DNA from: Diplolepis rosae
Lineage: Eukaryota; Arthropoda; Insecta; Hymenoptera; Diplolepididae
Assembly (NCBI GenBank): GCA_030998225.1
Contig: JAPYXD010000555.1
Coordinates: 310,001-374,000, forward strand
Direction: 5' to 3'
Length of the DNA: 64,000 nt
The position numbers and the translations under genes were made by a program. The notes beneath the pieces are model-generated. The model was not told where the DNA came from and ran no database searches. It saw nothing but the letters and a program-made list of their open reading frames with translations. Below, one piece after another: positions 1-64,000 of the stretch (position 1 is the first letter of the stretch; every line of letters starts with the position of its first letter).

Positions 1-3000
1 GAAATGTGTTTCACTGAGAATAGGTTCTTACTTAACACATCCCTAATGAAGTGGTGTCGAATGTCTATATGTTTCGATCTCGCGTGATACGTCGGATTTT
101 CCGCCAAAGCTAGACAACTCCTGTTGTCACAATGGATAGTGAGATCACCGTAGCTGCTGAAACCGAGCTCCTGAACTAGTCGCTGAAGATATATGGCCTC
201 CTTGACCGATTCGGCCATCGCCATGTATTCAGCCTCTGTCGTAGACAGTGCTACTGTCTTCTGCTTTCTTGAGTCCCATGAGATAGGTCCTCCGCCGAGT
301 AGGAACATGTATCCTGATTGAGACCTGCGATCTTCGATGCAGCCTCCCCAGTCCGCGTCTACGAATCCTTGGATCGGACCTGGTTTCTTTTTATAGGAAA
401 GTCCTATGTCGGCGGTTCCTTTTAGGTAACGCAACACGCGTTTCGCCGCCTTCCAGTGCTCTGTTCCGTAGCAGTTGTTGAACTGCCCTAATCTGCTAAC
501 TGAATAAGCGATGTCGGGGCGAGTCGTCACTGACAAATAAGTGAGGGCTCCAACGAGCTCACGGTATGGGAGCTTAAATTCATCTTCACTGGGATTTTCA
601 TTTTTTCTGAGTTTTGTCCCCGGGTCGACCGGAGTGGCAGTAGGTTTACAGTCACTCATGTCGAATCTTTGCAGAAGCTCCTGTATGTATCCTTGCTGAC
701 CCATTGAGACTTCTCCCTTGGTTTGTTTAAACTCCACTCCCAAGCAGTAGCTTGCATGGCCTAGATCCTTAACTTCAAAATCAGCAGATAGATTTCTTTT
801 CAGTTCGTCGATTGCCTTTTCATCTCGAGATGCGATGAGGATGTCATCTACATATACAGCAACCATGATTATGTCTTCCCCTGCTCCAGATTGAAAAAGG
901 CATGAGTCCGACTTTGATGGGGTGACACCGATTCGTCTGAGAACTTTGTCCAGCTTGTTGTACCAAGTCCTGCCTGCTTGTCTAAGTCCATAGATGGACT
1001 TCCTGAGAAGGCACACTTTATTGCCCTTTTTAAAATCGTGGAGCATTTTCTTCGCCTTGTTTCCAATTTCACTATTTCTCTCCAGATCGATGACATTTTT
1101 CAGGAACTCTTCGAAGAATTTAGGAGCCTCCATGATAACCTCCTCCTTCAAATCTCCATTAAGATAAGCGGATGCTATGTCAAATTGTCTAATCACTAAG
1201 TTGTTTTGGGCTGCGAGTGATGCCATTAAACGAATTGTGCTAAATCGAGTGACTGGAGCAAAGGTTTCATTAAAATGTATGCCTGGTTGTTGGCTGAAGC
1301 CTTGAGCTATCAGGCGAGCCTTCCTCCTCTCGATTGTACCATCCGGGTTCAGCTTGTTCCGGAGAATCATGCGACTGCCAATGACCTTCCCTTGGCTCGG
1401 ACGATCGATCAAAATCCATGTCTCGTTTTTTATGATGGACTTCATCTCCTCTGCAATAGCGTTACGCCATTCCTGAGCGTCTGATCCTGTCATCGCTTTC
1501 TTTATCGATATTTCTGACATGAAGGTGAACTCTTCATCTTCAATTGGTTCGTCTTCCCCTGGAGCTGAAGGTAGATTTTTGTTTTGTAGAGTACTGCTCC
1601 GTAATCCTGTTCTGATACCAATTCGAGGATTCTTGTTTCCCAACGCAGTCGTGGATCGGCGCCCTTTCGGTCGTCCTGGTTTTCTTTTTGTAATCTCTTC
1701 ATCTGCAACGTTTTCGACTTCATTGTCTGATGGATTACGGTCGGATCCTCGGAAGTCTTCTTGATCGTCAGTCTGTTCGATTTTTTCTTCTTCTGGTGAC
1801 AAATTGTATTCAATTTCAACAAAACGACGATTTTCCTCTCGTTTATGATCCAGGGGCGAAGGATTAATTTGAGTCTCAGCTGCTGTCTTCGGGTTAGTAC
1901 TCATATCCTCCGCAAATTCTACGTCACGACTTATAATCACTCCCCTCTTTTTGGTTGACCAGATTCGGTACGCTTTTGATTCATCGGAGTACCCTAAGAA
2001 GATTCCCTCTTGACCCCGTTGATCTAACTTTCCTCTTTCAGGATCCCTGTCTAGGTAGTGAACTTTACTGCCAAACACTTTCAGATTTGACACGTCTGGC
2101 ACTTCCCCTTCCCATAATTCGTAAGGCGTTTTTCCATTTAGGCTTTTAGTTGGTAATCGATTTCGTAAGTAATTAGCCGTATTGATTGCTTCGGCCCAAA
2201 ACGAGTTAGGGAGATTGGCTTCCATCAAAAGACATCTGGCAGTCTCTAGAAGGGTCCTGTTTTTTCTCTCGGCAGTGCCATTTTGTTCAGGATTATGTGG
2301 CACTGTCAATCTTCGCACTATTCCTCGATTCTTAAGGTAAGAGTCGAATTCTCTGTTGACGTATTCTCGTCCATTATCTGACTGAATCGACTGAACTTGC
2401 TTACCTTTTTGTCTCTCCACCAAGGCGACATATTCTTTAGTTGCATTTAACGCTTCCGCCTTCGATTTTAGGAACCTAACCTCGCACCACTTGGAGTAAT
2501 CATCGATGAATTCGATGTAATATTTCGCCCCTCCAAGTGAGGTTACTCTGGACGGACCCCACACATCTGTGTGAATTAGTTGCAGCATTTCTGAATATCG
2601 ATTAGACTCCTTTGGAAAAGGTGTTCTTGCCATCTTCCCTTTCAGACAAACATCACAAACCATCTTTGTGAACGCATTTGTCAGTTGAATTCCTGTGACG
2701 GCACCTTTTCGCACAGCATCAGAAACATCTTTTACATTTGCGTGACCGAACCGCCTGTGTAAGACTTCGATCGTGGTTTCACACGTTTTTGCACTTGAAA
2801 CCGTACACGCAGTTTCTCCATTTTCTTGCACACAGTACAAGTCCCCGATTCTTTGAGCATAAAGTTCAGTGTTGCCCTTAGCGTTAATAACCTCCGCTAA
2901 GCTTTTTTTAAACAAAACACTATAACCGCGATCGGTGATTTTTGCTACCGATAAGAGATTGGTTCTCAAATCAGGCGCATGCGACGCATTCTCGAGTGAG

Positions 3001-4013
3001 ACACTTTTTAAATCACCGTGCACTTTCGTAGTAAATTGTACTGTTCCTTTACCTAAAATTTCTGAGGTGGAGCTGTCAGCCAGGTTTAACACTCCACGGT
3101 CGGAATCGGTAATTTTCCGGAAACTTTTCTTGTCGTTGCACAGATGGGTCGTCGCCCCACTATCGAGACACCAATTTTTACGTAGATCGATAGATCGATG
3201 ACGGGACACGTTCAAACACACATCTTCCGCGCACTTTGCTGATTGCTTTTTATTTTTGTTAAAACGACATTCAGATTTTAAATGTCCAAGCTTTTTACAC
3301 ACGAAACACCTGGATTGATCCTGAGATCTTTTTGCCGCGTTATCTTTTACGTCCGTCGCGTGATTTCGATTATCACGCCTACCATATTTTTTCACAAACA
3401 TGGCGTCTGAACTCTCGCCTCGTGGACTGTTTTTTCGGGCATCATATTCCTCTATGATTTTAGTACGTAGAGATTCTGGAGTCGGTAAATTGTCTCTAGA
3501 CTCTATAGCGCACCTGAAGTTTTCGAAACTACCAGGCAGGCTATATAGGAGCATTACAGTTAGTAAGTCCGGGTTGATTGCAATTTCCATGTCCGCCAAT
3601 TTATCCACGTTATCGAAGAAATCGTTCAGATGGTCGCGGACATCGTTTCCCTCCGCCATTTTATGTAGCGTGAGTCTTTTCAGCAACGTGGCCTTTCTTG
3701 CCGGCCCTTTGGATTGGTAAATTTCTTCCAATTTTAACCACATTTCCCTCGACGTCGCACAATTTTTCACTTGTTTAATTTCACTCGTGGAAATCGACAG
3801 GATAATGTCCGATTTAGCTTTTTGGTCGCTCTTTACCCAAGCTTGTTCTGCAGCGATAGCTTGTGCATTTTCCCCTCTTTCAGGTTTCGCGGAATCACCA
3901 CTCACATATTCCCACAAGTCAGCCTTGATCAAAACTGCCTGCATTTGCAGTTTCCATGTGTCGAAATTATTTTTATCGAGGAGTTCAATCCTCGTGGAAC
4001 TCGCGCCGTTCAT
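1..4013 (-). CDS. copia-type (Ty1/copia) Gag-Pol polyprotein, C-terminus outside window
   Basis: One continuous minus-strand frame from the ATG at 4013-4011 to the window edge (about 1,337 codons); I translated most of it in short blocks and met no stop or shift. Gag comes first, with a CX2CX4HX4C zinc knuckle near 3256-3315. The protease region follows (WCLDSGATTH near 3170). Next is integrase with D (TDVWGP), D (SDNGRE, near 2375) and E (GTAERKN, near 2275). Reverse transcriptase carries QFDIASAYLNGDL (near 1180) and YVDD (near 850), and RNase H carries DADW and TEAEY (near 235). The order PR-IN-RT-RH defines copia. The last visible residues are the conserved HHFIRD region, so only a short C-terminus is missing. 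The start fits because the PBS and LTR lie directly upstream. The open frame suggests a young, possibly competent copy. Confidence 0.95.
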   Translation of the reverse strand, partial: MNGASSTRIELLDKNNFDTWKLQMQAVLIKADLWEYVSGDSAKPERGENAQAIAAEQAWVKSDQKAKSDIILSISTSEIKQVKNCATSREMWLKLEEIYQSKGPARKATLLKRLTLHKMAEGNDVRDHLNDFFDNVDKLADMEIAINPDLLTVMLLYSLPGSFENFRCAIESRDNLPTPESLRTKIIEEYDARKNSPRGESSDAMFVKKYGRRDNRNHATDVKDNAAKRSQDQSRCFVCKKLGHLKSECRFNKNKKQSAKCAEDVCLNVSRHRSIDLRKNWCLDSGATTHLCNDKKSFRKITDSDRGVLNLADSSTSEILGKGTVQFTTKVHGDLKSVSLENASHAPDLRTNLLSVAKITDRGYSVLFKKSLAEVINAKGNTELYAQRIGDLYCVQENGETACTVSSAKTCETTIEVLHRRFGHANVKDVSDAVRKGAVTGIQLTNAFTKMVCDVCLKGKMARTPFPKESNRYSEMLQLIHTDVWGPSRVTSLGGAKYYIEFIDDYSKWCEVRFLKSKAEALNATKEYVALVERQKGKQVQSIQSDNGREYVNREFDSYLKNRGIVRRLTVPHNPEQNGTAERKNRTLLETARCLLMEANLPNSFWAEAINTANYLRNRLPTKSLNGKTPYELWEGEVPDVSNLKVFGSKVHYLDRDPERGKLDQRGQEGIFLGYSDESKAYRIWSTKKRGVIISRDVEFAEDMSTNPKTAAETQINPSPLDHKREENRRFVEIEYNLSPEEEKIEQTDDQEDFRGSDRNPSDNEVENVADEEITKRKPGRPKGRRSTTALGNKNPRIGIRTGLRSSTLQNKNLPSAPGEDEPIEDEEFTFMSEISIKKAMTGSDAQEWRNAIAEEMKSIIKNETWILIDRPSQGKVIGSRMILRNKLNPDGTIERRKARLIAQGFSQQPGIHFNETFAPVTRFSTIRLMASLAAQNNLVIRQFDIASAYLNGDLKEEVIMEAPKFFEEFLKNVIDLERNSEIGNKAKKMLHDFKKGNKVCLLRKSIYGLRQAGRTWYNKLDKVLRRIGVTPSKSDSCLFQSGAGEDIIMVAVYVDDILIASRDEKAIDELKRNLSADFEVKDLGHASYCLGVEFKQTKGEVSMGQQGYIQELLQRFDMSDCKPTATPVDPGTKLRKNENPSEDEFKLPYRELVGALTYLSVTTRPDIAYSVSRLGQFNNCYGTEHWKAAKRVLRYLKGTADIGLSYKKKPGPIQGFVDADWGGCIEDRRSQSGYMFLLGGGPISWDSRKQKTVALSTTEAEYMAMAESVKEAIYLQRLVQELGFSSYGDLTIHCDNRSCLALAENPTYHARSKHIDIRHHFIRDVLSKNLFSVKHI

Positions 4014-4089
4014 TTTTGTGCTTTTTCACGCGTCGTCACACCCGACACTTTTTCTCTTAACTCTCTTATCTTTCAACAATCGCGTACCT

Positions 4090-4103
4090 CTGGGCCCATA
4101 ACC
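4090..4103 (-). promoter_or_regulatory. primer-binding site, initiator tRNA-Met half molecule
   Basis: On the minus strand the 14 bases GGTTATGGGCCCAG follow the LTR end directly. They are complementary to the internal anticodon-arm part of insect initiator tRNA-Met, which is the known primer type of copia elements. This fixes the LTR boundary and the element's orientation. Confidence 0.85.
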
Positions 4104-4380
4104 TGTTAAGAATAACTGGGTGAGGTTAAAACCAGTAAAACAATCACTTGAACTATGATCAGATTTATTGGAGATTAATCTGTTAATAAACGCACAAAGA
4201 GAGAGATACCGACACGGATGTGGCTGAGCTTGTACTACTACTAGGTTAAAAGACAAAAGCATATATATATTAGGACAAAGGGTTGTGACAGGGCTTTCCT
4301 TTTTGCCACTTTGCGCAAGCGCATATAAAATGGGGCCTTGACTCGAAAAGTTCAAGTTATAAGTAATGTCAATTCTAACA
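4104..4380 (-). repeat. 5' LTR of the copia element (277 bp)
   Basis: Read on the minus strand the LTR starts TGTTAGAATT and ends ATTCTTAACA, giving short imperfect inverted ends with TG...CA termini. It directly abuts the iMet primer site. A minus-strand AATAAA lies at 4164-4169. The partner LTR lies beyond position 1, so LTR age and the target duplication cannot be checked here. Confidence 0.85.
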
Positions 4381-4665
4381 GCATAATCTAGATTTTATTT
4401 GATAAATCCTGAATTTTTTTTTACAGGATAATTCATGGGCTCTGAGTTTTTCAGAATTTTCCAATGTGAGAGTGTTGCAAAACAGATTTTATAGCATGTA
4501 TTGAATTAGGCTTTAATTCCTTCCAATCATATATTTTCCACCGCCATTTAATATCATTGAAATGTGTGCCAATTCGCACTTTCAAGAGGGATTCATTTTC
4601 TTCATAAATGTTTTCGCATTTTATGCTGCGATGTAAAATAGTCATTATATTCTTTGTTTTCGCAG
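4381..4665. other. intron sequence upstream of the ORP exon
   Basis: Between the copia LTR and the ORP acceptor I see no coding signal on the plus strand. It ends in the pyrimidine-rich acceptor TTCTTTGTTTTCGCAG at 4650-4665. Confidence 0.5.
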
Positions 4666-4883
4666 TTTTACCAGTTTACTACATTTGCAATGTCCTTGAA
4701 TGAGATGGAACCCGGAATGGAAAATAATCTTTGCCCAACTGACTCAAGATTTAGACCAGACATTCGCAAACTGGAAACTGGAGATCAAGATGGTGCAGCT
4801 GCTGAAAAAACAAGACTAGAGGAAAAGCAACGTAATTCTCAAAAATTAAGAAAACACAAAAAATGTCCAGAATGGACACCTAG
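4666..4883 (+). CDS. oxysterol-binding protein-related protein (ORP1/ORP2 class), penultimate exon
   Basis: The exon encodes the C-terminal part of the OSBP lipid-transfer domain. It contains FTTFAMSLNE, then PTDSRFRPDIR and EKTRLEEKQR, which are hallmark segments of OSBP-related proteins that move sterols and phosphoinositides at membrane contact sites. It opens after an acceptor (TTTTCGCAG) in phase 0. It ends ACACCTAG|GTAACG, leaving two bases of an Arg codon that are completed by the exon at 13290. The WTP-R-WF junction across the intron is what the ORP1/ORP2 class shows. Upstream exons are not in the window, and a copia element sits antisense just upstream. Confidence 0.9.
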
Positions 4884-4946
4884 GTAACGGAATGCGTTGA
4901 AAAAATTTAATCGTATGCTAAAATTTCTTATGTATTTTGCGCACTA

Positions 4947-5131
4947 CTCTCTAAATCTGAATCAGTCAAATTTTCACTGATTGAATCAGTACTTTTCACT
5001 GTCAAATCAGTCAATTTTCACTGAAATAATCAGTGAAATTTGACTGATTTACAGTAACTTCTTTTTATCTATTTGAATCAGTCAAATTTCACTGATAATC
5101 AGTAGATTTTGACTGATTCAAGTTCAGAGAG
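4947..5131. mobile_element. MITE, CTCTCTAAA family, copy 1 (185 bp)
   Basis: The ends CTCTCTAAATCTGAATCAGTC and its inverse TTCAGAGAG are flanked by TA on both sides (4945-4946 and 5132-5133). The interior is a run of ACTGATT/AATCAGT repeats in both orientations. The same termini and interior recur at 19122-19553 and 63501-63772. Confidence 0.8.
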
Positions 5132-5138
5132 TACGTAG

Positions 5139-5348
5139 AAAAAAAGACTTATTAAGGACGCTGCACAGGGAAAAAATTAGCTGCAGCAGTTAAGAATTGG
5201 CTATCGAAAGAATAAACTCAAAATTATCTATGGTAGCAAATGTTCTGTCATAGCCAATTTTGAGTTCATAATCTTTCGAATAGCTAATTCTTAGCTACTG
5301 CAGCTGATTTTTTTCTCCGTGCAACGTCCCTAATAAGTCTTTATTTTT
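5139..5348. mobile_element. hairpin MITE with GCACGGAGAAAAA-type core ends
   Basis: The arms at about 5139-5230 and 5258-5348 are inverted copies, including GACTTATTAAGGACG outside and AGCTGCAG inside. A GCACRGRGAAAAAA motif sits inside the arms and also forms the ends of the MITE at 12031-12231. No coding capacity. The target duplication is unclear. Confidence 0.65.
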
Positions 5349-5612
5349 GTAAGAGCTAACTTAATTCAATTTCCAATTTTACCTGAAGTAGGGGCTAATG
5401 AGGGGAGGGCCCGACGCGTGGTTCTTTGTCGCTACGTGCAATTACTGTTTTTGCCGCCTATTTATGCTGGAAAATATTTCTAATGAATGAAGGGCTCATG
5501 AACCTTAAGTTACCATACCCTACTTTAGCACTCCATGTTCTATAAACGTAGAGCCCGGACATTATACGCAGATCTCGCGCAAAGTGTGTGATTAGTTGCT
5601 TTTCGCGTGTCA

Positions 5613-8600
5613 TTTAAGGTAGTTCGGTAGCGATCCCTAGCGGACCCGTGTGAGTGAACGGTCATAGAATACTCTGACCGTTCTCTAACCTTTCTATGAC
5701 CTCACATTATTACGGATAAGAACGGTAAAAAAGACATTAAAAGCATTGCAATTATGATTCTGTGGCGAAATTTGGATTAGAAGGTGAAGCAATAAATACA
5801 ATTATCTTATTTCTCAGCGATAAAAACTAGAAAAACATAATACCTGTCACCGAAGGCGGCTTCAACTGCTCTCAGTAGTATTTTGCACGCTAAATTTAAA
5901 AACAGAATTAAAGATTGAGAAATGAAAATGTGTAAGATAAATGAATTTCATAATGAACTTTACGTGATAAAAGTTGCTAAAATTAATTAAAGTTGCATGA
6001 ATAATGTAAGCAGTATTTTTTAAAGCCTCTGATGTCATTCAATTGTCATTTTTTACTTTTGTACATGATGCGACTTTACCGACCGCCGTAACAAATCAAA
6101 CAAATCATTTGGATTAAGAAATGCAACTGTGTAAAATAAATTAATTTAATAATGACATTTACGTAATAAAAGTTGCTGATATTAATTAAATTTGAATGAA
6201 TAATGTAAAGTCTCTGATGTCATTCAATTGTTATTTTTTACTTTTATGCATGATGCGAATTCGTGGACCACAGTTACAAATCCTAAAAAGTATTTTCTAA
6301 AAACTATTGATAAATGATTTGGGGTAATTCAAAATACGCAAAATAAGAGAAACAATATTTATAATTTGACAGTATTTGTATTTGCATTATTTTGGGCGAT
6401 ATTACCTCTAATATACAGATGTATATCCAAGTGCAAGAGCTTAAGATCATGTATCAACCAGTACAGCTGACTAAATCAATGATATCAGTTTCCCCCCAGG
6501 ATTTTCCCATAAAAATAAATTTTGATATTTGAAAATTTAGGACATAATAAAGGTCATATTAGCGGATGTCTGTAGACTTTAATTACTTTTAAACAATAAA
6601 AAATAATAATTCCTGTTTTACCGACACTAAAACTTATTTAATTTCTCAAAACTAATTAAAGTCTACAGCCATCCGCTATTGTGTCTTTTATTATGTCCTA
6701 GAGTTTCAGCTGAAAAAATTCATTATTGTAAAAAAAAAACATACAAATAACATAACTCTACTCGTATTGAATGATATTGTATGTATAATTGCATATTTAT
6801 ATGAATTTAGTTTCGGGAGACGCATTTGTATTAATTTTAATTGTATACCGTGCTCTTTTGTAAATTCGACATAATTCTGTATAGAAAAACTCTTTTTTGC
6901 TATTGACTCAATAATATCAATTCCCCGAGATTTTTCAACAATAATGAATTTTTTCAGCTGAAACTCTAGGACATAATAAAGGACACAATAGCGGATGGCT
7001 GTAGACTTCAATTAGTTTTGAGCAATTAAATAAGTTTTAGTGTCGGTAAAACAGGAATTATTATTTTTTATTGTTTAAAAGTAATTAAAGTCTACAGACA
7101 TCCGCTAATATGACCTTTATTATGTCCTAAATTTTCAAATATCAAAATTTATTTTTATGGGAAAATCCTGGGGGGAAACTGATATTATTGATTTAGTCAG
7201 CTGTACTGGTTGGTACATGGTCTTAAGTTCTTCCAGTTGGACATACATGTGTATATTAGAGGTAATATCACCCAAAATAATGCAAATACGAATACTGTCA
7301 AATTATAAATATTCTTTCTCTTATTTTGCGTATTTTGAATTACCCCAAATCATTTATCAATACTTTTTAGAAAATACTTTTTAGGATTTGTGACTGTGGT
7401 CCATGAATTCGCATCATGCATAAAAGTAAAAAATAACAATTGAATGACATCAGAGACTTTACATTATTCATGCAACTTTAATTAATACTAGCAACTTTTA
7501 TTACGTAAATGTCATTATTAAATTAATTTATTTTACAAATTTGCATTTCTTAATCCAAATGAATTGTTTGATTTGTTACGGCGGTCGGTAAAGTCGCATC
7601 ATGTACAAAAGTAAAAAATGACAATTGAATGGCGTCAGAAACTTGACATTATTCATGCAACTTTAATTAATATCAGCAACTTTTATTACGTAAAGTTCAT
7701 TATTAAATTCATTTATTTTAAACATTTGCATTTCTCAATCCTAATGATTTGTTTGATTAGTCACGGCGGTCGGTAAAGTCGCATCATGCACAAAAGAAAA
7801 AAATTACAATTGAATGAAATCAGAGGCTTTAAAAAATACTGTTTACATTATTCATGCAACTTTAATTAATTTTAGCAAATTTTATTACGTAAAGTTCATT
7901 ATTAAATTCATTTATTTTACACATTAGCATTTCTCAATCTTTAATTCTGTTTTTAAATTTAGCGCGCAAAATGCTACCGAGAGCAGTTGAAGCCGCCTTC
8001 AGTGACAGGTATTATGTTTATCTAGTTTTTATCGCTGAGAAATAAGATAATTGTATTTATTGCTTCACCTTCTAATCCAAATTTCGCCACAGAATCATAA
8101 TTGCAATGCTTTTAATGTCTTTTTTACCGTTCTTAGCCGTAATAATGCGAGGTCATAGAACGGTCAGAGTATTCTATGACCGTTCTCTCACACAGGTCCG
8201 CTAGGGATCAAATGAGCAACTACAACAATTTTTCAAAAATGTTTCATGCGCGTTGCGAAATTCCGAACATTGTGCGGAAAATTTTTTTCCGGTTGTAATT
8301 TACTATTAATACCTATAAAGATTGAAAAAAAAATGTTTTCCATTAATTTACAATCTTTATTCGACTCTCGGAGTATTTCTTTCGGTAAACTTCGGCAATC
8401 ATCGCGCTGCGCCAATCACTTGGGATCCAATCGCTGACTCACCCGACGAGATGACAACTATAGTGTTATCGTCAGCTGAGCGAAAATATGGATTCCACTT
8501 TCTTTTTATTCTTGTTTTCTGGCGTTTATTTCAAAATAATTTTCCGAGATACACGGTAAGATATGATTTTCAAAGAAAAATTAATATTCTTATGAAATTT

Positions 8601-8859
8601 CCCAACGGTTCCATAGTTTACCGTAACGCCGCCACCAGAAAATTGTTCGCAAATTCGTAATATTATGAGCCCGCGAAATGACTTTCCATAAGTGCCCACG
8701 TTAAAATTCCATATTTTGAGACGTGATAATTGAAAATTGAATACGGTAAGGCCCAAAATGGCAGAGAACTTTTCGATCGGGAGGAGTCTAATCTATCGAT
8801 ATATGAAATAAAAAAGGGCACTTAACCACCCCCCCTTCTCACTACCGGACTACCTTAAA
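5613..8859. mobile_element. fold-back DNA element with about 1.1-1.3-kb inverted arms
   Basis: The outer ends TTTAAGGTAGTTCGGTAG (5613-5630) and CTACCGGACTACCTTAAA (8842-8859) are inverted; TTAA is present at both edges and may be the target duplication. Inside, 5632 to about 6727 and about 6945 to 8209 form a long near-identical inverted repeat starting GATCCCTAGCGGACC, around a spacer of about 217 bp. The arms contain a tandem unit of about 170 bp, two copies in the left arm and three in the right. The 8210-8841 segment is unpaired. No transposase is seen, so it is non-autonomous. Confidence 0.75.
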
Positions 8860-9325
8860 GTTCTTGAAATACAATGTGTTTTTTGTTCATTATAAATAAT
8901 TGTATTTCAACTTGTGTAAATAACCATTACATCTGAACTATGAAATTTCGAGCAAAATATCAGGTTTACCTATTCGGTAAATGAATAATTAAAATGACAA
9001 AGGTTAATTTTAGTTACAAAATAGTAATTTAATAATTCGATCTTTTGCACAGAATGTCTTAATTTCAATATAATATTCATTAACACGTTCACGCCGGCCC
9101 TGTAATTCATGCTCCTCGCCCATTGGCGGCTGCGCTTAAATGCGCTTAAAGCTTTTCGCTCTATCGGACGGGAGCTAATCCAGTTCACGCCATAGTGAAA
9201 AAAACATAGTTTTCGTCAGAGCCATCTGGCGTAAGCTCAAAACCCTGAATGAAGATAATAGATGACTGTTCAGATCATGTTCAGATAATTCAGGAAATAA
9301 TGAAATCGGAATAAACCTTGAGGTT

Positions 9326-9614
9326 AAAATGAAATTATTTAAGTAATTATTCGAATCGTATTAATAATCTAGCTTTTTGTGATCGCAGTTTCTTGATGAG
9401 TGCATCCTCACATACATGGAGTTTTAACTGTGTATCGAAGAGTACTGTCAGGCTAAACACAAATAGAGATGATCACCCGAGCGTCCCAAAATTACAAAGA
9501 TCTACATTGAAATAATAATACTCCATGTATGTGAGGATGCACTCATCAGGAAACTGCAATCACAAAAGCAAGATTATCAATGCGATTCGAATAATTACTT
9601 ATATCATTTTATTT
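9326..9614. repeat. inverted-repeat (hairpin) element
   Basis: The arms at about 9326-9424 and 9521-9614 are imperfect inverted copies sharing CTCCATGTATGTGAGGATGC and GATTCGAATAATTACTTA, around a loop of about 96 bp. No coding capacity is seen. Confidence 0.7.
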
Positions 9615-9819
9615 AAAATCAAAGTTTAGCCGATCCATTCGCATCTTAGCACATCTTAGTGATCATTAGTGATGCAACTACGTTGCGGCGGTCAGCGGGG
9701 TGAGGTTTAAGAAATTATACTTCGGCGCCATCTGGCGTAAGCTCAAAACAGGATCAAAATTTACTGGCCGCTATCGTCTATGCTCGCGACCACAGCCTGG
9801 TACCACCGGACACCGGTGG

Positions 9820-11068
9820 TACGCACCATGGAGGAGTATAAGGAGACGTATCTTAGGCTGGGGAACTCGACTTTTATTGGTCATGGTTTTCCGGAATAAT
9901 TCGTGGAGTCGGGAAATAGAATAATTTTACTGAATCGAATTTCAGCGCCTCTGCTGGACGGAATCTGACTTGTTTTCCGGCTTTTTCTGTTTTCACACAT
10001 AACCACCAATTTGAATGTTGACACTTTCGTGGGTTTTCGGTCCATTTTATTTGAAAAATCGTAGAGAATGAAGTGTTTTATTCCCGACTGTGACTCTACC
10101 ACTGATTTAAAATCTAATTTTCGGAAAAATGGGGGGAAAAGCCACTTTTTTCGTACACCAAGAACGGTAAGTAATCCCAACCTGAGTTGCAATATTTGTA
10201 ACTGTAACTTTATTTTAACTGTAATCTTTGATGCAGATTTTATCTAATTTTTATTGAAATTAAATTTCTAATTAAGTAGTTCAACATGTATCTATGCATA
10301 GCATTTCTTTATTTTCGTGTAGTATAAAGTATGTATTCCCTATTTATTGGAAAACATTTTTTATAAATAAAACTTATTTTAAAATATTTCTTTGACAGGA
10401 AGAGAAGCTTCAAATTTGGCAGAATGCAATATCTGCATCTGCATGTGGATTTCATGCAGTGATTCTTGAAAGCTTTTAAATATCTGTTCCTTTATGCGTT
10501 TACTGCTCCTCTTACGTTTTTCCAATTTCGTACTCATATTTGCAAATTAAAAGCATACAAATAAATTTAACATTAATTTTTATAATCCACTGAATCTCCG
10601 AGACCAATATTTTTTAAAATCTATTGTAAGAACATGCATTTTATGTATGTTTTAACAAATTGAATTTAAAAATAATATTAAAAATTAAAAACAAAAAGAA
10701 CTTTTTGAATCAAACGCATTTTACATAACTATCGACCGCATTTATAACCAAACATATATAAATTTTAAAGGCAGCTACTTACTTTATTTTATTTTTCGAT
10801 TTTTTACACTTTCACCATTTCTTTCTTTTCTTTCTTATTTAATTGTTATTCTCTTTATCTTATTCTATTCAGTAATACAAGAAATTCATAACCTCCATAT
10901 GTCACGCGAACGTTTGCTATTAATGCGCAGTGCGGCCACAGTGGCGCTGGAGTTCGATTCAGCAAAATTATTCTATTTCCCGACTCCACGAATTATTCCG
11001 GAAAATCCCGACGTGACCAATAGCTTTGATATGTCTCCTTATACTCCTCCATGGTACGCACCGCCCGA
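9820..11068. mobile_element. inverted-repeat-flanked element, about 1.25 kb
   Basis: The terminal arms 9820-9950 and 10941-11068 are inverted relatives. Both contain CCATGGAGGAGTATAAGGAGAC and CCGGAATAATTCGTGGAGTCG in opposite orientation. The interior is AT-rich without a coding frame. A short related motif (CACCGGTGGTA) recurs near 11582. The class and target duplication are undetermined. Confidence 0.55.
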
Positions 11069-12030
11069 TGAGGCAGTCTAGTCCACAGTGGGTCTACTCA
11101 TATAGGAGAAAAGGGGAACGAATTATAATGTTTGCTATCAACAAGTGGTGGCGCTATTGTCGCTACCGATGTTATTTTTAAGCTGTTGTAACCATAGCAA
11201 CCATATCATTGTCAGTTGAAATAATACAGCCGATGCTCATTTTACTCAACTACCGTTCGAAGCACCTCAAGCGTCGGTGATATATTTATACATTTCAGGT
11301 TAACCCACTGACGCATTGTGATGCCCTATCGTCGACAACGTTTTAGTAAACTCCTTACTATTTCCTATGTAACGCTTATTGATATTCACTTTGGGTGAAT
11401 TAGGTATTTATCAAATTCATTTTACCCGACTAGGATTTAATAAATGTTCAAATGTCCTTAAGTCCCAAGTTTAATCGACAGAGTTGAGTAAAATTACTTC
11501 AACTATTTTTCTCCATGTAATAGTACAGTATTTAACTGTTCATTGTGATTCATATTTAAAAATTCTTGTGTATGGTGCGGGCCACCGGTGGTATGTGCTG
11601 GCGTGATCGTGTTAATGTAAGTCAAAATACCACTACACGGAGACAAATAATTCGAATAATTTTTTTCAACATTCGATCAAAGTTGGGACATATGGAGAAG
11701 TTAGAAATATTATTTAGTATCACTGTAATTATTTGTGATGTACGAAATGTTCAAGAATGAATCATAGTTCAGTAAAATTTAAAAGTGTAGAGTAAAGTAT
11801 GAAAGCGTGCATTAAAGATTTCTAAAAATATATATTATTACTCGTAATATAATTATAAAAAAACCAATCTTTTATTCAAAATCACAAAAATATTAGAGCC
11901 TTCCGTTTATTCTACTCTACGCTTCACTCGAGAGTTTAGTAAATCGTGAGTCGCAAGACTTGTTCCTCTATATCTATTCACGGAGGAACGAATGAAAGTA
12001 ATCTGTATCCGTTAAGTGGGTATTCTACTC

Positions 12031-12231
12031 ACACAGAGAAAAATGGATGTTCAACTATGGGTCAGCCTTCTTATATGTTCAATTGTAATATCTAGATGTC
12101 TAACTGTAATATCTAAGATATTAATCTCTGCATATTTTAACATCTTAGATATTATAGTTAAACATATAAGATGGCTGTCCCATAGTTAAACATCTAGATA
12201 TTAATTGTTAACATCCATTTTTCTCCGTGCA
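12031..12231. mobile_element. hairpin MITE with GAGAAAAATGGATGTT ends
   Basis: The inverted ends CAGAGAAAAATGGATGTT and AACATCCATTTTTCTCCGTG enclose inverted copies of TTAAACATCTAGATATTA. The outermost motif resembles that of the hairpin at 5139-5348, suggesting related families. Confidence 0.6.
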
Positions 12232-13289
12232 AGCGGCCGAAAAAAGTTCGTTATTTTAAATCATTGTTAAAACAAAATCCTCCAATATTTTGAATCGCGA
12301 CTTTTGCGGGTTATTGTACAAGATATAAACTTAACTAATAAAAATTAGTTTGATCTTAATGAAAATGTTTATTAATGTTGTCATAAAGACGCATTGAAGT
12401 TGAGCCTGCAAAAAAATTTTGCTCCATGATGGACACGATTCTGCTTGTTTGAAAAGCCGGAAATATTAGTTATTAATAAAGCGCTACTTTTAATGCCGAA
12501 TAACGCTTTTGAGCCTGTTTTCATGTGTTTTTTGTATTAAAAGAAAAATTTAAACAAAAATTTTTGAGCAAAACTGTGGTGCGTGCGATAACTATACGTT
12601 TATTACGTAAGCTCACAAAATTTCAGCGCAATCGAATTAGTAATTTTTTTGTTATCATCTCCACCATTCCGAAAATAATGGTTTTGAGAAAAATGAGTTT
12701 AAAGATTGACAAGCACGGTACTTACAAATGATACACCTTACAGTCAATCACCAATTCCGGAACCATATACATACACCTTTTCTATATTGTTTACTTTATA
12801 AATATGAGGAAAAAAAAAATTAATTTTTCGAACCGCCTTGAGTAGAATACCTCCTTAAAATGGAACTAGTTCTGTAAACTTGAAAGAACTTTTTTTTCGT
12901 GTATTTGGGGGAAAAAAGCAAAAAATATAATTTTTCTTCGCACCTAATTTCAATAGGTGATTTTGAGCAGGCTGTACACGAGTTCCATCCCGGTACTCTC
13001 AATTACCCCCAAATTATTTCAAATGAAACTCCTTTTTCTTGTTTCAATGTATGTGCAACAAGGAGGAGCCTCTCGAGTACGAGAAGAAACCGAATTTAAA
13101 AATCGTATATAAGAAAATCAGTCAAAACACACATAAAAACAAATGATTGGATATATAATCTGATTTTTCTGAACATAAACTAACAAAGAATACTACCAAG
13201 CAGCCCCTAATGAATTTAATGTAAACAAACTGACCCAATCCCAATACAAAGATATTTGAACGAATTACAATATAACTTTTAATTTTCAG

Positions 13290-13392
13290 ATGGTTTCGCA
13301 ATGAAGTCAATCCATACACAGGCCAAGAGGACTGGCTGTATCAGGGTGGTTATTGGGACCGGAATTATTCGGAAATTGAAGATATATTTTAA
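13290..13392 (+). CDS. ORP1/ORP2-class lipid-transfer protein, terminal exon
   Basis: After the acceptor at 13289 the single base A completes the split Arg codon. The exon then reads WFRNEVNPYTGQEDWLY and GGYWDRNYSEIEDIF before TAA at 13390-13392. The W-F, DW-Y and YWDRN pattern is the conserved C-terminal signature of OSBP-related proteins, and the family usually ends a few residues after this motif. An AATAAA follows at 13426. Phase and homology both join it to the exon at 4666-4883. Confidence 0.92.
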
Positions 13393-13425
13393 CTATAATA
13401 TAAATTACTTGTTGAGAGTTTTAAC

Positions 13426-13431
13426 AATAAA
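13426..13431 (+). terminator. poly(A) signal of the ORP gene
   Basis: AATAAA lies 34 bp downstream of the ORP stop codon, in a suitable position for 3' end formation. Confidence 0.5.
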
Positions 13432-15465
13432 ATTAATATTTCTAGGTAAATCGATAATATTATATCTATTTAATATTGTTACTGTAAAATACAATGCAAT
13501 CCTAATGTTTTATTTTCTTTTCAGTTTGAAGATAAAACTTGCCAAATTATATGTGCAACGACAAGACAGGAGATTCCTCAAAATTCTATAGCTATAAAAA
13601 GATAGTGAGTCAGGTTACTAATTTAGTATTCTGTATAGTATAATTAATAATGTAATAATTTAATATGATTCTGTAAAGCACAAAATGACTGGCCAATCTT
13701 TCGATTTTAAATCCCTTGCAATTCAGGATTTAAGGAGTGCATTCAAGAAAATGTGTGAAAATAGAATTAACTTTTAATGTTTGTAGAGTATACAAGAGGG
13801 AGCATGAATATTCCTCTAATTCTATATCTCCTATAGGGATGGGTTCCAAGTTCCAATAAGGACGTTCTTTCGTCTAATACCAAATGACTTTACTGTTAAA
13901 AAAAACTTATTTTAAGCCTTAAAATCGACTGATTTTAAAAATAAACAAAAAAGGCTCTTAGAAAAAGACAGATTTATTTGCTTATATACTGGGGGCAACT
14001 GATATGACTCGATGCAGGCCCGGTCGAGCCGTGTGTTAAATCACCGGTCTGGGTCATGTATGGGAATTTCCAAACTGGAAGGGCACGTAAAATTGTTTGA
14101 CTGTTTTTCAACGGTCCACGACCTTGAAAATTTTAAGAATTTTTATCCTTAAAAAATATATTCTCATAGAAAATTCAAGAGGGCGACTTTTTTCCCTTAA
14201 GAAAAAAGTTTTATCCGATGTTATTTTTGAAGAAAAAATTGTTTTCCAAAATTTTCTACATGATTTTATGTGATCTTCTTTCATGCAGCGGCTCCATAAG
14301 AAAATATTCATGCATCCTATACAAGGAATGTAAATTTGCATTTAAGGGATATGTATTTAAGAAAATGTAAGGAGTAGAAATTAAAGATTAATGTTTGTAG
14401 CGTATACAAAAACTACTACTTACAAAGAAATAATCATAGTTTTTTCATATCCAACACTGTAAAAAACCAGTTTTAATTCAAACTCAAAATTCGGCTGATT
14501 TTAGAGTGTTACACAAATAAGACCGGACAGACTTGTGCGCTTATTTATACAGGATTTTTCAACAGGGACTTTGTTTTTTAATAGGGGCAATTTTGGATGT
14601 GGTGATAGTTTTATCATTCTCTTTTTTTACCAATGTCCAATTAATGTACCAATTAAATTTACAATTTATTATAATACCTTTAATTATAATCGAAAATATC
14701 ATAAAAAATAATTAAAATCAGCTAAGAAAATGGTGGACCTGTTAAAAGTACAAGTCGTAAAATTTCAGATATTTCCGGTAGTTATAATCGTCTTTCTGAG
14801 ACCGCTATCAAGAATTTGGTGGATAAATTTGAGTCTGCTGATTCGGTACACTTTTTTGGCCTATTTCTGATTATATGGATGAGAGTATAATATGTTAACA
14901 GAACTTTCATCCAAAATGTGTGTTTTATTAAAAATTTATGATTTATGAGTAATTTCTGTTCCAGGTAGCTTCTACACTATATACGGTGTAAAAACAAGAA
15001 TTTTTTTTTGTAAAATCGAAATCACATTTAATATAATTGAAATGAATGAGAACTCTTGCATTAGATTCATCTTTTTTATTATTTCTTTGACATCCAGAAA
15101 TTTTTGAAGGTCGAACATCCAATAGAAGATAGCTATATACAAAGCAGAATTTCGCAACAATATCTAGATCATAAGAAACAATAATTTTCAAAACGATATT
15201 TCATGCAGAATAAATATAATTTTCATATACATCTTTGATCAAAGGTATGATTGCTAAAGAAACCCCATCAGCATATAATTATATATTTAACAGGAAAATA
15301 GTATGTACAGAAGATAGCTTAATATATAGATAGTACACTGGAAAAAAGTTTTTCATAGCGTCTCCTTTGAAAATCCGATTTTCGGTACCTGTAGAGCGGG
15401 TTGAAACTACGATTTTCAACCCTCTCCACAGTTACAGCCAATCAGATTCTTAAAAGAGTTGCTAT
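13432..15465. other. intergenic region between the ORP and CFAP20 genes
   Basis: Mostly AT-rich, with no gene I can name. Two stretches look faintly coding. One is 13526-13608, after a good acceptor TTTTCTTTTCAG. The other is about 14727-14840, an open plus-strand frame with unbiased composition that ends at GATTCG|GTACAC. Neither matches a family I know. A weak hairpin (TTTTTCATAGC...GCTATGAAAAA) spans about 15353-15475. Confidence 0.4.
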
Positions 15466-17334
15466 GAAAAATAGTATACATTACTCGAAACAAAACACAG
15501 CGAATGCAACTCGTGTGATTGCAGCCCTCGCTTCGCTCGGGCAGCAACCTTCTCATTCATTACAATCGCTGTGTTTCGCCCAGTGATCCCAGATCTGAAA
15601 CCGACGCAGTGTCTCACACTCTCAGCCTGCCTGTCGGTGTGAAGCGGGTAGGGAGCGAAGACGGGGCACGTTGCCATTTTTCTTTCCTCGTCACTCTTGC
15701 ATGCAAGAACGACTCGTCCCATTTCCCCTTATTCTCCTCGCTTCCTCGTTACAATGCATGCGTTTTCAACTGTTCCAAGTTTTAGATTTCAGGCTGTCGT
15801 TTATCGAGTCGAAATTGAGAAATGTGTTTTTCTCGACTCCATGCAAAAGAGACGCGAAGCAGACGACAATTTCAAATTTACAGAATATGTAGTTATGGAA
15901 ATAATACTTTTTTTTTCGATATTTTAATCAATTTTTCCCTAAAATATACATCTATAAGATTTAAAAAAATTGTGGAATCATTATGAAAGTCTAAACATTA
16001 TTTTAAAGTGGAAATTTGAAATTAATAAATATTTACAATTTGAATCTATATATAAATTGGAAATATTTGAAATTTTTAAAGGAAAGCTTAAATTATAAAT
16101 TTCGAATTTCCATACTTTTTACCAATTTTGTACATTTAAAAATTTTTCAATTAGCGAATTATTTAGCATTGAGAAGAGATAAACATAAAATTTAAGATTG
16201 AATATTACATTCTCAATTTTATGTTAGACATATTTTCATCTCACTTTTTGCAACCTAATCACAGACTTTTCATTCAAAAAATGAATTGCTTTACGGAAAG
16301 GAAAAATTTTCTAATAGGAGGAGATAAATTAAAAAACTAAAAAATGTATTCAGTGATATTTGCATATGATCACATAAGTATTTATTGATTTCAAATTTTA
16401 CGTGAAAATTTTTTTTTCAAGTTCGTGTTTAAATCTTGTCACGATTTTACAAGATCTTATGGGCAGCTGCAATCTGTTAAATGAAATATTTTTTAATTCT
16501 TAATTTGCCTGTTCTTCTGAAATCGTAGGAAAAATTCAAAGTCGATAAATGGTTAAAATTTTATATCAAGATTTCAATTGCAAAATTTTAAAGCTTTGTG
16601 AATAAACTGATTCATATTTAGAAAATAAATCAACTCTGTGAAGCATTTTTATATTTTAAGTGTAAAATCTGTGCTTAGGTCACAAAAAAGTAAGATAAAA
16701 ATACTTTCATTATAAAATTTAGAATGTAGATTTAGCACTCATTAGGTCAAATGTTTATTACTTCTTCATGTAAAATACTCTGCACATAATTCTCTGATTA
16801 CATATTTTTTAAATGTTGGAACATTTAAGAAATTCATGAATATTTAACCTATTTATAAAAACTAAAAATTTACAAATAAAGCTTCGACTGACAAATCCAA
16901 GAATTTGTCAATTATTGATCTATTTTCTTGTAAGTTTGAACATAGGAGAACTTAAAATTCCACAATGACTTTATTTTTCAAGTGATGCTTAAACCTTTCT
17001 TTAATCTTGAGAATTCTTCCAGAACTTTATTTCAGGCGAGTGACTTTTTTTAAATGAAAGATTTCGTTATTCTAAATTAGGCTCATCGCGTAAAATTGTA
17101 AAAAAATTCTAAAGCTTCAAAGTAAATTTTTCTGTCTAATTAAAAGCTAATAAGTATTCAATGTTTCAAATCAAAATATTAAATGAAAGATATTCAATCT
17201 CTGGGAATTAACTGCTTTAAGAACATAATTTTTTCCTCTTTATAAAAGACACCGACAGGCAGGCTGAGAGTGTGAGACACTGCATCGATTTCAGATCTGG
17301 GATCACTGGTTTCGCCCCATGTAATGTAATATAC
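15466..17334. mobile_element. small inverted-repeat element split by a hAT-like insertion
   Basis: The ends ATAGTATACATTACTCGAAAC (left) and GTAATGTAATATACTAT (right) are inverted, and AACACAGCG/CGCTGTGTTTCG pairs inside. Removing the 15581-17308 insertion and one target copy leaves a hairpin of about 130 bp, so this small element was the older landing site. Confidence 0.6.
15581..17308. mobile_element. hAT-like non-autonomous element with 8-bp target duplication
   Basis: The terminal inverted repeats of about 61 bp begin CAGTGATCCCAGATCTG and end CAGATCTGGGATCACTG. The flanks are GTTTCGCC at 15573-15580 and again at 17309-17316, an 8-bp duplication as made by hAT transposases. The 1.6-kb interior is AT-rich and has no transposase frame. 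Confidence 0.8.
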
Positions 17335-17964
17335 TATTGATTCAAGCCCGAAAGTAAACCAGTTTCAAGGTGTTATATATAAAGTAGATCGGTATGGCGA
17401 AAAACTAGCATGAAGTGTAGGTTTTTTAAAACAAACCAATTATAGAATTAGAACTGAGGCCAATTACAGGCTAAAAACTATTTGCGATCCATAATGTCAG
17501 ATTGAATTATACAATTTTTTATTAGATACCTATTTAATTTTAAAAAACTTCCGATGGGAAATTTTAAAGACTTTTATAATTAAGATGAATGGGAACGTCC
17601 TCTCTGAAGAGTTCCGAAATTTTTTGTGTGTATTTTCTATTGCATTGCACTTTGTCAAGTTTTTAATGTTTCGTGTTGAACACTTATTTGCCTGAAGTGC
17701 GCAGCACTTGTTATTTCTCCCGGTCGTCGTGTAGGTATATATATCTTATAAAAAAAAAAAAATTTATTTTCTTTTCGAGTTCTGGCTATCGAACCTCTAC
17801 CCAGTGAAGGAAGCCATAAGTTGCCTATGGGAGGATATTTTTTTCTGATATTGTCAACTAGCGTTCAACTTTCACTTTGAATTGTATTTTGGAGGTTGTG
17901 TAGATATTTAATTTTGATAATTTGATTACATGTTTACATTTTGTTGGGAGCATTGCAAACTAAT
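17335..17964. other. upstream region of the CFAP20-like gene
   Basis: This is non-coding sequence before the CFAP20-like start. I see no clear promoter motif, only a poly-A run near 17752 and AT-rich DNA. Confidence 0.4.
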
Positions 17965-18345
17965 ATGTTTCGCAAATCATATCAATGTGGACGCTTCTCC
18001 ATATTTTATAGCTGTGGTCCTTCACCATTGGAATTTTGGGACATGGAAGTCAGTAATTACATGTTATATTTTTACATCATCTACATATGATTATAAAATC
18101 CCATAATAATATAAACTATGAATAATAAATACTTAATTTCTGATAAAAATTAGGTAAAGAATGGATATGTAAGAAGAGTAACAGATGGAGAAGTAAAATC
18201 GTTAGCACTAGAGTTAACAGCTACCAATGTGGCTACAACCTATATTTACTGTCCAAAAGATAAAAAAATAAGTCTTGGAATTAGAATGCCATTTCTTGTT
18301 TTGATATTGAAAAATATGAAGAAGTATTTCACTTTTGAAATAACC
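17965..18345 (+). CDS. CFAP20: CFAP20 (Bug22/GTL3)-like ciliary protein, exons 1 and 2
   Basis: Exon 1 (17965-18048, 28 codons) starts MFRKSYQCGRFSIFYSCG and ends at GAA|GTCAGT. A 105-bp intron follows. Exon 2 (18154-18345, 64 codons) carries VKNGYVRRVTD, TNVATTYIYCP and GIRMPFLVLILKNMKKYFTFE. These match in order the N-terminal half of CFAP20/Bug22, a small axonemal inner-junction protein of cilia and flagella. Both exons are phase 0 and lead into the exon at 41248 (VLDDKN). The family is normally extremely conserved. Here many residues differ (for example SCGPSPLEFWD where the family has a near-invariant segment), suggesting a fast-evolving duplicate or a relaxed copy. Confidence 0.88.
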
Positions 18346-18889
18346 GTAATTATTTTCTAATTATTCAAATTTTTAGATTGAAAAATCAGTCATACTATTA
18401 TGCGAATATAAAAAATATGCCTGGCCCCCTTTTCAGCAGCACGTTTTCTCCCTAGTTTGGGCCTAGGGTGTGTCATGTAATTTAATCATCGCTACATGAA
18501 GAAACAAACCTGACTATAATAGCATGAGTACCATGTAGAAGAACAGCATTGTTTATACCGTGCTGCAATTGTTCGAATCTTATGCTTTTAAAGCATAAGA
18601 ATTTCTTTTATATATTTTTACTTGTAATGTTAATTAGTCACACCAAAAAGGGTTTTCTTACTCTGAAAAGTTGTCCACGCATCTAATATTTCTGACAAGC
18701 TGTGTTTTTGTATTTTTTAAAAATTAATGTTTACTACCGAGGACTCCGAATCATTTCGAAACATTTGAAAGTATGAAATCTTGAGTTCCATTATTTCTGG
18801 ACCCCGAAACCAAAATAGAACATTATTAACGTTTTTAGAAGAGTTAATTTTTGAGATTCGATACCAATCCTATTTAAAACATCACTCAA

Positions 18890-19797
18890 TAAGTTTCCAG
18901 TCTAACTAAGAAAAACACAGTTTTATTTGAGAAATTTGACTTTATTCATCAACATAGTTTCCTTCAAGCGTAATACATTCATTCCAATGCTTCTCTAACT
19001 TTCTGATGCCTTTTTTTTGTAGAATGATTCGTCTTTGCTCTCAAAATAGGCCTCAGTTTCGGCAATCACTTCTTCATTGGAGCCAAATCTCTTTCCCTAG
19101 AGCTTTTGTTTCAGGTCAGCACTCTCTAAACCTGAATCAGTGAACGGCCACTGATTCGCAGTGACTATTCACTAATGGCAGCAGCTATAAGTCTTGCACT
19201 GAAAATAATTGAAATTCGACTGATGAATCAGTGAAATAGATTGAACTCACTTATTGAATCAGTGAAAGCTTCAAGTGGAAGTAATAAAACCAGCAATATA
19301 TTTTAACGATCGATGAACTCGTTTATTTTAGGCGAAACAACACTAAAGCGAAATTACGTAATTATTATTATTTTTAAGGGACGATAAATCAGTAAAGTGT
19401 AGATGAAAGTTTTGAATTCGCGAATTCAAAAGTTATGTTCACGTGACGCATTCACTGATTCCTCAGTGAAATCAAAGCAGGGCACCGATTCATCAGTTGA
19501 TATATTTTCATTGATATAATCAGTGACTATTTCACTGATTCAGGTTTAGAGAGCAAAGACCCAGTAGTCGCTGGGAGCCAGATCTGGAGAGTATGGTGGG
19601 TGAGGTGGTGAGGAAGCAATTCGAAGCTTAAATCATTCAATTTGACCATCGTTTTCATGGACTTGTGGCACAGTGCATTGTCTTGGTAGAACAGCACTTT
19701 TTTATTTTGCATGTGAAGCGGTTTTTTCTGGATTTCCGCGCTCAATCGATACAGTAATGCCATGTAATAGTGGCTGTTAATGGTTCACTGGACTGGG
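18890..19797 (-). pseudogene. mariner transposase relic, interrupted by a MITE
   Basis: Minus-strand remnants carry KVLFYQDNALCHKSMKT and FELLPHHLTHHTLQIWL, the region holding the second Asp of the DD34D triad (QDNA). The third Asp (PDLAPSD in mariners) is degraded. The C-terminal part continues at about 18950-19120 after the MITE at 19122-19553. The N-terminal half is missing and stops are present, so this is a decayed fragment. Confidence 0.75.
19122..19553. mobile_element. MITE, CTCTCTAAA family, copy 2 (432 bp)
   Basis: The termini CTCTCTAAACCTGAATCAGTG and CACTGATTCAGGTTTAGAGAG are flanked by CA at 19120-19121 and 19554-19555. It sits inside the mariner relic, so it is younger than that relic. 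The interior again has ACTGATT repeats at the edges but a different centre from copies 1 and 3. Confidence 0.8.
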
Positions 19798-21258
19798 TCC
19801 GCCAGGGATAAGTATTGGATTACTATGACAATATTGTGCGCCAATTATTTATTAGGGGCAGCTCAGGAAGCATGGATGCCATGGAGAACTCCATATCTAA
19901 AAAATAATTCGAATAAAATGATGATTGGTTGCATATTCCAAATATCAAAAATAAATAAATATATGTATATATGGGTCATTCCATATCATATTTTCTATTG
20001 ATAAATTAAATCGCCTCGAATATTTTTTTCTTCTATTGAATGCAAAAAAAAGACACGTATTTTTTAATTTCAATATAATTTTCAAAATTTCGGATTTATG
20101 AATTTTCAAATTTTCAAAGCCGGAAAAATCAAACTTATTTTGAATGCATGTAGTTTGTAAAAAATTCCATAGATAAAAACAATATTTTTAGAGAAAGTCA
20201 ATAATCGCTTAAACTTTACATATAGCAATTTATGAAAAAATACTACAGAACACGACAGAGAATGTCTGTCAACTTCGTTTGAGTGAAAATTTTACAAAAA
20301 ATTTTACAATTAACTGTAATTGTCGATAAGTTTTGGAATCTTTTTCAAAATGTTTACTAAAAAGAAGTTAATAGACGTGCCTTATTGTCTTTTATTACGT
20401 TTCCCAAATTTTCGGAAAGATACTTTGTAAATTAAACAAGTTATCTTACATGAACTAATGAATGTATAATTTAGTCACGTGGTCCGATTGATCCATGGCC
20501 TTAAATATAAATGTCGCGTCGCCTCCGCTCGCGAGCTGGCACGCCGCGCTGTTCACTCCGAGTACGTCCCGTTCGAATAAGTTTTCATAGAGAAAGAAAG
20601 GCCGTAAGGAAGATCTGTCAAGTCTCAAATTTTTTAAATTAAAGAAAATTGTTATTTTGAAATATATTTTTTTATAATTCTAAAAATTCAAAAGTTGACA
20701 GATCTACCTTAGTAGTTTTCCTTTGATCGCACAAAGTTTTGGCTTGATATCTTATTTCACATGGATAAAATTGTACAGCCAAAAGAAATTGCCATATTGA
20801 TCATATGGTCTGGTTGATCCATGGCCTCAAGTAAACTATTTTGAATTTCAACGCTTATTTCGTATCCCAAATATTTTTGTTAAATAACGGGATTTTTTAT
20901 TTTCAATAGTGAACTCCTGAACGGGGTTTATCACGAGTGAATGTTCGAGCACGTTTAAACTCATTCATCGAATTGTACACTGTTTTAAACGATGGTGCAG
21001 ATGTGCCATGAACATAATCTAACTTGGCCGTTATTTCTTTTGGTGCATTGTCTTTTATATAGAAGTGTTTAGTTACTGCTCGAAATTCGTTTTTCTCTAT
21101 TTTATATGTATTGGATTTTATAAGCTTCCCAATTATTTAACAAAACATTTTTATTTTCATTCTGGACGGCGATATCACTCTTTAAACTCAACACTAATTT
21201 TTAGTAAAAAGCGCGCTAACTGGTCCTATACCTTTTGGCGGTGGTATATATATATATA
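19798..21258. other. gene-free intron sequence before the LTR element
   Basis: AT-rich, no coding signal. A diverged direct repeat (GTCYGRTTGATCCATGGCC core) occurs at about 20482-20500 and 20808-20828. It ends in a short GGTATATATATATATA tract that served as the LTR element's target. Confidence 0.5.
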
Positions 21259-21406
21259 TGTCACGTCCCGCGACGCATTCGAATGTACTATAGGCACAGG
21301 CTAGGTCTAGAGAGAAATCTGGGGAAATTACTGAAAGAGAGAGAAAACCACCTATTGAAAAGAGAGGTATAACTACGTCACACGCAGCGGGAGGCTGCGC
21401 AACGCG

Positions 21407-21414
21407 TGACGTCA
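21407..21414 (+). promoter_or_regulatory. CRE-like site upstream of the LTR TATA box
   Basis: TGACGTCA, a perfect CREB/ATF palindrome, lies 13 bp before the TATA box. An upstream ACGTCACACGC (21375-21385) is its inverted partner, forming a GC-rich hairpin. The site is intact in both LTRs. Confidence 0.5.
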
Positions 21415-21427
21415 CCAAAAAATATAG

Positions 21428-21436
21428 TATAAAAAG
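21428..21436 (+). promoter_or_regulatory. TATA box of the LTR promoter
   Basis: TATAAAAAG, followed about 30 bp later by a plausible start region (GAGCAGTATT near 21460). The 3' LTR keeps the same box. Confidence 0.65.
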
Positions 21437-21650
21437 GACACACCGCCAAGGGAAAACTAGTCTTGTGAGCAGTATTTAAGTGCGGCATTTTCTAAAAAAC
21501 TAAAAGGGATTCTCAGCGTGAGACAATTATACCGTGCAGTTTGGCAGTGTAAAGACCCGAGAGTCATAAATTTACCGTGGTCCGTTTTTCAATCCTTGAA
21601 AGGATCTTAGACTCAGTGCCAAAAAGAGTGAATAGTTGTTGTGTCCTTGT

Positions 21651-21716
21651 CACACCTGTGGATATTCACTCCTTCGCAGTCACACCTGTGGGAATCGCAT
21701 CGCAGTCATACCTGTG
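21651..21716 (+). repeat. three CACACCTGTG-type repeats in the transcribed LTR
   Basis: CACACCTGTG at 21651-21660 and 21681-21690 and CATACCTGTG at 21707-21716, each containing an E-box (CACCTG or TACCTG) and preceded by GTCA/GT. The three copies are kept in the 3' LTR. They may be protein-binding sites; function unknown. Confidence 0.5.
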
Positions 21717-21801
21717 AGGAACATTTAAAGAAACAAAGGGAAATCATAAAGGTACCGAACTCTTCTCCCCCCCCCCCCCCCTCTCTCTCTCTCTCTCCCC
21801 C

Positions 21802-21854
<53 letters not shown>

Positions 21855-21940
21855 CTGTCTCTTTCCAACCAACCAGCCTGTGCCTCCAATTATAAATCAA
21901 TTGTATCGACAATTTAATATTTTCAATTTATAATTATTTT

Positions 21941-21946
21941 AATAAA
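21941..21946 (+). terminator. poly(A) signal in the 5' LTR, absent from the 3' LTR
   Basis: AATAAA within the segment of about 52 bp that is missing from the 3' LTR. The deletion endpoints share TCAATT, suggesting microhomology-mediated or slippage loss. Confidence 0.55.
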
Positions 21947-22052
21947 TTCAATTTTTATTATTTGATAATCATTGTGTCTTTTCATTGACTTATCCTCATC
22001 CGTAAGCGAGGATCATTCGATCCTAACTTAAAACGAGGAATCTTCGATCAAA

Positions 22053-22058
22053 GTAAGT
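22053..22058 (+). promoter_or_regulatory. strong splice donor in U5
   Basis: CAAA|GTAAGTAT in the last 30 bp of the LTR, upstream of the PBS. It is the best donor consensus in the leader and could feed all the acceptors found before the accessory frames. Confidence 0.55.
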
Positions 22059-22095
22059 ATTTACGTACTTGTGACGTAACATACTTCCTTTTTTC

Positions 22096-22113
22096 TGGTG
22101 CATCGGCCGGGAA
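22096..22113 (+). promoter_or_regulatory. primer-binding site complementary to tRNA-Gly
   Basis: TGGTGCATCGGCCGGGAA is the exact complement of the 3' end of an insect tRNA-Gly (acceptor stem and T arm plus CCA), 14 bp after the LTR. Confidence 0.8.
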
Positions 22114-22882
22114 ACACAAGTCAATTGAAATTGAACACATTGGTTCTTAATAATAAATAAATAAATAAATGATTATGAAATATTATTTCAACTTTAAAAC
22201 TTAAAATTTCAATAAAATAGATTTGTTAGATCACAAAGGGATCTGACCTTGAGGCTAACCTAAGTGATTAAGTAACTTATCTTATTTAAAAAGATATTCT
22301 AATTTGTTAACCAAGTTTTGATTTAAGTTAAAACAAACATAAAAAACAGAATATTTTTATTTGCAAAAAAAAAAAATTTGTCCAAAGATTTGCACTTAAG
22401 TTAACTTTTCCAATATAATAAAAATAATTTATGAATATTTCGAATGATCATTGTTATAAACAAATTTGTTTAATTGTTATAAACAATTTATAAATAAATA
22501 AAATAAATTATTTTGATTTTACATAAAGGGCACATGCAGTTGGTAAAGAAAAATATTTTATTATTTTAAGAAATTTATTATTAAAAATTATAAATTTACA
22601 AACAATTGAGCGATTATTTATTTAATTTGAATATTTGAAATAATTATATTTTTATATCATTATTTTATTTTCAAATGATGAAATAGAAATTTCATTTCAA
22701 ATTATATTGTTATTAAAAATAAGTAAACAAATTAAAAATAAATTTTACTAATCTCATTTTATTTTTCTTAAAAAACAAATTTTATATATAGTTTTTTTTA
22801 TTGTTATAAACAATTGAATAATTTAAAATAACAATAAACAATCAACGCTCAATACAAAATATTGTAAATTTATAATGACTCA
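22114..22882 (+). other. long AT-rich leader before gag
   Basis: About 770 bp without coding potential between the PBS and the gag ATG. Very A/T rich with runs of A; probably untranslated leader and packaging region. Confidence 0.5.
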
Positions 22883-24745
22883 ATGTCAAAACCAAATATC
22901 CCTTTAGAATCTACCCCGAAAGTTATAACACGTAGTCAAGCTAAACAAGATAGTCAGCTTGCAAAAATAGTAGATTTGAATCAAAAGGGTAATTTAAAAA
23001 TAAAACCAATTAGAAATAGAGAATATTCAACTGATAATAAATGCCAAAATATCCCTGATCCAATCCCTACAGAACAAGAATTAGATAACACTCTTAAGTT
23101 AGATGATTCAAGTTTAGACAAGACTCTAATTAATAATCAAAATATATCACGTGAAAATTCAGAAAAAACTAGCGGGTTTCATTCAAGTTTCTGTCCAGAT
23201 TTAAGCATTGTAACAGGATCCAGTAATCAAGATCAAACTCTAACGAATGAATTATCTTATTTTGACGAATTCAATTTGCTAAGCTCAACAGTAATAAGAG
23301 TAGATAATAAAACTTTGAAAGAAAGATTGGAAACCTCATTGGCACGCGAATCTATAATTAGTAACAACGATAGCGACGACGACAAAAGCGACACAGAAGC
23401 CATAAATCAGGATAATCCCGTAAGAGTAAATAACGAAGAGATGGCCGTGGTCATACCCAACAGCCAGCAGGTATCCTTACGCGACGCGCTAGAGGTGGTC
23501 CTATTGTTCGACGGAAGTAACCTCCCATTGTCACATTTTATTGAGGGTTGCATGGAGGCAAAGGCAATGCTACCGACACCTGCAGCTCAAGAAAACCTCG
23601 CAAGGCTATTAAGAGATAAATTAACTGGAGAAGCCAGAAAATGCATTTTTGGTTCTACTTATACAACAATAGAAGAATTGATAGAAAAATTGAAAAGAGT
23701 ATATGCCCCTGCGAAAAGCGTGTACCAGTTACAGGGAGAATTAGGTAATACATTTATGTGGGAAAGAGAAAATGTACTTTCCTATGCTGCTAGGATAAAA
23801 TAAATTGCCGACAAAATCGAAGATGCTCACAGGCTCAATAATAATGGTCAGGTAGATAATAATTTTAAAGTAAACCTTGAAAAAGACGTAATTCAATGTT
23901 TTATACGCGGTTTGCGTCCTGAGTTAGAAATTCGTGTTGAAGAAAAGGATACTTTTAAAGAAGTTATTAGCGACAGTATTGATATAGAACGAAGATTAGC
24001 TGCAAATTCCGCACTACGAAGAAATAAAAATATGGATTATTCAAAAAGTGACGAATCATCTAATAATAAAAATAATAAAACAACTCGATTTAACGTAGCA
24101 CTTGAAAACAAAACTATTTGTTTAATTTGTAAAAAATCAGGTCACACAACTGAAAAATTTTTTCATTTAAGTAAAGCTCAAGATGCAGTTTTTAATAATA
24201 AACAAAAAAATTTTTTGCGTCCTAACCAACAAGGATATAGTAATTTCAATGGTCAAAGAAGTAATAATAATAATACTTTTGCAAGAAACAATTACAATAA
24301 TTTTCCGAATAACAATTTTTTAAGAAATAAAAATTATAATTTTAATAACAACAACAATAATAATTTGCAAAATAGAAATAATAATTATAAAAACAATAAT
24401 AATAATGTTTTACAACAAAGATACAACAATAATAATAATTTTCCTCGAAATTTTTACAATAATAACAATAATGTTAATAATAATAATAGACAATGGAATC
24501 CAGGACAGTATCAAAACTTTAACTTAGGACAGTCTCAAAATCGAAAAAAACCATATGAATATAGGTTTTTACAAAATAATAATAATCAAAAAAATTCAAA
24601 TTATACTGAAGTAGTTTGCAATTATTGTAAAAAACCCGGTCATTTAGTACGAGACTGCAAGATACGACCAAATAGCCAATCACAAACAGCTCATCAGGAA
24701 AACTCCAAAGCTCTCCCCAGGACGGGTGCACTGAGGAAAGCATAA
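22883..24745 (+). pseudogene. gag of the LTR element, one in-frame stop
   Basis: The frame begins MSKPNIPLES and is open for 620 codons apart from one TAA at 23801-23803, inside the capsid-like region. An N-terminal ITRSQAK motif is followed by an acidic linker and a Ty3/gypsy-type capsid region (about 23480-23950; FDGSNLP, ARLLRDKLTGEA). A long Asn-rich tract (about 24250-24500) separates two zinc knuckles. The first (24119) has lost its last Cys (Phe instead). The second (24617-24658) is a perfect CX2CX4HX4C. pol overlaps the end in the -1 frame. The stop could be a real mutation or a sequencing error. Confidence 0.88.
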
Positions 24746-27700
24746 ATCGAGAAGCACTGGCATCCACTTCTAACGATCATACAACAACAACAATAAATAT
24801 TTCAAAGTCCACTTCAATTCCATCAATTATAATATCAACGGAAGGTTTAAAAAATCCAACACACATGATGATTGATACTGGTGCTGCTCGAAATTTAATT
24901 AAACAAAAGGTTCTCAACCCTGAAGTACCAATAAATAGGCATAACGTATTGAAACTTACAGGAATTAATGATTTACCACTTTACACGTTAGGACAGGTAA
25001 AAATAAACATTTTTGGTTATCCAACGATATTTAACATTATTCCGAATGAAGTCCCAGTAGAAGAAGATGGAGTATTAGGATCAGAATTTTTTCAAGATAA
25101 TAGTGTGAATATAAACTATACTTCAAAATGCTTAGAAATTGAGAACCACTGTTACCCTTTTAAATCTACCAATACATTTACTATTCCAGCTCGAACAGTT
25201 ACAACATTTTATGTTAATATAAAAAATACAGAAAAGAGTGAAGGGTATGTACCTCGATTACATATCCAAGATGGCGTCTACGTAGGTGACGCAGTTGTAA
25301 AAAATCACAGAGGAAAAGCTTATTTAAAATTTGCAAACACAAATGAAATCCCAATTACATTATCCGTCCCATTAGTTAATTTAGAAGACTTTGAAGAACA
25401 AGAATGCTATAAACAAATTGAAAATTTAATTAATTTCAAACAAACAAATAACGAAGATTTATCAAGTAAAATATTAAATAACTTTTTAAAAACTGACAAT
25501 TCTCTAATTAACTCATGCAAATTTTATAATGTAACAGACGAAGACAGAGTAGAATGTATTAAAAAACTTCTTCGATTAGACCATTTAAATCAAGATGAAT
25601 ATGAACATGTAGAAAAATTAATTAAAAATAATGCAGACAGATTTCAAATCCCAGGAGAACCACTTGAAGCTACTAATGTATTACAACATTCAATTCCAAC
25701 TGTAGATGACGCTCCAATTTTTCAAGACAATATAGATTTCCCCCAGTTCACAAGGAAGAAATTACAAGACAAGTCGATGAATTATTAAAAAATAAAATAA
25801 TCAAGCCCTCACAATCACCATATAACACTCCAGTGTGGATAGTTCCTAAAAAACCTGATTCTCAAGGAAAAATAAAATGGAGAATGGTTCTTGATTTTCG
25901 TAAATTAAATGAAAAAACAATTGGCGATTCGTATCCTTTACCTAATATAAACGATATACTTGATTCTTTAGGATCAGCAAAATATTTTTCAGTGTTTGAT
26001 TTAGCTACCGGTTTTCACCATATAAAAATGAACCCAAAAGACTCACATAAAACCGCATTTTCTACACCTCACGGTCATTACGAATTCGATAGAATGCCTT
26101 TCGGTTTGAAAACAGCACCCGCCACATTTCAAAGATTAATGGATTTAACATTAACTGGATTAATCGGAACAGAACTTTTTGTATATCTTGATGACATAGT
26201 TATATATGCAAATACTCTAGAAGGAACACGAAATTAAATTCAACAATTTAGTAGAAAGACTTAGAAAAGCAAATCTTCATTTACAACCAGACAAATGCGA
26301 ATTTTTACGACCTGAAGTAGGATATTTAGGTCATATAATTGATAAAAATGGAGTACGTCCAGATCCAAAAAAGATAATAGCTGTAAAAAACTTTCCAGTC
26401 CCAAAAACACAGAAAAATGTTAAACAATTTTTAGGCTTAGCAGGATATTATAGACGATTTATTGATGGATTTTCAAAAATTTCAAGTCCTTTAAATCAAC
26501 TTCTGAAAAAAGATACACCTTTTAATTGGACAGAAAAACAACAAGCAGCTTTCGAAATTTTAAAAGCAAAATTATGTGAAGAACCACTTTTACAACGACC
26601 TGATTTTTCTCAACCTTTTATACTCACAACAGATGCCTCAGGATTTGCAATAGGAGGTATTTTATCACAAGGTAAAATAGGTAAAGATAAGCCAATAGCA
26701 TATGCTTCACGTAGTCTAAGTGATACTGAGAAAAAATATGATACATATGAGAAAGAAGCTCTTGCTATAATATTTTGTGTAACTCATTTTCGTCCTTATT
26801 TGTATGGGAGAAAATTTACTTTAGTGACTGATCACAAACCTCTAGTTTGGTTTCAAAATTCTAAAGACCCTTGTTCACGAGTTTCACGTTGGAGATTGAA
26901 ACTCACAGAATATGATTTTGATGTAATTTACAAAGCAGGAAAAATGAATGTAAATGCAGACGCTCTCTCAAGAAACCCTATTGATGATAACAAAGAGAAA
27001 TCAAGATATTTACAAGTTGACGCCAATGATACTTTTATGACTTCCCAAGAAAAAATGTTTTCCAAGAAAACTTTTACAAGAAAAAAACAAGAAAACTCTA
27101 AAAATGAGGTAAAACCTTCAAAACGAAGAAACTTGAATCCAGAAATCATACCAGACGACGTAGATCATTTTAGCGAAATTCCGGAAGCCCAAATATTAAA
27201 TATTGACTCAAAAATTCCAGAATATTTTCCGGAATTCCTTAGTGAAGAATCATTCAGTGAGATTGGTAAGAATATTTTAAAATACACAAATTTATTCAAA
27301 AATATGGCTTCAAGACTTATTTTTATGACAATATTTTTATTAAGTCCAGTGTTTTCCAAAAAATACGAAAATTTATCATGGAAAACTATTACTACGAGAG
27401 CTCAAAAAGAGAATAGAGCAAGAAAAAGCAAAAAATTTGAATCGAAACGAAACTCAAGAAAAATTAGACGAAAATTTTTCTTCTAAACCTCTTATGAAAA
27501 AACCACGAGGTAGGCCAAGAAAAAATCTACTTACAAATTTGAAAAATATTCCCTCTCAAACAAAAAGAAAGAGAGGTAGGCCAAGAAAACAAATGTTTGA
27601 AAATGAATTACCAGAAATAAATGTGCAAAAGGGAAGCCGAACAAAAGTAGAATCAGATTCCGACTCTGATCCTGATTATTTAGATTATTTGAAACAAACT

Positions 27701-29653
27701 CAAGCAAAAAATAAAAAGAAGAAGAATGCCAAGAAGCCAAAAAATATTAATGAATTTGAAAGTGAAGAAAGTGAGAATTATTTTTCAACCTCAGAAGATG
27801 AAATCAACGACATTGAAACCTCACACGAAGGAAATGATGGAGAAAATTATGAAGAAAATTGGGAAGAGAATTTTGAAGATGATCTTGAAGACGATTTTGA
27901 AAAGAATTTCGAACAGAATTTTGAAGAAAATTTTGAAGACAATCTTGAGGAAAATTTTGAAGAGAAGTTTGAAGAAAACCAAGAAGAAAAATTGGAAGAA
28001 GAATTTGAAGAGCTTTATTTTGAAGAAAATTTGAGATTAAACCGAAGATCTCAAATAAATCCTGAAAAAATCGATAAAGATCATGATAATTATAATCGTC
28101 CTCCCCCAGAACCTCCTCCTATAAACTCTCAAACAGAAAAAATTATAACAAAGAAAAAAATTATAACAAAGAAAAATTTAGTTGAATGTCGCGATCAATT
28201 AACTATGCGAAAAGATAATTATGCATATTTTGTTACAACAAATGGAACTCCTCGCGACAACGGATCAAAAACTTTAGAAAAACGTGGAACTTTACCAAAA
28301 TTTAAAAATTTACAAAAGGAGATAGCAAAAGAGATTAAAAAAGGAAACTACTACCATTTTGCACTTCCAATTGAAGAAGAAACTAAAGATAATTTATCTG
28401 AAACTTTAAATAATATAAAATTATCAATTCATTCATTACATGAATTATCTCAAAAATTTAAATTACGATCTATTAGTATATCAAAAACTTCCAGAATTAA
28501 TCATATACCTTGGGAAGAAGTGAAATCAATTTTCGATTCAATTTTTTCAAATTCAACTACAAAAATTATAGTTTGCAATGGAATAACGCAATATCCAACA
28601 AAGGAACAACGAACTCATTTAATTGAAGAAGCTCATTCTTCAGCATTAGGAGGCCATAAAGGCGTTACAAAAACTTATAGCCGAATTCGCCAAAAATTTT
28701 TTTGGGAAAATATGAAAGTAGACATTCAAAAATATATTCAAGGCTGTTTACAATGTCAACTGAAAAAATTAATCAGAGTCAAAACAAAAAACCCTATGGT
28801 AATCACTGACACACCCACTACTGCTTTTGAAAAAATATCAATGGACATTGTTGGTCCACTACCTGAAACAAAATCTGGTAACTTATATATTCTAACGATA
28901 CAAGACAATTTTACCAAATATTCTTTAGCAATACCTCTTCCTAATCACCAAGCTAGTACGATAGCAGATGCTTTCGTGAAAAAATTTATTTGCATATTTG
29001 GATCACCGAAAGGAGTACTTACTGACCAAGGCAGAGATTTTTTAAGTAATTTATTAAAAAGATTGGCAAAACGTTTTAGAATTAAACAATTTCGTACCAC
29101 AGCATTTCACCCTCAATCAAACGGGTCATTAGAACATTCACATCATGTTTTAGGAGAATATCTCAAACAATTTGTTACAAAAAATTCAGAATGGGATGAT
29201 TGGCTTGAACTAGCAATGTTCTCATATAATACTAGTGTACATGAAGGCACAAAATGCACACCCTAGGAATTGGTTTTTGGTAAACTAGCTCGTGAACCTT
29301 CCAGTGAACCTTTATCACAACAAGAAAAATTACAAATATATGACGATTATTTAATTAATTTCGTAACACAACTACATGAAATGCGAACACAAGCAAGAGA
29401 AAATCTTATTTCAGCAAAAGAAAAATCGAAATTATATTATGACAAAAAAATAAGTCTTTTAGAAGTAAAAATTGGAGATTACGTGTTTTTATTAAAAGGA
29501 GGAAAAATTAAAAAACTTGACAGCCATTATACAGGGCCTTATGAAATATTGGAAGTGTTAGGAAAAGGGAATGTCAAAATAAGCTATAAAGGCAAACCTA
29601 CTGTTGTCCACATTAATAGACTAGAACGCTCACATATGCAAGTACAAAAGTAA
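24676..29653 (+). pseudogene. pol of the LTR element (PR-RT-RNase H-linker-IN) with frameshifts and a stop
   Basis: The open frame begins 70 bp before the gag stop, in -1, so frameshifting is expected. Protease has IDTGA (near 24868). RT spans about 25740-26330 with FVYLDDIV (near 26180). RNase H has TTDAS, EKEA and TDHK (26620-26830), and NADALSR follows. Integrase has an HHCC finger (about 28617-28760), then D (MDIVGP), D (TDQGRDF), E (GSLEHSH) and a GPY/F module (near 29540). Lesions: one shift in a C run at 25740-25745, a compensating shift near 26223, a shift in 27344-27486, and TAG at 29264. The RNase H-to-IN linker is about 540 codons, with two AT-hook motifs (RGRPRK) and a Glu/Asn/Phe acidic repeat, far longer than in typical gypsy elements. 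Confidence 0.9.
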
Positions 29654-29891
29654 ATAAATAAAAATAGAAACAAAATATCTGTACCTTAATTATAAAAAAA
29701 TATATATATATTTATATATATACATATACAACTTAAATAAGATATAGAAATTTTATTTTGTCGATAAATAGTAAAAATATAAAAAATAAAATTTTTTTTT
29801 TATGAAAATATATGTTTTATATATAAAATAAAAAAATATATAAAACAAAATAAAAATGAATTTTCAGACATAACACATTATTCCAGATATA
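29654..29891 (+). other. AT-rich spacer between pol and the accessory block
   Basis: No frame. Runs of TATATA and poly-A, then the acceptor ACACATTATTCCAG ending at 29886. Confidence 0.5.
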
Positions 29892-30173
29892 ATGGAACAA
29901 ATTCATCGCAAACGCATAGATGATCTCATTGAAATAGTTCCCTGTTTTATCGACATGGTAGCTCTCTGGCCATACTTAATTCAAACTGGAATTTTTAAGA
30001 AAGACGACTGTAATATCCCCACATGGAACAGAAATCTAAACAATCCAGAAATAATAAAAGACATTTTTTCAACAATCAAAACAAGAGGACCGGACGCATA
30101 CAAAAATTTAATTCTCAGTTTACGGCTATCAAATCACATTGTCATAGCCGACATGTTGGATATAATGAACTAG
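29892..30173 (+). CDS. CARD-like death-fold protein (93 aa) in the LTR element
   Basis: Small intact frame from an ATG 5 nt after a splice acceptor. The whole protein fits a six-helix caspase-recruitment domain. It has an N-terminal helix with RKRIDDLIEIV, then LWPYLIQTGIFKKDD, then DIFSTIKTRGPDAYKNLI and SLRLSNHIVIADML; the RGP-A-Y---L--SLR--------A--L ending is the typical CARD helix 5/6 pattern. CARDs assemble apoptosome and inflammasome complexes by homotypic contact. A lone CARD in a virus-like element would be expected to act as a decoy for a Dronc/Dark-type interaction, but that is inference. No other domain, signal peptide or membrane segment is present. Confidence 0.72.
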   Translation: MEQIHRKRIDDLIEIVPCFIDMVALWPYLIQTGIFKKDDCNIPTWNRNLNNPEIIKDIFSTIKTRGPDAYKNLILSLRLSNHIVIADMLDIMN

Positions 30174-30288
30174 GAACGCAAAATACAAAAAGTAAATCAA
30201 TAACTTCAAAAATATACATATGTAATGATAAAACATTTTCCTATTCTTATATTACAAAGCAAGCTGCTAATTGGAACCCCCTTTTTCC

Positions 30289-30292
30289 AGAG
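30289..30292 (+). promoter_or_regulatory. splice acceptor of the glycoprotein frame
   Basis: ACCCCCTTTTTCCAG ends at 30290, two bases before the ATG at 30293, and decides this start over the longer upstream extension of the same frame, which overlaps the CARD gene. Confidence 0.6.
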
Positions 30293-32323
30293 ATGGGATT
30301 ACGAGGCTTCCTTTTGACACTGCTCACTTGCAACTTCATCTATATAACAACAGTCTACGCCATCATAGGATTCGATTGCGGTTCAAATCAATCAAATATT
30401 ACGACATTATCTTTACTAGAGGTAGGAGAATGTGATCTACCTCGATCTCAAGTACATGTTGAAAGAACTTATATACAACTTTTACAATTAACTGGATTTT
30501 CAAATACAAAAGTAATACAATGCAAAATAGAAATTCGACGCGCTATCTCTCATTGTGGTATGCATTCTCACAGTTCCATAGTAGCAAATGGCCACAGTGA
30601 ATATATACATGATGTTACACGAGATCAATGTAATCAAATGCACACAATAGGAACATTTTTAGTAACCCCTTCTCTTCAGATATCAAAGTTAAAAGTAAAC
30701 GAAACTTCATTTCATAGCGTTACTTTAGCAGGTTCTGTAACACCTAACGGAGACTGTACTGGTACACAATTTTCTGACCCATATGGAACATGGAATAATG
30801 TCGTAGTCGAAGCAATATTTAAAATAACTTTACAAGAACATTACGCGACTATTCATTTAAATTCAAATAAAATTCAATTAGGATCTGGAATAATATGCAC
30901 ACTTTCAGACACATTCTGTACAGACGTAGAATATGGACAAACATTCTGGGATACATTACCTAATGACGTATGTAATTTTAACAAATATGAAATTATTTAT
31001 GAAGGACCAGCAAATAAAACATATGACAACACGACAGACAATTCTGAAACCTTTTATTCTTTAACGACTGAAGATATAACCTTCGTACTGACTGAAAAAA
31101 CAAGAAAACTAGTTTGCAGTTACGTTTTAATACAAACTGAGCATCCAAAATTATTAATTTTTGAAACCAGACCTGGGAATTCATTTTTAGAAAATAAACA
31201 TTTAGAAGTTCAAAATATGGACATTTTCACATACGTCAATTCTAAATTTATATATGTAGAACGACACATACGCACTGAAGTAAATAGACTTTATCACGAT
31301 GTTCTTACTCAACGATGCATACTTGAACAGCAAGTTTTTAGAAATACATTAACCTTAGCAACCCAATCACCAGACGAATTTGCATATCATTTAATGAAAG
31401 GCCCAGGATATATGTCAGTAATTGCAGGAGAAGTAGTACATATCGTAAAATGTATACCGGTTGAAGTAAAATATCGCAAAACTGAAGAATGTTATCTACA
31501 ACTACCAATATTTAGAGGAAATCAATCCTTTTTCCTTTCTCCACGAACTCATATATTAACAAAATCAGGTATCCAAACAAATTGCAATTCTTTCCTTCCA
31601 CCAATGTACCTTTTTGGAGAAACCTGGTACAAATTACTTCCAAATCCTGTCGAATCCATAGCACCAACTATAGTGAAACCTCTCACAAAAGCAACCTGGA
31701 AATACACAAATCCTTCATCCTTAGCAACAAGTGGCATTTATTCTCAATCTGATCTTGATAAACTGCGAGATCATATTATGTTTCTAGCAGAAAAACCAAT
31801 GATTCTAAATTCTTTAGCTAGAGAAATAACAGGACATCCAACTATTAATCAAGGAATATCATTAACGAATTTATTTAATGAAGATGTAATTGATAAAATT
31901 GCTGAATCCGCATGGGGTAGATTTTGGACAATTTTTACAAGTTTTGGAACTACTAGTGCAGGCCTAATTGGATTAATAATAATAATTAGAGGGATTAAAT
32001 TGATAGCTGATACCATTATTCATGGATATGCGCTACACAGATTATTTGGATGGTCTCTCCATCTACTAGGCGCCTTCTGGGATTCGGTCACTAACCTCTT
32101 ATTACACTTAGGTACCCATCGACCTTCTGGACCTCCTGCTGAGAGTCATCAAGAACTGCTAACAGCTTCAGCGCCACAAAGCTCAAAAGAGGCACCTAAA
32201 AGTCCTTGGTATTACGCAAATACTACTTCCGGTAAAGATCACAATAATACAAACACAACTCTTTATCCTCACTCTGAACTAAAAGAAGAACTTAGTAGAA
32301 CCCAGTACTCTATCCAAATCTAA
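30293..32323 (+). CDS. chuvirus-type (mononegaviral) envelope glycoprotein, 676 aa
   Basis: Intact frame. An N-terminal signal peptide (MGLRGFLLTLL to about residue 23, ending VYA) is followed at once by a mature start with FDCGSNQSNITTLSLL. The ectodomain has many N-glycosylation sites and paired Cys. Conserved-looking segments include CGMHSHSS, DPYGTWNNVVV, FTYVNSKFIYVE and FAYHLMKGPGYMSVIAGEV. A transmembrane stretch lies around residues 550-575 (SAGLIGLIIIIRGIKLI), followed by a second hydrophobic stretch and a polar tail. This pattern is that of the glycoprotein of chuviruses (order Jingchuvirales), copies of which are integrated in insect genomes, some within LTR elements. It differs completely from the F-type envelope usual in errantiviruses. 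The start is fixed by the acceptor at 30290. Confidence 0.82.
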   Translation: MGLRGFLLTLLTCNFIYITTVYAIIGFDCGSNQSNITTLSLLEVGECDLPRSQVHVERTYIQLLQLTGFSNTKVIQCKIEIRRAISHCGMHSHSSIVANGHSEYIHDVTRDQCNQMHTIGTFLVTPSLQISKLKVNETSFHSVTLAGSVTPNGDCTGTQFSDPYGTWNNVVVEAIFKITLQEHYATIHLNSNKIQLGSGIICTLSDTFCTDVEYGQTFWDTLPNDVCNFNKYEIIYEGPANKTYDNTTDNSETFYSLTTEDITFVLTEKTRKLVCSYVLIQTEHPKLLIFETRPGNSFLENKHLEVQNMDIFTYVNSKFIYVERHIRTEVNRLYHDVLTQRCILEQQVFRNTLTLATQSPDEFAYHLMKGPGYMSVIAGEVVHIVKCIPVEVKYRKTEECYLQLPIFRGNQSFFLSPRTHILTKSGIQTNCNSFLPPMYLFGETWYKLLPNPVESIAPTIVKPLTKATWKYTNPSSLATSGIYSQSDLDKLRDHIMFLAEKPMILNSLAREITGHPTINQGISLTNLFNEDVIDKIAESAWGRFWTIFTSFGTTSAGLIGLIIIIRGIKLIADTIIHGYALHRLFGWSLHLLGAFWDSVTNLLLHLGTHRPSGPPAESHQELLTASAPQSSKEAPKSPWYYANTTSGKDHNNTNTTLYPHSELKEELSRTQYSIQI

Positions 32324-32333
32324 CATCTTCAGA

Positions 32334-33070
32334 ATGTCGCATGTTCCTTTTACAACCTTACTAAACAAAATTATTCAACAAAGAGGAGATCCACCCCTCA
32401 TTTATGAGATACTCATTGAACAAACCAATAATAATGAATGTCTATTTCACGTTAATTTACAATATAAAAATTATATAATAATGAATAGTGGCAAAGATAA
32501 AGAAAATGTAAAGCAAAAGGTAGCACAAAATTTATATAATGCCTTAATTAATGAATCAAAGGAAACAAATCAAAACGTCCAACCAAACTCTATTAGTAAA
32601 AATTGCAAAAAATTAAACGAAATTTGCACTGAAAATAAATTTGAGTATCCAAAATATACAGTATTACGAATAAAAACCTCATCAAAAGACTCAACATACA
32701 TAGCAATTTGTTTCATTAATAACATTAACAAATAGGAATAGCAAACTCAATAAAAACAGCTAAGGATTTTGCTGCCATAAAAGTTATTAATTCTCTTTCA
32801 CATAAAGACGAGAAATGTGAACTACGTTTGATAAACTCACTAGAACATTTGCATGTAACAATTCAAGAATCATCTATAAACGATCCAAAACCTTCAACGA
32901 GTAGCCAAGTAACAAAACCTATTACTTCAAATAACAATCGTGATAAAAATACAAATTCATGTAAAATGAAAACAAATAATAATCATACTGCATCATCTTT
33001 CTCTACGAAAAGCTTTAAAAAATGTTTTAAATGCGGATATAGACCTCCCAACCAGTACAATAAATTCTAA
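32334..33070 (+). pseudogene. dsRNA-binding protein unit A (two dsRBDs), frameshifted
   Basis: The ATG follows an acceptor (TAACATCTTCAG) by one base, ten bases after the glycoprotein stop. Residues 8-75 fit a dsRBD: LLNKIIQQRGDPPLIYE, a beta sheet, then NVKQKVAQNLYNAL. A second dsRBD starts near residue 92 (NEICTENKFEYPKYTV). Its last helix (IKTAKDFAAIKVINSL) continues in another frame after a shift at about 32725-32736. The shifted part ends with a Ser/Asn-rich linker and a lone CFKC, half of a zinc knuckle, before a stop at 33070. Predicted role: dsRNA binding, perhaps shielding from RNA interference; inference only. Confidence 0.68.
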
Positions 33071-33107
33071 TATAAACATTCCATACCGATTCAGGAAATC
33101 AACTGCA

Positions 33108-33692
33108 ATGGAGCATTACTACGACGAGCCTACACACGTACCAAGTTACCCAAAAAAGAAATACAGAACAGACTCCATGGGATTTTTAAATCATGTAGAA
33201 ATTTTAAGAAACTTCACGATAAAATATGGACTGCCGTTACCGCAATATACAGTCTATCCTGATCCGAATTCGAAAACAAACTCATTTTTTCTCGCACAAA
33301 TTAATATAAATGAACATTTCGTTATACAAGCCGGCCCTACTAGTGAATTAGCAGAAAATAGAGCAGCTTTAAAATTATTATTACTATTAATAAGATCATA
33401 CGATCTCTGCGACGAAAAATTTTATAATAATGATGATAAAAAAAGGCAAAAAACCAAAAATCAAAGTATTCAAACCGATCCAAGATCAAAATTAATACCT
33501 TGGGAAAATTCCTGTAGATTTTGTAACACTCAAATGCATGCTACAAAAGAGTGCCGTAGACGAAATATTTTTAAAGTAGACAAATCAACCCAATTTCCCC
33601 CTCCAGTTCCACCAAGAAACTCCTCAACATTTAGTAGACTTTTTTCCCCTTTTCTCCAAAAAACTTCTAGACCTAAATCCAACCATATGTAA
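33108..33692 (+). CDS. dsRNA-binding domain plus zinc knuckle protein, unit B (194 aa)
   Basis: Intact frame, ATG 13 nt after an acceptor (ATACCGATTCAG). Residues about 27-95 form an alpha-beta-beta-beta-alpha dsRBD pattern: HVEILRNFTIKYGLPLPQYTV, FFLAQININEHFVIQAG, then ELAENRAALKLLLLL. The basic KKxAK loop typical of strong dsRNA binders is absent. A classical CX2CX4HX4C knuckle follows (CRFCNTQMHATKEC, about residues 136-149), with a basic cluster after it and a proline-rich tail (PPPVPPR). The dsRBD-knuckle order is shared with unit C, so the units look like diverged duplicates. Confidence 0.72.
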   Translation: MEHYYDEPTHVPSYPKKKYRTDSMGFLNHVEILRNFTIKYGLPLPQYTVYPDPNSKTNSFFLAQININEHFVIQAGPTSELAENRAALKLLLLLIRSYDLCDEKFYNNDDKKRQKTKNQSIQTDPRSKLIPWENSCRFCNTQMHATKECRRRNIFKVDKSTQFPPPVPPRNSSTFSRLFSPFLQKTSRPKSNHM

Positions 33693-33733
33693 ACATCCTA
33701 TTTTATCCAATATTAATCCTACTTTTCTTTTTC

Positions 33734-33735
33734 AG
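33734..33735 (+). promoter_or_regulatory. splice acceptor before the F-like envelope
   Basis: CTACTTTTCTTTTTCAG is the strongest pyrimidine tract in the block, 16 nt before the ATG at 33752. Confidence 0.6.
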
Positions 33736-33751
33736 CCTTCCGAGAAGCCTA

Positions 33752-35533
33752 ATGAATTTCCTTAATCAACTAGCATCCAGAGTGTATTTAATTTTAATTC
33801 CACTCATTTTCTCCAAAGCAGAAAAATACTTCATAGACTCACAATTTTCTCATTCTTCAGGGATTTATTTTGAACCAATTTCAAAAGTTCGTCTTTTTTC
33901 TGAAAAATATCATTTTATATCTTATATCGATTTTTTTCAGCCAGACGTACTTAAATACAAAATAATAGATTTCTCACATAAATTATATGAATATTGCATA
34001 CTCTCAAATATTGCCAATAATTGTAATTTATACGATCATCAGACACAACTTGATTTTATAGAACAACGCATCAACTATTTTCTTGAAGAAATATCATTTA
34101 TATCTAGACAAGCTCTTAATATCACGAATATTTCTAACACTAATGATCCATTCTTGCAACAGATACAAAAAGTACTTTTAGAATTAAGAATGAGAAATGA
34201 AACCTCCCTTTACTGGCCCAAAGAAAATTTATTTCTACTTCCTAATCCATTTTTCCAAAAAGTTACAAATCTTTCTTCAAAACTTGACAACATTATGACC
34301 TACAAAAAATGGCATAATTCTCAAAAAGATCCAAATATTCACCTATATCGAATATTAGCAGCAAATTGGCTTAAAGACCTGCATGAAATTTCTCAATCTT
34401 TTCTTTTACTCCTTGACCAACTTACAGAAGCTATTACCCATGCCGCAACTAATTTATGGCACCCTATGCTACTTCCTGATACCTTCTTAGACTTCAAATC
34501 CAACAAAGAAGACCCACACCTTTCAACATCCCTTTTTTCCATGGTCCTTCCATTTTCTAAAATACAATACTTCTTATTCAATAAGTACTTGATTTTTATT
34601 ATGACTATACCAATCCCATCTGCTGAAGAATTTCAATTATTTAAACCACATCCAATTCCAATACATCTCGATTTTAATACTGACGTAATTTCCTCTATTT
34701 ACATAAAACCTCAAAATTCTTATCTCGCTATTTCTTCAAATAACCAATCATACTTTATAACAAATGAAAATTTCCTCAATGCATGTTATCAAAATGGATT
34801 CCAAACATTTTGTCACCCACCAAGATCTATATCTAACATCGATAACAATCCTATTTGTGAAACATCAATGTTTCTAAATTCAGAACCATACAAGTGTAAA
34901 ATATTCATCAGTTTTAGTGAATATCCCTTTCTAACACCATTGCAATTTCATCATGGATTGCTATACTCAACAATTTTTCCCCGACAAATTTTCTTATCAT
35001 GTCGAAAAAACTCTAAGACCTTAATCACACTCCAAGGAATAGGAATTTTGCAAACAAAATCAGGTTGCAATCTAGATTCATCAACTCCATATTACCATCT
35101 TCAAAACCATTTGAATATAATGGATAATTCAATTCCAGTCAGCAAATCAACTACTTCCCTTGCTATAATTTCACCATTTTTATATAGTATTTCCATTCAA
35201 GAGCCTCACTTACTAAAAAAGGTATTACTTCTTCTTCAGCAAAAAGAAGACATGCCATTATCAATCTTCGAAAACCATGTCTTTATCCTTACAAAATATG
35301 CAAACATTCAAAAAATCATTCCATCAATTTTTATTTCTAGTGCACATAAATTAACATTAGCACTAATCTTTATCACTTTACTTATGATTACAATTTTAGG
35401 ATTATTACTATTGAAAATTCAAAAAATATCTAAAAAAATAAACAAAACGCCAACACGTATAGAACTTATACAAAAAACTCCTTTAAGCTCAGTGACAAAA
35501 CCTTTACTGACCGACTTGACGTTTAACTTTTGA
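33752..35533 (+). CDS. second envelope, F-like (baculovirus F / errantivirus Env type), 593 aa
   Basis: Intact frame. An N-terminal hydrophobic stretch (VYLILIPLIFSKA, residues about 11-23) can act as a signal peptide and is followed by GIYFEPISKVRLFSEKYHFISYIDF, the family's typical opening. A Cys pair (CILSNIANNC) and a heptad-rich segment follow. The middle has IPIPSAEEFQLFKPHPIP, as in F/Env ectodomains, and several spaced Cys. A single transmembrane helix (about residues 533-558) and a basic tail end the protein. I see no furin motif before a fusion peptide, which fusogenic members have, so it may be an uncleaved form. Identification rests on layout and short motifs, so it is less certain than the chuvirus-type protein. 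Confidence 0.65.
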   Translation: MNFLNQLASRVYLILIPLIFSKAEKYFIDSQFSHSSGIYFEPISKVRLFSEKYHFISYIDFFQPDVLKYKIIDFSHKLYEYCILSNIANNCNLYDHQTQLDFIEQRINYFLEEISFISRQALNITNISNTNDPFLQQIQKVLLELRMRNETSLYWPKENLFLLPNPFFQKVTNLSSKLDNIMTYKKWHNSQKDPNIHLYRILAANWLKDLHEISQSFLLLLDQLTEAITHAATNLWHPMLLPDTFLDFKSNKEDPHLSTSLFSMVLPFSKIQYFLFNKYLIFIMTIPIPSAEEFQLFKPHPIPIHLDFNTDVISSIYIKPQNSYLAISSNNQSYFITNENFLNACYQNGFQTFCHPPRSISNIDNNPICETSMFLNSEPYKCKIFISFSEYPFLTPLQFHHGLLYSTIFPRQIFLSCRKNSKTLITLQGIGILQTKSGCNLDSSTPYYHLQNHLNIMDNSIPVSKSTTSLAIISPFLYSISIQEPHLLKKVLLLLQQKEDMPLSIFENHVFILTKYANIQKIIPSIFISSAHKLTLALIFITLLMITILGLLLLKIQKISKKINKTPTRIELIQKTPLSSVTKPLLTDLTFNF

Positions 35534-35870
35534 CCTTTCCTTTATTCCATCTTTCACCCTTTTCTTTAATAGACTTGAAGTCAATTCACAAAATTTTTCA
35601 GATACAGGTACATTCCGTCCTTACCTTTCTCAAAACCACATGCATGAACGACCTATACCGTCAGAAGGACAGTTTTTGTACCCACGTCTTTAATGTTTCT
35701 TACTAAAGGAAAAACAAACTGTAATATAAAAGTTGTTTTTCTGACGGAAAGTAAAATACTTTTAGCAAAATCTTTTACCTTGCATGATTAGAAAATATAT
35801 TCAAAAAGTTATTTTTCAATCTCCTTATCAGACCTTAATAAAATAAATCTATTCTAACAATTTGTAGAAA
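35534..35870 (+). other. spacer before the Cys-rich frames
   Basis: No frame. It ends in a branch-point-like TTCTAAC and the acceptor AACAATTTGTAG at 35867, three bases before the next ATG. Confidence 0.5.
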
Positions 35871-36278
35871 ATGATACCAACTCCAAGTGAACCTATTGTT
35901 AACCATCTTGGACCAGTAGACGGTGTATGTCCGCAAGACTATCCGATAGCATACGCGCACTTATTACAGAGTTATTGCTTCGAATTAGAACCTTCAACAT
36001 TGTTTTTATATTATAATCACCAAACCACAAAAAGATATTGCCAATTCTGTTTCGAGAAATTAGATGAGGAAACTCAAAATAACTGTGAATTTTTTACATC
36101 ATGGCATTCCATTTGTAAATTGGAATGCATATATATGAATTGTTACGGTTGTCAAGAACTATTAATTACTCCGCGAAAAAGAGCAGCTGATTGTAGAGAA
36201 TGTATCGAACAATATTTAAATTATAAATTCGAAATTAGTCAAGGAAACGAAGTTCTAGTAGAAAATACCCCTGCATGA
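35871..36278 (+). CDS. Cys-rich small protein 1 (135 aa), unknown
   Basis: Intact frame with 11 Cys. Three CX2C pairs (residues 57/60, 91/94, 108/111) plus Cys 72, 82 and 86 suggest two zinc sites of a RING- or LIM-like cross-brace, with WHS between them. A basic PRKR lies between pairs 2 and 3. No signal peptide or membrane segment. I do not recognise the family. The acceptor directly before the ATG and its place in the accessory block argue that it is a real gene. Confidence 0.6.
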   Translation: MIPTPSEPIVNHLGPVDGVCPQDYPIAYAHLLQSYCFELEPSTLFLYYNHQTTKRYCQFCFEKLDEETQNNCEFFTSWHSICKLECIYMNCYGCQELLITPRKRAADCRECIEQYLNYKFEISQGNEVLVENTPA

Positions 36279-36417
36279 TTATACGTATCTACCTTCCACG
36301 CATGTAATCACGCATGAAAAATTTTGTTAAATTTAATAAAATCCTTAATACTAAAAAATTTTAAATTTTGCAAATATTTCAAATTCCTTAAATATTGTAA
36401 ATTTCCCCAACAGAAAA

Positions 36418-36657
36418 ATGCTGCCCCAAGAAATCGAAACAATCGAAGCAGAAGAAGTTCGAGCAAGCGAGCAGGATGTTCAGCCGTATTTTGAAAATCA
36501 ATTATGGTCAGAATACTGCTGCACAACCCTGGTCGAGAATTTTTACATGAATGTTCTCGAAAAAAAACTTGTTTGCGAGGATTGTTGGATGACAGAACTC
36601 AGCTTTTTCGAAACCGAAGTAACATTACCCGTCCGAATAGACCTACTTCTTCCTTAA
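36418..36657 (+). CDS. Cys-rich small protein 2 (79 aa), unknown
   Basis: Short intact frame, ATG 4 nt after the acceptor ATTTCCCCAACAG. Acidic N-terminus (EIETIEAEEVRASE), then CC at 34-35 and CX2C at 53/56 (VCEDCW), and a hydrophobic C-terminal end. It may be half of a zinc site shared with protein 1 or a truncated relative. No family recognised. Confidence 0.5.
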   Translation: MLPQEIETIEAEEVRASEQDVQPYFENQLWSEYCCTTLVENFYMNVLEKKLVCEDCWMTELSFFETEVTLPVRIDLLLP

Positions 36658-36871
36658 CCGCTATAATGTAACGACAAACCTTAATAAATTAAAATATTCT
36701 TTAAAACGGACCACTGTTTTCTCTGCATGGAATATCTCTTTGAGTTAGGAAACGCGGAAAGTGAATATATCAACAAACACAAAATTATTACAAAAAAAAC
36801 TAACTAACTTTAGAATTTCAATAAATTCAATCATCAACTCAAACAGGTAATTCTTTTGCAGATCAAAAACA
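36658..36871 (+). other. spacer before dsRBD unit C
   Basis: Non-coding. Contains AATAAAT-like motifs and the acceptor GGTAATTCTTTTGCAG ending at 36861, ten bases before the ATG of unit C. Confidence 0.45.
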
Positions 36872-37268
36872 ATGGCCTTGCAGACAAGAGACCTATCGAA
36901 AGGCACTGCTGTACAAGTTTTAAACGAGATAAGCATTGAGTATGATTTCTCCGAACCTTCATATATTGTAAAATCGCTTGGAAAACACCAAGAACTGCCA
37001 CCGTTCCAAGCAACTTGCGAAATCTTTAAAAATAAAATAACTTTCTCTTGTATTGGGGAACCAGCCCCTCAAAAAAAGTCTGCAAAGCAAAATGTAGCAT
37101 CTAAACTCTTGGAAATGCTTTCCACAAGATACGTATTTTTAGAAGAAATGAAAGAAAAAAGCTTAAAAAAAATGGACCAACTCTTGTGAAAGGTGTTTTC
37201 AAAGAGGGCATTTAGCTCATAACTGCCGCAACCCTTTACGTAATAGAAAATATAAAAATAATTCTTAA
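36872..37268 (+). pseudogene. dsRNA-binding domain plus zinc knuckle protein, unit C, frameshifted
   Basis: Residues about 13-85 fit a dsRBD: AVQVLNEISIEYDFSEPSYIV, a beta sheet, then PQKKSAKQNVASKLLEML. The latter contains the KKxAK pattern that contacts the dsRNA phosphates, so this is the clearest dsRBD of the three. The first frame stops at 37187-37189. In the next frame a perfect CX2CX4HX4C knuckle (CERCFQRGHLAHNC, 37185-37226) and a basic tail run to 37268. A one-base indel in the A-rich run at about 37160-37175 explains the break. The dsRBD-then-knuckle order equals unit B. Confidence 0.7.
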
Positions 37269-37716
37269 AAATCTACATTATGAAATTACGTTTTATATTA
37301 CAGTTTTATATATTATTATTTTATATTACCTGAAATTTATAATTTACGAATATGAAATAAAAATTATTGATGTATTTAGTTATATAAGAAAAAATCACAT
37401 GTAACCTTATGTTAAGTTCAAAAACAAAACTATGTAATTATTTATAACAAAAAAATTATAATTAGTTGAGTTTGAAATTTTTGTTAAAAATTATAATATT
37501 TAGATAACATAAATTTTTATGAGATCCAAAAAAAAAATGTTCGATATTGGCATCAAATAGTCAAATGCAAAAAATACAAATTGTAAAAGAAACGCCGAAA
37601 TGAATGTTGGTTATTACGTCAGAAATAGAAATTCAATGTATCTTCAAAAACATTAACGAATGTATTCTTCTTCCGAAGATTCGATCGCGGATGCTTCACC
37701 CCCGCGCTCGAACTAC
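37269..37716 (+). other. non-coding 3' region of the LTR element
   Basis: AT-rich, no frame, then a GC-rich stretch just before the polypurine tract. Confidence 0.5.
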
Positions 37717-37725
37717 GGGGGGAGG
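37717..37725 (+). promoter_or_regulatory. polypurine tract
   Basis: GGGGGGAGG immediately before the TGTCACG start of the 3' LTR; it primes plus-strand DNA synthesis in LTR elements. Confidence 0.75.
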
Positions 37726-38237
37726 TGTCACGTCCCGCGACGCATTCGAATGTACTATAGGCACAGGCTAGGTCTAGAGAGAAATCTGGGGAAATTACTA
37801 AAAGAGAGAGAAAACCACCTATTGAAAAGAGAGGTATAACTACATCACACGCAGCGGGAGACTGCGCAACGCGTGACGTCACCAAAAAATATAATATAAA
37901 AAGGACAAACCGCCAAGGGAAAACTAGTCTTGTGAGCAGTATTTAAGTGCGGCATTTTCTAAAAAACTAAAAGGGATTCTCAGCGTGAGACAATTATACC
38001 GTGCAGTTTGACAGTGTAAAGACCCGAGAGTCATAAATTTACCGTGGTCCGTTTTTCAATCCTTGAAAGGATCTTAGACTCAGTGCCAAAAAGAGTGAAT
38101 AGTTGTTGTGTCCTTGTCACACCTGTGGATATTCACTCCTTCGCAGTCACACCTGTGGGAATCGCATCGCAGTCATACCTGTGAGGAACATTTAAAGAAA
38201 CAAAGGGAAATCATAAAGGTACCGAACTCTTCTCTCC

Positions 38238-38282
<45 letters not shown>

Positions 38283-38458
38283 CTGTCTCTTTCCAACCAA
38301 CCAGCCTGTGCCTCCAATTATAAATCAATTTTTATTATTTGATAATCATTGTGTCTTTTCATTGACTTATCCTCATCCCTAAGCGAGGATCATTCGATCC
38401 TAACTTAAAACGAGGAATCTTCGATCAAAGTAAGTATTTACGTACTTGTGACGTAACA
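37726..38458 (+). repeat. 3' LTR (733 bp)
   Basis: Same ends as the 5' LTR and the same CRE, TATA, E-box repeats and U5 donor. Shorter CT/TA microsatellite, and the segment of about 52 bp with AATAAA is missing. Followed by TATATATA, consistent with the TATA target duplication. Confidence 0.93.
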
Positions 38459-39490
38459 TATATATAGAAATATATAGATTTTGTGATAATTGTGATGAAA
38501 TAAGACCGTATTTATGGTCGTATTTACGACCGTCTATAAGAAACCGTACTTATGGTTATATTTACGGCCTTATTTCAAACCTGTATAAGAAACCGTATTC
38601 ACGCCCAGAAATATGTGCATACAATGTTTTCCTAGTTTCTATCGCTAAAAAATAGAATTATTGTATTTATTCCTACATCTTCTAATTCAGATTTGATCGC
38701 AGAATTATAATTTCAATGACGAATGTTTTTTTACCCTTCTTATTCATAATATTGCAAGTTTAGTGAATGGCCAGTGTATTTGCTGACCGTTTACTAAACC
38801 GGGTCCGCATATATACATACTCATTTGGTGGTAAAAATACGCGTAATTTCTAATAATTATTATTAATTATTTTCATTGTTCCTCATCGCTTGACGAGAAA
38901 CATCCAGGTGCATTATTGCCACCATGCTGTCACCAAACCGGTAAGCATAATATCCCGTGTAGAAATTTCGATAGGGGCCTAGAGGGGCCCTGACGAGTTA
39001 GCCCTATTTCTAATCGGAATCTAGCGTGGAAAACTAGTCAAGGCCCCATCGGTAACGTAACACTTTTGTCGAGGTGGGCCCCACTAGACTTTTTAGTAGG
39101 GGTTTAGTGAGGTCAGCCCTTACACTACCCCACCTACGAAAAATGAGACCACTAGGGCTCTATTGGATCTCCGCATTGTATTTAAGGGCATATTTCAGCA
39201 GAGTCACGTGACCAATTTTGTTCAGGTATCTCACTGAAAAAATAATAAATAAAAAGGTTTTTCCACACTGAGAGAAACAGTACAGGGAAAATTCTAGTTA
39301 AGGCTATAATATTTGAGCCGTTCTATAGAAAAACGCCTGAAGTCGATTGAGGTCATTTTTAAAATTTATGAATTATTACATTGTTGCGCGTCTATAATAT
39401 GTGTTTATGAAGTTTCAAGCAACGTGAACAAATGGATAAGCTTATATACACTCAGCTAGAAGTCAGTTCGCGGCGACCCGAGCGCGCGCG
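38459..39490. repeat. non-coding intron DNA with a diverged fold-back element fragment
   Basis: About 38625-38815 resembles 8030-8200, the outer part of the fold-back element (shared ATTATTGTATTTATT, CATCTTCTAAT, GACCGTTTACT and GGTCCGC). Before it, 38500-38600 has several short ACCGTAYTTATGG / TACGACCGT inverted motifs. The rest, to 39490, has no gene. Confidence 0.55.
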
Positions 39491-39494
39491 TTAG

Positions 39495-39956
39495 TTGCGG
39501 CGTCCCACCAGAGGTCAAAACAAAAATAAAACTATGATTCGTTTTTGCTCTTGTCTATCTGCGAAATTCAATAAGACAGTTACTCATCTTTTCCCAATAA
39601 GAGATCATAGTTATTGCCAATGCAATCGGAATTTCGGAAATTATGGGACTATCCTAAAAAAATGCGAAAAAATCGAAACTCGTAATGAGTACTTAGCTTT
39701 AGTGAGGAAGGCAAGAGCTAACCCGAGTCGGTTTGAAGCAGAAATGAGTTCTCACTTGTTAGAACATTGGGATACTACCTTAGAACCCCTATGTTTAAAA
39801 ACACTGAAATTGAAAGGAAGTACTTTTACGATTCATTCGGCGTACAAGGAGTATAACGAAAGTGCACAAAATTTTAAGATTTTGAAGCCTAAGTTTTATG
39901 TACTTCCTTTTTTTGAGCATACGAACGAATTGCGACAGTGGGAGCAAACGAATTAA
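39495..39956 (+). pseudogene. possible transposon-derived protein fragment (DUF7869-like)
   Basis: A 153-codon frame with IRDHSYCQCNRNFG, then a segment like EYLALVRKARANPSRFEAE. This resembles the C-terminal part of uncharacterised proteins found in many copies in insect genomes (GHSY--NDRDFG followed by an 'ARK-NPF' segment, DUF7869-like). It has no upstream domain and runs straight into mariner sequence, so it is probably a truncated fragment. Name uncertain. Confidence 0.35.
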
Positions 39957-40572
39957 GAAAAAAATAAATAAGGACCGACCTAATGTTTATGGAGAACAAT
40001 CATTAACAGAACGCCAGTGCCAGAATTGGTTTGCTCGTTTTCGTTCCAGAGATTTTGACCTCAAAGATGCATCACGCTCTGACGCCCAACTGAAGTTCAC
40101 GACGACAAAATAAAATAAGGTTATGCTGAGTGATTGTTGGGATTTCAAAGGTATTGTTTATTTTGAGCTGCTCCCAAGGAACCAAACTATCAATTCGAAT
40201 GTCTACTGTTGCCAGCTAATGAAATTGGACAAAGAAATCAAGGAAAAGCGGCCAGAACTGGCAACTCGTAAAGGCGTCATCTTCCATCAAGATAACGCCA
40301 GACTACATACATCTTTGGTCACTCACAAAAAATTATTGGAGTTAGGCTGGGAAGTGATCCCTCATCCACTGTATAGTCCTGACCTTGCACCATCTGATCA
40401 TCACTTATTCCCTTCGAATGGAAAAACATTCGATTCAAATGAGGCTGTCAAAAATGAGTTGATTAAGTTTTTTGCCTCTAAGAACCAAACTTTCTACGAA
40501 AGCGGAATTATGAAGCTGACTGAAAGATGGCAAAAGGTCATCGAACAAAATAATCAATACATAATTGATTAG
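39946..40572 (+). pseudogene. mariner transposase relic with internal deletion
   Basis: Two pieces: the end of the helix-turn-helix region (VYGEQSLTERQCQNWFARF, near 39990) and, after a deletion at about 40110-40125, the catalytic C-terminal half (GIVYFELLPRN, then FHQDNARLHTS and YSPDLAPSDHHLF). The second and third Asp of DD34D are present (HQDNA and APSD); the first Asp region is lost in the deletion. The final frame is otherwise open to 40572. No terminal inverted repeats seen. Confidence 0.85.
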
Positions 40573-41247
40573 TGTTTGTTATTTGTATTAATAAACTTGC
40601 TTTAAAAATCATGAAAAAAAACGAAATGTTGCCAACCCAATATAATAATAATAACATAAAAGATTTTTTTTTCGTGAAAAAGTCGGCCAGCATTTTACAG
40701 AACTGTTCTCTATAGTTTAGAGACTTCTTCGATATAAACTGTATATTAGCTGCAGTTTTAGATTTTCTAGAACTATTCTACATTTTTTGTATACTGCCCT
40801 CTAATAGACATTATGTCTCCCAAGCCTTTAAATTTTATAGAATTTTTAAACACGTTTCATAGAAAAAGTCAACGCAGTGTACAACCAAGATTTGTCAAGT
40901 TAAACATAAAACGAGAGTCGAATTGACTATGTCGAAATAATTATAGAGGTATGGTCTGACTACCCAGAGGATCAACCTGACCCTCTTAATTTAGATTCTT
41001 AAATTTTGACCTTCCATTTTGTATCGTAAAATAATCTAGGAAGACATCTGTTAGAACATACAGTATCTGATATGAAGATTTGTGTTCCTTCGATAAGGTA
41101 GACTGTGATAGTTTTCAAACTCAACCATCTAATTTGAAAAATTCTTTGCTGTATATTTGGATGTTATATTTACTACCTGCCATCTGTATTCTGTTGAAAA
41201 CATTATTCCATGTGGTATTTAATTTTTTAAATTTCATTTTTTATTAG
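40573..41247. other. end of the CFAP20-like intron, no gene
   Basis: No coding or repeat signal that I can support. Ends in the exon 3 acceptor. Confidence 0.4.
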
Positions 41248-41480
41248 GTATTGGATGATAAAAATTTTCATAGAAGATTTCGCATGAGTAACTTTCAAAG
41301 TGTTACTAGAATTCGCTCTTTTTGCACGACCATGCCAATTGGTCTCTCTGAAGGTTGGAACAGAATTAATTTCAATTTGGCAGATTTTACACGTAGAGCT
41401 TATGGTACAAACTACATGGAGACAATTCGATTGCAAATACATGCTAATTGCAGGATTCGGAGAATTTATTTTGCTGATAG
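41248..41480 (+). CDS. CFAP20: CFAP20 (Bug22)-like protein, exon 3
   Basis: Continues exon 2 in phase 0: [18 protein letters not shown], then [38 protein letters not shown] and [14 protein letters not shown]. This covers the strongly conserved second half of CFAP20. The exon ends GATAG|GTGATA with two bases of an Arg codon. If the donor is not used the frame stops at once (ADR-stop). The family continues for about 15-20 residues (an acidic segment ending in LP), and no such exon is visible downstream in this window. So the gene either has a further distant exon or is C-terminally truncated. Confidence 0.88.
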
Positions 41481-41789
41481 GTGATAACATTTTTTTTATA
41501 TAAATAAAATAATACAAATTATAAAAATAATAACCATTGATGAAATTCACAATACATTTTTAAGGGTATAAAAGAGAGTATAATTTTAAGAATCGGATAA
41601 TCAGAGTTCTCCCGCTTTATGCCGTCTTATACAGTGAAAAAATCTAAAGCTTTTTTCTGAATTGAAGATAAATTGCGAAAAAACGATGACTTTCTAGCTG
41701 AAGACAAAATTTTAGTATTTTTTATATTTTTCCATGATTGAAGTGGTACTCTTCCTAATAAAAGCTAGCTAATAGAGGTATACTGTGAC
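41481..41789. other. gene-free stretch after CFAP20 exon 3
   Basis: No final CFAP20 exon and no repeat recognised. Confidence 0.4.
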
Positions 41790-42074
41790 CAAGAGATAGA
41801 TAATGCGCATGCGCTTTTTACGATACAGCGGAACCTAATCTTCTTCTTCTTCGTACAGCGTTAGCACCATATTGACAAAGCCTTGTACATTTGAACTGCG
41901 CATGCGTCTATTACAATTCGCTGCTACTACACAAGATCGAGAAAATCAAAATGGCCGGAAGTATTCGCGAAATGTCAAGTGAGATGGGCGATAATCACGG
42001 CAATTTCGACCTTTTCAGATTAGATTCGAGTGTACGCAGAAAAACTCGTAAATGCGCCGAAGTCACATAAAATA

Positions 42075-43342
42075 CCAGGGGTGTTACTTGAAGTTTGCCG
42101 GTTTTTTCAATAAAGAAAACATTTAATTCTCAAGGGAATCTCAAAAAATTTTTATTCAAAGTATTGACCATTGGATTCTACACATTTAGCCCATCTTTCA
42201 GGCAAATCATGGATACCATTCCAACAAAACTTTTTCTCTTTCAAGGCAAACCATTCGACGAGCCATTTTTCGACTTCTTCAAAATTTGCGAAGCGCTGCT
42301 CTGCGAGTGAGTGTCCCATCGATGCGAAAAGGTGATAGTCGGACGGGGCGAGGTCTGGAGAGGACGGCGGGTGCGATAATATTTCCCAATTCAATGCTTT
42401 TAACGTGTTCTTCACCACTTTAGCGGTATGAGACGGTGCGTTGTCATGTTGTAGGATAACTTTGCCATGTCTTCGGGCCCATTCCGGCCGTTTTTCGATC
42501 AACGCATGATTCAAATTGATAAATTGTTGTCGGTGGCGATCCGTATTCACCGTCTCACCAGGTTTTAATAACTCGAAGTACACCACACCACACTGGTCCC
42601 ACCAAACACAGAGCATTGTCTTACGGCCAAAGCGATTTGGCCTTGGAGTCGATGAGCCGACCTCACCAGGCGAAAGCCATGAATTTTTCCGCTTCGGGTT
42701 CTCGAAATAAATCCATTTTTCGTCCACCGTGACAATTCGATGCAGAAAAGATTTCTTTTCGAACCGTTGAAGCAGCATTTCACAAATGGTTTTTCGATTT
42801 TCCATTTGTCTATCGTTCAGTTGGTGTGGTACCCATTTTCTATACTTTTGGATTTTTGCCATGGCTTTTAAACGTTGGCAAATTGCTCCTCAGGTCACAT
42901 TTAGTGTTTGTCCAAATTGTTGTTGCGATTGGGTTGGGTCTTCATCCAATAACGCCTGCAATTCCTCGTCTTCGAACTTTTTCGCTGCACCAGGATGTTC
43001 ATTGTCTGTTAAATCGAAATCTCTACTTTTAAATTGACGAAACCATGTCTCACATGTTCACCATAAGTTTCCACCAGCAATTGATGAGCTTCAACTGCTT
43101 TTTTGTTTTGATAAAATAAGAAAAGCAACGAATGCCGCAAATGCGATTTACTTGGAACGAAACTCGACATATTCACTGAGGTAAACAACTATGATGCTAT
43201 TATTTTGGCAGAATGTAATTGTGTATTTTTGAAGGTTATTGTCCATAGAAGAATATGACATAAATGCCAAATCATAGAAATGTATACATATCTCTAGCGA
43301 CATCTATGAGTAAAACCGGTAAATTTCAACTAACACCCCTGG
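42075..43342 (-). mobile_element. mariner element with TIRs and TA target duplication (1,268 bp)
   Basis: TIRs CCAGGGGTGTTACTTGAA and TTCAACTAACACCCCTGG, flanked by TA at 42073-42074 and 43343-43344. The R1 copy at 44586-44600 (ACATAAAATAGAATA) is the empty site and confirms the ends exactly. Confidence 0.92.
42149..43171 (-). pseudogene. mariner transposase (DD34D), broken N-terminal part
   Basis: The minus-strand frame starts MSSFVPSKSHLRHS at 43171. The catalytic part (42862 down to 42152) is open, with VTVDEKWIYFE, LQHDNAPSHTA and SPDLAPSDYHLF giving all three Asp. It ends ESNGQYFE. The N-terminal helix-turn-helix part has one frameshift near 43060 and a TGA near 42890, so the protein cannot be made in full. 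Lesions are few, so the copy is fairly young. Confidence 0.88.
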
Positions 43343-43405
43343 TAGAATACGCGCCAATGCACACAATTCGGGTAATTGCGAGACTCGCTTAAAATGCTCG
43401 AAGGA

Positions 43406-43984
43406 CTGATCACGCCTCGGCTTCGTCTCGGTTTTTTCTCAGCTTTGTGTCAGCTTTCTCACCTACGCCTTTTCTACGCCTTGGCTTCGATCTCCTTCGA
43501 GCATTGTCAGTCGTCGCGTAATAACCCTCATTATGCGCCCAGGCACATAATATACTATTGTGTCCAAACGCGCGGAAAAATTCGCATTGCATGCTTGCGC
43601 GTAGAATGGCATGCAATCAATTGTGCCGCGGTGTTAGAATCGGGCGAAGCGTTCATACCACCCGCTTCAACGGGCAAAATGCTCATACCGCCCTAAGCTT
43701 GACTGGCCGCGGCTAACTACGCGCTCGCACGCAACGCGACTTTTTCCACCAATTTTGACACAAAACGTCGTTGTACCTCGAGCGACATGGTGGCGATGTG
43801 ACTCGTGTGAATACCGCCCTCGCTACGCTCGGGCGGGTACACTTCGCACTCGTCACAATCGCCACTATGCCGCCCTTGGTACACAATCTACTATTATGTG
43901 CCTCCGGCGCGTAAACTCGTTTTTACGCTACAGTTGAGAGTAGCATAATGTTGTGTATTACCATACAGAGGAATGTAATGTAAG
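43406..43984. other. non-coding repeat-like DNA rich in CpG
   Basis: Contains short inverted and repeated motifs such as CCTCGCTACGCTCGGGCGGGTAC (also CCCTCGCTTCGCTCGGGC near 15526) and ACATAATATACTATTGTG, suggesting decayed MITEs. No protein frame that I can support. Confidence 0.4.
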
Positions 43985-44690
43985 AATCGAACTGCGCATG
44001 CGCCTATCACAATACAGCGGAGCGTAATCTTTATCTTATTCTTCTTCTTTTTCGTACACCGTTGGCACCGTACTGACCACGGTAGTATAGACAGGTGTAG
44101 AAAGTCCCGCGGTGGGGGATGTTCCCTTATCGTGGCGAGTAGTAGTTTCGAAAGTGACCGCTTGGTTAGCGCTGCAATCGAGTAGTTGAAGGAATACCCG
44201 TGGTTTACAGACAGCTTTCACAGCTGACTACGTTCTGGGTATATCTATATACATACATGCTATAGTGCGGTCATTCGGGCCGCTACTCGATACTAGCGCT
44301 CTCCGTGGCGAAAATATGAAACATTCTGACTGCAAGAAGGGAACATCACCAATCACGGGAGATTCCAGACCTGTCTATACTACCGTGGTACTGACAAAGC
44401 CTTGTACATTTGAACTGCGCATGCGTCTATTACAATACGCTGCTACTACAAAAGGTCGAGAAAATAAAAATGGCCGGAAGTATTCGCGAAATGTCAAGTG
44501 AGATGGGCGATGATCACGTCAATTTCGACCTTTTCCGATTGGATTCGATTGTACGCATAAAAACTCGTATATGCGCCGAAGAAACATAAAATAGAATATG
44601 TGCCAATGCACACAATTCGGGTCATTACGAGACTCGCTCAAAATGCTCGCAGGACTGATCGCGCCTCGGCTTCGTCTCGGCCACACAGAA
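43985..44690 (+). repeat. interspersed repeat R1, copy b
   Basis: A second R1 copy, interrupted by the 310-bp element at 44078-44387. It carries the uninterrupted site where copy a has a mariner. Confidence 0.6.
44078..44387. mobile_element. non-autonomous element with CACGGTAGTATAGACAGG ends and 8-bp target duplication
   Basis: TIRs CACGGTAGTATAGACAGG and CCTGTCTATACTACCGTG, flanked by GTACTGAC at 44070-44077 and 44388-44395. R1 copy a (ATATTGAC near 41871) is the unoccupied site. An 8-bp duplication points to hAT or P superfamilies. Confidence 0.85.
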
Positions 44691-46047
44691 AAACAGAAAA
44701 AGTTGGAACCAGATCATAAATTCTCGTGGAGTGACGGAGAACAAGCTTACTCTGCGGATTTAGAGGATCAACTGCTATTGAACGTTGCAAAACAAAGAGA
44801 CATAGCCGCAATGTCACACGTGGAATTATTCGAACTCTTTTTTTCCAGTTAAATTAAAAATTACATTATTGAAGCTAGTTAAGAAAACGGCTTGCAAACA
44901 TCTGGAGAAGAATTGAATAATTTTGTAGGTATACTATTATTATCATATGTCAACATTCGAAATAATCAATATGAGTATTGGGAAACTGACTCTTTTGTGA
45001 ATTGCACAGATATTTCATGAGCAATGTCGCGCAGCAGATTCAAAGAAATAAAATCTAAAATAAAATATTCCAAACTTACTGATAGAAATGACATTGATGA
45101 GACATGGAAAGTGCGTCAAATCTTACAGTTATTTAGAAAAATATTCAGCAATTTGGTTTTTTCACGACCGCACTTTCAGTTGATGAAATTATGGTTAGAT
45201 TTTATGGTCGAACATGCCTAAGGCAATATTTGCCTTCAAAACCTGATCCTTATGGGATAAAGCTCTGGTCTCTGTGTGGAGCAAATGGGTACATTTTCAA
45301 TGTAGATATTTATCGTGGTAAAAACGATCCAAGCATTGAAATAAACTTATCCTCTTGTCCACTTGGCTCCAGAGTTGTATTACAAATGGTCAATCCACTC
45401 CTAATGTAGCCTTTCAAACAAAAAATTGTCTGACTGCCACTTATATTTTGATAATTATTTTACCAGTCCAGACTTAGTTATTCACTTTAATAAATTTTAT
45501 TTACAATCGACGGGAACTGTACGTAAAGATAGAGTGAAAGAAAAAGATGTCTTTGAATAAAAAGCTCCGCGAGGATCATACAATGTAAGTCATGAACGGA
45601 ACGGTGGAATGAACTTCATTAGTGTGATCGACTCTAAAGAGAAAAGAAATAGGATTCCCTTTTGCTTTTCCATTATACAATAAATATATGGGAGGAGTAG
45701 ATGTCCATGATTTTTTATGTAAAAAAGTTTCTCCTAGTATACGATCAAAAAAATGAACACACGCAATTTTTGTACGAATTATACAAATGTCAATAGGGAA
45801 TGCTGTAATACTTTGGAATTTTTGCAAAAAGAACGATGAACGTGAAATGAAAACAAGAGAGATGTGTAAAGAAGTAATTAGAAAATATTTGTCGCGATCA
45901 CAATTAGGTAATTTCAAGTCTCATAGGCACGAGTCAAGAACAAGAGCATCATGTAATAATCAAGGACGCCGTCAAAGAACTACGTTGATTGCGATAAATA
46001 TTACTGTTTACAGTGTTTTTCGCAATTACACATTGGATAAGCATTAG
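44691..46047 (+). pseudogene. piggyBac-like transposase relic
   Basis: Plus-strand fragments in piggyBac order. First SDGEQAYSADLEDQ and the MSHVELFELFF region, then GILLLSYVNIRNNQYEYW and SRSRFKEIKSKIKY (the 'ISRNRF-I---L' region). Next come LPSKPDPYGIKLWSLCGANGY (the KP-k-GiK-w-lc motif) and HFDNYFTS. The end is a Cys-poor remnant to 46047. At least six stops or shifts; no DNA ends identified. Confidence 0.75.
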
Positions 46048-46079
46048 TGTACTGAACCTCAAACATGATCATAAATATT

Positions 46080-49000
46080 TTAAAATATATATGACATTGC
46101 CAATGCCTTCAAACGGACGATTCCCATGTGAGAAGTGTGTAATTTCGAGAGCGATTCTTTTTGCATAGAGCTGGGAACAACTATTCTATGTCCCCACATT
46201 ACACATTCGTTTTCCACGTAAAGGTCACTCTTTTTTCGGAAATACGGTTCCAATATCTCTGGTCCTTTAATTTGCCAACCTTTTTGAATGCACTCTCGGA
46301 CCTTCCTAAGAATCGGATCTGCTCTCGTTTCTTCTTTCATCACTTCCAGTGAAATAACTTTGATTCCTTTGGTTACAAAATTAAAATACGTAAATTCGTT
46401 GCCAGAACTTTTCTCAACTGTTACTTTTGTTTGTTGAATGCATCGCGACAAATAATCTGCACTCCCGTTATCTATCCCTTGAATAAAACTAATGTCGTAA
46501 TCGTAACCTGATGAAAATACGCTCCAGCGTTGGACACGCGCAGCCTCCATTCGCGGCAATCCTTTTTTCTTCCCAAAAATGAAAGTCAGCGATCTATGAT
46601 CTGTTTCCAACACAATGTGGCGACCATATACACACTGATGAAAAGTTTTGACTCCCAACACTAGTCCCAGTGCTTCTCTATCCAATTGCGAATAATTCGT
46701 TTCGGCTTTTATTAACGTACGCGATGCAAAAGCTACTGGCCGTTCGATTCCCCCCTCCAAAATGTGCGACAAAACCGCCCCTAATTCAAAATGTGAAGCG
46801 TCCGTTGTGACCTTCAAGGGCAAACGATCGTTGAACGGCATCAAAACTTCACACGATGTGAGACTCCTTTTCGCATCTTCAAACGCTTTCCTGCATTCTG
46901 GGGACCAATACCATTCTTTGCCTTTTTGTAACAATTTGTAAAGCGGATGAAAAATTGAGGAATAGTTCCGAATAAACATGGAATAATAATTAATTATTCC
47001 CAGAAAGGCTTGCAATTCAGCCACATTAATGGGTACTTTGATTTTCAAAATGGCCTCAATTCTTTCATCGGATACGTTAATCCCGTCTTTGCTCAATTCG
47101 TACCCCAAAAACTATACTCGACCCACCGCGAACATGCATTTCGTTTTATTCAATTTCAACCCAGCTACTTTGAATCTGTTCAAGACTTCTCGCAAGCATT
47201 TATCGTGTTCATCCAGAGTTTTACCTGTGATCAAAATATCATCGAAAAAATCCTACGACTCCTTCTATTCCTGATAACAACTTTTCCATTTCCCTTTGAA
47301 ATAACCCGGGAGCCGAGGAGATCCCGAAACTCAAACTTTCATACATGAATAGCCCCTTATGTGTTGAAATCGTGGTAAGAGGACGAGATTCCTCTTCTAA
47401 TTGAACCTGCTGATACGCCTGTGACATATCGATCTATGTCAACACCGGTCCTAATTTAGTCCAAGCAACAGGGAATATGTTATGACATTATTTATTTCAG
47501 AAAACGGACTGCGCCATCAGAAGAAAGGTTGGTCATAGAGTAATTGTGTCATGTTTTGGACAGCGAAATATGATTTATAAATTTTTTATCAACATTTAAG
47601 ACCAAAAAATCGCACTTTTTTTAGTTTTTGGTTTATAACATTAAAAGTAATCATCCAATCTTAAAAACATCAATTGAAAAATTTCAGACAATTGAATTAT
47701 GAACAAAATAAGCTGACAACAGAACGTCAATCTTGGTTTTTCGCTAAAATGTTGCAAAGTTTATTTAAAAAAGCCCCAAACATGGCTTCAAACGCCTGAA
47801 CGCAGCAAAGTGACAGTGGTGGGGGGAGAAGGCGAGTAGGCTCACTGAGTCACCTTGCTGCGTTCAGGCGTTTGAAGCCATGTTTGGGGCTTTTTTAAAT
47901 AAACTTTGCAACATTTTAGCGAAAAACCAAGATTGACGTTCTGTTGTGCTTGATTTATATTTTTGAGAGCCGTTTTCAAAATAAAAATCGGACCACCTCT
48001 GCGGCAAGCAGACATTTTACAATTAATCACATTAAATAAATTAAAGTATCAATAGCGCGGAAACGTATTATCTTTAAGTGCCCGTTTTTTTATAAATTTG
48101 AAGAGAATAAAGGATGCTACATTTCCACCAAACCCCAACCTAAAAAGTTCAAAATTAACTGAGATATTAATTTGTTTAAGAAAAACTAAATTTCCCGGTT
48201 TTTCGACATTTTCTCCGCTTCTAATTATCCAATCAGATCAAGTGACGGCTTATTTTGTTCATAATTCAATTGTCTGAAATTTTTCAATTGATGTTTTTAA
48301 GATTGGATGATTACTTTTAATGTTATAAACCAAAAACTAAAAAAAGTGCGATTTTTTGGTCTTAAATGTTGATAAAAAATTTATAAATCATATTTCGCTG
48401 TCCAAAACATGACACAATTACTCTATGACCAACCTTTCTTCTGATGGCGCAGTCCGTTTTCTGAAATAAATAATGTCATAAATCATTCATAACAAGTTCC
48501 CTGTTGCTTGGACTAATTTGAGGTTCGCCAATAAATCCTGAATTCGCGGAATCGGGTACCTATGCGATTTTAGATTGGGATTCAAAGTGATTTGGTAATA
48601 GCCACAAATACGAATTTGACCATGGCTTTTTGGAATAGGTACAATTGGCGTGGCCCACTCGCTATTTTCTACTGGCGTTAAAACCACTTCTTTTAACAAT
48701 CTGTCTAATTCGTTTTCAATTTTTGTGCGCATCGCATATGGTACCGGTCCCGGTTTCTGAAAAACTGGCGTTACATTTTCCTTTAAATGTAATTTGAATT
48801 GACCTTTCGAATATTTCCCCACCCCTTTGGAAAAAACATCGTCAAAATCTCTTCAATAAGGCTTTTTTCATTACTTCTCGCTTTCAACATTTTCACCGTT
48901 TCCCATTTACAATCGCCCAGAATTTTTAGAATCGACAACCAATCTCTGCCTATAGTTGGTGAACTTGTGCCAGGCAATACTGTGACTTTTCCCTTTATAC

Positions 49001-49480
49001 TCTACGACCACTAGCACAATTCCCCGTGGTACAACTGGATCTTCCGAATAACTTTTGAATTTCCTGTTCGTACATTTCAAAGGACCTATCATTAGAGCCG
49101 AATTTTCGAAAAATTCCACGAAGACTGCCGAAATTGGTTTAACCTCGAATGATTTAACGTTGTTGATTTTTTCGATCGGGTTTTCCGTGATTCGGTAAAG
49201 CATGTCACAATCACCCTTAAAATCTTGATTCTCGGACAAAAAATTTTGATTTAATACTTTTTGTCCTTCCCCTTTTCCTCTTGCATTTACCGCCCTTTTA
49301 TCCACGTTACCCTCACCTTTCCATTTGCACACGCGCTCTAGATGCCCTACTTTCTGGCAATTGTTGCATTTATAATCGCGAAATTTACAATTTGACGCGA
49401 AATTATTATCTTTACCGCATCGATAGCATTGTTTCCTGTCTGCATTACCCTGGTGGCGAAAACTGAGAGTTGGTCTACTT
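46080..49480 (-). pseudogene. second Ty3/gypsy element relic (gag end to integrase start)
   Basis: Read leftward: two zinc knuckles (about 49430-49330), protease/RT N-terminus (near 48960 and 48820; SEWATPIVPIPKSHGQIRICG), RT core SQAYQQVQL and SFGISSAPGLFQREM (near 47400), RNase H (TTDASHFELGAVLSH near 46810; TDHRSL near 46590) and the integrase start (LHTSHMGIVRL near 46120). A T-run indel near 47260 breaks the FDDIL catalytic motif. The RT is split by the fold-back element at 47450-48524. The left end is cut next to piggyBac DNA and the right end meets the CACTA terminus at 49483. No LTRs remain. Confidence 0.88.
47450..48524. mobile_element. fold-back element nested in the gypsy relic
   Basis: The outer inverted arms of about 235 bp (47479-47713 and 48256-48490) are nearly identical, extended by AGTCCAAGCAACAGGGAA at both edges. 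Inside is a second, independent inverted pair (about 47714-47815 and 47853-47945) around a 37-bp G-rich loop, plus a one-sided filler of about 310 bp. It interrupts the RT frame. No transposase. Confidence 0.75.
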
Positions 49481-49482
49481 CA

Positions 49483-49983
49483 CCCTATTGTAAAATACGA
49501 CATCGTAAACGACATCGTAAACGACGTCGTAAATGACATCGTAAACGACATCGTATACGACGTCGTAAATGACGTCGTATACGATGTCGTAATTTGGGAT
49601 AGTATACGATGTCGTATACGACGTCATTTACGACGTCGTATACGATGTCGTTTACGATGTCATTTACGACGTCGTTTACGATTTGATAATTTTTCAAATA
49701 AATATTTATTAAGTAATTAAATAATTAACTCTGTAATTGAATCTTAAAATTTGGCAAAGAAGACGTTTTTTAAACGTTTTTATAACGACCTATACAGCTG
49801 CACGGACATCCAGCAGTTTGAATTCTTTCACAGGTAAATAGTGAAATATGAAAGATAGTAAAAATACAAAGTAAAGGATAGCAAAAAGTTCCATTTCGTA
49901 TCAGAGAATAAAATTTATTTCAAAACCTCAGGTACAAACATTTACTTTATAGAAAATGATTTCTATAGGAAAAATTAAACACT
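49483..49983. repeat. left TIR of the CACTA-type element with 12-bp subterminal repeats
   Basis: 501 bp, inverted relative to 59929-60429. From about 49496 to 49687 it is an array of about 14 units of the type ACGACRTCGTAW, each nearly palindromic, turning around a GGGATAGT centre near 49591. A minus-strand AATAAA (49914-49919) serves the BEN gene. Confidence 0.9.
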
Positions 49984-50049
49984 GATTTTTTATTGACGAT
50001 ATATACTACAAGCATCTATTTTTTACCAGAAACTTCAAGAACGAATATT

Positions 50050-53000
50050 TTACGTTTTTAATCTATTTTTTACATCGTAGAGTTTCTTCGACATATATGT
50101 GGAAATTCGCCTCATACGCGCTTCTCGTAGAGCTCCTTTGACACCAGCGTTCGTAATTTTTTTGTAAAGCAACTCTGTAAAAAATAAAGTTCTAAGTGCC
50201 AGTTTGAAAATGGAAAGTAAATGTTTAATGTGAATGTACCTGGTAGCCAAAAAATGAAATGTAAAATTATCAGTGATCACATTACATACTTTTCAGTAAA
50301 TCGTACTTCTTCGGTGTAAGTTCTTTACTGGAGTACTCCTCAGTTTCGTTTTCGTTATCTTTGGTCTTTCTCAAATATCGTTTTTTTAAAGTAGTTCTTC
50401 CCCAAATTACTTCGGCTGTGTCTCTAACAAACTTGGAATCATTTTTCTTGAGCATCGTCTCCCAAATATCTAAATGCACATAGACATTTTCTCCAAGATG
50501 AACCTATTTAATAGAAAGAATTTCGTTGTAGGAATTGAAAGTTAACTCTGATGTGAAAAAATGCTGTAGTAAAACAGAAAAAGTCAGTGATAAAAGAATG
50601 TGAGGACGAAAAAAAGAAGGAAAATTTTCTACATTGAATCAAATATTTTCTAAATAATAAAATTTTTACTTAGTTTTTTAGTCATTTCTAGTATTAAGTT
50701 CAATTGCAATCATTCGTAAAAAGAACCACTCTCCACTTGTCATTCTAAACTGTTTACTTTGCTACTCTAGTGGATGAATTCAAATTTTGAAAGACAGAAG
50801 TATTTTTACAGCTACTAAAAACAAATAAAAATATAAAGTCAGACTGAGATTCAGATTAATCGTGATATTTTTTTTTACACATGAAAAGAAACGTTTAAAA
50901 AGCGTAAAAACCGACTAGCTAACAGGTTTGTTGAAAGTTCAGTATATACGTTCAAAAATGTTGTAATACATACTTGCTCGGAATCTACATCATCTTCTGT
51001 ACCTAGGGAAAGTCCTCTTTCTCCTGAAGATCTTGAAAATCGGCGAACTAGTGGAGTCCTTACAGGAGTTCTTTGAGAAGCTCTTTCAGGAGTTCCGACG
51101 TGTTGTCTCTTTTGAGATCGGAGAGTTGCAGGAGTTATTTTATGAGATAGTTGACGTGATATTTCACGAGAACTTTGAGGAGATGTTTCAGGAGATCTTT
51201 GGCAAGAACTTTCACGAGATCTTTCACATCTCTGGTGAAATACTTGTGGAGACATCTGAGCAGATGATTCATGAGATGTTTCAGAAGGTCTTCGGCGAAA
51301 TATCTGACGACTTTTATCAGGAGATCTTTGGAGAGATCTGTGAGGAGATCTTTGAAAAGATTTTTCAAATGAACGTTCAAGAGATATATGAGACCCTTTA
51401 GGAGAACCCACAGTACTAGGTTCGCCCTCAAAATTACGTGGTTCACTTACGCCTGAAAGAATAAAAAATTTATCTATACAATTGCAAAATATGTCAATGG
51501 GAAAAAAAGTTTTTTTAAAAAATGTGCACCATAATGATTTGAATTATCTAGGTCGTCTTCTTCATCATCAAGAATGTGTGTCTCATAAGATTCCAGTTCA
51601 TCCAACTTATCACTCTCTAATAATTAGGGAATACATGATTATGAAAACTTCATTAATTATATATTTATTTGAAGAATATTTTTAATCAAGTACATACCAT
51701 TGTTGTTATCACGAGTCTCAGTCTCAGTCTCATCACTCTCTGGTGTGCTATTCAAATTTTTCCGATTGCTCATTAAATTCATATGCTTTTCTAAAATTTT
51801 CTTCATTTCATGCTCCTTTGCTTTTTTTGTTGGAAACTCAAGCTTTCTCTTAACTGTCTATGAAAGTAAAAAAAAGGTATTGCAATAAGACTAATAAAAA
51901 TTAATGAAACAATAAAGAACAATAAAATAATATTTTCTATTACATGAAAGTCAGTAATATTCGTAAGAAAAATGTATAGATTTTATTAGTTTGGTTATAC
52001 GGTCTGACCTCTTTATTGTAGACAAACCAATCTGTTACTTCAAACATATTAGTAAAAAGATTTCTCATCAATATATTAGTTTAAGTACATATCTTACTTT
52101 CTTAGTTTTCTTAGCTTTTTTATTATGATTCATCTCTTTCATTTCTCCTTTCGCTGAACCATGACCATTATGAAATGCGAAGCTCATATTCCGTTTATTC
52201 GGAAATTGAAGGCGCTTCTCATTCTTCTTATTTAACACATCATCTTCGCTTTCTGATAATGAAATATGAACAAATTTTGTTATCAATTTACATTCACTGA
52301 AGAAAAAAATTTAAAAGACTCTAGTTGTAAAAATTATATTACGTTAGTAGAAGAAAAGTGATAAAGACTTTGCGTGTATTAATCCAGTGGGAATAAAATG
52401 ATTTTTCACGTGAACAGGGAAAAAATAGGCGAATTATTTTTCAAGAATTGAAATCAGTTGAAAACGATTAAAAAAATAGTTAAATTTTCAAAAACATGGA
52501 ATTTGTACTATATATTTTCACTTTAAACATAGTACTTTTTTTTTAAAATGAAGAAAGATTACTTTTTTGACAAAAAATGTTTCTATTTCAAAAGGAATTT
52601 GTCTTCAGATTTCTTTTTTGTATCTTTCAGTCAAAGTTGACTTTTGCAAACTGATATTTTTATAATTGATTTTTTATAATAACTTGACACGAATACAGTT
52701 TTTACAAAAAGGACATAAGATTTTTATGAAAGGAAAAAACTGTACTTCGATTTCCACTGTTTTAGTATTTTTTAAACATTTTTTCTGATTATTCGGATTT
52801 AAAGATTCAAGCCTTCAGAACTCAACAATCTTCAAATTTAGACACTTTTTAATTGAAAACCTTAAAAGTTTTAATAATTTTGAATTGAAAACCTTCCCCA
52901 TCGAATACAGTTTAAAATTCAAATATTAAAAATTGTAGGGCAATTTCTTTCAAAATAGTGAAATTTTTACACTGAAAGTCTAAAAAATTAAATACATTTA

Positions 53001-54436
53001 GATTCAAATATTCAAAATTGTGGAATGTGAAAGTAAAAGCCTTAATTTTGTGCACTTTACAGTAGTGCTTGAAATAGAAGCAATTTTTAATAAAACAATT
53101 TTGAAATAATATCCTTTAACATTGAATAAATTCAAATTCGAAGCATTCAAAATTAAATAATTTTCAAAGGCAAAACGTTTAAAACTGTATACTTTCCACG
53201 TGAAAGTCACTAAACAGAGCATTTTATTTTTTCCAGGATTACGAATTTAAATATTTTCCATTCAAATGAGTTGAAAATTATTTTATTTCAAATGCTTTCA
53301 AATCGAAATTATTTGATTTTAAGAAGTTTTACAGAATTAAAAATAGATCAATTTCAAACTCCTTGAACTTCAAATTACTTAATTTGGAATGATTAAAACT
53401 TAAAATTAATAAATCACCACGGCTTTCGACTTGAAATTGAAGAGCATTTCACATTTTAAATATTTTCATTAATAAGCATTTAAAATTGAAAATTAATTAT
53501 TTTTATTTTTCATACCTATTGTTATTTACATAAATTTTCACATTTATCTTTAAAAAATGTTATCATTTTAAATTACACATGAAATTGTACACTTTCAAAA
53601 TGGAAACGTTTCAGACTTTAAATTTTGAAACTAAAGACTTTTCACATTTTAAGGATCAAATTAAAATTGCCAAATTTGAACAGTTTTAAATTTGCAGCAT
53701 TTGAAATAAAAAATTTCAGAATAATGTAACTGTTTCAGTGTTTACTACCTTCAAATTAGATCTTCGGAAACTTGAAAATTCCAAAATTTTATTTGATAAA
53801 ATCGAGATACTTGATGTTTTCAACGTTCAAATGAATGAAATTTTCCTTTGAATGCTTTTCAAATTATAAATAGTACTTAAATATTGTTCAATTTAAATTA
53901 GAAATAAAACAGTTTACAATAGAACAAGTTTGATTTCCAATGTAATATTTTAATTTTTAATTGAGAAGATGGATTTTGAAGGTAATACGAGTAGATGAAT
54001 TTTCAATGAAAATTTAAATTTTGACGCGACTACTTCATTTTTAAAATAAAAAGATACATTTCAAAAAATAAAAGAATTTTCAACCTGAAAATTGAATTAG
54101 TAACAGATTATTCTAATTATTTCAAATCAATTGATTCAGTTTGAAATTTTTGTCTATTTATTATTGTTTTGCACGTATGAGTAGAAAACGTCCGCAGTAA
54201 ATACCACGAATATGCTTTTACATTTTTGGTATTAAAAATCACTTACCTCCTAAAAGAAGAATGAATGCATTAAGTAGTATGTCATTTCTTCCTTTGTCAC
54301 CATAAAGCCATACTTTATATTTTTGATTCCGCACAAAATCAGTTGTTGTTTTAGGATGATGATTTTCAATCGACCTCGTTGACAGTACTTTTTCCTTTCC
54401 ATTAGTAAATAACACGTATGCATGTGACACGGTCAT
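50050..54436 (-). CDS. BEN-domain protein of the CACTA-type element (7 exons, 469 aa)
   Basis: My exon model on the minus strand: 54436-54247, 52252-52098, 51857-51698, 51616-51530, 51452-50974, 50503-50290, 50174-50050. All seven joins have GT/AG and matching phases, and the sum is 470 codons including the stop. Exon 1 starts MTVSHAYVLFTNGKEKV, followed by basic, Lys-rich and acidic Ser/Glu stretches. Exon 5 is Arg/Ser/Pro-rich with repeated SPxxS and RS pairs. Exons 6-7 encode the BEN domain: VHLGENVYVH, FVRDTAEVIWGRTTLKKRYL, ELTPKKYDLLK, then a basic helix with GVKGALREARMRRIS. BEN domains bind DNA, often palindromes. It may play the role that TNPA plays in plant En/Spm; that is inference. 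Confidence 0.82.
52253..54246 (-). other. first intron of the BEN gene
   Basis: About 2 kb of AT-rich DNA with many AAATT-type runs and no coding or repeat structure I can support. Confidence 0.6.
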
Positions 54437-54841
54437 TTCTTCTTATTTGGAAAACTTAGAATTTTTCCTGAAGAAGCTTCCCTTGAACTTAATTGCACCG
54501 GCACAAAAAACGGGAACACATTCACGTTGTTTTAAGAAAGTTCCGAACATCACCGTTCATCCTTTGTTTTCTACTCGCGTACGTGTTGGTGTTCAGACTT
54601 ACAGTGTGACGTCACTGTATGACGTCGGTTGCCGTTCATTCGTAATCGCGCGGAGTGACGTAGGAAAACAGAGATCATAGTGATCATACAAGATACAGAG
54701 ATACAGTTGCCGGCCGCCTAATGCGACTTGTGACCTGTTAACCAAGGTATTACAAGTCGCTGAGCGAAATTTGAATCTGGTTAAAGTTTTTTATTCTAAA
54801 ATTGTTGAATTTGTCTTCAATAACTATTATCAGTACACGAG
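54437..54841. promoter_or_regulatory. shared divergent promoter region and 5' untranslated exon of the transposase
   Basis: Lies between the start of the BEN gene and the rightward transcript. GC-richer than its surroundings, with TGACGTCA at 54607-54614, TGACGTCG near 54620 and another GTGACGT near 54656. A likely untranslated first exon ends ACGAG|GTAAGT at 54841. Confidence 0.5.
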
Positions 54842-55834
54842 GTAAGTACTAATATTTTACTTCTATGCATGTTTCTAGGTATTCATATGTGTAACCATAA
54901 TTGTGCTTCAAAATGGGTATAACCTCCAAATCGAATAGTTTCAGTTTAAGCATAAAATGCGAACATTGTAAGTTTTTTCGGTAGCCATTGATATTCCTTT
55001 CATTTCAATAAAGAACGAGGACAGCGAATTTTGAGTTTACAGGTTTTCCATTACTATCGTGTTGCCTTAATATTTCACCGGCAAATTTTGTGCCGGTGAT
55101 CTATCCTCGGTCTTTTAGAAATAGAAAATGTTTGAATGGATTATTTCATGATTGAAATAAAAACATTGAATTCAACATTCTTCAAAGTTAGAAATGTATG
55201 CGTTTGATCTAATAAATAAGTGCAGTTTTAACTGGTGTGAATTTTCAAAAGGCGCCTACGGCTCGTGTTGCAAACTTCACACTCGTACAGAACTGCCTAC
55301 TTTCCGCACTTGTTCACCTAGAAGTGTTTTCTTCCATTTGCTTTTATAGCAGATAAATCGTGTGAAGTTTATACTTCTATATGTATTCATAGATTATGTT
55401 TAATAGAGAATAGTATTTTCGGAAGCCAGATAGATTTTTAATGTACATTACATTTAACTCAATTATCAGCTCTATATCTCGAGAGGAAGGTGTTATTTCA
55501 TTTTTAAATTGCAAATTATACTATTATTCAACGTCACAATTGACTCTACGTTTCAATTTCAATTGAATCTAAAAAACTTTCTTTACCTAAAGTCGTTTTT
55601 AGTGCATCAATTTAATACTTTGGCCAAAAGTTTTTTTCTCTCGTTTAATTGTCAAATACATTGTAGAAAACGTTTTTTGCCGCTTCCGGGAAATCATGAA
55701 ATTGTGGATTGGCTACTTTTGCAGTAGCATCCTTCATATAAGGAACTTTTAGAAAATAAAAGATATAAATTTATAGCAACTTTTGCTCCTCATTATATTG
55801 TCATTTACTTTTAAATATCATATTTTGCAGAATC

Positions 55835-58800
55835 ATGGAAACTTCTAGATCTGAAGGATACAAAAGGTATTTGGAGCCAGAATGTAAAGAACCAATTCCG
55901 CCATCCTCTTGGTTCCGGTATAAAAAGTTGTGTAAACAGCAGGTATGTGAGTGAGTGAGAAATAATAAAATTCTATCTTGGATGTCAATGAAATGAAAGT
56001 TCTTACTGATACCACGATTAAAACGGATGAAAATTTTAAGAAAAACAGAATAATTGTTAACGTTTTTCATTGTATGCAAATTTTTATTCAATCCGGCTGG
56101 GATATCAGGACAGGCGCTCCTTCCCTACTTTTCATTGTAAGAGGTAAATAATCAATGAAGAGAAATTAAAATATTTCTATTTTCCCTGTTTCAAAAATAA
56201 TTTATTTCTTTCACTGAAAAATGATAAAGGAGCACCTGTCTTGCAATATTAGCCTCCTTTCTAAGATTCAAAAAATTCATATTTGTGCATTTTCATCACT
56301 AAACAAGTTAAAACTGGAATGAGATGTACTTATAAATTTTAACCCCCTCAACGCATGCTTTTTATAACATGCTGCATATTGATATACACATTTTTGCTTG
56401 TCGTGCATAAATATTTAAAGAAAAATCGAAAAACACCCCTTCAAGAAAGCATTTTACAATATTTAATACTAATTACAGAAAATAGCAGACGCCTCTCCGA
56501 ATTCATGTGATATGAATGAAGAAAATGCTGTTGACGTCTTTCATAAAGCTGAAGGTGAAGATGTTACTTTGGAAAATGATGGTGGCGATATGTACAGAAA
56601 CTTCTTGGCTCCTGATATGGAAGAAAATAATTTTCGAGAAGAATTTCAGGTAAAAAAAATGTATACATTGGCGTGGTAAATAATTTCTTTGGATTACAAC
56701 TCCAGAATACCTTCCGACCAATTTGTTAATTCTCGTTAATTAATAATTTTTGCATGCATTGAAAATTTAACGAAATGAGTAAATATATTTAACATAAAAT
56801 ATAAAAGTAGAATCTATTAATTTAATAATTAGTATGTGGTACAAAATGTACTCGCCAGGAGTTCAAGTGTCAATTCAGTATAATTAATATATTGATATAT
56901 ATAATAATGAACACGACTTATATCGACCCTTGGTATTAATATTACATATTGATATATATATTTTACTATAAAAATAAAAAAATGTGTTTCGGTATTTCAT
57001 AAATTATTCTATTAACGATGACTAGTAATGTTCATATCAATTTACAAAGTATTTGTGTTTTGAATAGTTAATAAATTAATCAAAGTATCTTCGAATATTT
57101 TAACGTACATAAAAAAAATTTATAACCTAATGAAGAAGATCAAAATTTCTCATAATTAAAAAATTGTATATATGTAACGTTTTTTGAAATCAGAAAAATT
57201 AATTAAACATTTTTAATTTGTTTACACTTTACTTTTTTTAAATTTCACGAGTATTGTAAGTTTGGAGCTTCACTTTTAATTTTGATGTTTTATAATTTAT
57301 TATTTAAGGTTCTTCCGACGGAGGAGAGCTCACTTGAAATCTCCAAACAGGGTATGCAGACTGTCATTGAATCACTAGTGATCGATCTAGATGATATTGA
57401 GAATTCTACAGAAAAATGTGTTCAGGTAATACACTAATTTGTAACTATAATAAGTCTATTTTGCAAATAAATAGAACTATTCACAGATTTTAAAACATTC
57501 AAAGAATTGATATAGAATTTCAAAGTCTACATATACATTTTCAACACTAATACATTAACTTATTTTAGTATCAAGAGGAAGATGACTGTTTTTTTGACGC
57601 CGTGGATGATGAAGAAATACTCAGAAGCGACATTGCAATGGAACCTGAGAATGTGGAAGTTACTCCGGAGAATTGTTATTCTTCCCTTGAAGACATGGTC
57701 AACAGCGATGGTTTTAGCAGCCCAATTAATAAAATGATAAATAGAAGTGTAGGCGAAGTCATAATTATGATTATAAAATATGCACTTGTTCATGCGTTAT
57801 CTCTAACACAAATTTACGAATTGTTCAATTTGATCAATTGCATTTTCGATGAAGCTGTGTTACCAACAACTAAATATTTAATCGACAAATTATTTTGCCC
57901 TCGAAGTTGCGTACATCTGCATGCAATTTGTACCGAATGCGGCGCATACATAGGTCAATTTCAGCGAAAGGATCAGTTTGTGAACTGTCCACTTTGTAAA
58001 GCAAAAATCAATGTCAAAAATAACGCATATAAAGATTTCTTTGTTATGCTTGACATTTCTAATCCAATTTCAAAGTTAATAGAGTCCAACAGCGAATATT
58101 ATAAGTACGTCACAAATGACAGAGTACACGTTAAGGGTACGATTCGCGATATTTATGATGGAAAAAGATATCGTCAATTTGTAACAGAACTAAGTGAAGA
58201 AGACAGAAACCGGTATGCAACTGTAACTTTCAACACTGACGGCGCACCATTATTTACAAGTTCAACATTGTCCATTTGGCCTATATTTTTAATGTTGAAT
58301 GAATTGCCGTACGAGGTCAGAACAAAAGAGTTAATATTAGTAGGACTGTGGTTTGGAAAAAATAAACCAAACATGAATACATTTCTTGGGCCATTCATTA
58401 AAACTATGAACACTCTTTCAACAAAAGGAGTTGCATGCACTATAGATGGTTTCCAAATTTTTATTAAGATTTTCGCCTTAATATGCTGTGTCGATTCGGT
58501 TGCTCGGGCACCGGTTCAAGGGTTCACCCAATTTAATGGTTCTTATGGATGCAATCAGTGTCTTCACCCTGGTGAGTCTGTTCTCACTAATGAGAATAAT
58601 CCGCGTAGTGGGAACATTAAGTATCCACTGCTGAAAACAGTGCCGAAAGAGAGAAATGCTCGAGATACCATAGAACATATGATAAAAGCATCTTCTAGTA
58701 AGAAACCTTTTCTGGGAGTAAAAAGTCCGTCTCATTTAATAAATTTAATGCATTTTAATATTATTTTTGGTTGTGTTCCGGAAAGCATGCATTGTGTCAC

Positions 58801-59869
58801 TGGAATAGCAAAACAGTTTGCAACAATTTGGTTTGGTAAAAAGCAAAAAGCTGGATTATTTGCCAAACAAAAAGTACTTGAAATTGATGCACTTTTAAAC
58901 AATATAAAGGCACCTCATCAGATAGTCAGATTAACTCGGCCTCTTTCTGATAAAGAATTTTGGAAAGCAAGAGAATGGGAGAATTGGATTTTATTTTACA
59001 GCCTTCCATTGCTTCAAAATTTGTTACAACCTGGATTGTTGATGCATTGGGCTTTATTTGTTGAAGCATTATACATACTATTAAAAGGAAATATTCAAAC
59101 TTGGGAAGTTGATCTAGCTGACCGATTATTACATGAATTCGTTGGACGTACTGAACTACTGTATTCTAAAGTAGCCATGACATTTAATGTGCATTTGCTT
59201 CTGCATATGGCCAGAAGCGTGTATGATTGGGGACCTCTGTGGAGTCACAATACATTTGCTTTCGAATCTGGGAATGGAGATTTACTAAAAGTTGTTCACG
59301 CTGCAAAGGGTATTCATAGTCAAATATGTCGATCCATTAGTTTGAGGTATAGCATGTTAGTTTTAAAGGAGCGTGTGCATGTTTCTTCAAGTGTAAAACG
59401 ATTTCTCATTGAAACTGGCACGACTATGGTTGCAAAAACTTTCAAAATATCTGAAAATAGATACTTTGATCCAATATCAAATGTGAATCAGTTCTGGGTA
59501 GATAAATTGAAACTCTCATGTGAAAAAGCAATTTCATACAAAAAATTGGTCAAAAATAGATGCTTGTATACATCGTCAATAAAAAATAACAAACGCTCCG
59601 ACAATACGTTTGCTCAACTAAGTGATGGTACATATGTTAAACTTAATTATTTCATTATCGACTCAGATAGTAAGAAAGAATGTACAATAGTTCAACGAGT
59701 TTTCACAAATGACTTTATTCAACAAAAATGCAATATGCTGCAAAAAATTGTATCCATAGATACGGACGAGTCATCTGTATTGACTAATGCAATTTTTAAG
59801 GTATGTGTACATATGAATTTGAGTGGGAATGAATATTTGTGTGCTGTTCCAAATTTGTATTTTTATTGA
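55835..59869 (+). CDS. TNP2-type (CACTA/EnSpm) transposase, 4 coding exons, about 898 aa
   Basis: Model: 55835-55942, 56479-56649, 57309-57425, 57569-59869, all GT/AG and phase 0. The last exon (766 aa) carries the core. CVHLHAICTECGAY and NCPLCKAKI form a CX2C...CX2C zinc site. VTFNTDGAPLFTSS then SIWPIFLMLNELP follow, and then LVGLWFGKNKPNMNTFLGP. This TDG--lf-SS/WPi---NELP pattern is the animal version of Transposase_21 (TNP2). GCNQCLHPGE and SMHCVTGIAKQF follow, the latter near the PD-MH motif typical of the family. No stops within the exons. The 5' untranslated exon is at about 54700-54841. A possible extra donor at 59799 (AAG|GTATGT) could give a different C-terminus. The poly(A) signal lies in the TIR. 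Confidence 0.88.
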
Positions 59870-59928
59870 AGAATCATCTTCTGAATGTATTGGCCACGGC
59901 CGAATATTTAATGAAAAAGTTATCCCTG

Positions 59929-60429
59929 AGTGTTTAATTTTTCCTATAGAAATCATTTTCTATACAGTAAATGTTTGTACCTGAAGTTTTGAAATAAATT
60001 TTATTCTCTGATAAGAAATAGTACTTTTTGCTATCCTTTACTTTCTATTTTTACTATCTTTCATATTTCACTATTTACCTGTGAAAGAATTCAAACTGCT
60101 GGATAGCCGTGCAGCTGTATAGGTCGTTATAAAAACGTTTGAAAAACGTCTTCTTTGCCAAATTTTAACATTCAATTACAGAGTTAATTATTTAATTATT
60201 TAATAAATATTTATTTGAAAAATTATCAAATCGTATATGACGTCGTATGCGACGTCGTAAACGACATCGTATGCGACGTCGTAAATGACGTCGTATACTA
60301 TCCCAAATTACGATGTCGTATACGACGTCATTTACGACGTCGTATACGATGTCGTTTACGACGTCATATACGACGTCGATTACGATGTCGTTTACGATGT
60401 CGTATACGACGTCGTATTTTACAATAGGG
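59929..60429. repeat. right TIR of the CACTA-type element
   Basis: Inverted copy of 49483-49983 with the same 12-bp palindromic array (about 60228-60420) and AATAAA at 59993-59998 for the transposase transcript. Confidence 0.9.
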
Positions 60430-60431
60430 CA

Positions 60432-61017
60432 AGTCTGTTTCGACTTCTTGTTCCCCTCGAGTCAAAGCCGAGACTAAGCCGAGACGAATCCGAGGCGCGA
60501 TCAGTGCTGCGAGCATTGTCGCGAGTCTCGTAATATCCCGAATTGTGTGCACTTGCACGTATTCTATTTTATGTGACTTCGGTGTGGATACGAGTTTTTA
60601 TGCGTACACTCGAATCTAATCTAGTATTGTAGTTGTTTGCGGCGCTAGTCATTACACTTAATATTTCGCGACTAGTCCCGGCCATTTTGATTTTATCGAT
60701 CTTGTGTAGTAGAAGCGTGTTGTAATAGAGTATGCGCAGTTCAAATGTACAAGGCTTTGTCAGTAGGGTGCTAACGTTGTACGAAGAAGATTGTGCTCCG
60801 TTGCATGGCTATAGGCGCATGCGAAGTTCAATTTTTACATTTCATTCCCCTGCAGCGTAATATCCTACATTGCGCTACTGTTAACTGTAGCGAAAAAAAC
60901 GAGTTTGCGCGCCGGTGGCGACTAGTCCCGGCCATTTTGATTTTATCGATCTTGTGTAGTAGTTGCGGATTTTAATAGACACATGCGCAGTTCAAATATA
61001 CAAGGCTTTGTCAGTAG
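60432..61017 (-). repeat. interspersed repeat R1, copy c (inverted), with a partial duplication
   Basis: Inverted relative of copies a and b: CCGAATTGTGTGCA, CTATTTTATGTGACTTC, GGCCATTTTGATTTT and AATGTACAAGGCTTTGTCAGTAGGGTGCTAACG. The CGACTAGTCCCGGCCATTTTG to GTCAGTAG part occurs twice (60669-60766 and 60919-61017). The second copy is split by the hAT-like element and continues at 63006. Confidence 0.6.
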
Positions 61018-61801
61018 CAGCCCCCTGCATCTTAGCCAGAATGCCCGTAATCCGCGAAACGAAACTGTCACAAGAATTGACCGTGGCCGCTAGGGGCGCT
61101 GATTGTTCATGAGGCCTGAATTCATTTTAATGCATGGGAAAAATGCATAAAAATTAAATTTTTGGGGATAAAAACTACTTGATCATATTTTTTTTACAAC
61201 ACATTAAACTAGAAAGTTTTAAATATTATTTAAAGCAATTTTTACTGATATAAAGGGTAATATGCTTGAAATTTGGGCAAAAATTGTCTTTGTAATTCTG
61301 GCTGGAAATTGAAATCAAAGTTCTGTTATCTTCGTTTTAACATTAATATTTACATTGAGATTATTAAATAAAAATACAATATTTATTTATATTATCAATA
61401 TTACTGATATTATATCAGTCTTACATATTATAATAGAAAAATTGGCTATTGAAATTCCATCAAATTGAATTATAATACGGGTATTAATTATATCATTTTG
61501 ATTTTGTTAGAAAAATTAGATTTTATTATAGGACATTTTGTATTTTATATTTTAAAACTTCTCAGTAATTGAAAAAATTACATTTTTATGAACAAAACCT
61601 TCACATAAGGAATGAACGTACATTTGAAAAAGTAACAAATATAAAGAATTTATAAAATTCCTTTGTAAGTATTTGAAAACACTAAGAACAAAGATGTTTG
61701 TAATAAATAATAATCAACATAATATACTATATTTCATAATAATATAATGGATATTTAGATCTCATATGCACATAATTTATTATGTGTATTTTATCTATAA
61801 T

Positions 61802-62603
61802 TAGGGATGGGCGATCTCGATTCGATTCTACGGAGATTGATCTTTTTTACTCGATTAATCGGTTGGATTTATATTTTTTCTCGATCTTTACGAACGATTC
61901 TCCTTTCTTTTTTTCCTGTTTCCTATTTCTATGAACTGTTCCTATGAACTGTTTTTTAGTTTAAAAGTGAGAACAAGGGTCGACTACGAGAACATCCTTA
62001 ATGTGATATGCAAAGTATATTAATATTATAAACTTTATAATAATACTTCATATTTATGCCAGAAATTTTATCATAAATAATACTTTAAGTGATATGCAAA
62101 GTTCAAAGTATATTAATATTATAAACTTTATAGTAATACTTCATATTTATGCCAGAAATTTTATCATAAATAATACTTTAAGTGATATGCAAAGTTCAAA
62201 GTATATTAATATTATAAACTTTATAGTAATACTTCATATTTATGTCAGAAACTTTATCACTAATAATACGCATTGCTTTAGAAATTGTGCAATTTAAAAA
62301 AATAAAAAACGTTCCTGATTCGCAAATATAGTGTGTTTTTTAAGCCTAATTTCCTTTTTTATTGATATAAACACTTTTTTATTTTGATAATTTAAATTCA
62401 CATAATATGCAAGTAACAATTATATCTCCAATTGCTATAAAACATTTTAAAAAAAGGTTATTTTACAGAAATTTATCATTTTCAGAAAAAAGTATCGATT
62501 TTTGAACATCGATTCAAAATTCGATCTTTTTAATCGATTAATCGATCAAATTGAATCAATAATTTCAGAATCAATTCTTTTTTTTGAAGATCGTCCATCC
62601 CTA
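61802..62603. mobile_element. nested non-autonomous element with TAGGGATGG ends and 8-bp duplication
   Basis: TIRs TAGGGATGGGCGATC and GATCGTCCATCCCTA, flanked by TCTATAAT at 61794-61801 and 62604-62611. Subterminal ATCGATTAATCG motifs at both ends. Contains the tandem array below. Confidence 0.82.
62001..62270. repeat. three tandem copies of a unit of about 95 bp
   Basis: Unit GATATGCAAAG(TTCAAAG)TATATTAATATTATAAAC ... ATAATACTTTAAGT. The first copy lacks a 7-bp TTCAAAG. Copies are nearly identical, so the array is recent. Confidence 0.85.
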
Positions 62604-63079
62604 TCTATAATACCTTAAGTTCAGTCAGTCAGCTTTGTTGATTTTTTTATTCAAAGCGTTTTAAATTTAGTATAGATTAAATTTTAATAAATTAAAGGCG
62701 CTCATGATAAATAAACTACAAAACAATGTACTTTTTCAGAGCATTACGTGTAGCCTGTTTTGCAACCTACAGCAACAAATTTCCGCATTTTCACTTAAAT
62801 TTTTATATCACCGACTGTTAAAACCATTCCAATTTACCTAAAAAGCACACAAAAGCACTTCAGACACCAATTTTTCACAAAAAACGTTAAATTTCAATGT
62901 TCTATAATGCTAATCTGTATAAGGTCGGCCTCATGAACAGCCAGCGCCACGGTGGCCAACGGTCAACATCTGTGACATTTTCAACTCCAGAGATTCCGGG
63001 GGCTGGTCAGTAGGGTGCTAACGCTGCACGAAGAAGAAGAAGAAGAAGAATAAGATGAAGATTGTGCTGTATAAAAAAA

Positions 63080-63200
63080 AGGTTGTAAAGGACATCGTAA
63101 ACGATATCGGATATGGTCCTAAAATCCAACGTCGTTTACGATATCGCTTACGATAATGTTTCCAATGTCATTTCCGATATTGTTTCCAAAGTCGGAATAT
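63080..63200. repeat. degenerate array related to the CACTA subterminal repeats
   Basis: GACATCGTAAACGATATCG and ACGTCGTTTACGATATCGCTTACGAT, similar to the units in the TIRs at 49.5 and 60.3 kb but decayed. Probably the remnant of another family member's end. Confidence 0.5.
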
Positions 63201-63500
63201 TTAAAAGGGCTCCGCTTGGCATTTTTGCTGACAGATTTTTCCTTGATCTGCGTTCATCAACGGTTCATACTTTTACTTTCTCGGTTTTTGATCCTCGTCG
63301 CCTGCCTGGTGGTGCCCTCTATACTTATTCATACATTACAGATTCAAACGTTACTGTTTCTAAAAGTGTAATACGACTATAAAAATAAATTTTATTTTTT
63401 GTATAATTTACTCAATTATTAATTATTATAAATTAAAGAAAATAAATTATTAATTATATTATTATGTATTTTATATTTCTACTTTCAGCAAATTTTGTTA
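63201..63500. other. no supported feature
   Basis: AT-rich DNA; the short open frames here show no recognisable protein features. Confidence 0.4.
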
Positions 63501-63772
63501 CTCTCTAAATTTGAACCAGTCAAAATCTACTGATTGTCAGTGAAATTTGACTGATTCCAATAGCTAAAAAGAGGTTACGGTGAATCAGTCAAATTTCACT
63601 GATTATTTCAGTGAAAATTGACTGATTTGACAGTGAAAAATATTTTTGTCACTGATGAATCAGTGAAAATTAACTGATTTAACAGTGAAAAATATTTTTT
63701 CACTGATGAATCAGTGAAAAGGCGAATCACTGATTTAATCAGTGAAAATTTGACTGATTCGGATTTAGAGAG
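63501..63772. mobile_element. MITE, CTCTCTAAA family, copy 3 (272 bp)
   Basis: Ends CTCTCTAAATTTGAACCAGTC and GACTGATTCGGATTTAGAGAG with TA on both sides (63499-63500, 63773-63774). Interior of ACTGATT/AATCAGT repeats as in copy 1. Downstream to 64000 is AT-rich with no feature. Confidence 0.85.
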
Positions 63773-64000
63773 TAAATATGTATATTATTTTCGAATAGTT
63801 TTTTTTATTTAAATATTTTTAGAAGAATATCAAGGGGGCTGGAATGAAAATAATTCTACGTTTGAAATGTACTCAAATGTAATTGAGTATATCAATTACA
63901 AATAAAAATTCTTTATTTTCATTATTTGTAATTTGTATTTGATATATTTAAAAATCCAATTCTTTATCACAAGAATATTACATATTTTGCGAATATAACA

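What the first reader, a model, noticed from the sequence alone, without database searches (positions are those of the whole stretch)
21259..38458. A 17.2-kb complex insect endogenous retrovirus with a large multi-gene accessory block
Beyond gag-pol, an errantivirus-like Ty3/gypsy element carries a CARD-like protein, a chuvirus-type glycoprotein, an F-like envelope, three dsRBD/zinc-knuckle units and two Cys-rich proteins between pol and the 3' LTR. Seen directly: matching LTRs, PBS, polypurine tract, TATA flanks and the reading frames. Known: gypsy-class insect elements normally have at most one envelope gene. Inference: this is an insect analogue of a complex retrovirus.
Basis: partly seen in the sequence, partly recalled or inferred. 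Interest (0 to 1): 0.96.

Follow-up and report, generated by a model that had tools for sequence, protein, structure and literature searches.

The report
Insect retrovirus-like element with accessory genes
This is a 17-kilobase retrovirus-like element in what is probably an insect genome that carries, besides the usual virus genes, two unrelated envelope proteins, a cell-death-adaptor-like protein and three double-stranded-RNA-binding proteins, suggesting that invertebrate retroelements can be as gene-rich as complex vertebrate retroviruses.

Summary
Window 21259-38458 is one LTR element: LTRs of 823 and 733 nt (13 mismatches in 732 aligned positions), TATA flanks, a PBS fitting tRNA-Gly, a purine tract, gag, and Ty3/gypsy-order pol. 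Between pol and the 3' LTR lie a CARD-like ORF, a chuvirus-type fusion glycoprotein (PF24664, E 8.9e-247), a two-dsRBD gene (frame-broken here; an uninterrupted 245-aa homologue exists), a dsRBD plus CCHC-knuckle ORF, a Baculo_F envelope (E 6.7e-21), two Cys-containing ORFs and a fourth dsRBD. Most of the block belongs to a family: of 112 homologous database proteins, 25 span two or more genes, linking pol-CARD, CARD-glycoprotein, glycoprotein-dsRBD, dsRBD-F and CARD-79-aa ORF. The 135-aa ORF and last dsRBD were not searched. This copy's gag-pol is broken. Best mechanism, inferred: an env-bearing metavirus spreading with a class III fusogen; its dsRBD proteins (nearest solved structures Loquacious, R2D2 and TRBP, weak matches) blunt RNA silencing; its Dronc-like CARD decoys caspase activation. 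Full-length copies, host and RT phylogeny were not tested; genome search did not complete. New variant of a known kind.

The parts
21259..22081 (+). 5' LTR (TG...CA; TATA-like GTATAAAAAGG; splice-donor-like AAGTAAGTA at 22051)
22096..22113 (+). primer-binding site, 18 of 18 to the complement of the recalled tRNA-Gly(GCC) 3' end, 14 nt after the LTR
22868..24745 (+). gag region: two same-frame stretches split by an in-frame stop (22868-23803, 23804-24745), CCHC knuckle
24676..29653 (+). pol region: protease-like, RT, RNase H, long spacer, integrase; several frame changes and an in-frame stop in this copy
26914..28597 (+). about 560-codon RNase H-to-integrase spacer with two GRPRK AT-hook-like motifs and an acidic stretch (crosses a frame change)
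   Evidence: bounds computed from the Pfam matches; motifs; AT_hook E 0.093, below cut-off
29892..30173 (+). CARD-like protein, 93 aa
   Evidence: PF00619 E 0.018 here (below cut-off), best family member 1.3e-5, 23 of 34 members at E<=0.1; 52 homologues
30293..32323 (+). chuvirus-type fusion glycoprotein, 676 aa from the ATG that follows a splice-acceptor-like site (open frame from 30014)
   Evidence: PF24664 E 8.9e-247; signal/TM-like segments; acceptor-like site at 30291
32334..33070 (+). dsA: two-dsRBD gene, frame-broken in this copy (ORF 32334-32735, then 32729-33070); uninterrupted homologues exist
33108..33692 (+). dsB: dsRBD + CCHC zinc knuckle protein, 194 aa
   Evidence: dsrm 20.8 bits, cut-off 23; 48 homologues; PDB best match TRBP 0.013; knuckle read by eye
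33752..35533 (+). F-like envelope, 593 aa, one C-terminal TM-like segment
   Evidence: PF12259 E 6.7e-21
35871..36278 (+). Cys-rich ORF, 135 aa, no known family; presence in other copies not tested
36418..36657 (+). 79-aa ORF with Cys pairs; linked to the CARD in one database protein (P0094)
36872..37189 (+). single-dsRBD protein, 105 aa, with a KKSAK motif; presence in other copies not tested
   Evidence: PF00035 E 1.6e-5; PDB DCL1 dsRBD 0.0035
37717..37725 (+). polypurine tract next to the 3' LTR
37726..38458 (+). 3' LTR

Best explanation
The locus is a decayed provirus of a multi-copy, env-bearing Ty3/gypsy-class (Metaviridae) element that has become 'complex'. SHOWN: LTR structure, gag-pol domain order, two unrelated envelope genes, a CARD-like ORF and three dsRBD genes within one pair of LTRs, and most of the same genes linked in other copies. 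INFERRED: genomic RNA is made from the LTR and primed by tRNA-Gly. Downstream genes are expressed from spliced mRNAs, from a donor-like site in the LTR to acceptor-like sites just before the glycoprotein, F and 135-aa ORFs. The chuvirus-type glycoprotein is the main fusogen for cell-to-cell or soma-to-germline spread; the F-like protein is the older env. The two-dsRBD, dsRBD-knuckle and small dsRBD proteins bind viral dsRNA and/or mimic Dicer partners (R2D2/Loquacious type) to blunt siRNA silencing. The small CARD protein, lacking a caspase domain, competes for Dark-Dronc type CARD contacts and keeps the infected cell alive.
For: LTRs, PBS, PPT. Domains. Families: 48 homologues of dsB, 52 of the CARD, 15 rows for the P0040 query of which 12 were new. 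Linkage tally over these 112: pol-CARD 3, CARD-GP 3, CARD-dsB 1, CARD-79-aa ORF 1, GP-dsB 1, dsA-dsB 8, dsB-F 7, dsA-dsB-F 1, single gene 87; none mapped to the window outside the element. CARD query covered 100% by 32 of 52 homologues; 24 of 52 are exactly 93 aa. The Dronc CARD is one of 3 PDB hits of the CARD profile (E 0.79, profile 3-87, with matching RGP.AY..LI..LR). Loquacious 0.0077 and R2D2 0.012 are the top PDB hits of the uninterrupted dsA homologue P0105; TRBP isoforms or fragments are all 5 hits of dsB. Acceptor-like sites lie within 60 nt upstream of 3 of 8 start codons, null mean 0.66, P 0.013 (the rule was chosen after looking).
Against: No other full-length copy, expression data, structure model or host identity was obtained. 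The CARD match of this copy is below Pfam's cut-off; 11 of 34 family members miss even E 0.1, and the diverged homologue P0089 has no match. The two better PDB hits of the CARD profile (2.1e-4 and 0.013, entries named C3HR3) look like designed repeat proteins; the Dronc hit at 0.79 is not significant alone. The PDB matches of dsA are weak, bacterial RNase III also appears (0.37-0.64), P0040 shows no dsrm match and the profile of the dsB family (A2) found nothing in the PDB. By eye, the dsB dsRBD lacks the basic helix-2 motif seen in the small dsRBD. F found no PDB match and the glycoprotein only chance-level ones, so the envelope assignments rest on Pfam. The 135-aa ORF and last dsRBD have no evidence outside this window.
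Confidence: 0.6

Rival explanations
1. Same element, but the dsRBD and knuckle proteins are RNA cargo factors (Staufen-like transport, packaging or translation of the element's RNA into the germline), not silencing suppressors, and the CARD is a multimerisation module.
For: dsB combines a dsRBD with a CCHC knuckle (by eye); its dsRBD lacks the basic KKxAK-type motif (by eye), as protein-binding dsRBDs do (recalled); the second Pfam match for dsA and the small dsRBD, below cut-off, is the Dead-end-1 dsRBD.
Against: The best PDB matches of dsA and dsB are Dicer partners, though weak; three separate dsRBD genes seem more than packaging needs (opinion).
Confidence: 0.28
2. Composite locus: a plain gypsy element into which host genes or another virus's fragments were inserted later.
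For: Envelope and dsRBD genes have different origins; an AT-rich gap precedes the block (GC 0.113 at 29654-29891).
Against: Other copies link most of the same genes. No exact repeat of 13 nt or more, direct or inverted, between 29640-29900 and 37180-37726. The repeats of 30 nt or more in 20500-39500 are the LTRs, AT-rich or simple sequence and a 32-nt repeat in the pol spacer.
Confidence: 0.07
3. A refinement of the main reading: the F-like protein has become a non-fusogenic passenger after gain of a class III fusogen, as in Group I baculoviruses.
For: A chuvirus-type glycoprotein coexists with the F protein; the window's F protein has no R..R, K..R or R..K motif; Group I F-like proteins lack the furin site and GP64 does the fusion (PMC4864199, passages).
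Against: Shuffled sequences lack these motifs in 16% of 2000 cases, and R..R alone in 82%. Of 8 F-bearing database pieces 7 were examined, and 2 of them (P0039, P0107) carry a minimal R-x-x-R motif in F-derived sequence, so loss is not shown to be a family trait.
Confidence: 0.25

Closest known systems
Errantiviruses / insect endogenous retroviruses (env-F Ty3/gypsy elements; PMC12992720, passages seen)
   Same: LTR-gag-pol-env plan and Baculo_F-type env
   Different: 17.2 kb; second unrelated envelope; CARD-like, dsRBD and Cys-rich genes; tRNA-Gly PBS, CCHC Gag and TG..CA LTR ends (contrast with the genus recalled)
Anakin (mosquito BEL-Pao element with chuvirus-like glycoprotein; Dezordi 2020, PMC7642597, passages seen)
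   Same: chuvirus-type glycoprotein inside the LTR boundaries
   Different: F env and accessory genes in addition; the passages seen describe Anakin as BEL-Pao canonical structure plus the glycoprotein. That pol here is not BEL-Pao was not tested by a tree
gypsy elements with type III fusion glycoproteins (PMC13172572, passages seen; Chary and Hayashi 2025 not held)
   Same: gypsy element with a type III glycoprotein
   Different: the passages seen mention GAG, POL and ENV only
Complex vertebrate retroviruses (lentivirus, deltaretrovirus, spumavirus; recalled)
   Same: several small accessory ORFs around env, probably expressed by splicing (inferred here)
   Different: accessory genes of other kinds; Metaviridae-type pol
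Loquacious / R2D2 / TRBP family
   Same: tandem dsRBDs; best, weak PDB matches of dsA and dsB
   Different: encoded by a retroelement, shorter, knuckle in dsB, strongly diverged

Membership tests
Metaviridae (Ty3/gypsy) | gag with protease-RT-RNase H-integrase order inside LTRs | tested here: met
   protease match weak (0.022); this order is shared with BEL-Pao
Metaviridae (Ty3/gypsy) | RT phylogenetic placement | not tested
   no reference RT set at hand
Errantivirus | Baculo_F-type env | tested here: met
   PF12259 E 6.7e-21
Errantivirus | tRNA-Lys or tRNA-Ser primer, Gag without CCHC, AGT-type LTR ends (all recalled hallmarks) | tested here: not met
   PBS fits tRNA-Gly, recalled; zf-CCHC 8.6e-5; TG..CA ends
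Anakin (BEL-Pao) | BEL-Pao pol | tested here: inconclusive
   Pfam scan of the pol pieces listed only general RT/RNaseH/IN models; no tree built
Complex retrovirus (by analogy) | several accessory genes beyond gag-pol-env kept across copies | tested here: met
   CARD, dsA, dsB in many copies and linked; 135-aa ORF and last dsRBD not searched
Complex retrovirus (by analogy) | accessory proteins regulate expression or defeat host defence | not testable with these tools
   needs expression and assays
CARD (PF00619) | profile match above curated cut-off | tested here: inconclusive
   window copy 15.5 against 23.9 bits; 23 of 34 members at E<=0.1, best 1.3e-5; 1 of 52 homologues has the domain precomputed
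dsRBD (PF00035) | profile match above curated cut-off | tested here: met
   dsA ORF 31.6 and last dsRBD 25.8 bits against 23; dsB below at 20.8; uninterrupted dsA homologue P0105 43.3 bits, 2 stretches
Monjiviricetes fusion glycoprotein (PF24664) | full-length profile match | tested here: met
   profile 5-649 of 653, 820.7 bits

The most novel reading that the evidence does not exclude
An insect lineage of complex retroviruses that captured a Dicer-partner-like dsRBD set and a caspase-adaptor CARD as dedicated antagonists of RNA silencing and apoptosis, and that uses two unrelated envelope proteins, invading germlines against siRNA/piRNA defence.
Probability: 0.35. Interest if true: 0.93.

Novelty: new variant of a known kind. 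Interest (0 to 1): 0.8.

Why it matters
Small-RNA control of env-bearing gypsy elements is a long arms race in insects (PMC13172572, passages); retroelement-encoded silencing suppressors would be an expected counter-move (my view), and this family offers concrete candidates. It also adds a Ty3/gypsy-type element with a chuvirus glycoprotein beside an F envelope, bearing on how non-retroviral glycoproteins spread in arthropod genomes: a 2023 survey found no clear gypsy capture (PMC10084718, passages; it names one glycoprotein within complete transposon boundaries of an unclassified element in Bemisia tabaci and one Anakin), while a 2026 paper mentions gypsy elements with type III glycoproteins (PMC13172572, passages).

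Tried and rejected
Nested insertion was tested by repeat search and linkage and is disfavoured. Troyka was considered and rejected: it has CG..CG ends and 3-bp TSDs (PMC12440569, abstract, introduction and start of methods). Loss of the F furin motif as a family trait was considered and not upheld. A programmed frameshift in dsA was considered and rejected: homologues such as P0103-P0106 read straight through. Relatives in viral contigs (5 scans) and genome contigs (2 scans): none confirmed. Rfam at gathering scores: no match; tRNA scan of the window: none. Searches for earlier reports of such an element: on the open-access library; none of the listings (titles and abstract beginnings) showed one. 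The most relevant study I know of (Chary and Hayashi 2025, eLife 108449) is not held and nothing of it was seen, so 'not in print' is not claimed.
Full report
Observation. The element spans 21259-38458, 17,200 nt. Its LTRs are 823 and 733 nt with TG...CA ends and differ at 13 of 732 aligned positions (11 transitions, 2 transversions; K2P 0.018), plus gaps of 1, 39 and 51 columns. TATA flanks both ends, inside an AT repeat. A site 14 nt after the 5' LTR matches 18 of 18 bases of the complement of the insect tRNA-Gly(GCC) 3' end, which I recalled rather than looked up. A nine-base purine run abuts the 3' LTR.

Gag-pol. Pfam finds a CCHC knuckle in gag, a sub-threshold aspartyl protease match around a visible DTGA motif, RVT_1, RNase H, integrase zinc finger and rve, in Ty3/gypsy order. 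The frames fall into seven overlapping or adjoining stretches with in-frame stops in gag and integrase and several frame changes in pol, so this copy is unlikely to make a full Gag-Pol. Between RNase H and integrase lie about 1.68 kb with two GRPRK motifs and an acidic stretch; the AT-hook profile match is below cut-off (0.093).

Accessory block. In order: a CARD-like 93-aa ORF; a glycoprotein matching PF24664 over profile positions 5-649 of 653; a two-dsRBD gene (dsA); a dsRBD plus CCHC gene (dsB); a Baculo_F protein; two Cys-containing ORFs; and a single-dsRBD protein. In the window, dsA is broken between ORFs 32334-32735 and 32729-33070, but a database cluster of 9 members, P0105, carries the whole 245-aa protein with two dsRBD stretches (dsrm 5.7e-11). 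Among the element's own dsRBDs, pairwise BLASTP gave the small dsRBD against dsA's second (2.9e-4), against dsB's (5e-4) and against dsA's first (0.14), and nothing for the other three pairs (E-values for single-sequence comparisons). That is compatible with duplication but weak.

Is it a family? Protein searches gave 48 homologues of dsB, 52 of the CARD and 15 rows for P0040, 12 of them new, all labelled 'ena' without names; none is marked as the window's own. Mapping all 112 back to the window, 25 span two or more genes and 87 one: pol-CARD 3, CARD-GP 3, CARD-dsB 1, CARD-79-aa ORF 1, GP-dsB 1, dsA-dsB 8, dsB-F 7, dsA-dsB-F 1. Several skip intervening genes, as internal deletions would; such joins need the genes to lie in the same element in those copies, unless the assembly is chimeric. 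None mapped outside 21259-38458. Of the 52 CARD homologues, 32 cover the whole query and 24 are exactly 93 aa. The 135-aa ORF and the last dsRBD were not used as queries, so their presence in other copies is untested; the 79-aa ORF has one link. No exact direct or inverted repeat of 13 nt or more joins 29640-29900 with 37180-37726.

CARD. The window copy scores 15.5 bits (cut-off 23.9). Of 34 aligned members (33 of the 52 homologues, chosen for coverage, plus the window), 23 match PF00619 at E<=0.1, best 1.3e-5, and 11 do not. A profile search of the PDB listed 3 sequences: two entries named C3HR3, apparently designed repeat proteins (2.1e-4 and 0.013, short repeat matches), and the Dronc CARD over nearly its full length (0.79), with the RGP.AY..LI..LR core aligned. 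I take CARD as likely, not proven.

dsRBDs. Best PDB matches of P0105 are Loquacious (0.0077) and R2D2 (0.012), with TRBP and bacterial RNase III further down among 13; of dsB, five TRBP sequences (best 0.013); of the small dsRBD, the plant Dicer-like 1 dsRBD (0.0035). The family profile of dsB found nothing, and P0040 has no dsrm match. All are weak and say only that Dicer-partner dsRBDs are nearest among solved structures.

Envelopes. The glycoprotein has signal- and TM-like segments and starts 2 nt after an acceptor-like site; it has only chance-level PDB matches. 'Class III' follows from published use for Chuviridae glycoproteins (PMC13172572, passages). The F-like protein has one C-terminal TM-like segment and no PDB match. 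The window's F lacks any R..R/K..R/R..K motif, but 16% of shuffles lack them too (R..R alone 82%), and 2 of the 7 F-bearing database pieces examined (of 8) carry a minimal motif in F-derived sequence. The tempting parallel to Group I baculoviruses, where F lost fusion beside GP64 (PMC4864199, passages), therefore stays open.

Expression. Donor-like AAGTAAGTA sits in each LTR. Acceptor-like sites lie 2, 16 and 39 nt before the glycoprotein, F and 135-aa ORF starts: 3 of 8 genes within 60 nt, null mean 0.66, P 0.013 (the rule was chosen after seeing the list, and the other 5 genes have none). This suggests spliced subgenomic mRNAs.

Known relatives. Anakin is a BEL-Pao element with a chuvirus-like glycoprotein (PMC7642597, passages). 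A 2023 survey saw gypsy fragments near such glycoproteins in Hymenoptera and Coleoptera but no clear gypsy capture; it names one glycoprotein within complete boundaries of an unclassified element in Bemisia tabaci (PMC10084718, passages). [quoted passage not shown] Insect ERVs are described as having a third ORF for an F-type envelope (PMC12992720, passages). I found no report of the CARD or dsRBD genes in nine listings, but the main survey of envelope-carrying retrotransposons (eLife 108449) is not held.

Limits. Host, copy number, RT phylogeny, selection and expression are untested; 'insect' is inferred from the element types.

Noticed in passing
26914-28597: Long RNase H-to-integrase spacer with two GRPRK AT-hook-like motifs and an acidic, repetitive stretch; possibly a targeting or tethering module.
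   Followed up: partly
40114-40569 (+), 42152-42886 (-): Mariner-type transposase fragments (PF01359) beside the element.
   Followed up: no
46083-47111 (-), 48910-49479 (-): A second Ty3/gypsy-like remnant (RNase H; weak zinc knuckle, E 0.018) on the other strand.
   Followed up: no
57569-59866 (+): 766-codon open frame with a tnp2-type Transposase_21 match (E 9.5e-8).
   Followed up: no
5632-8209: Large inverted repeats of 91-94% identity with nested copies, perhaps a foldback element or satellite.
   Followed up: no
P0089 (database protein): A CARD-ORF homologue at only 58% identity whose longest contig is 12,245 bases, suggesting a diverged sister family.
   Followed up: no
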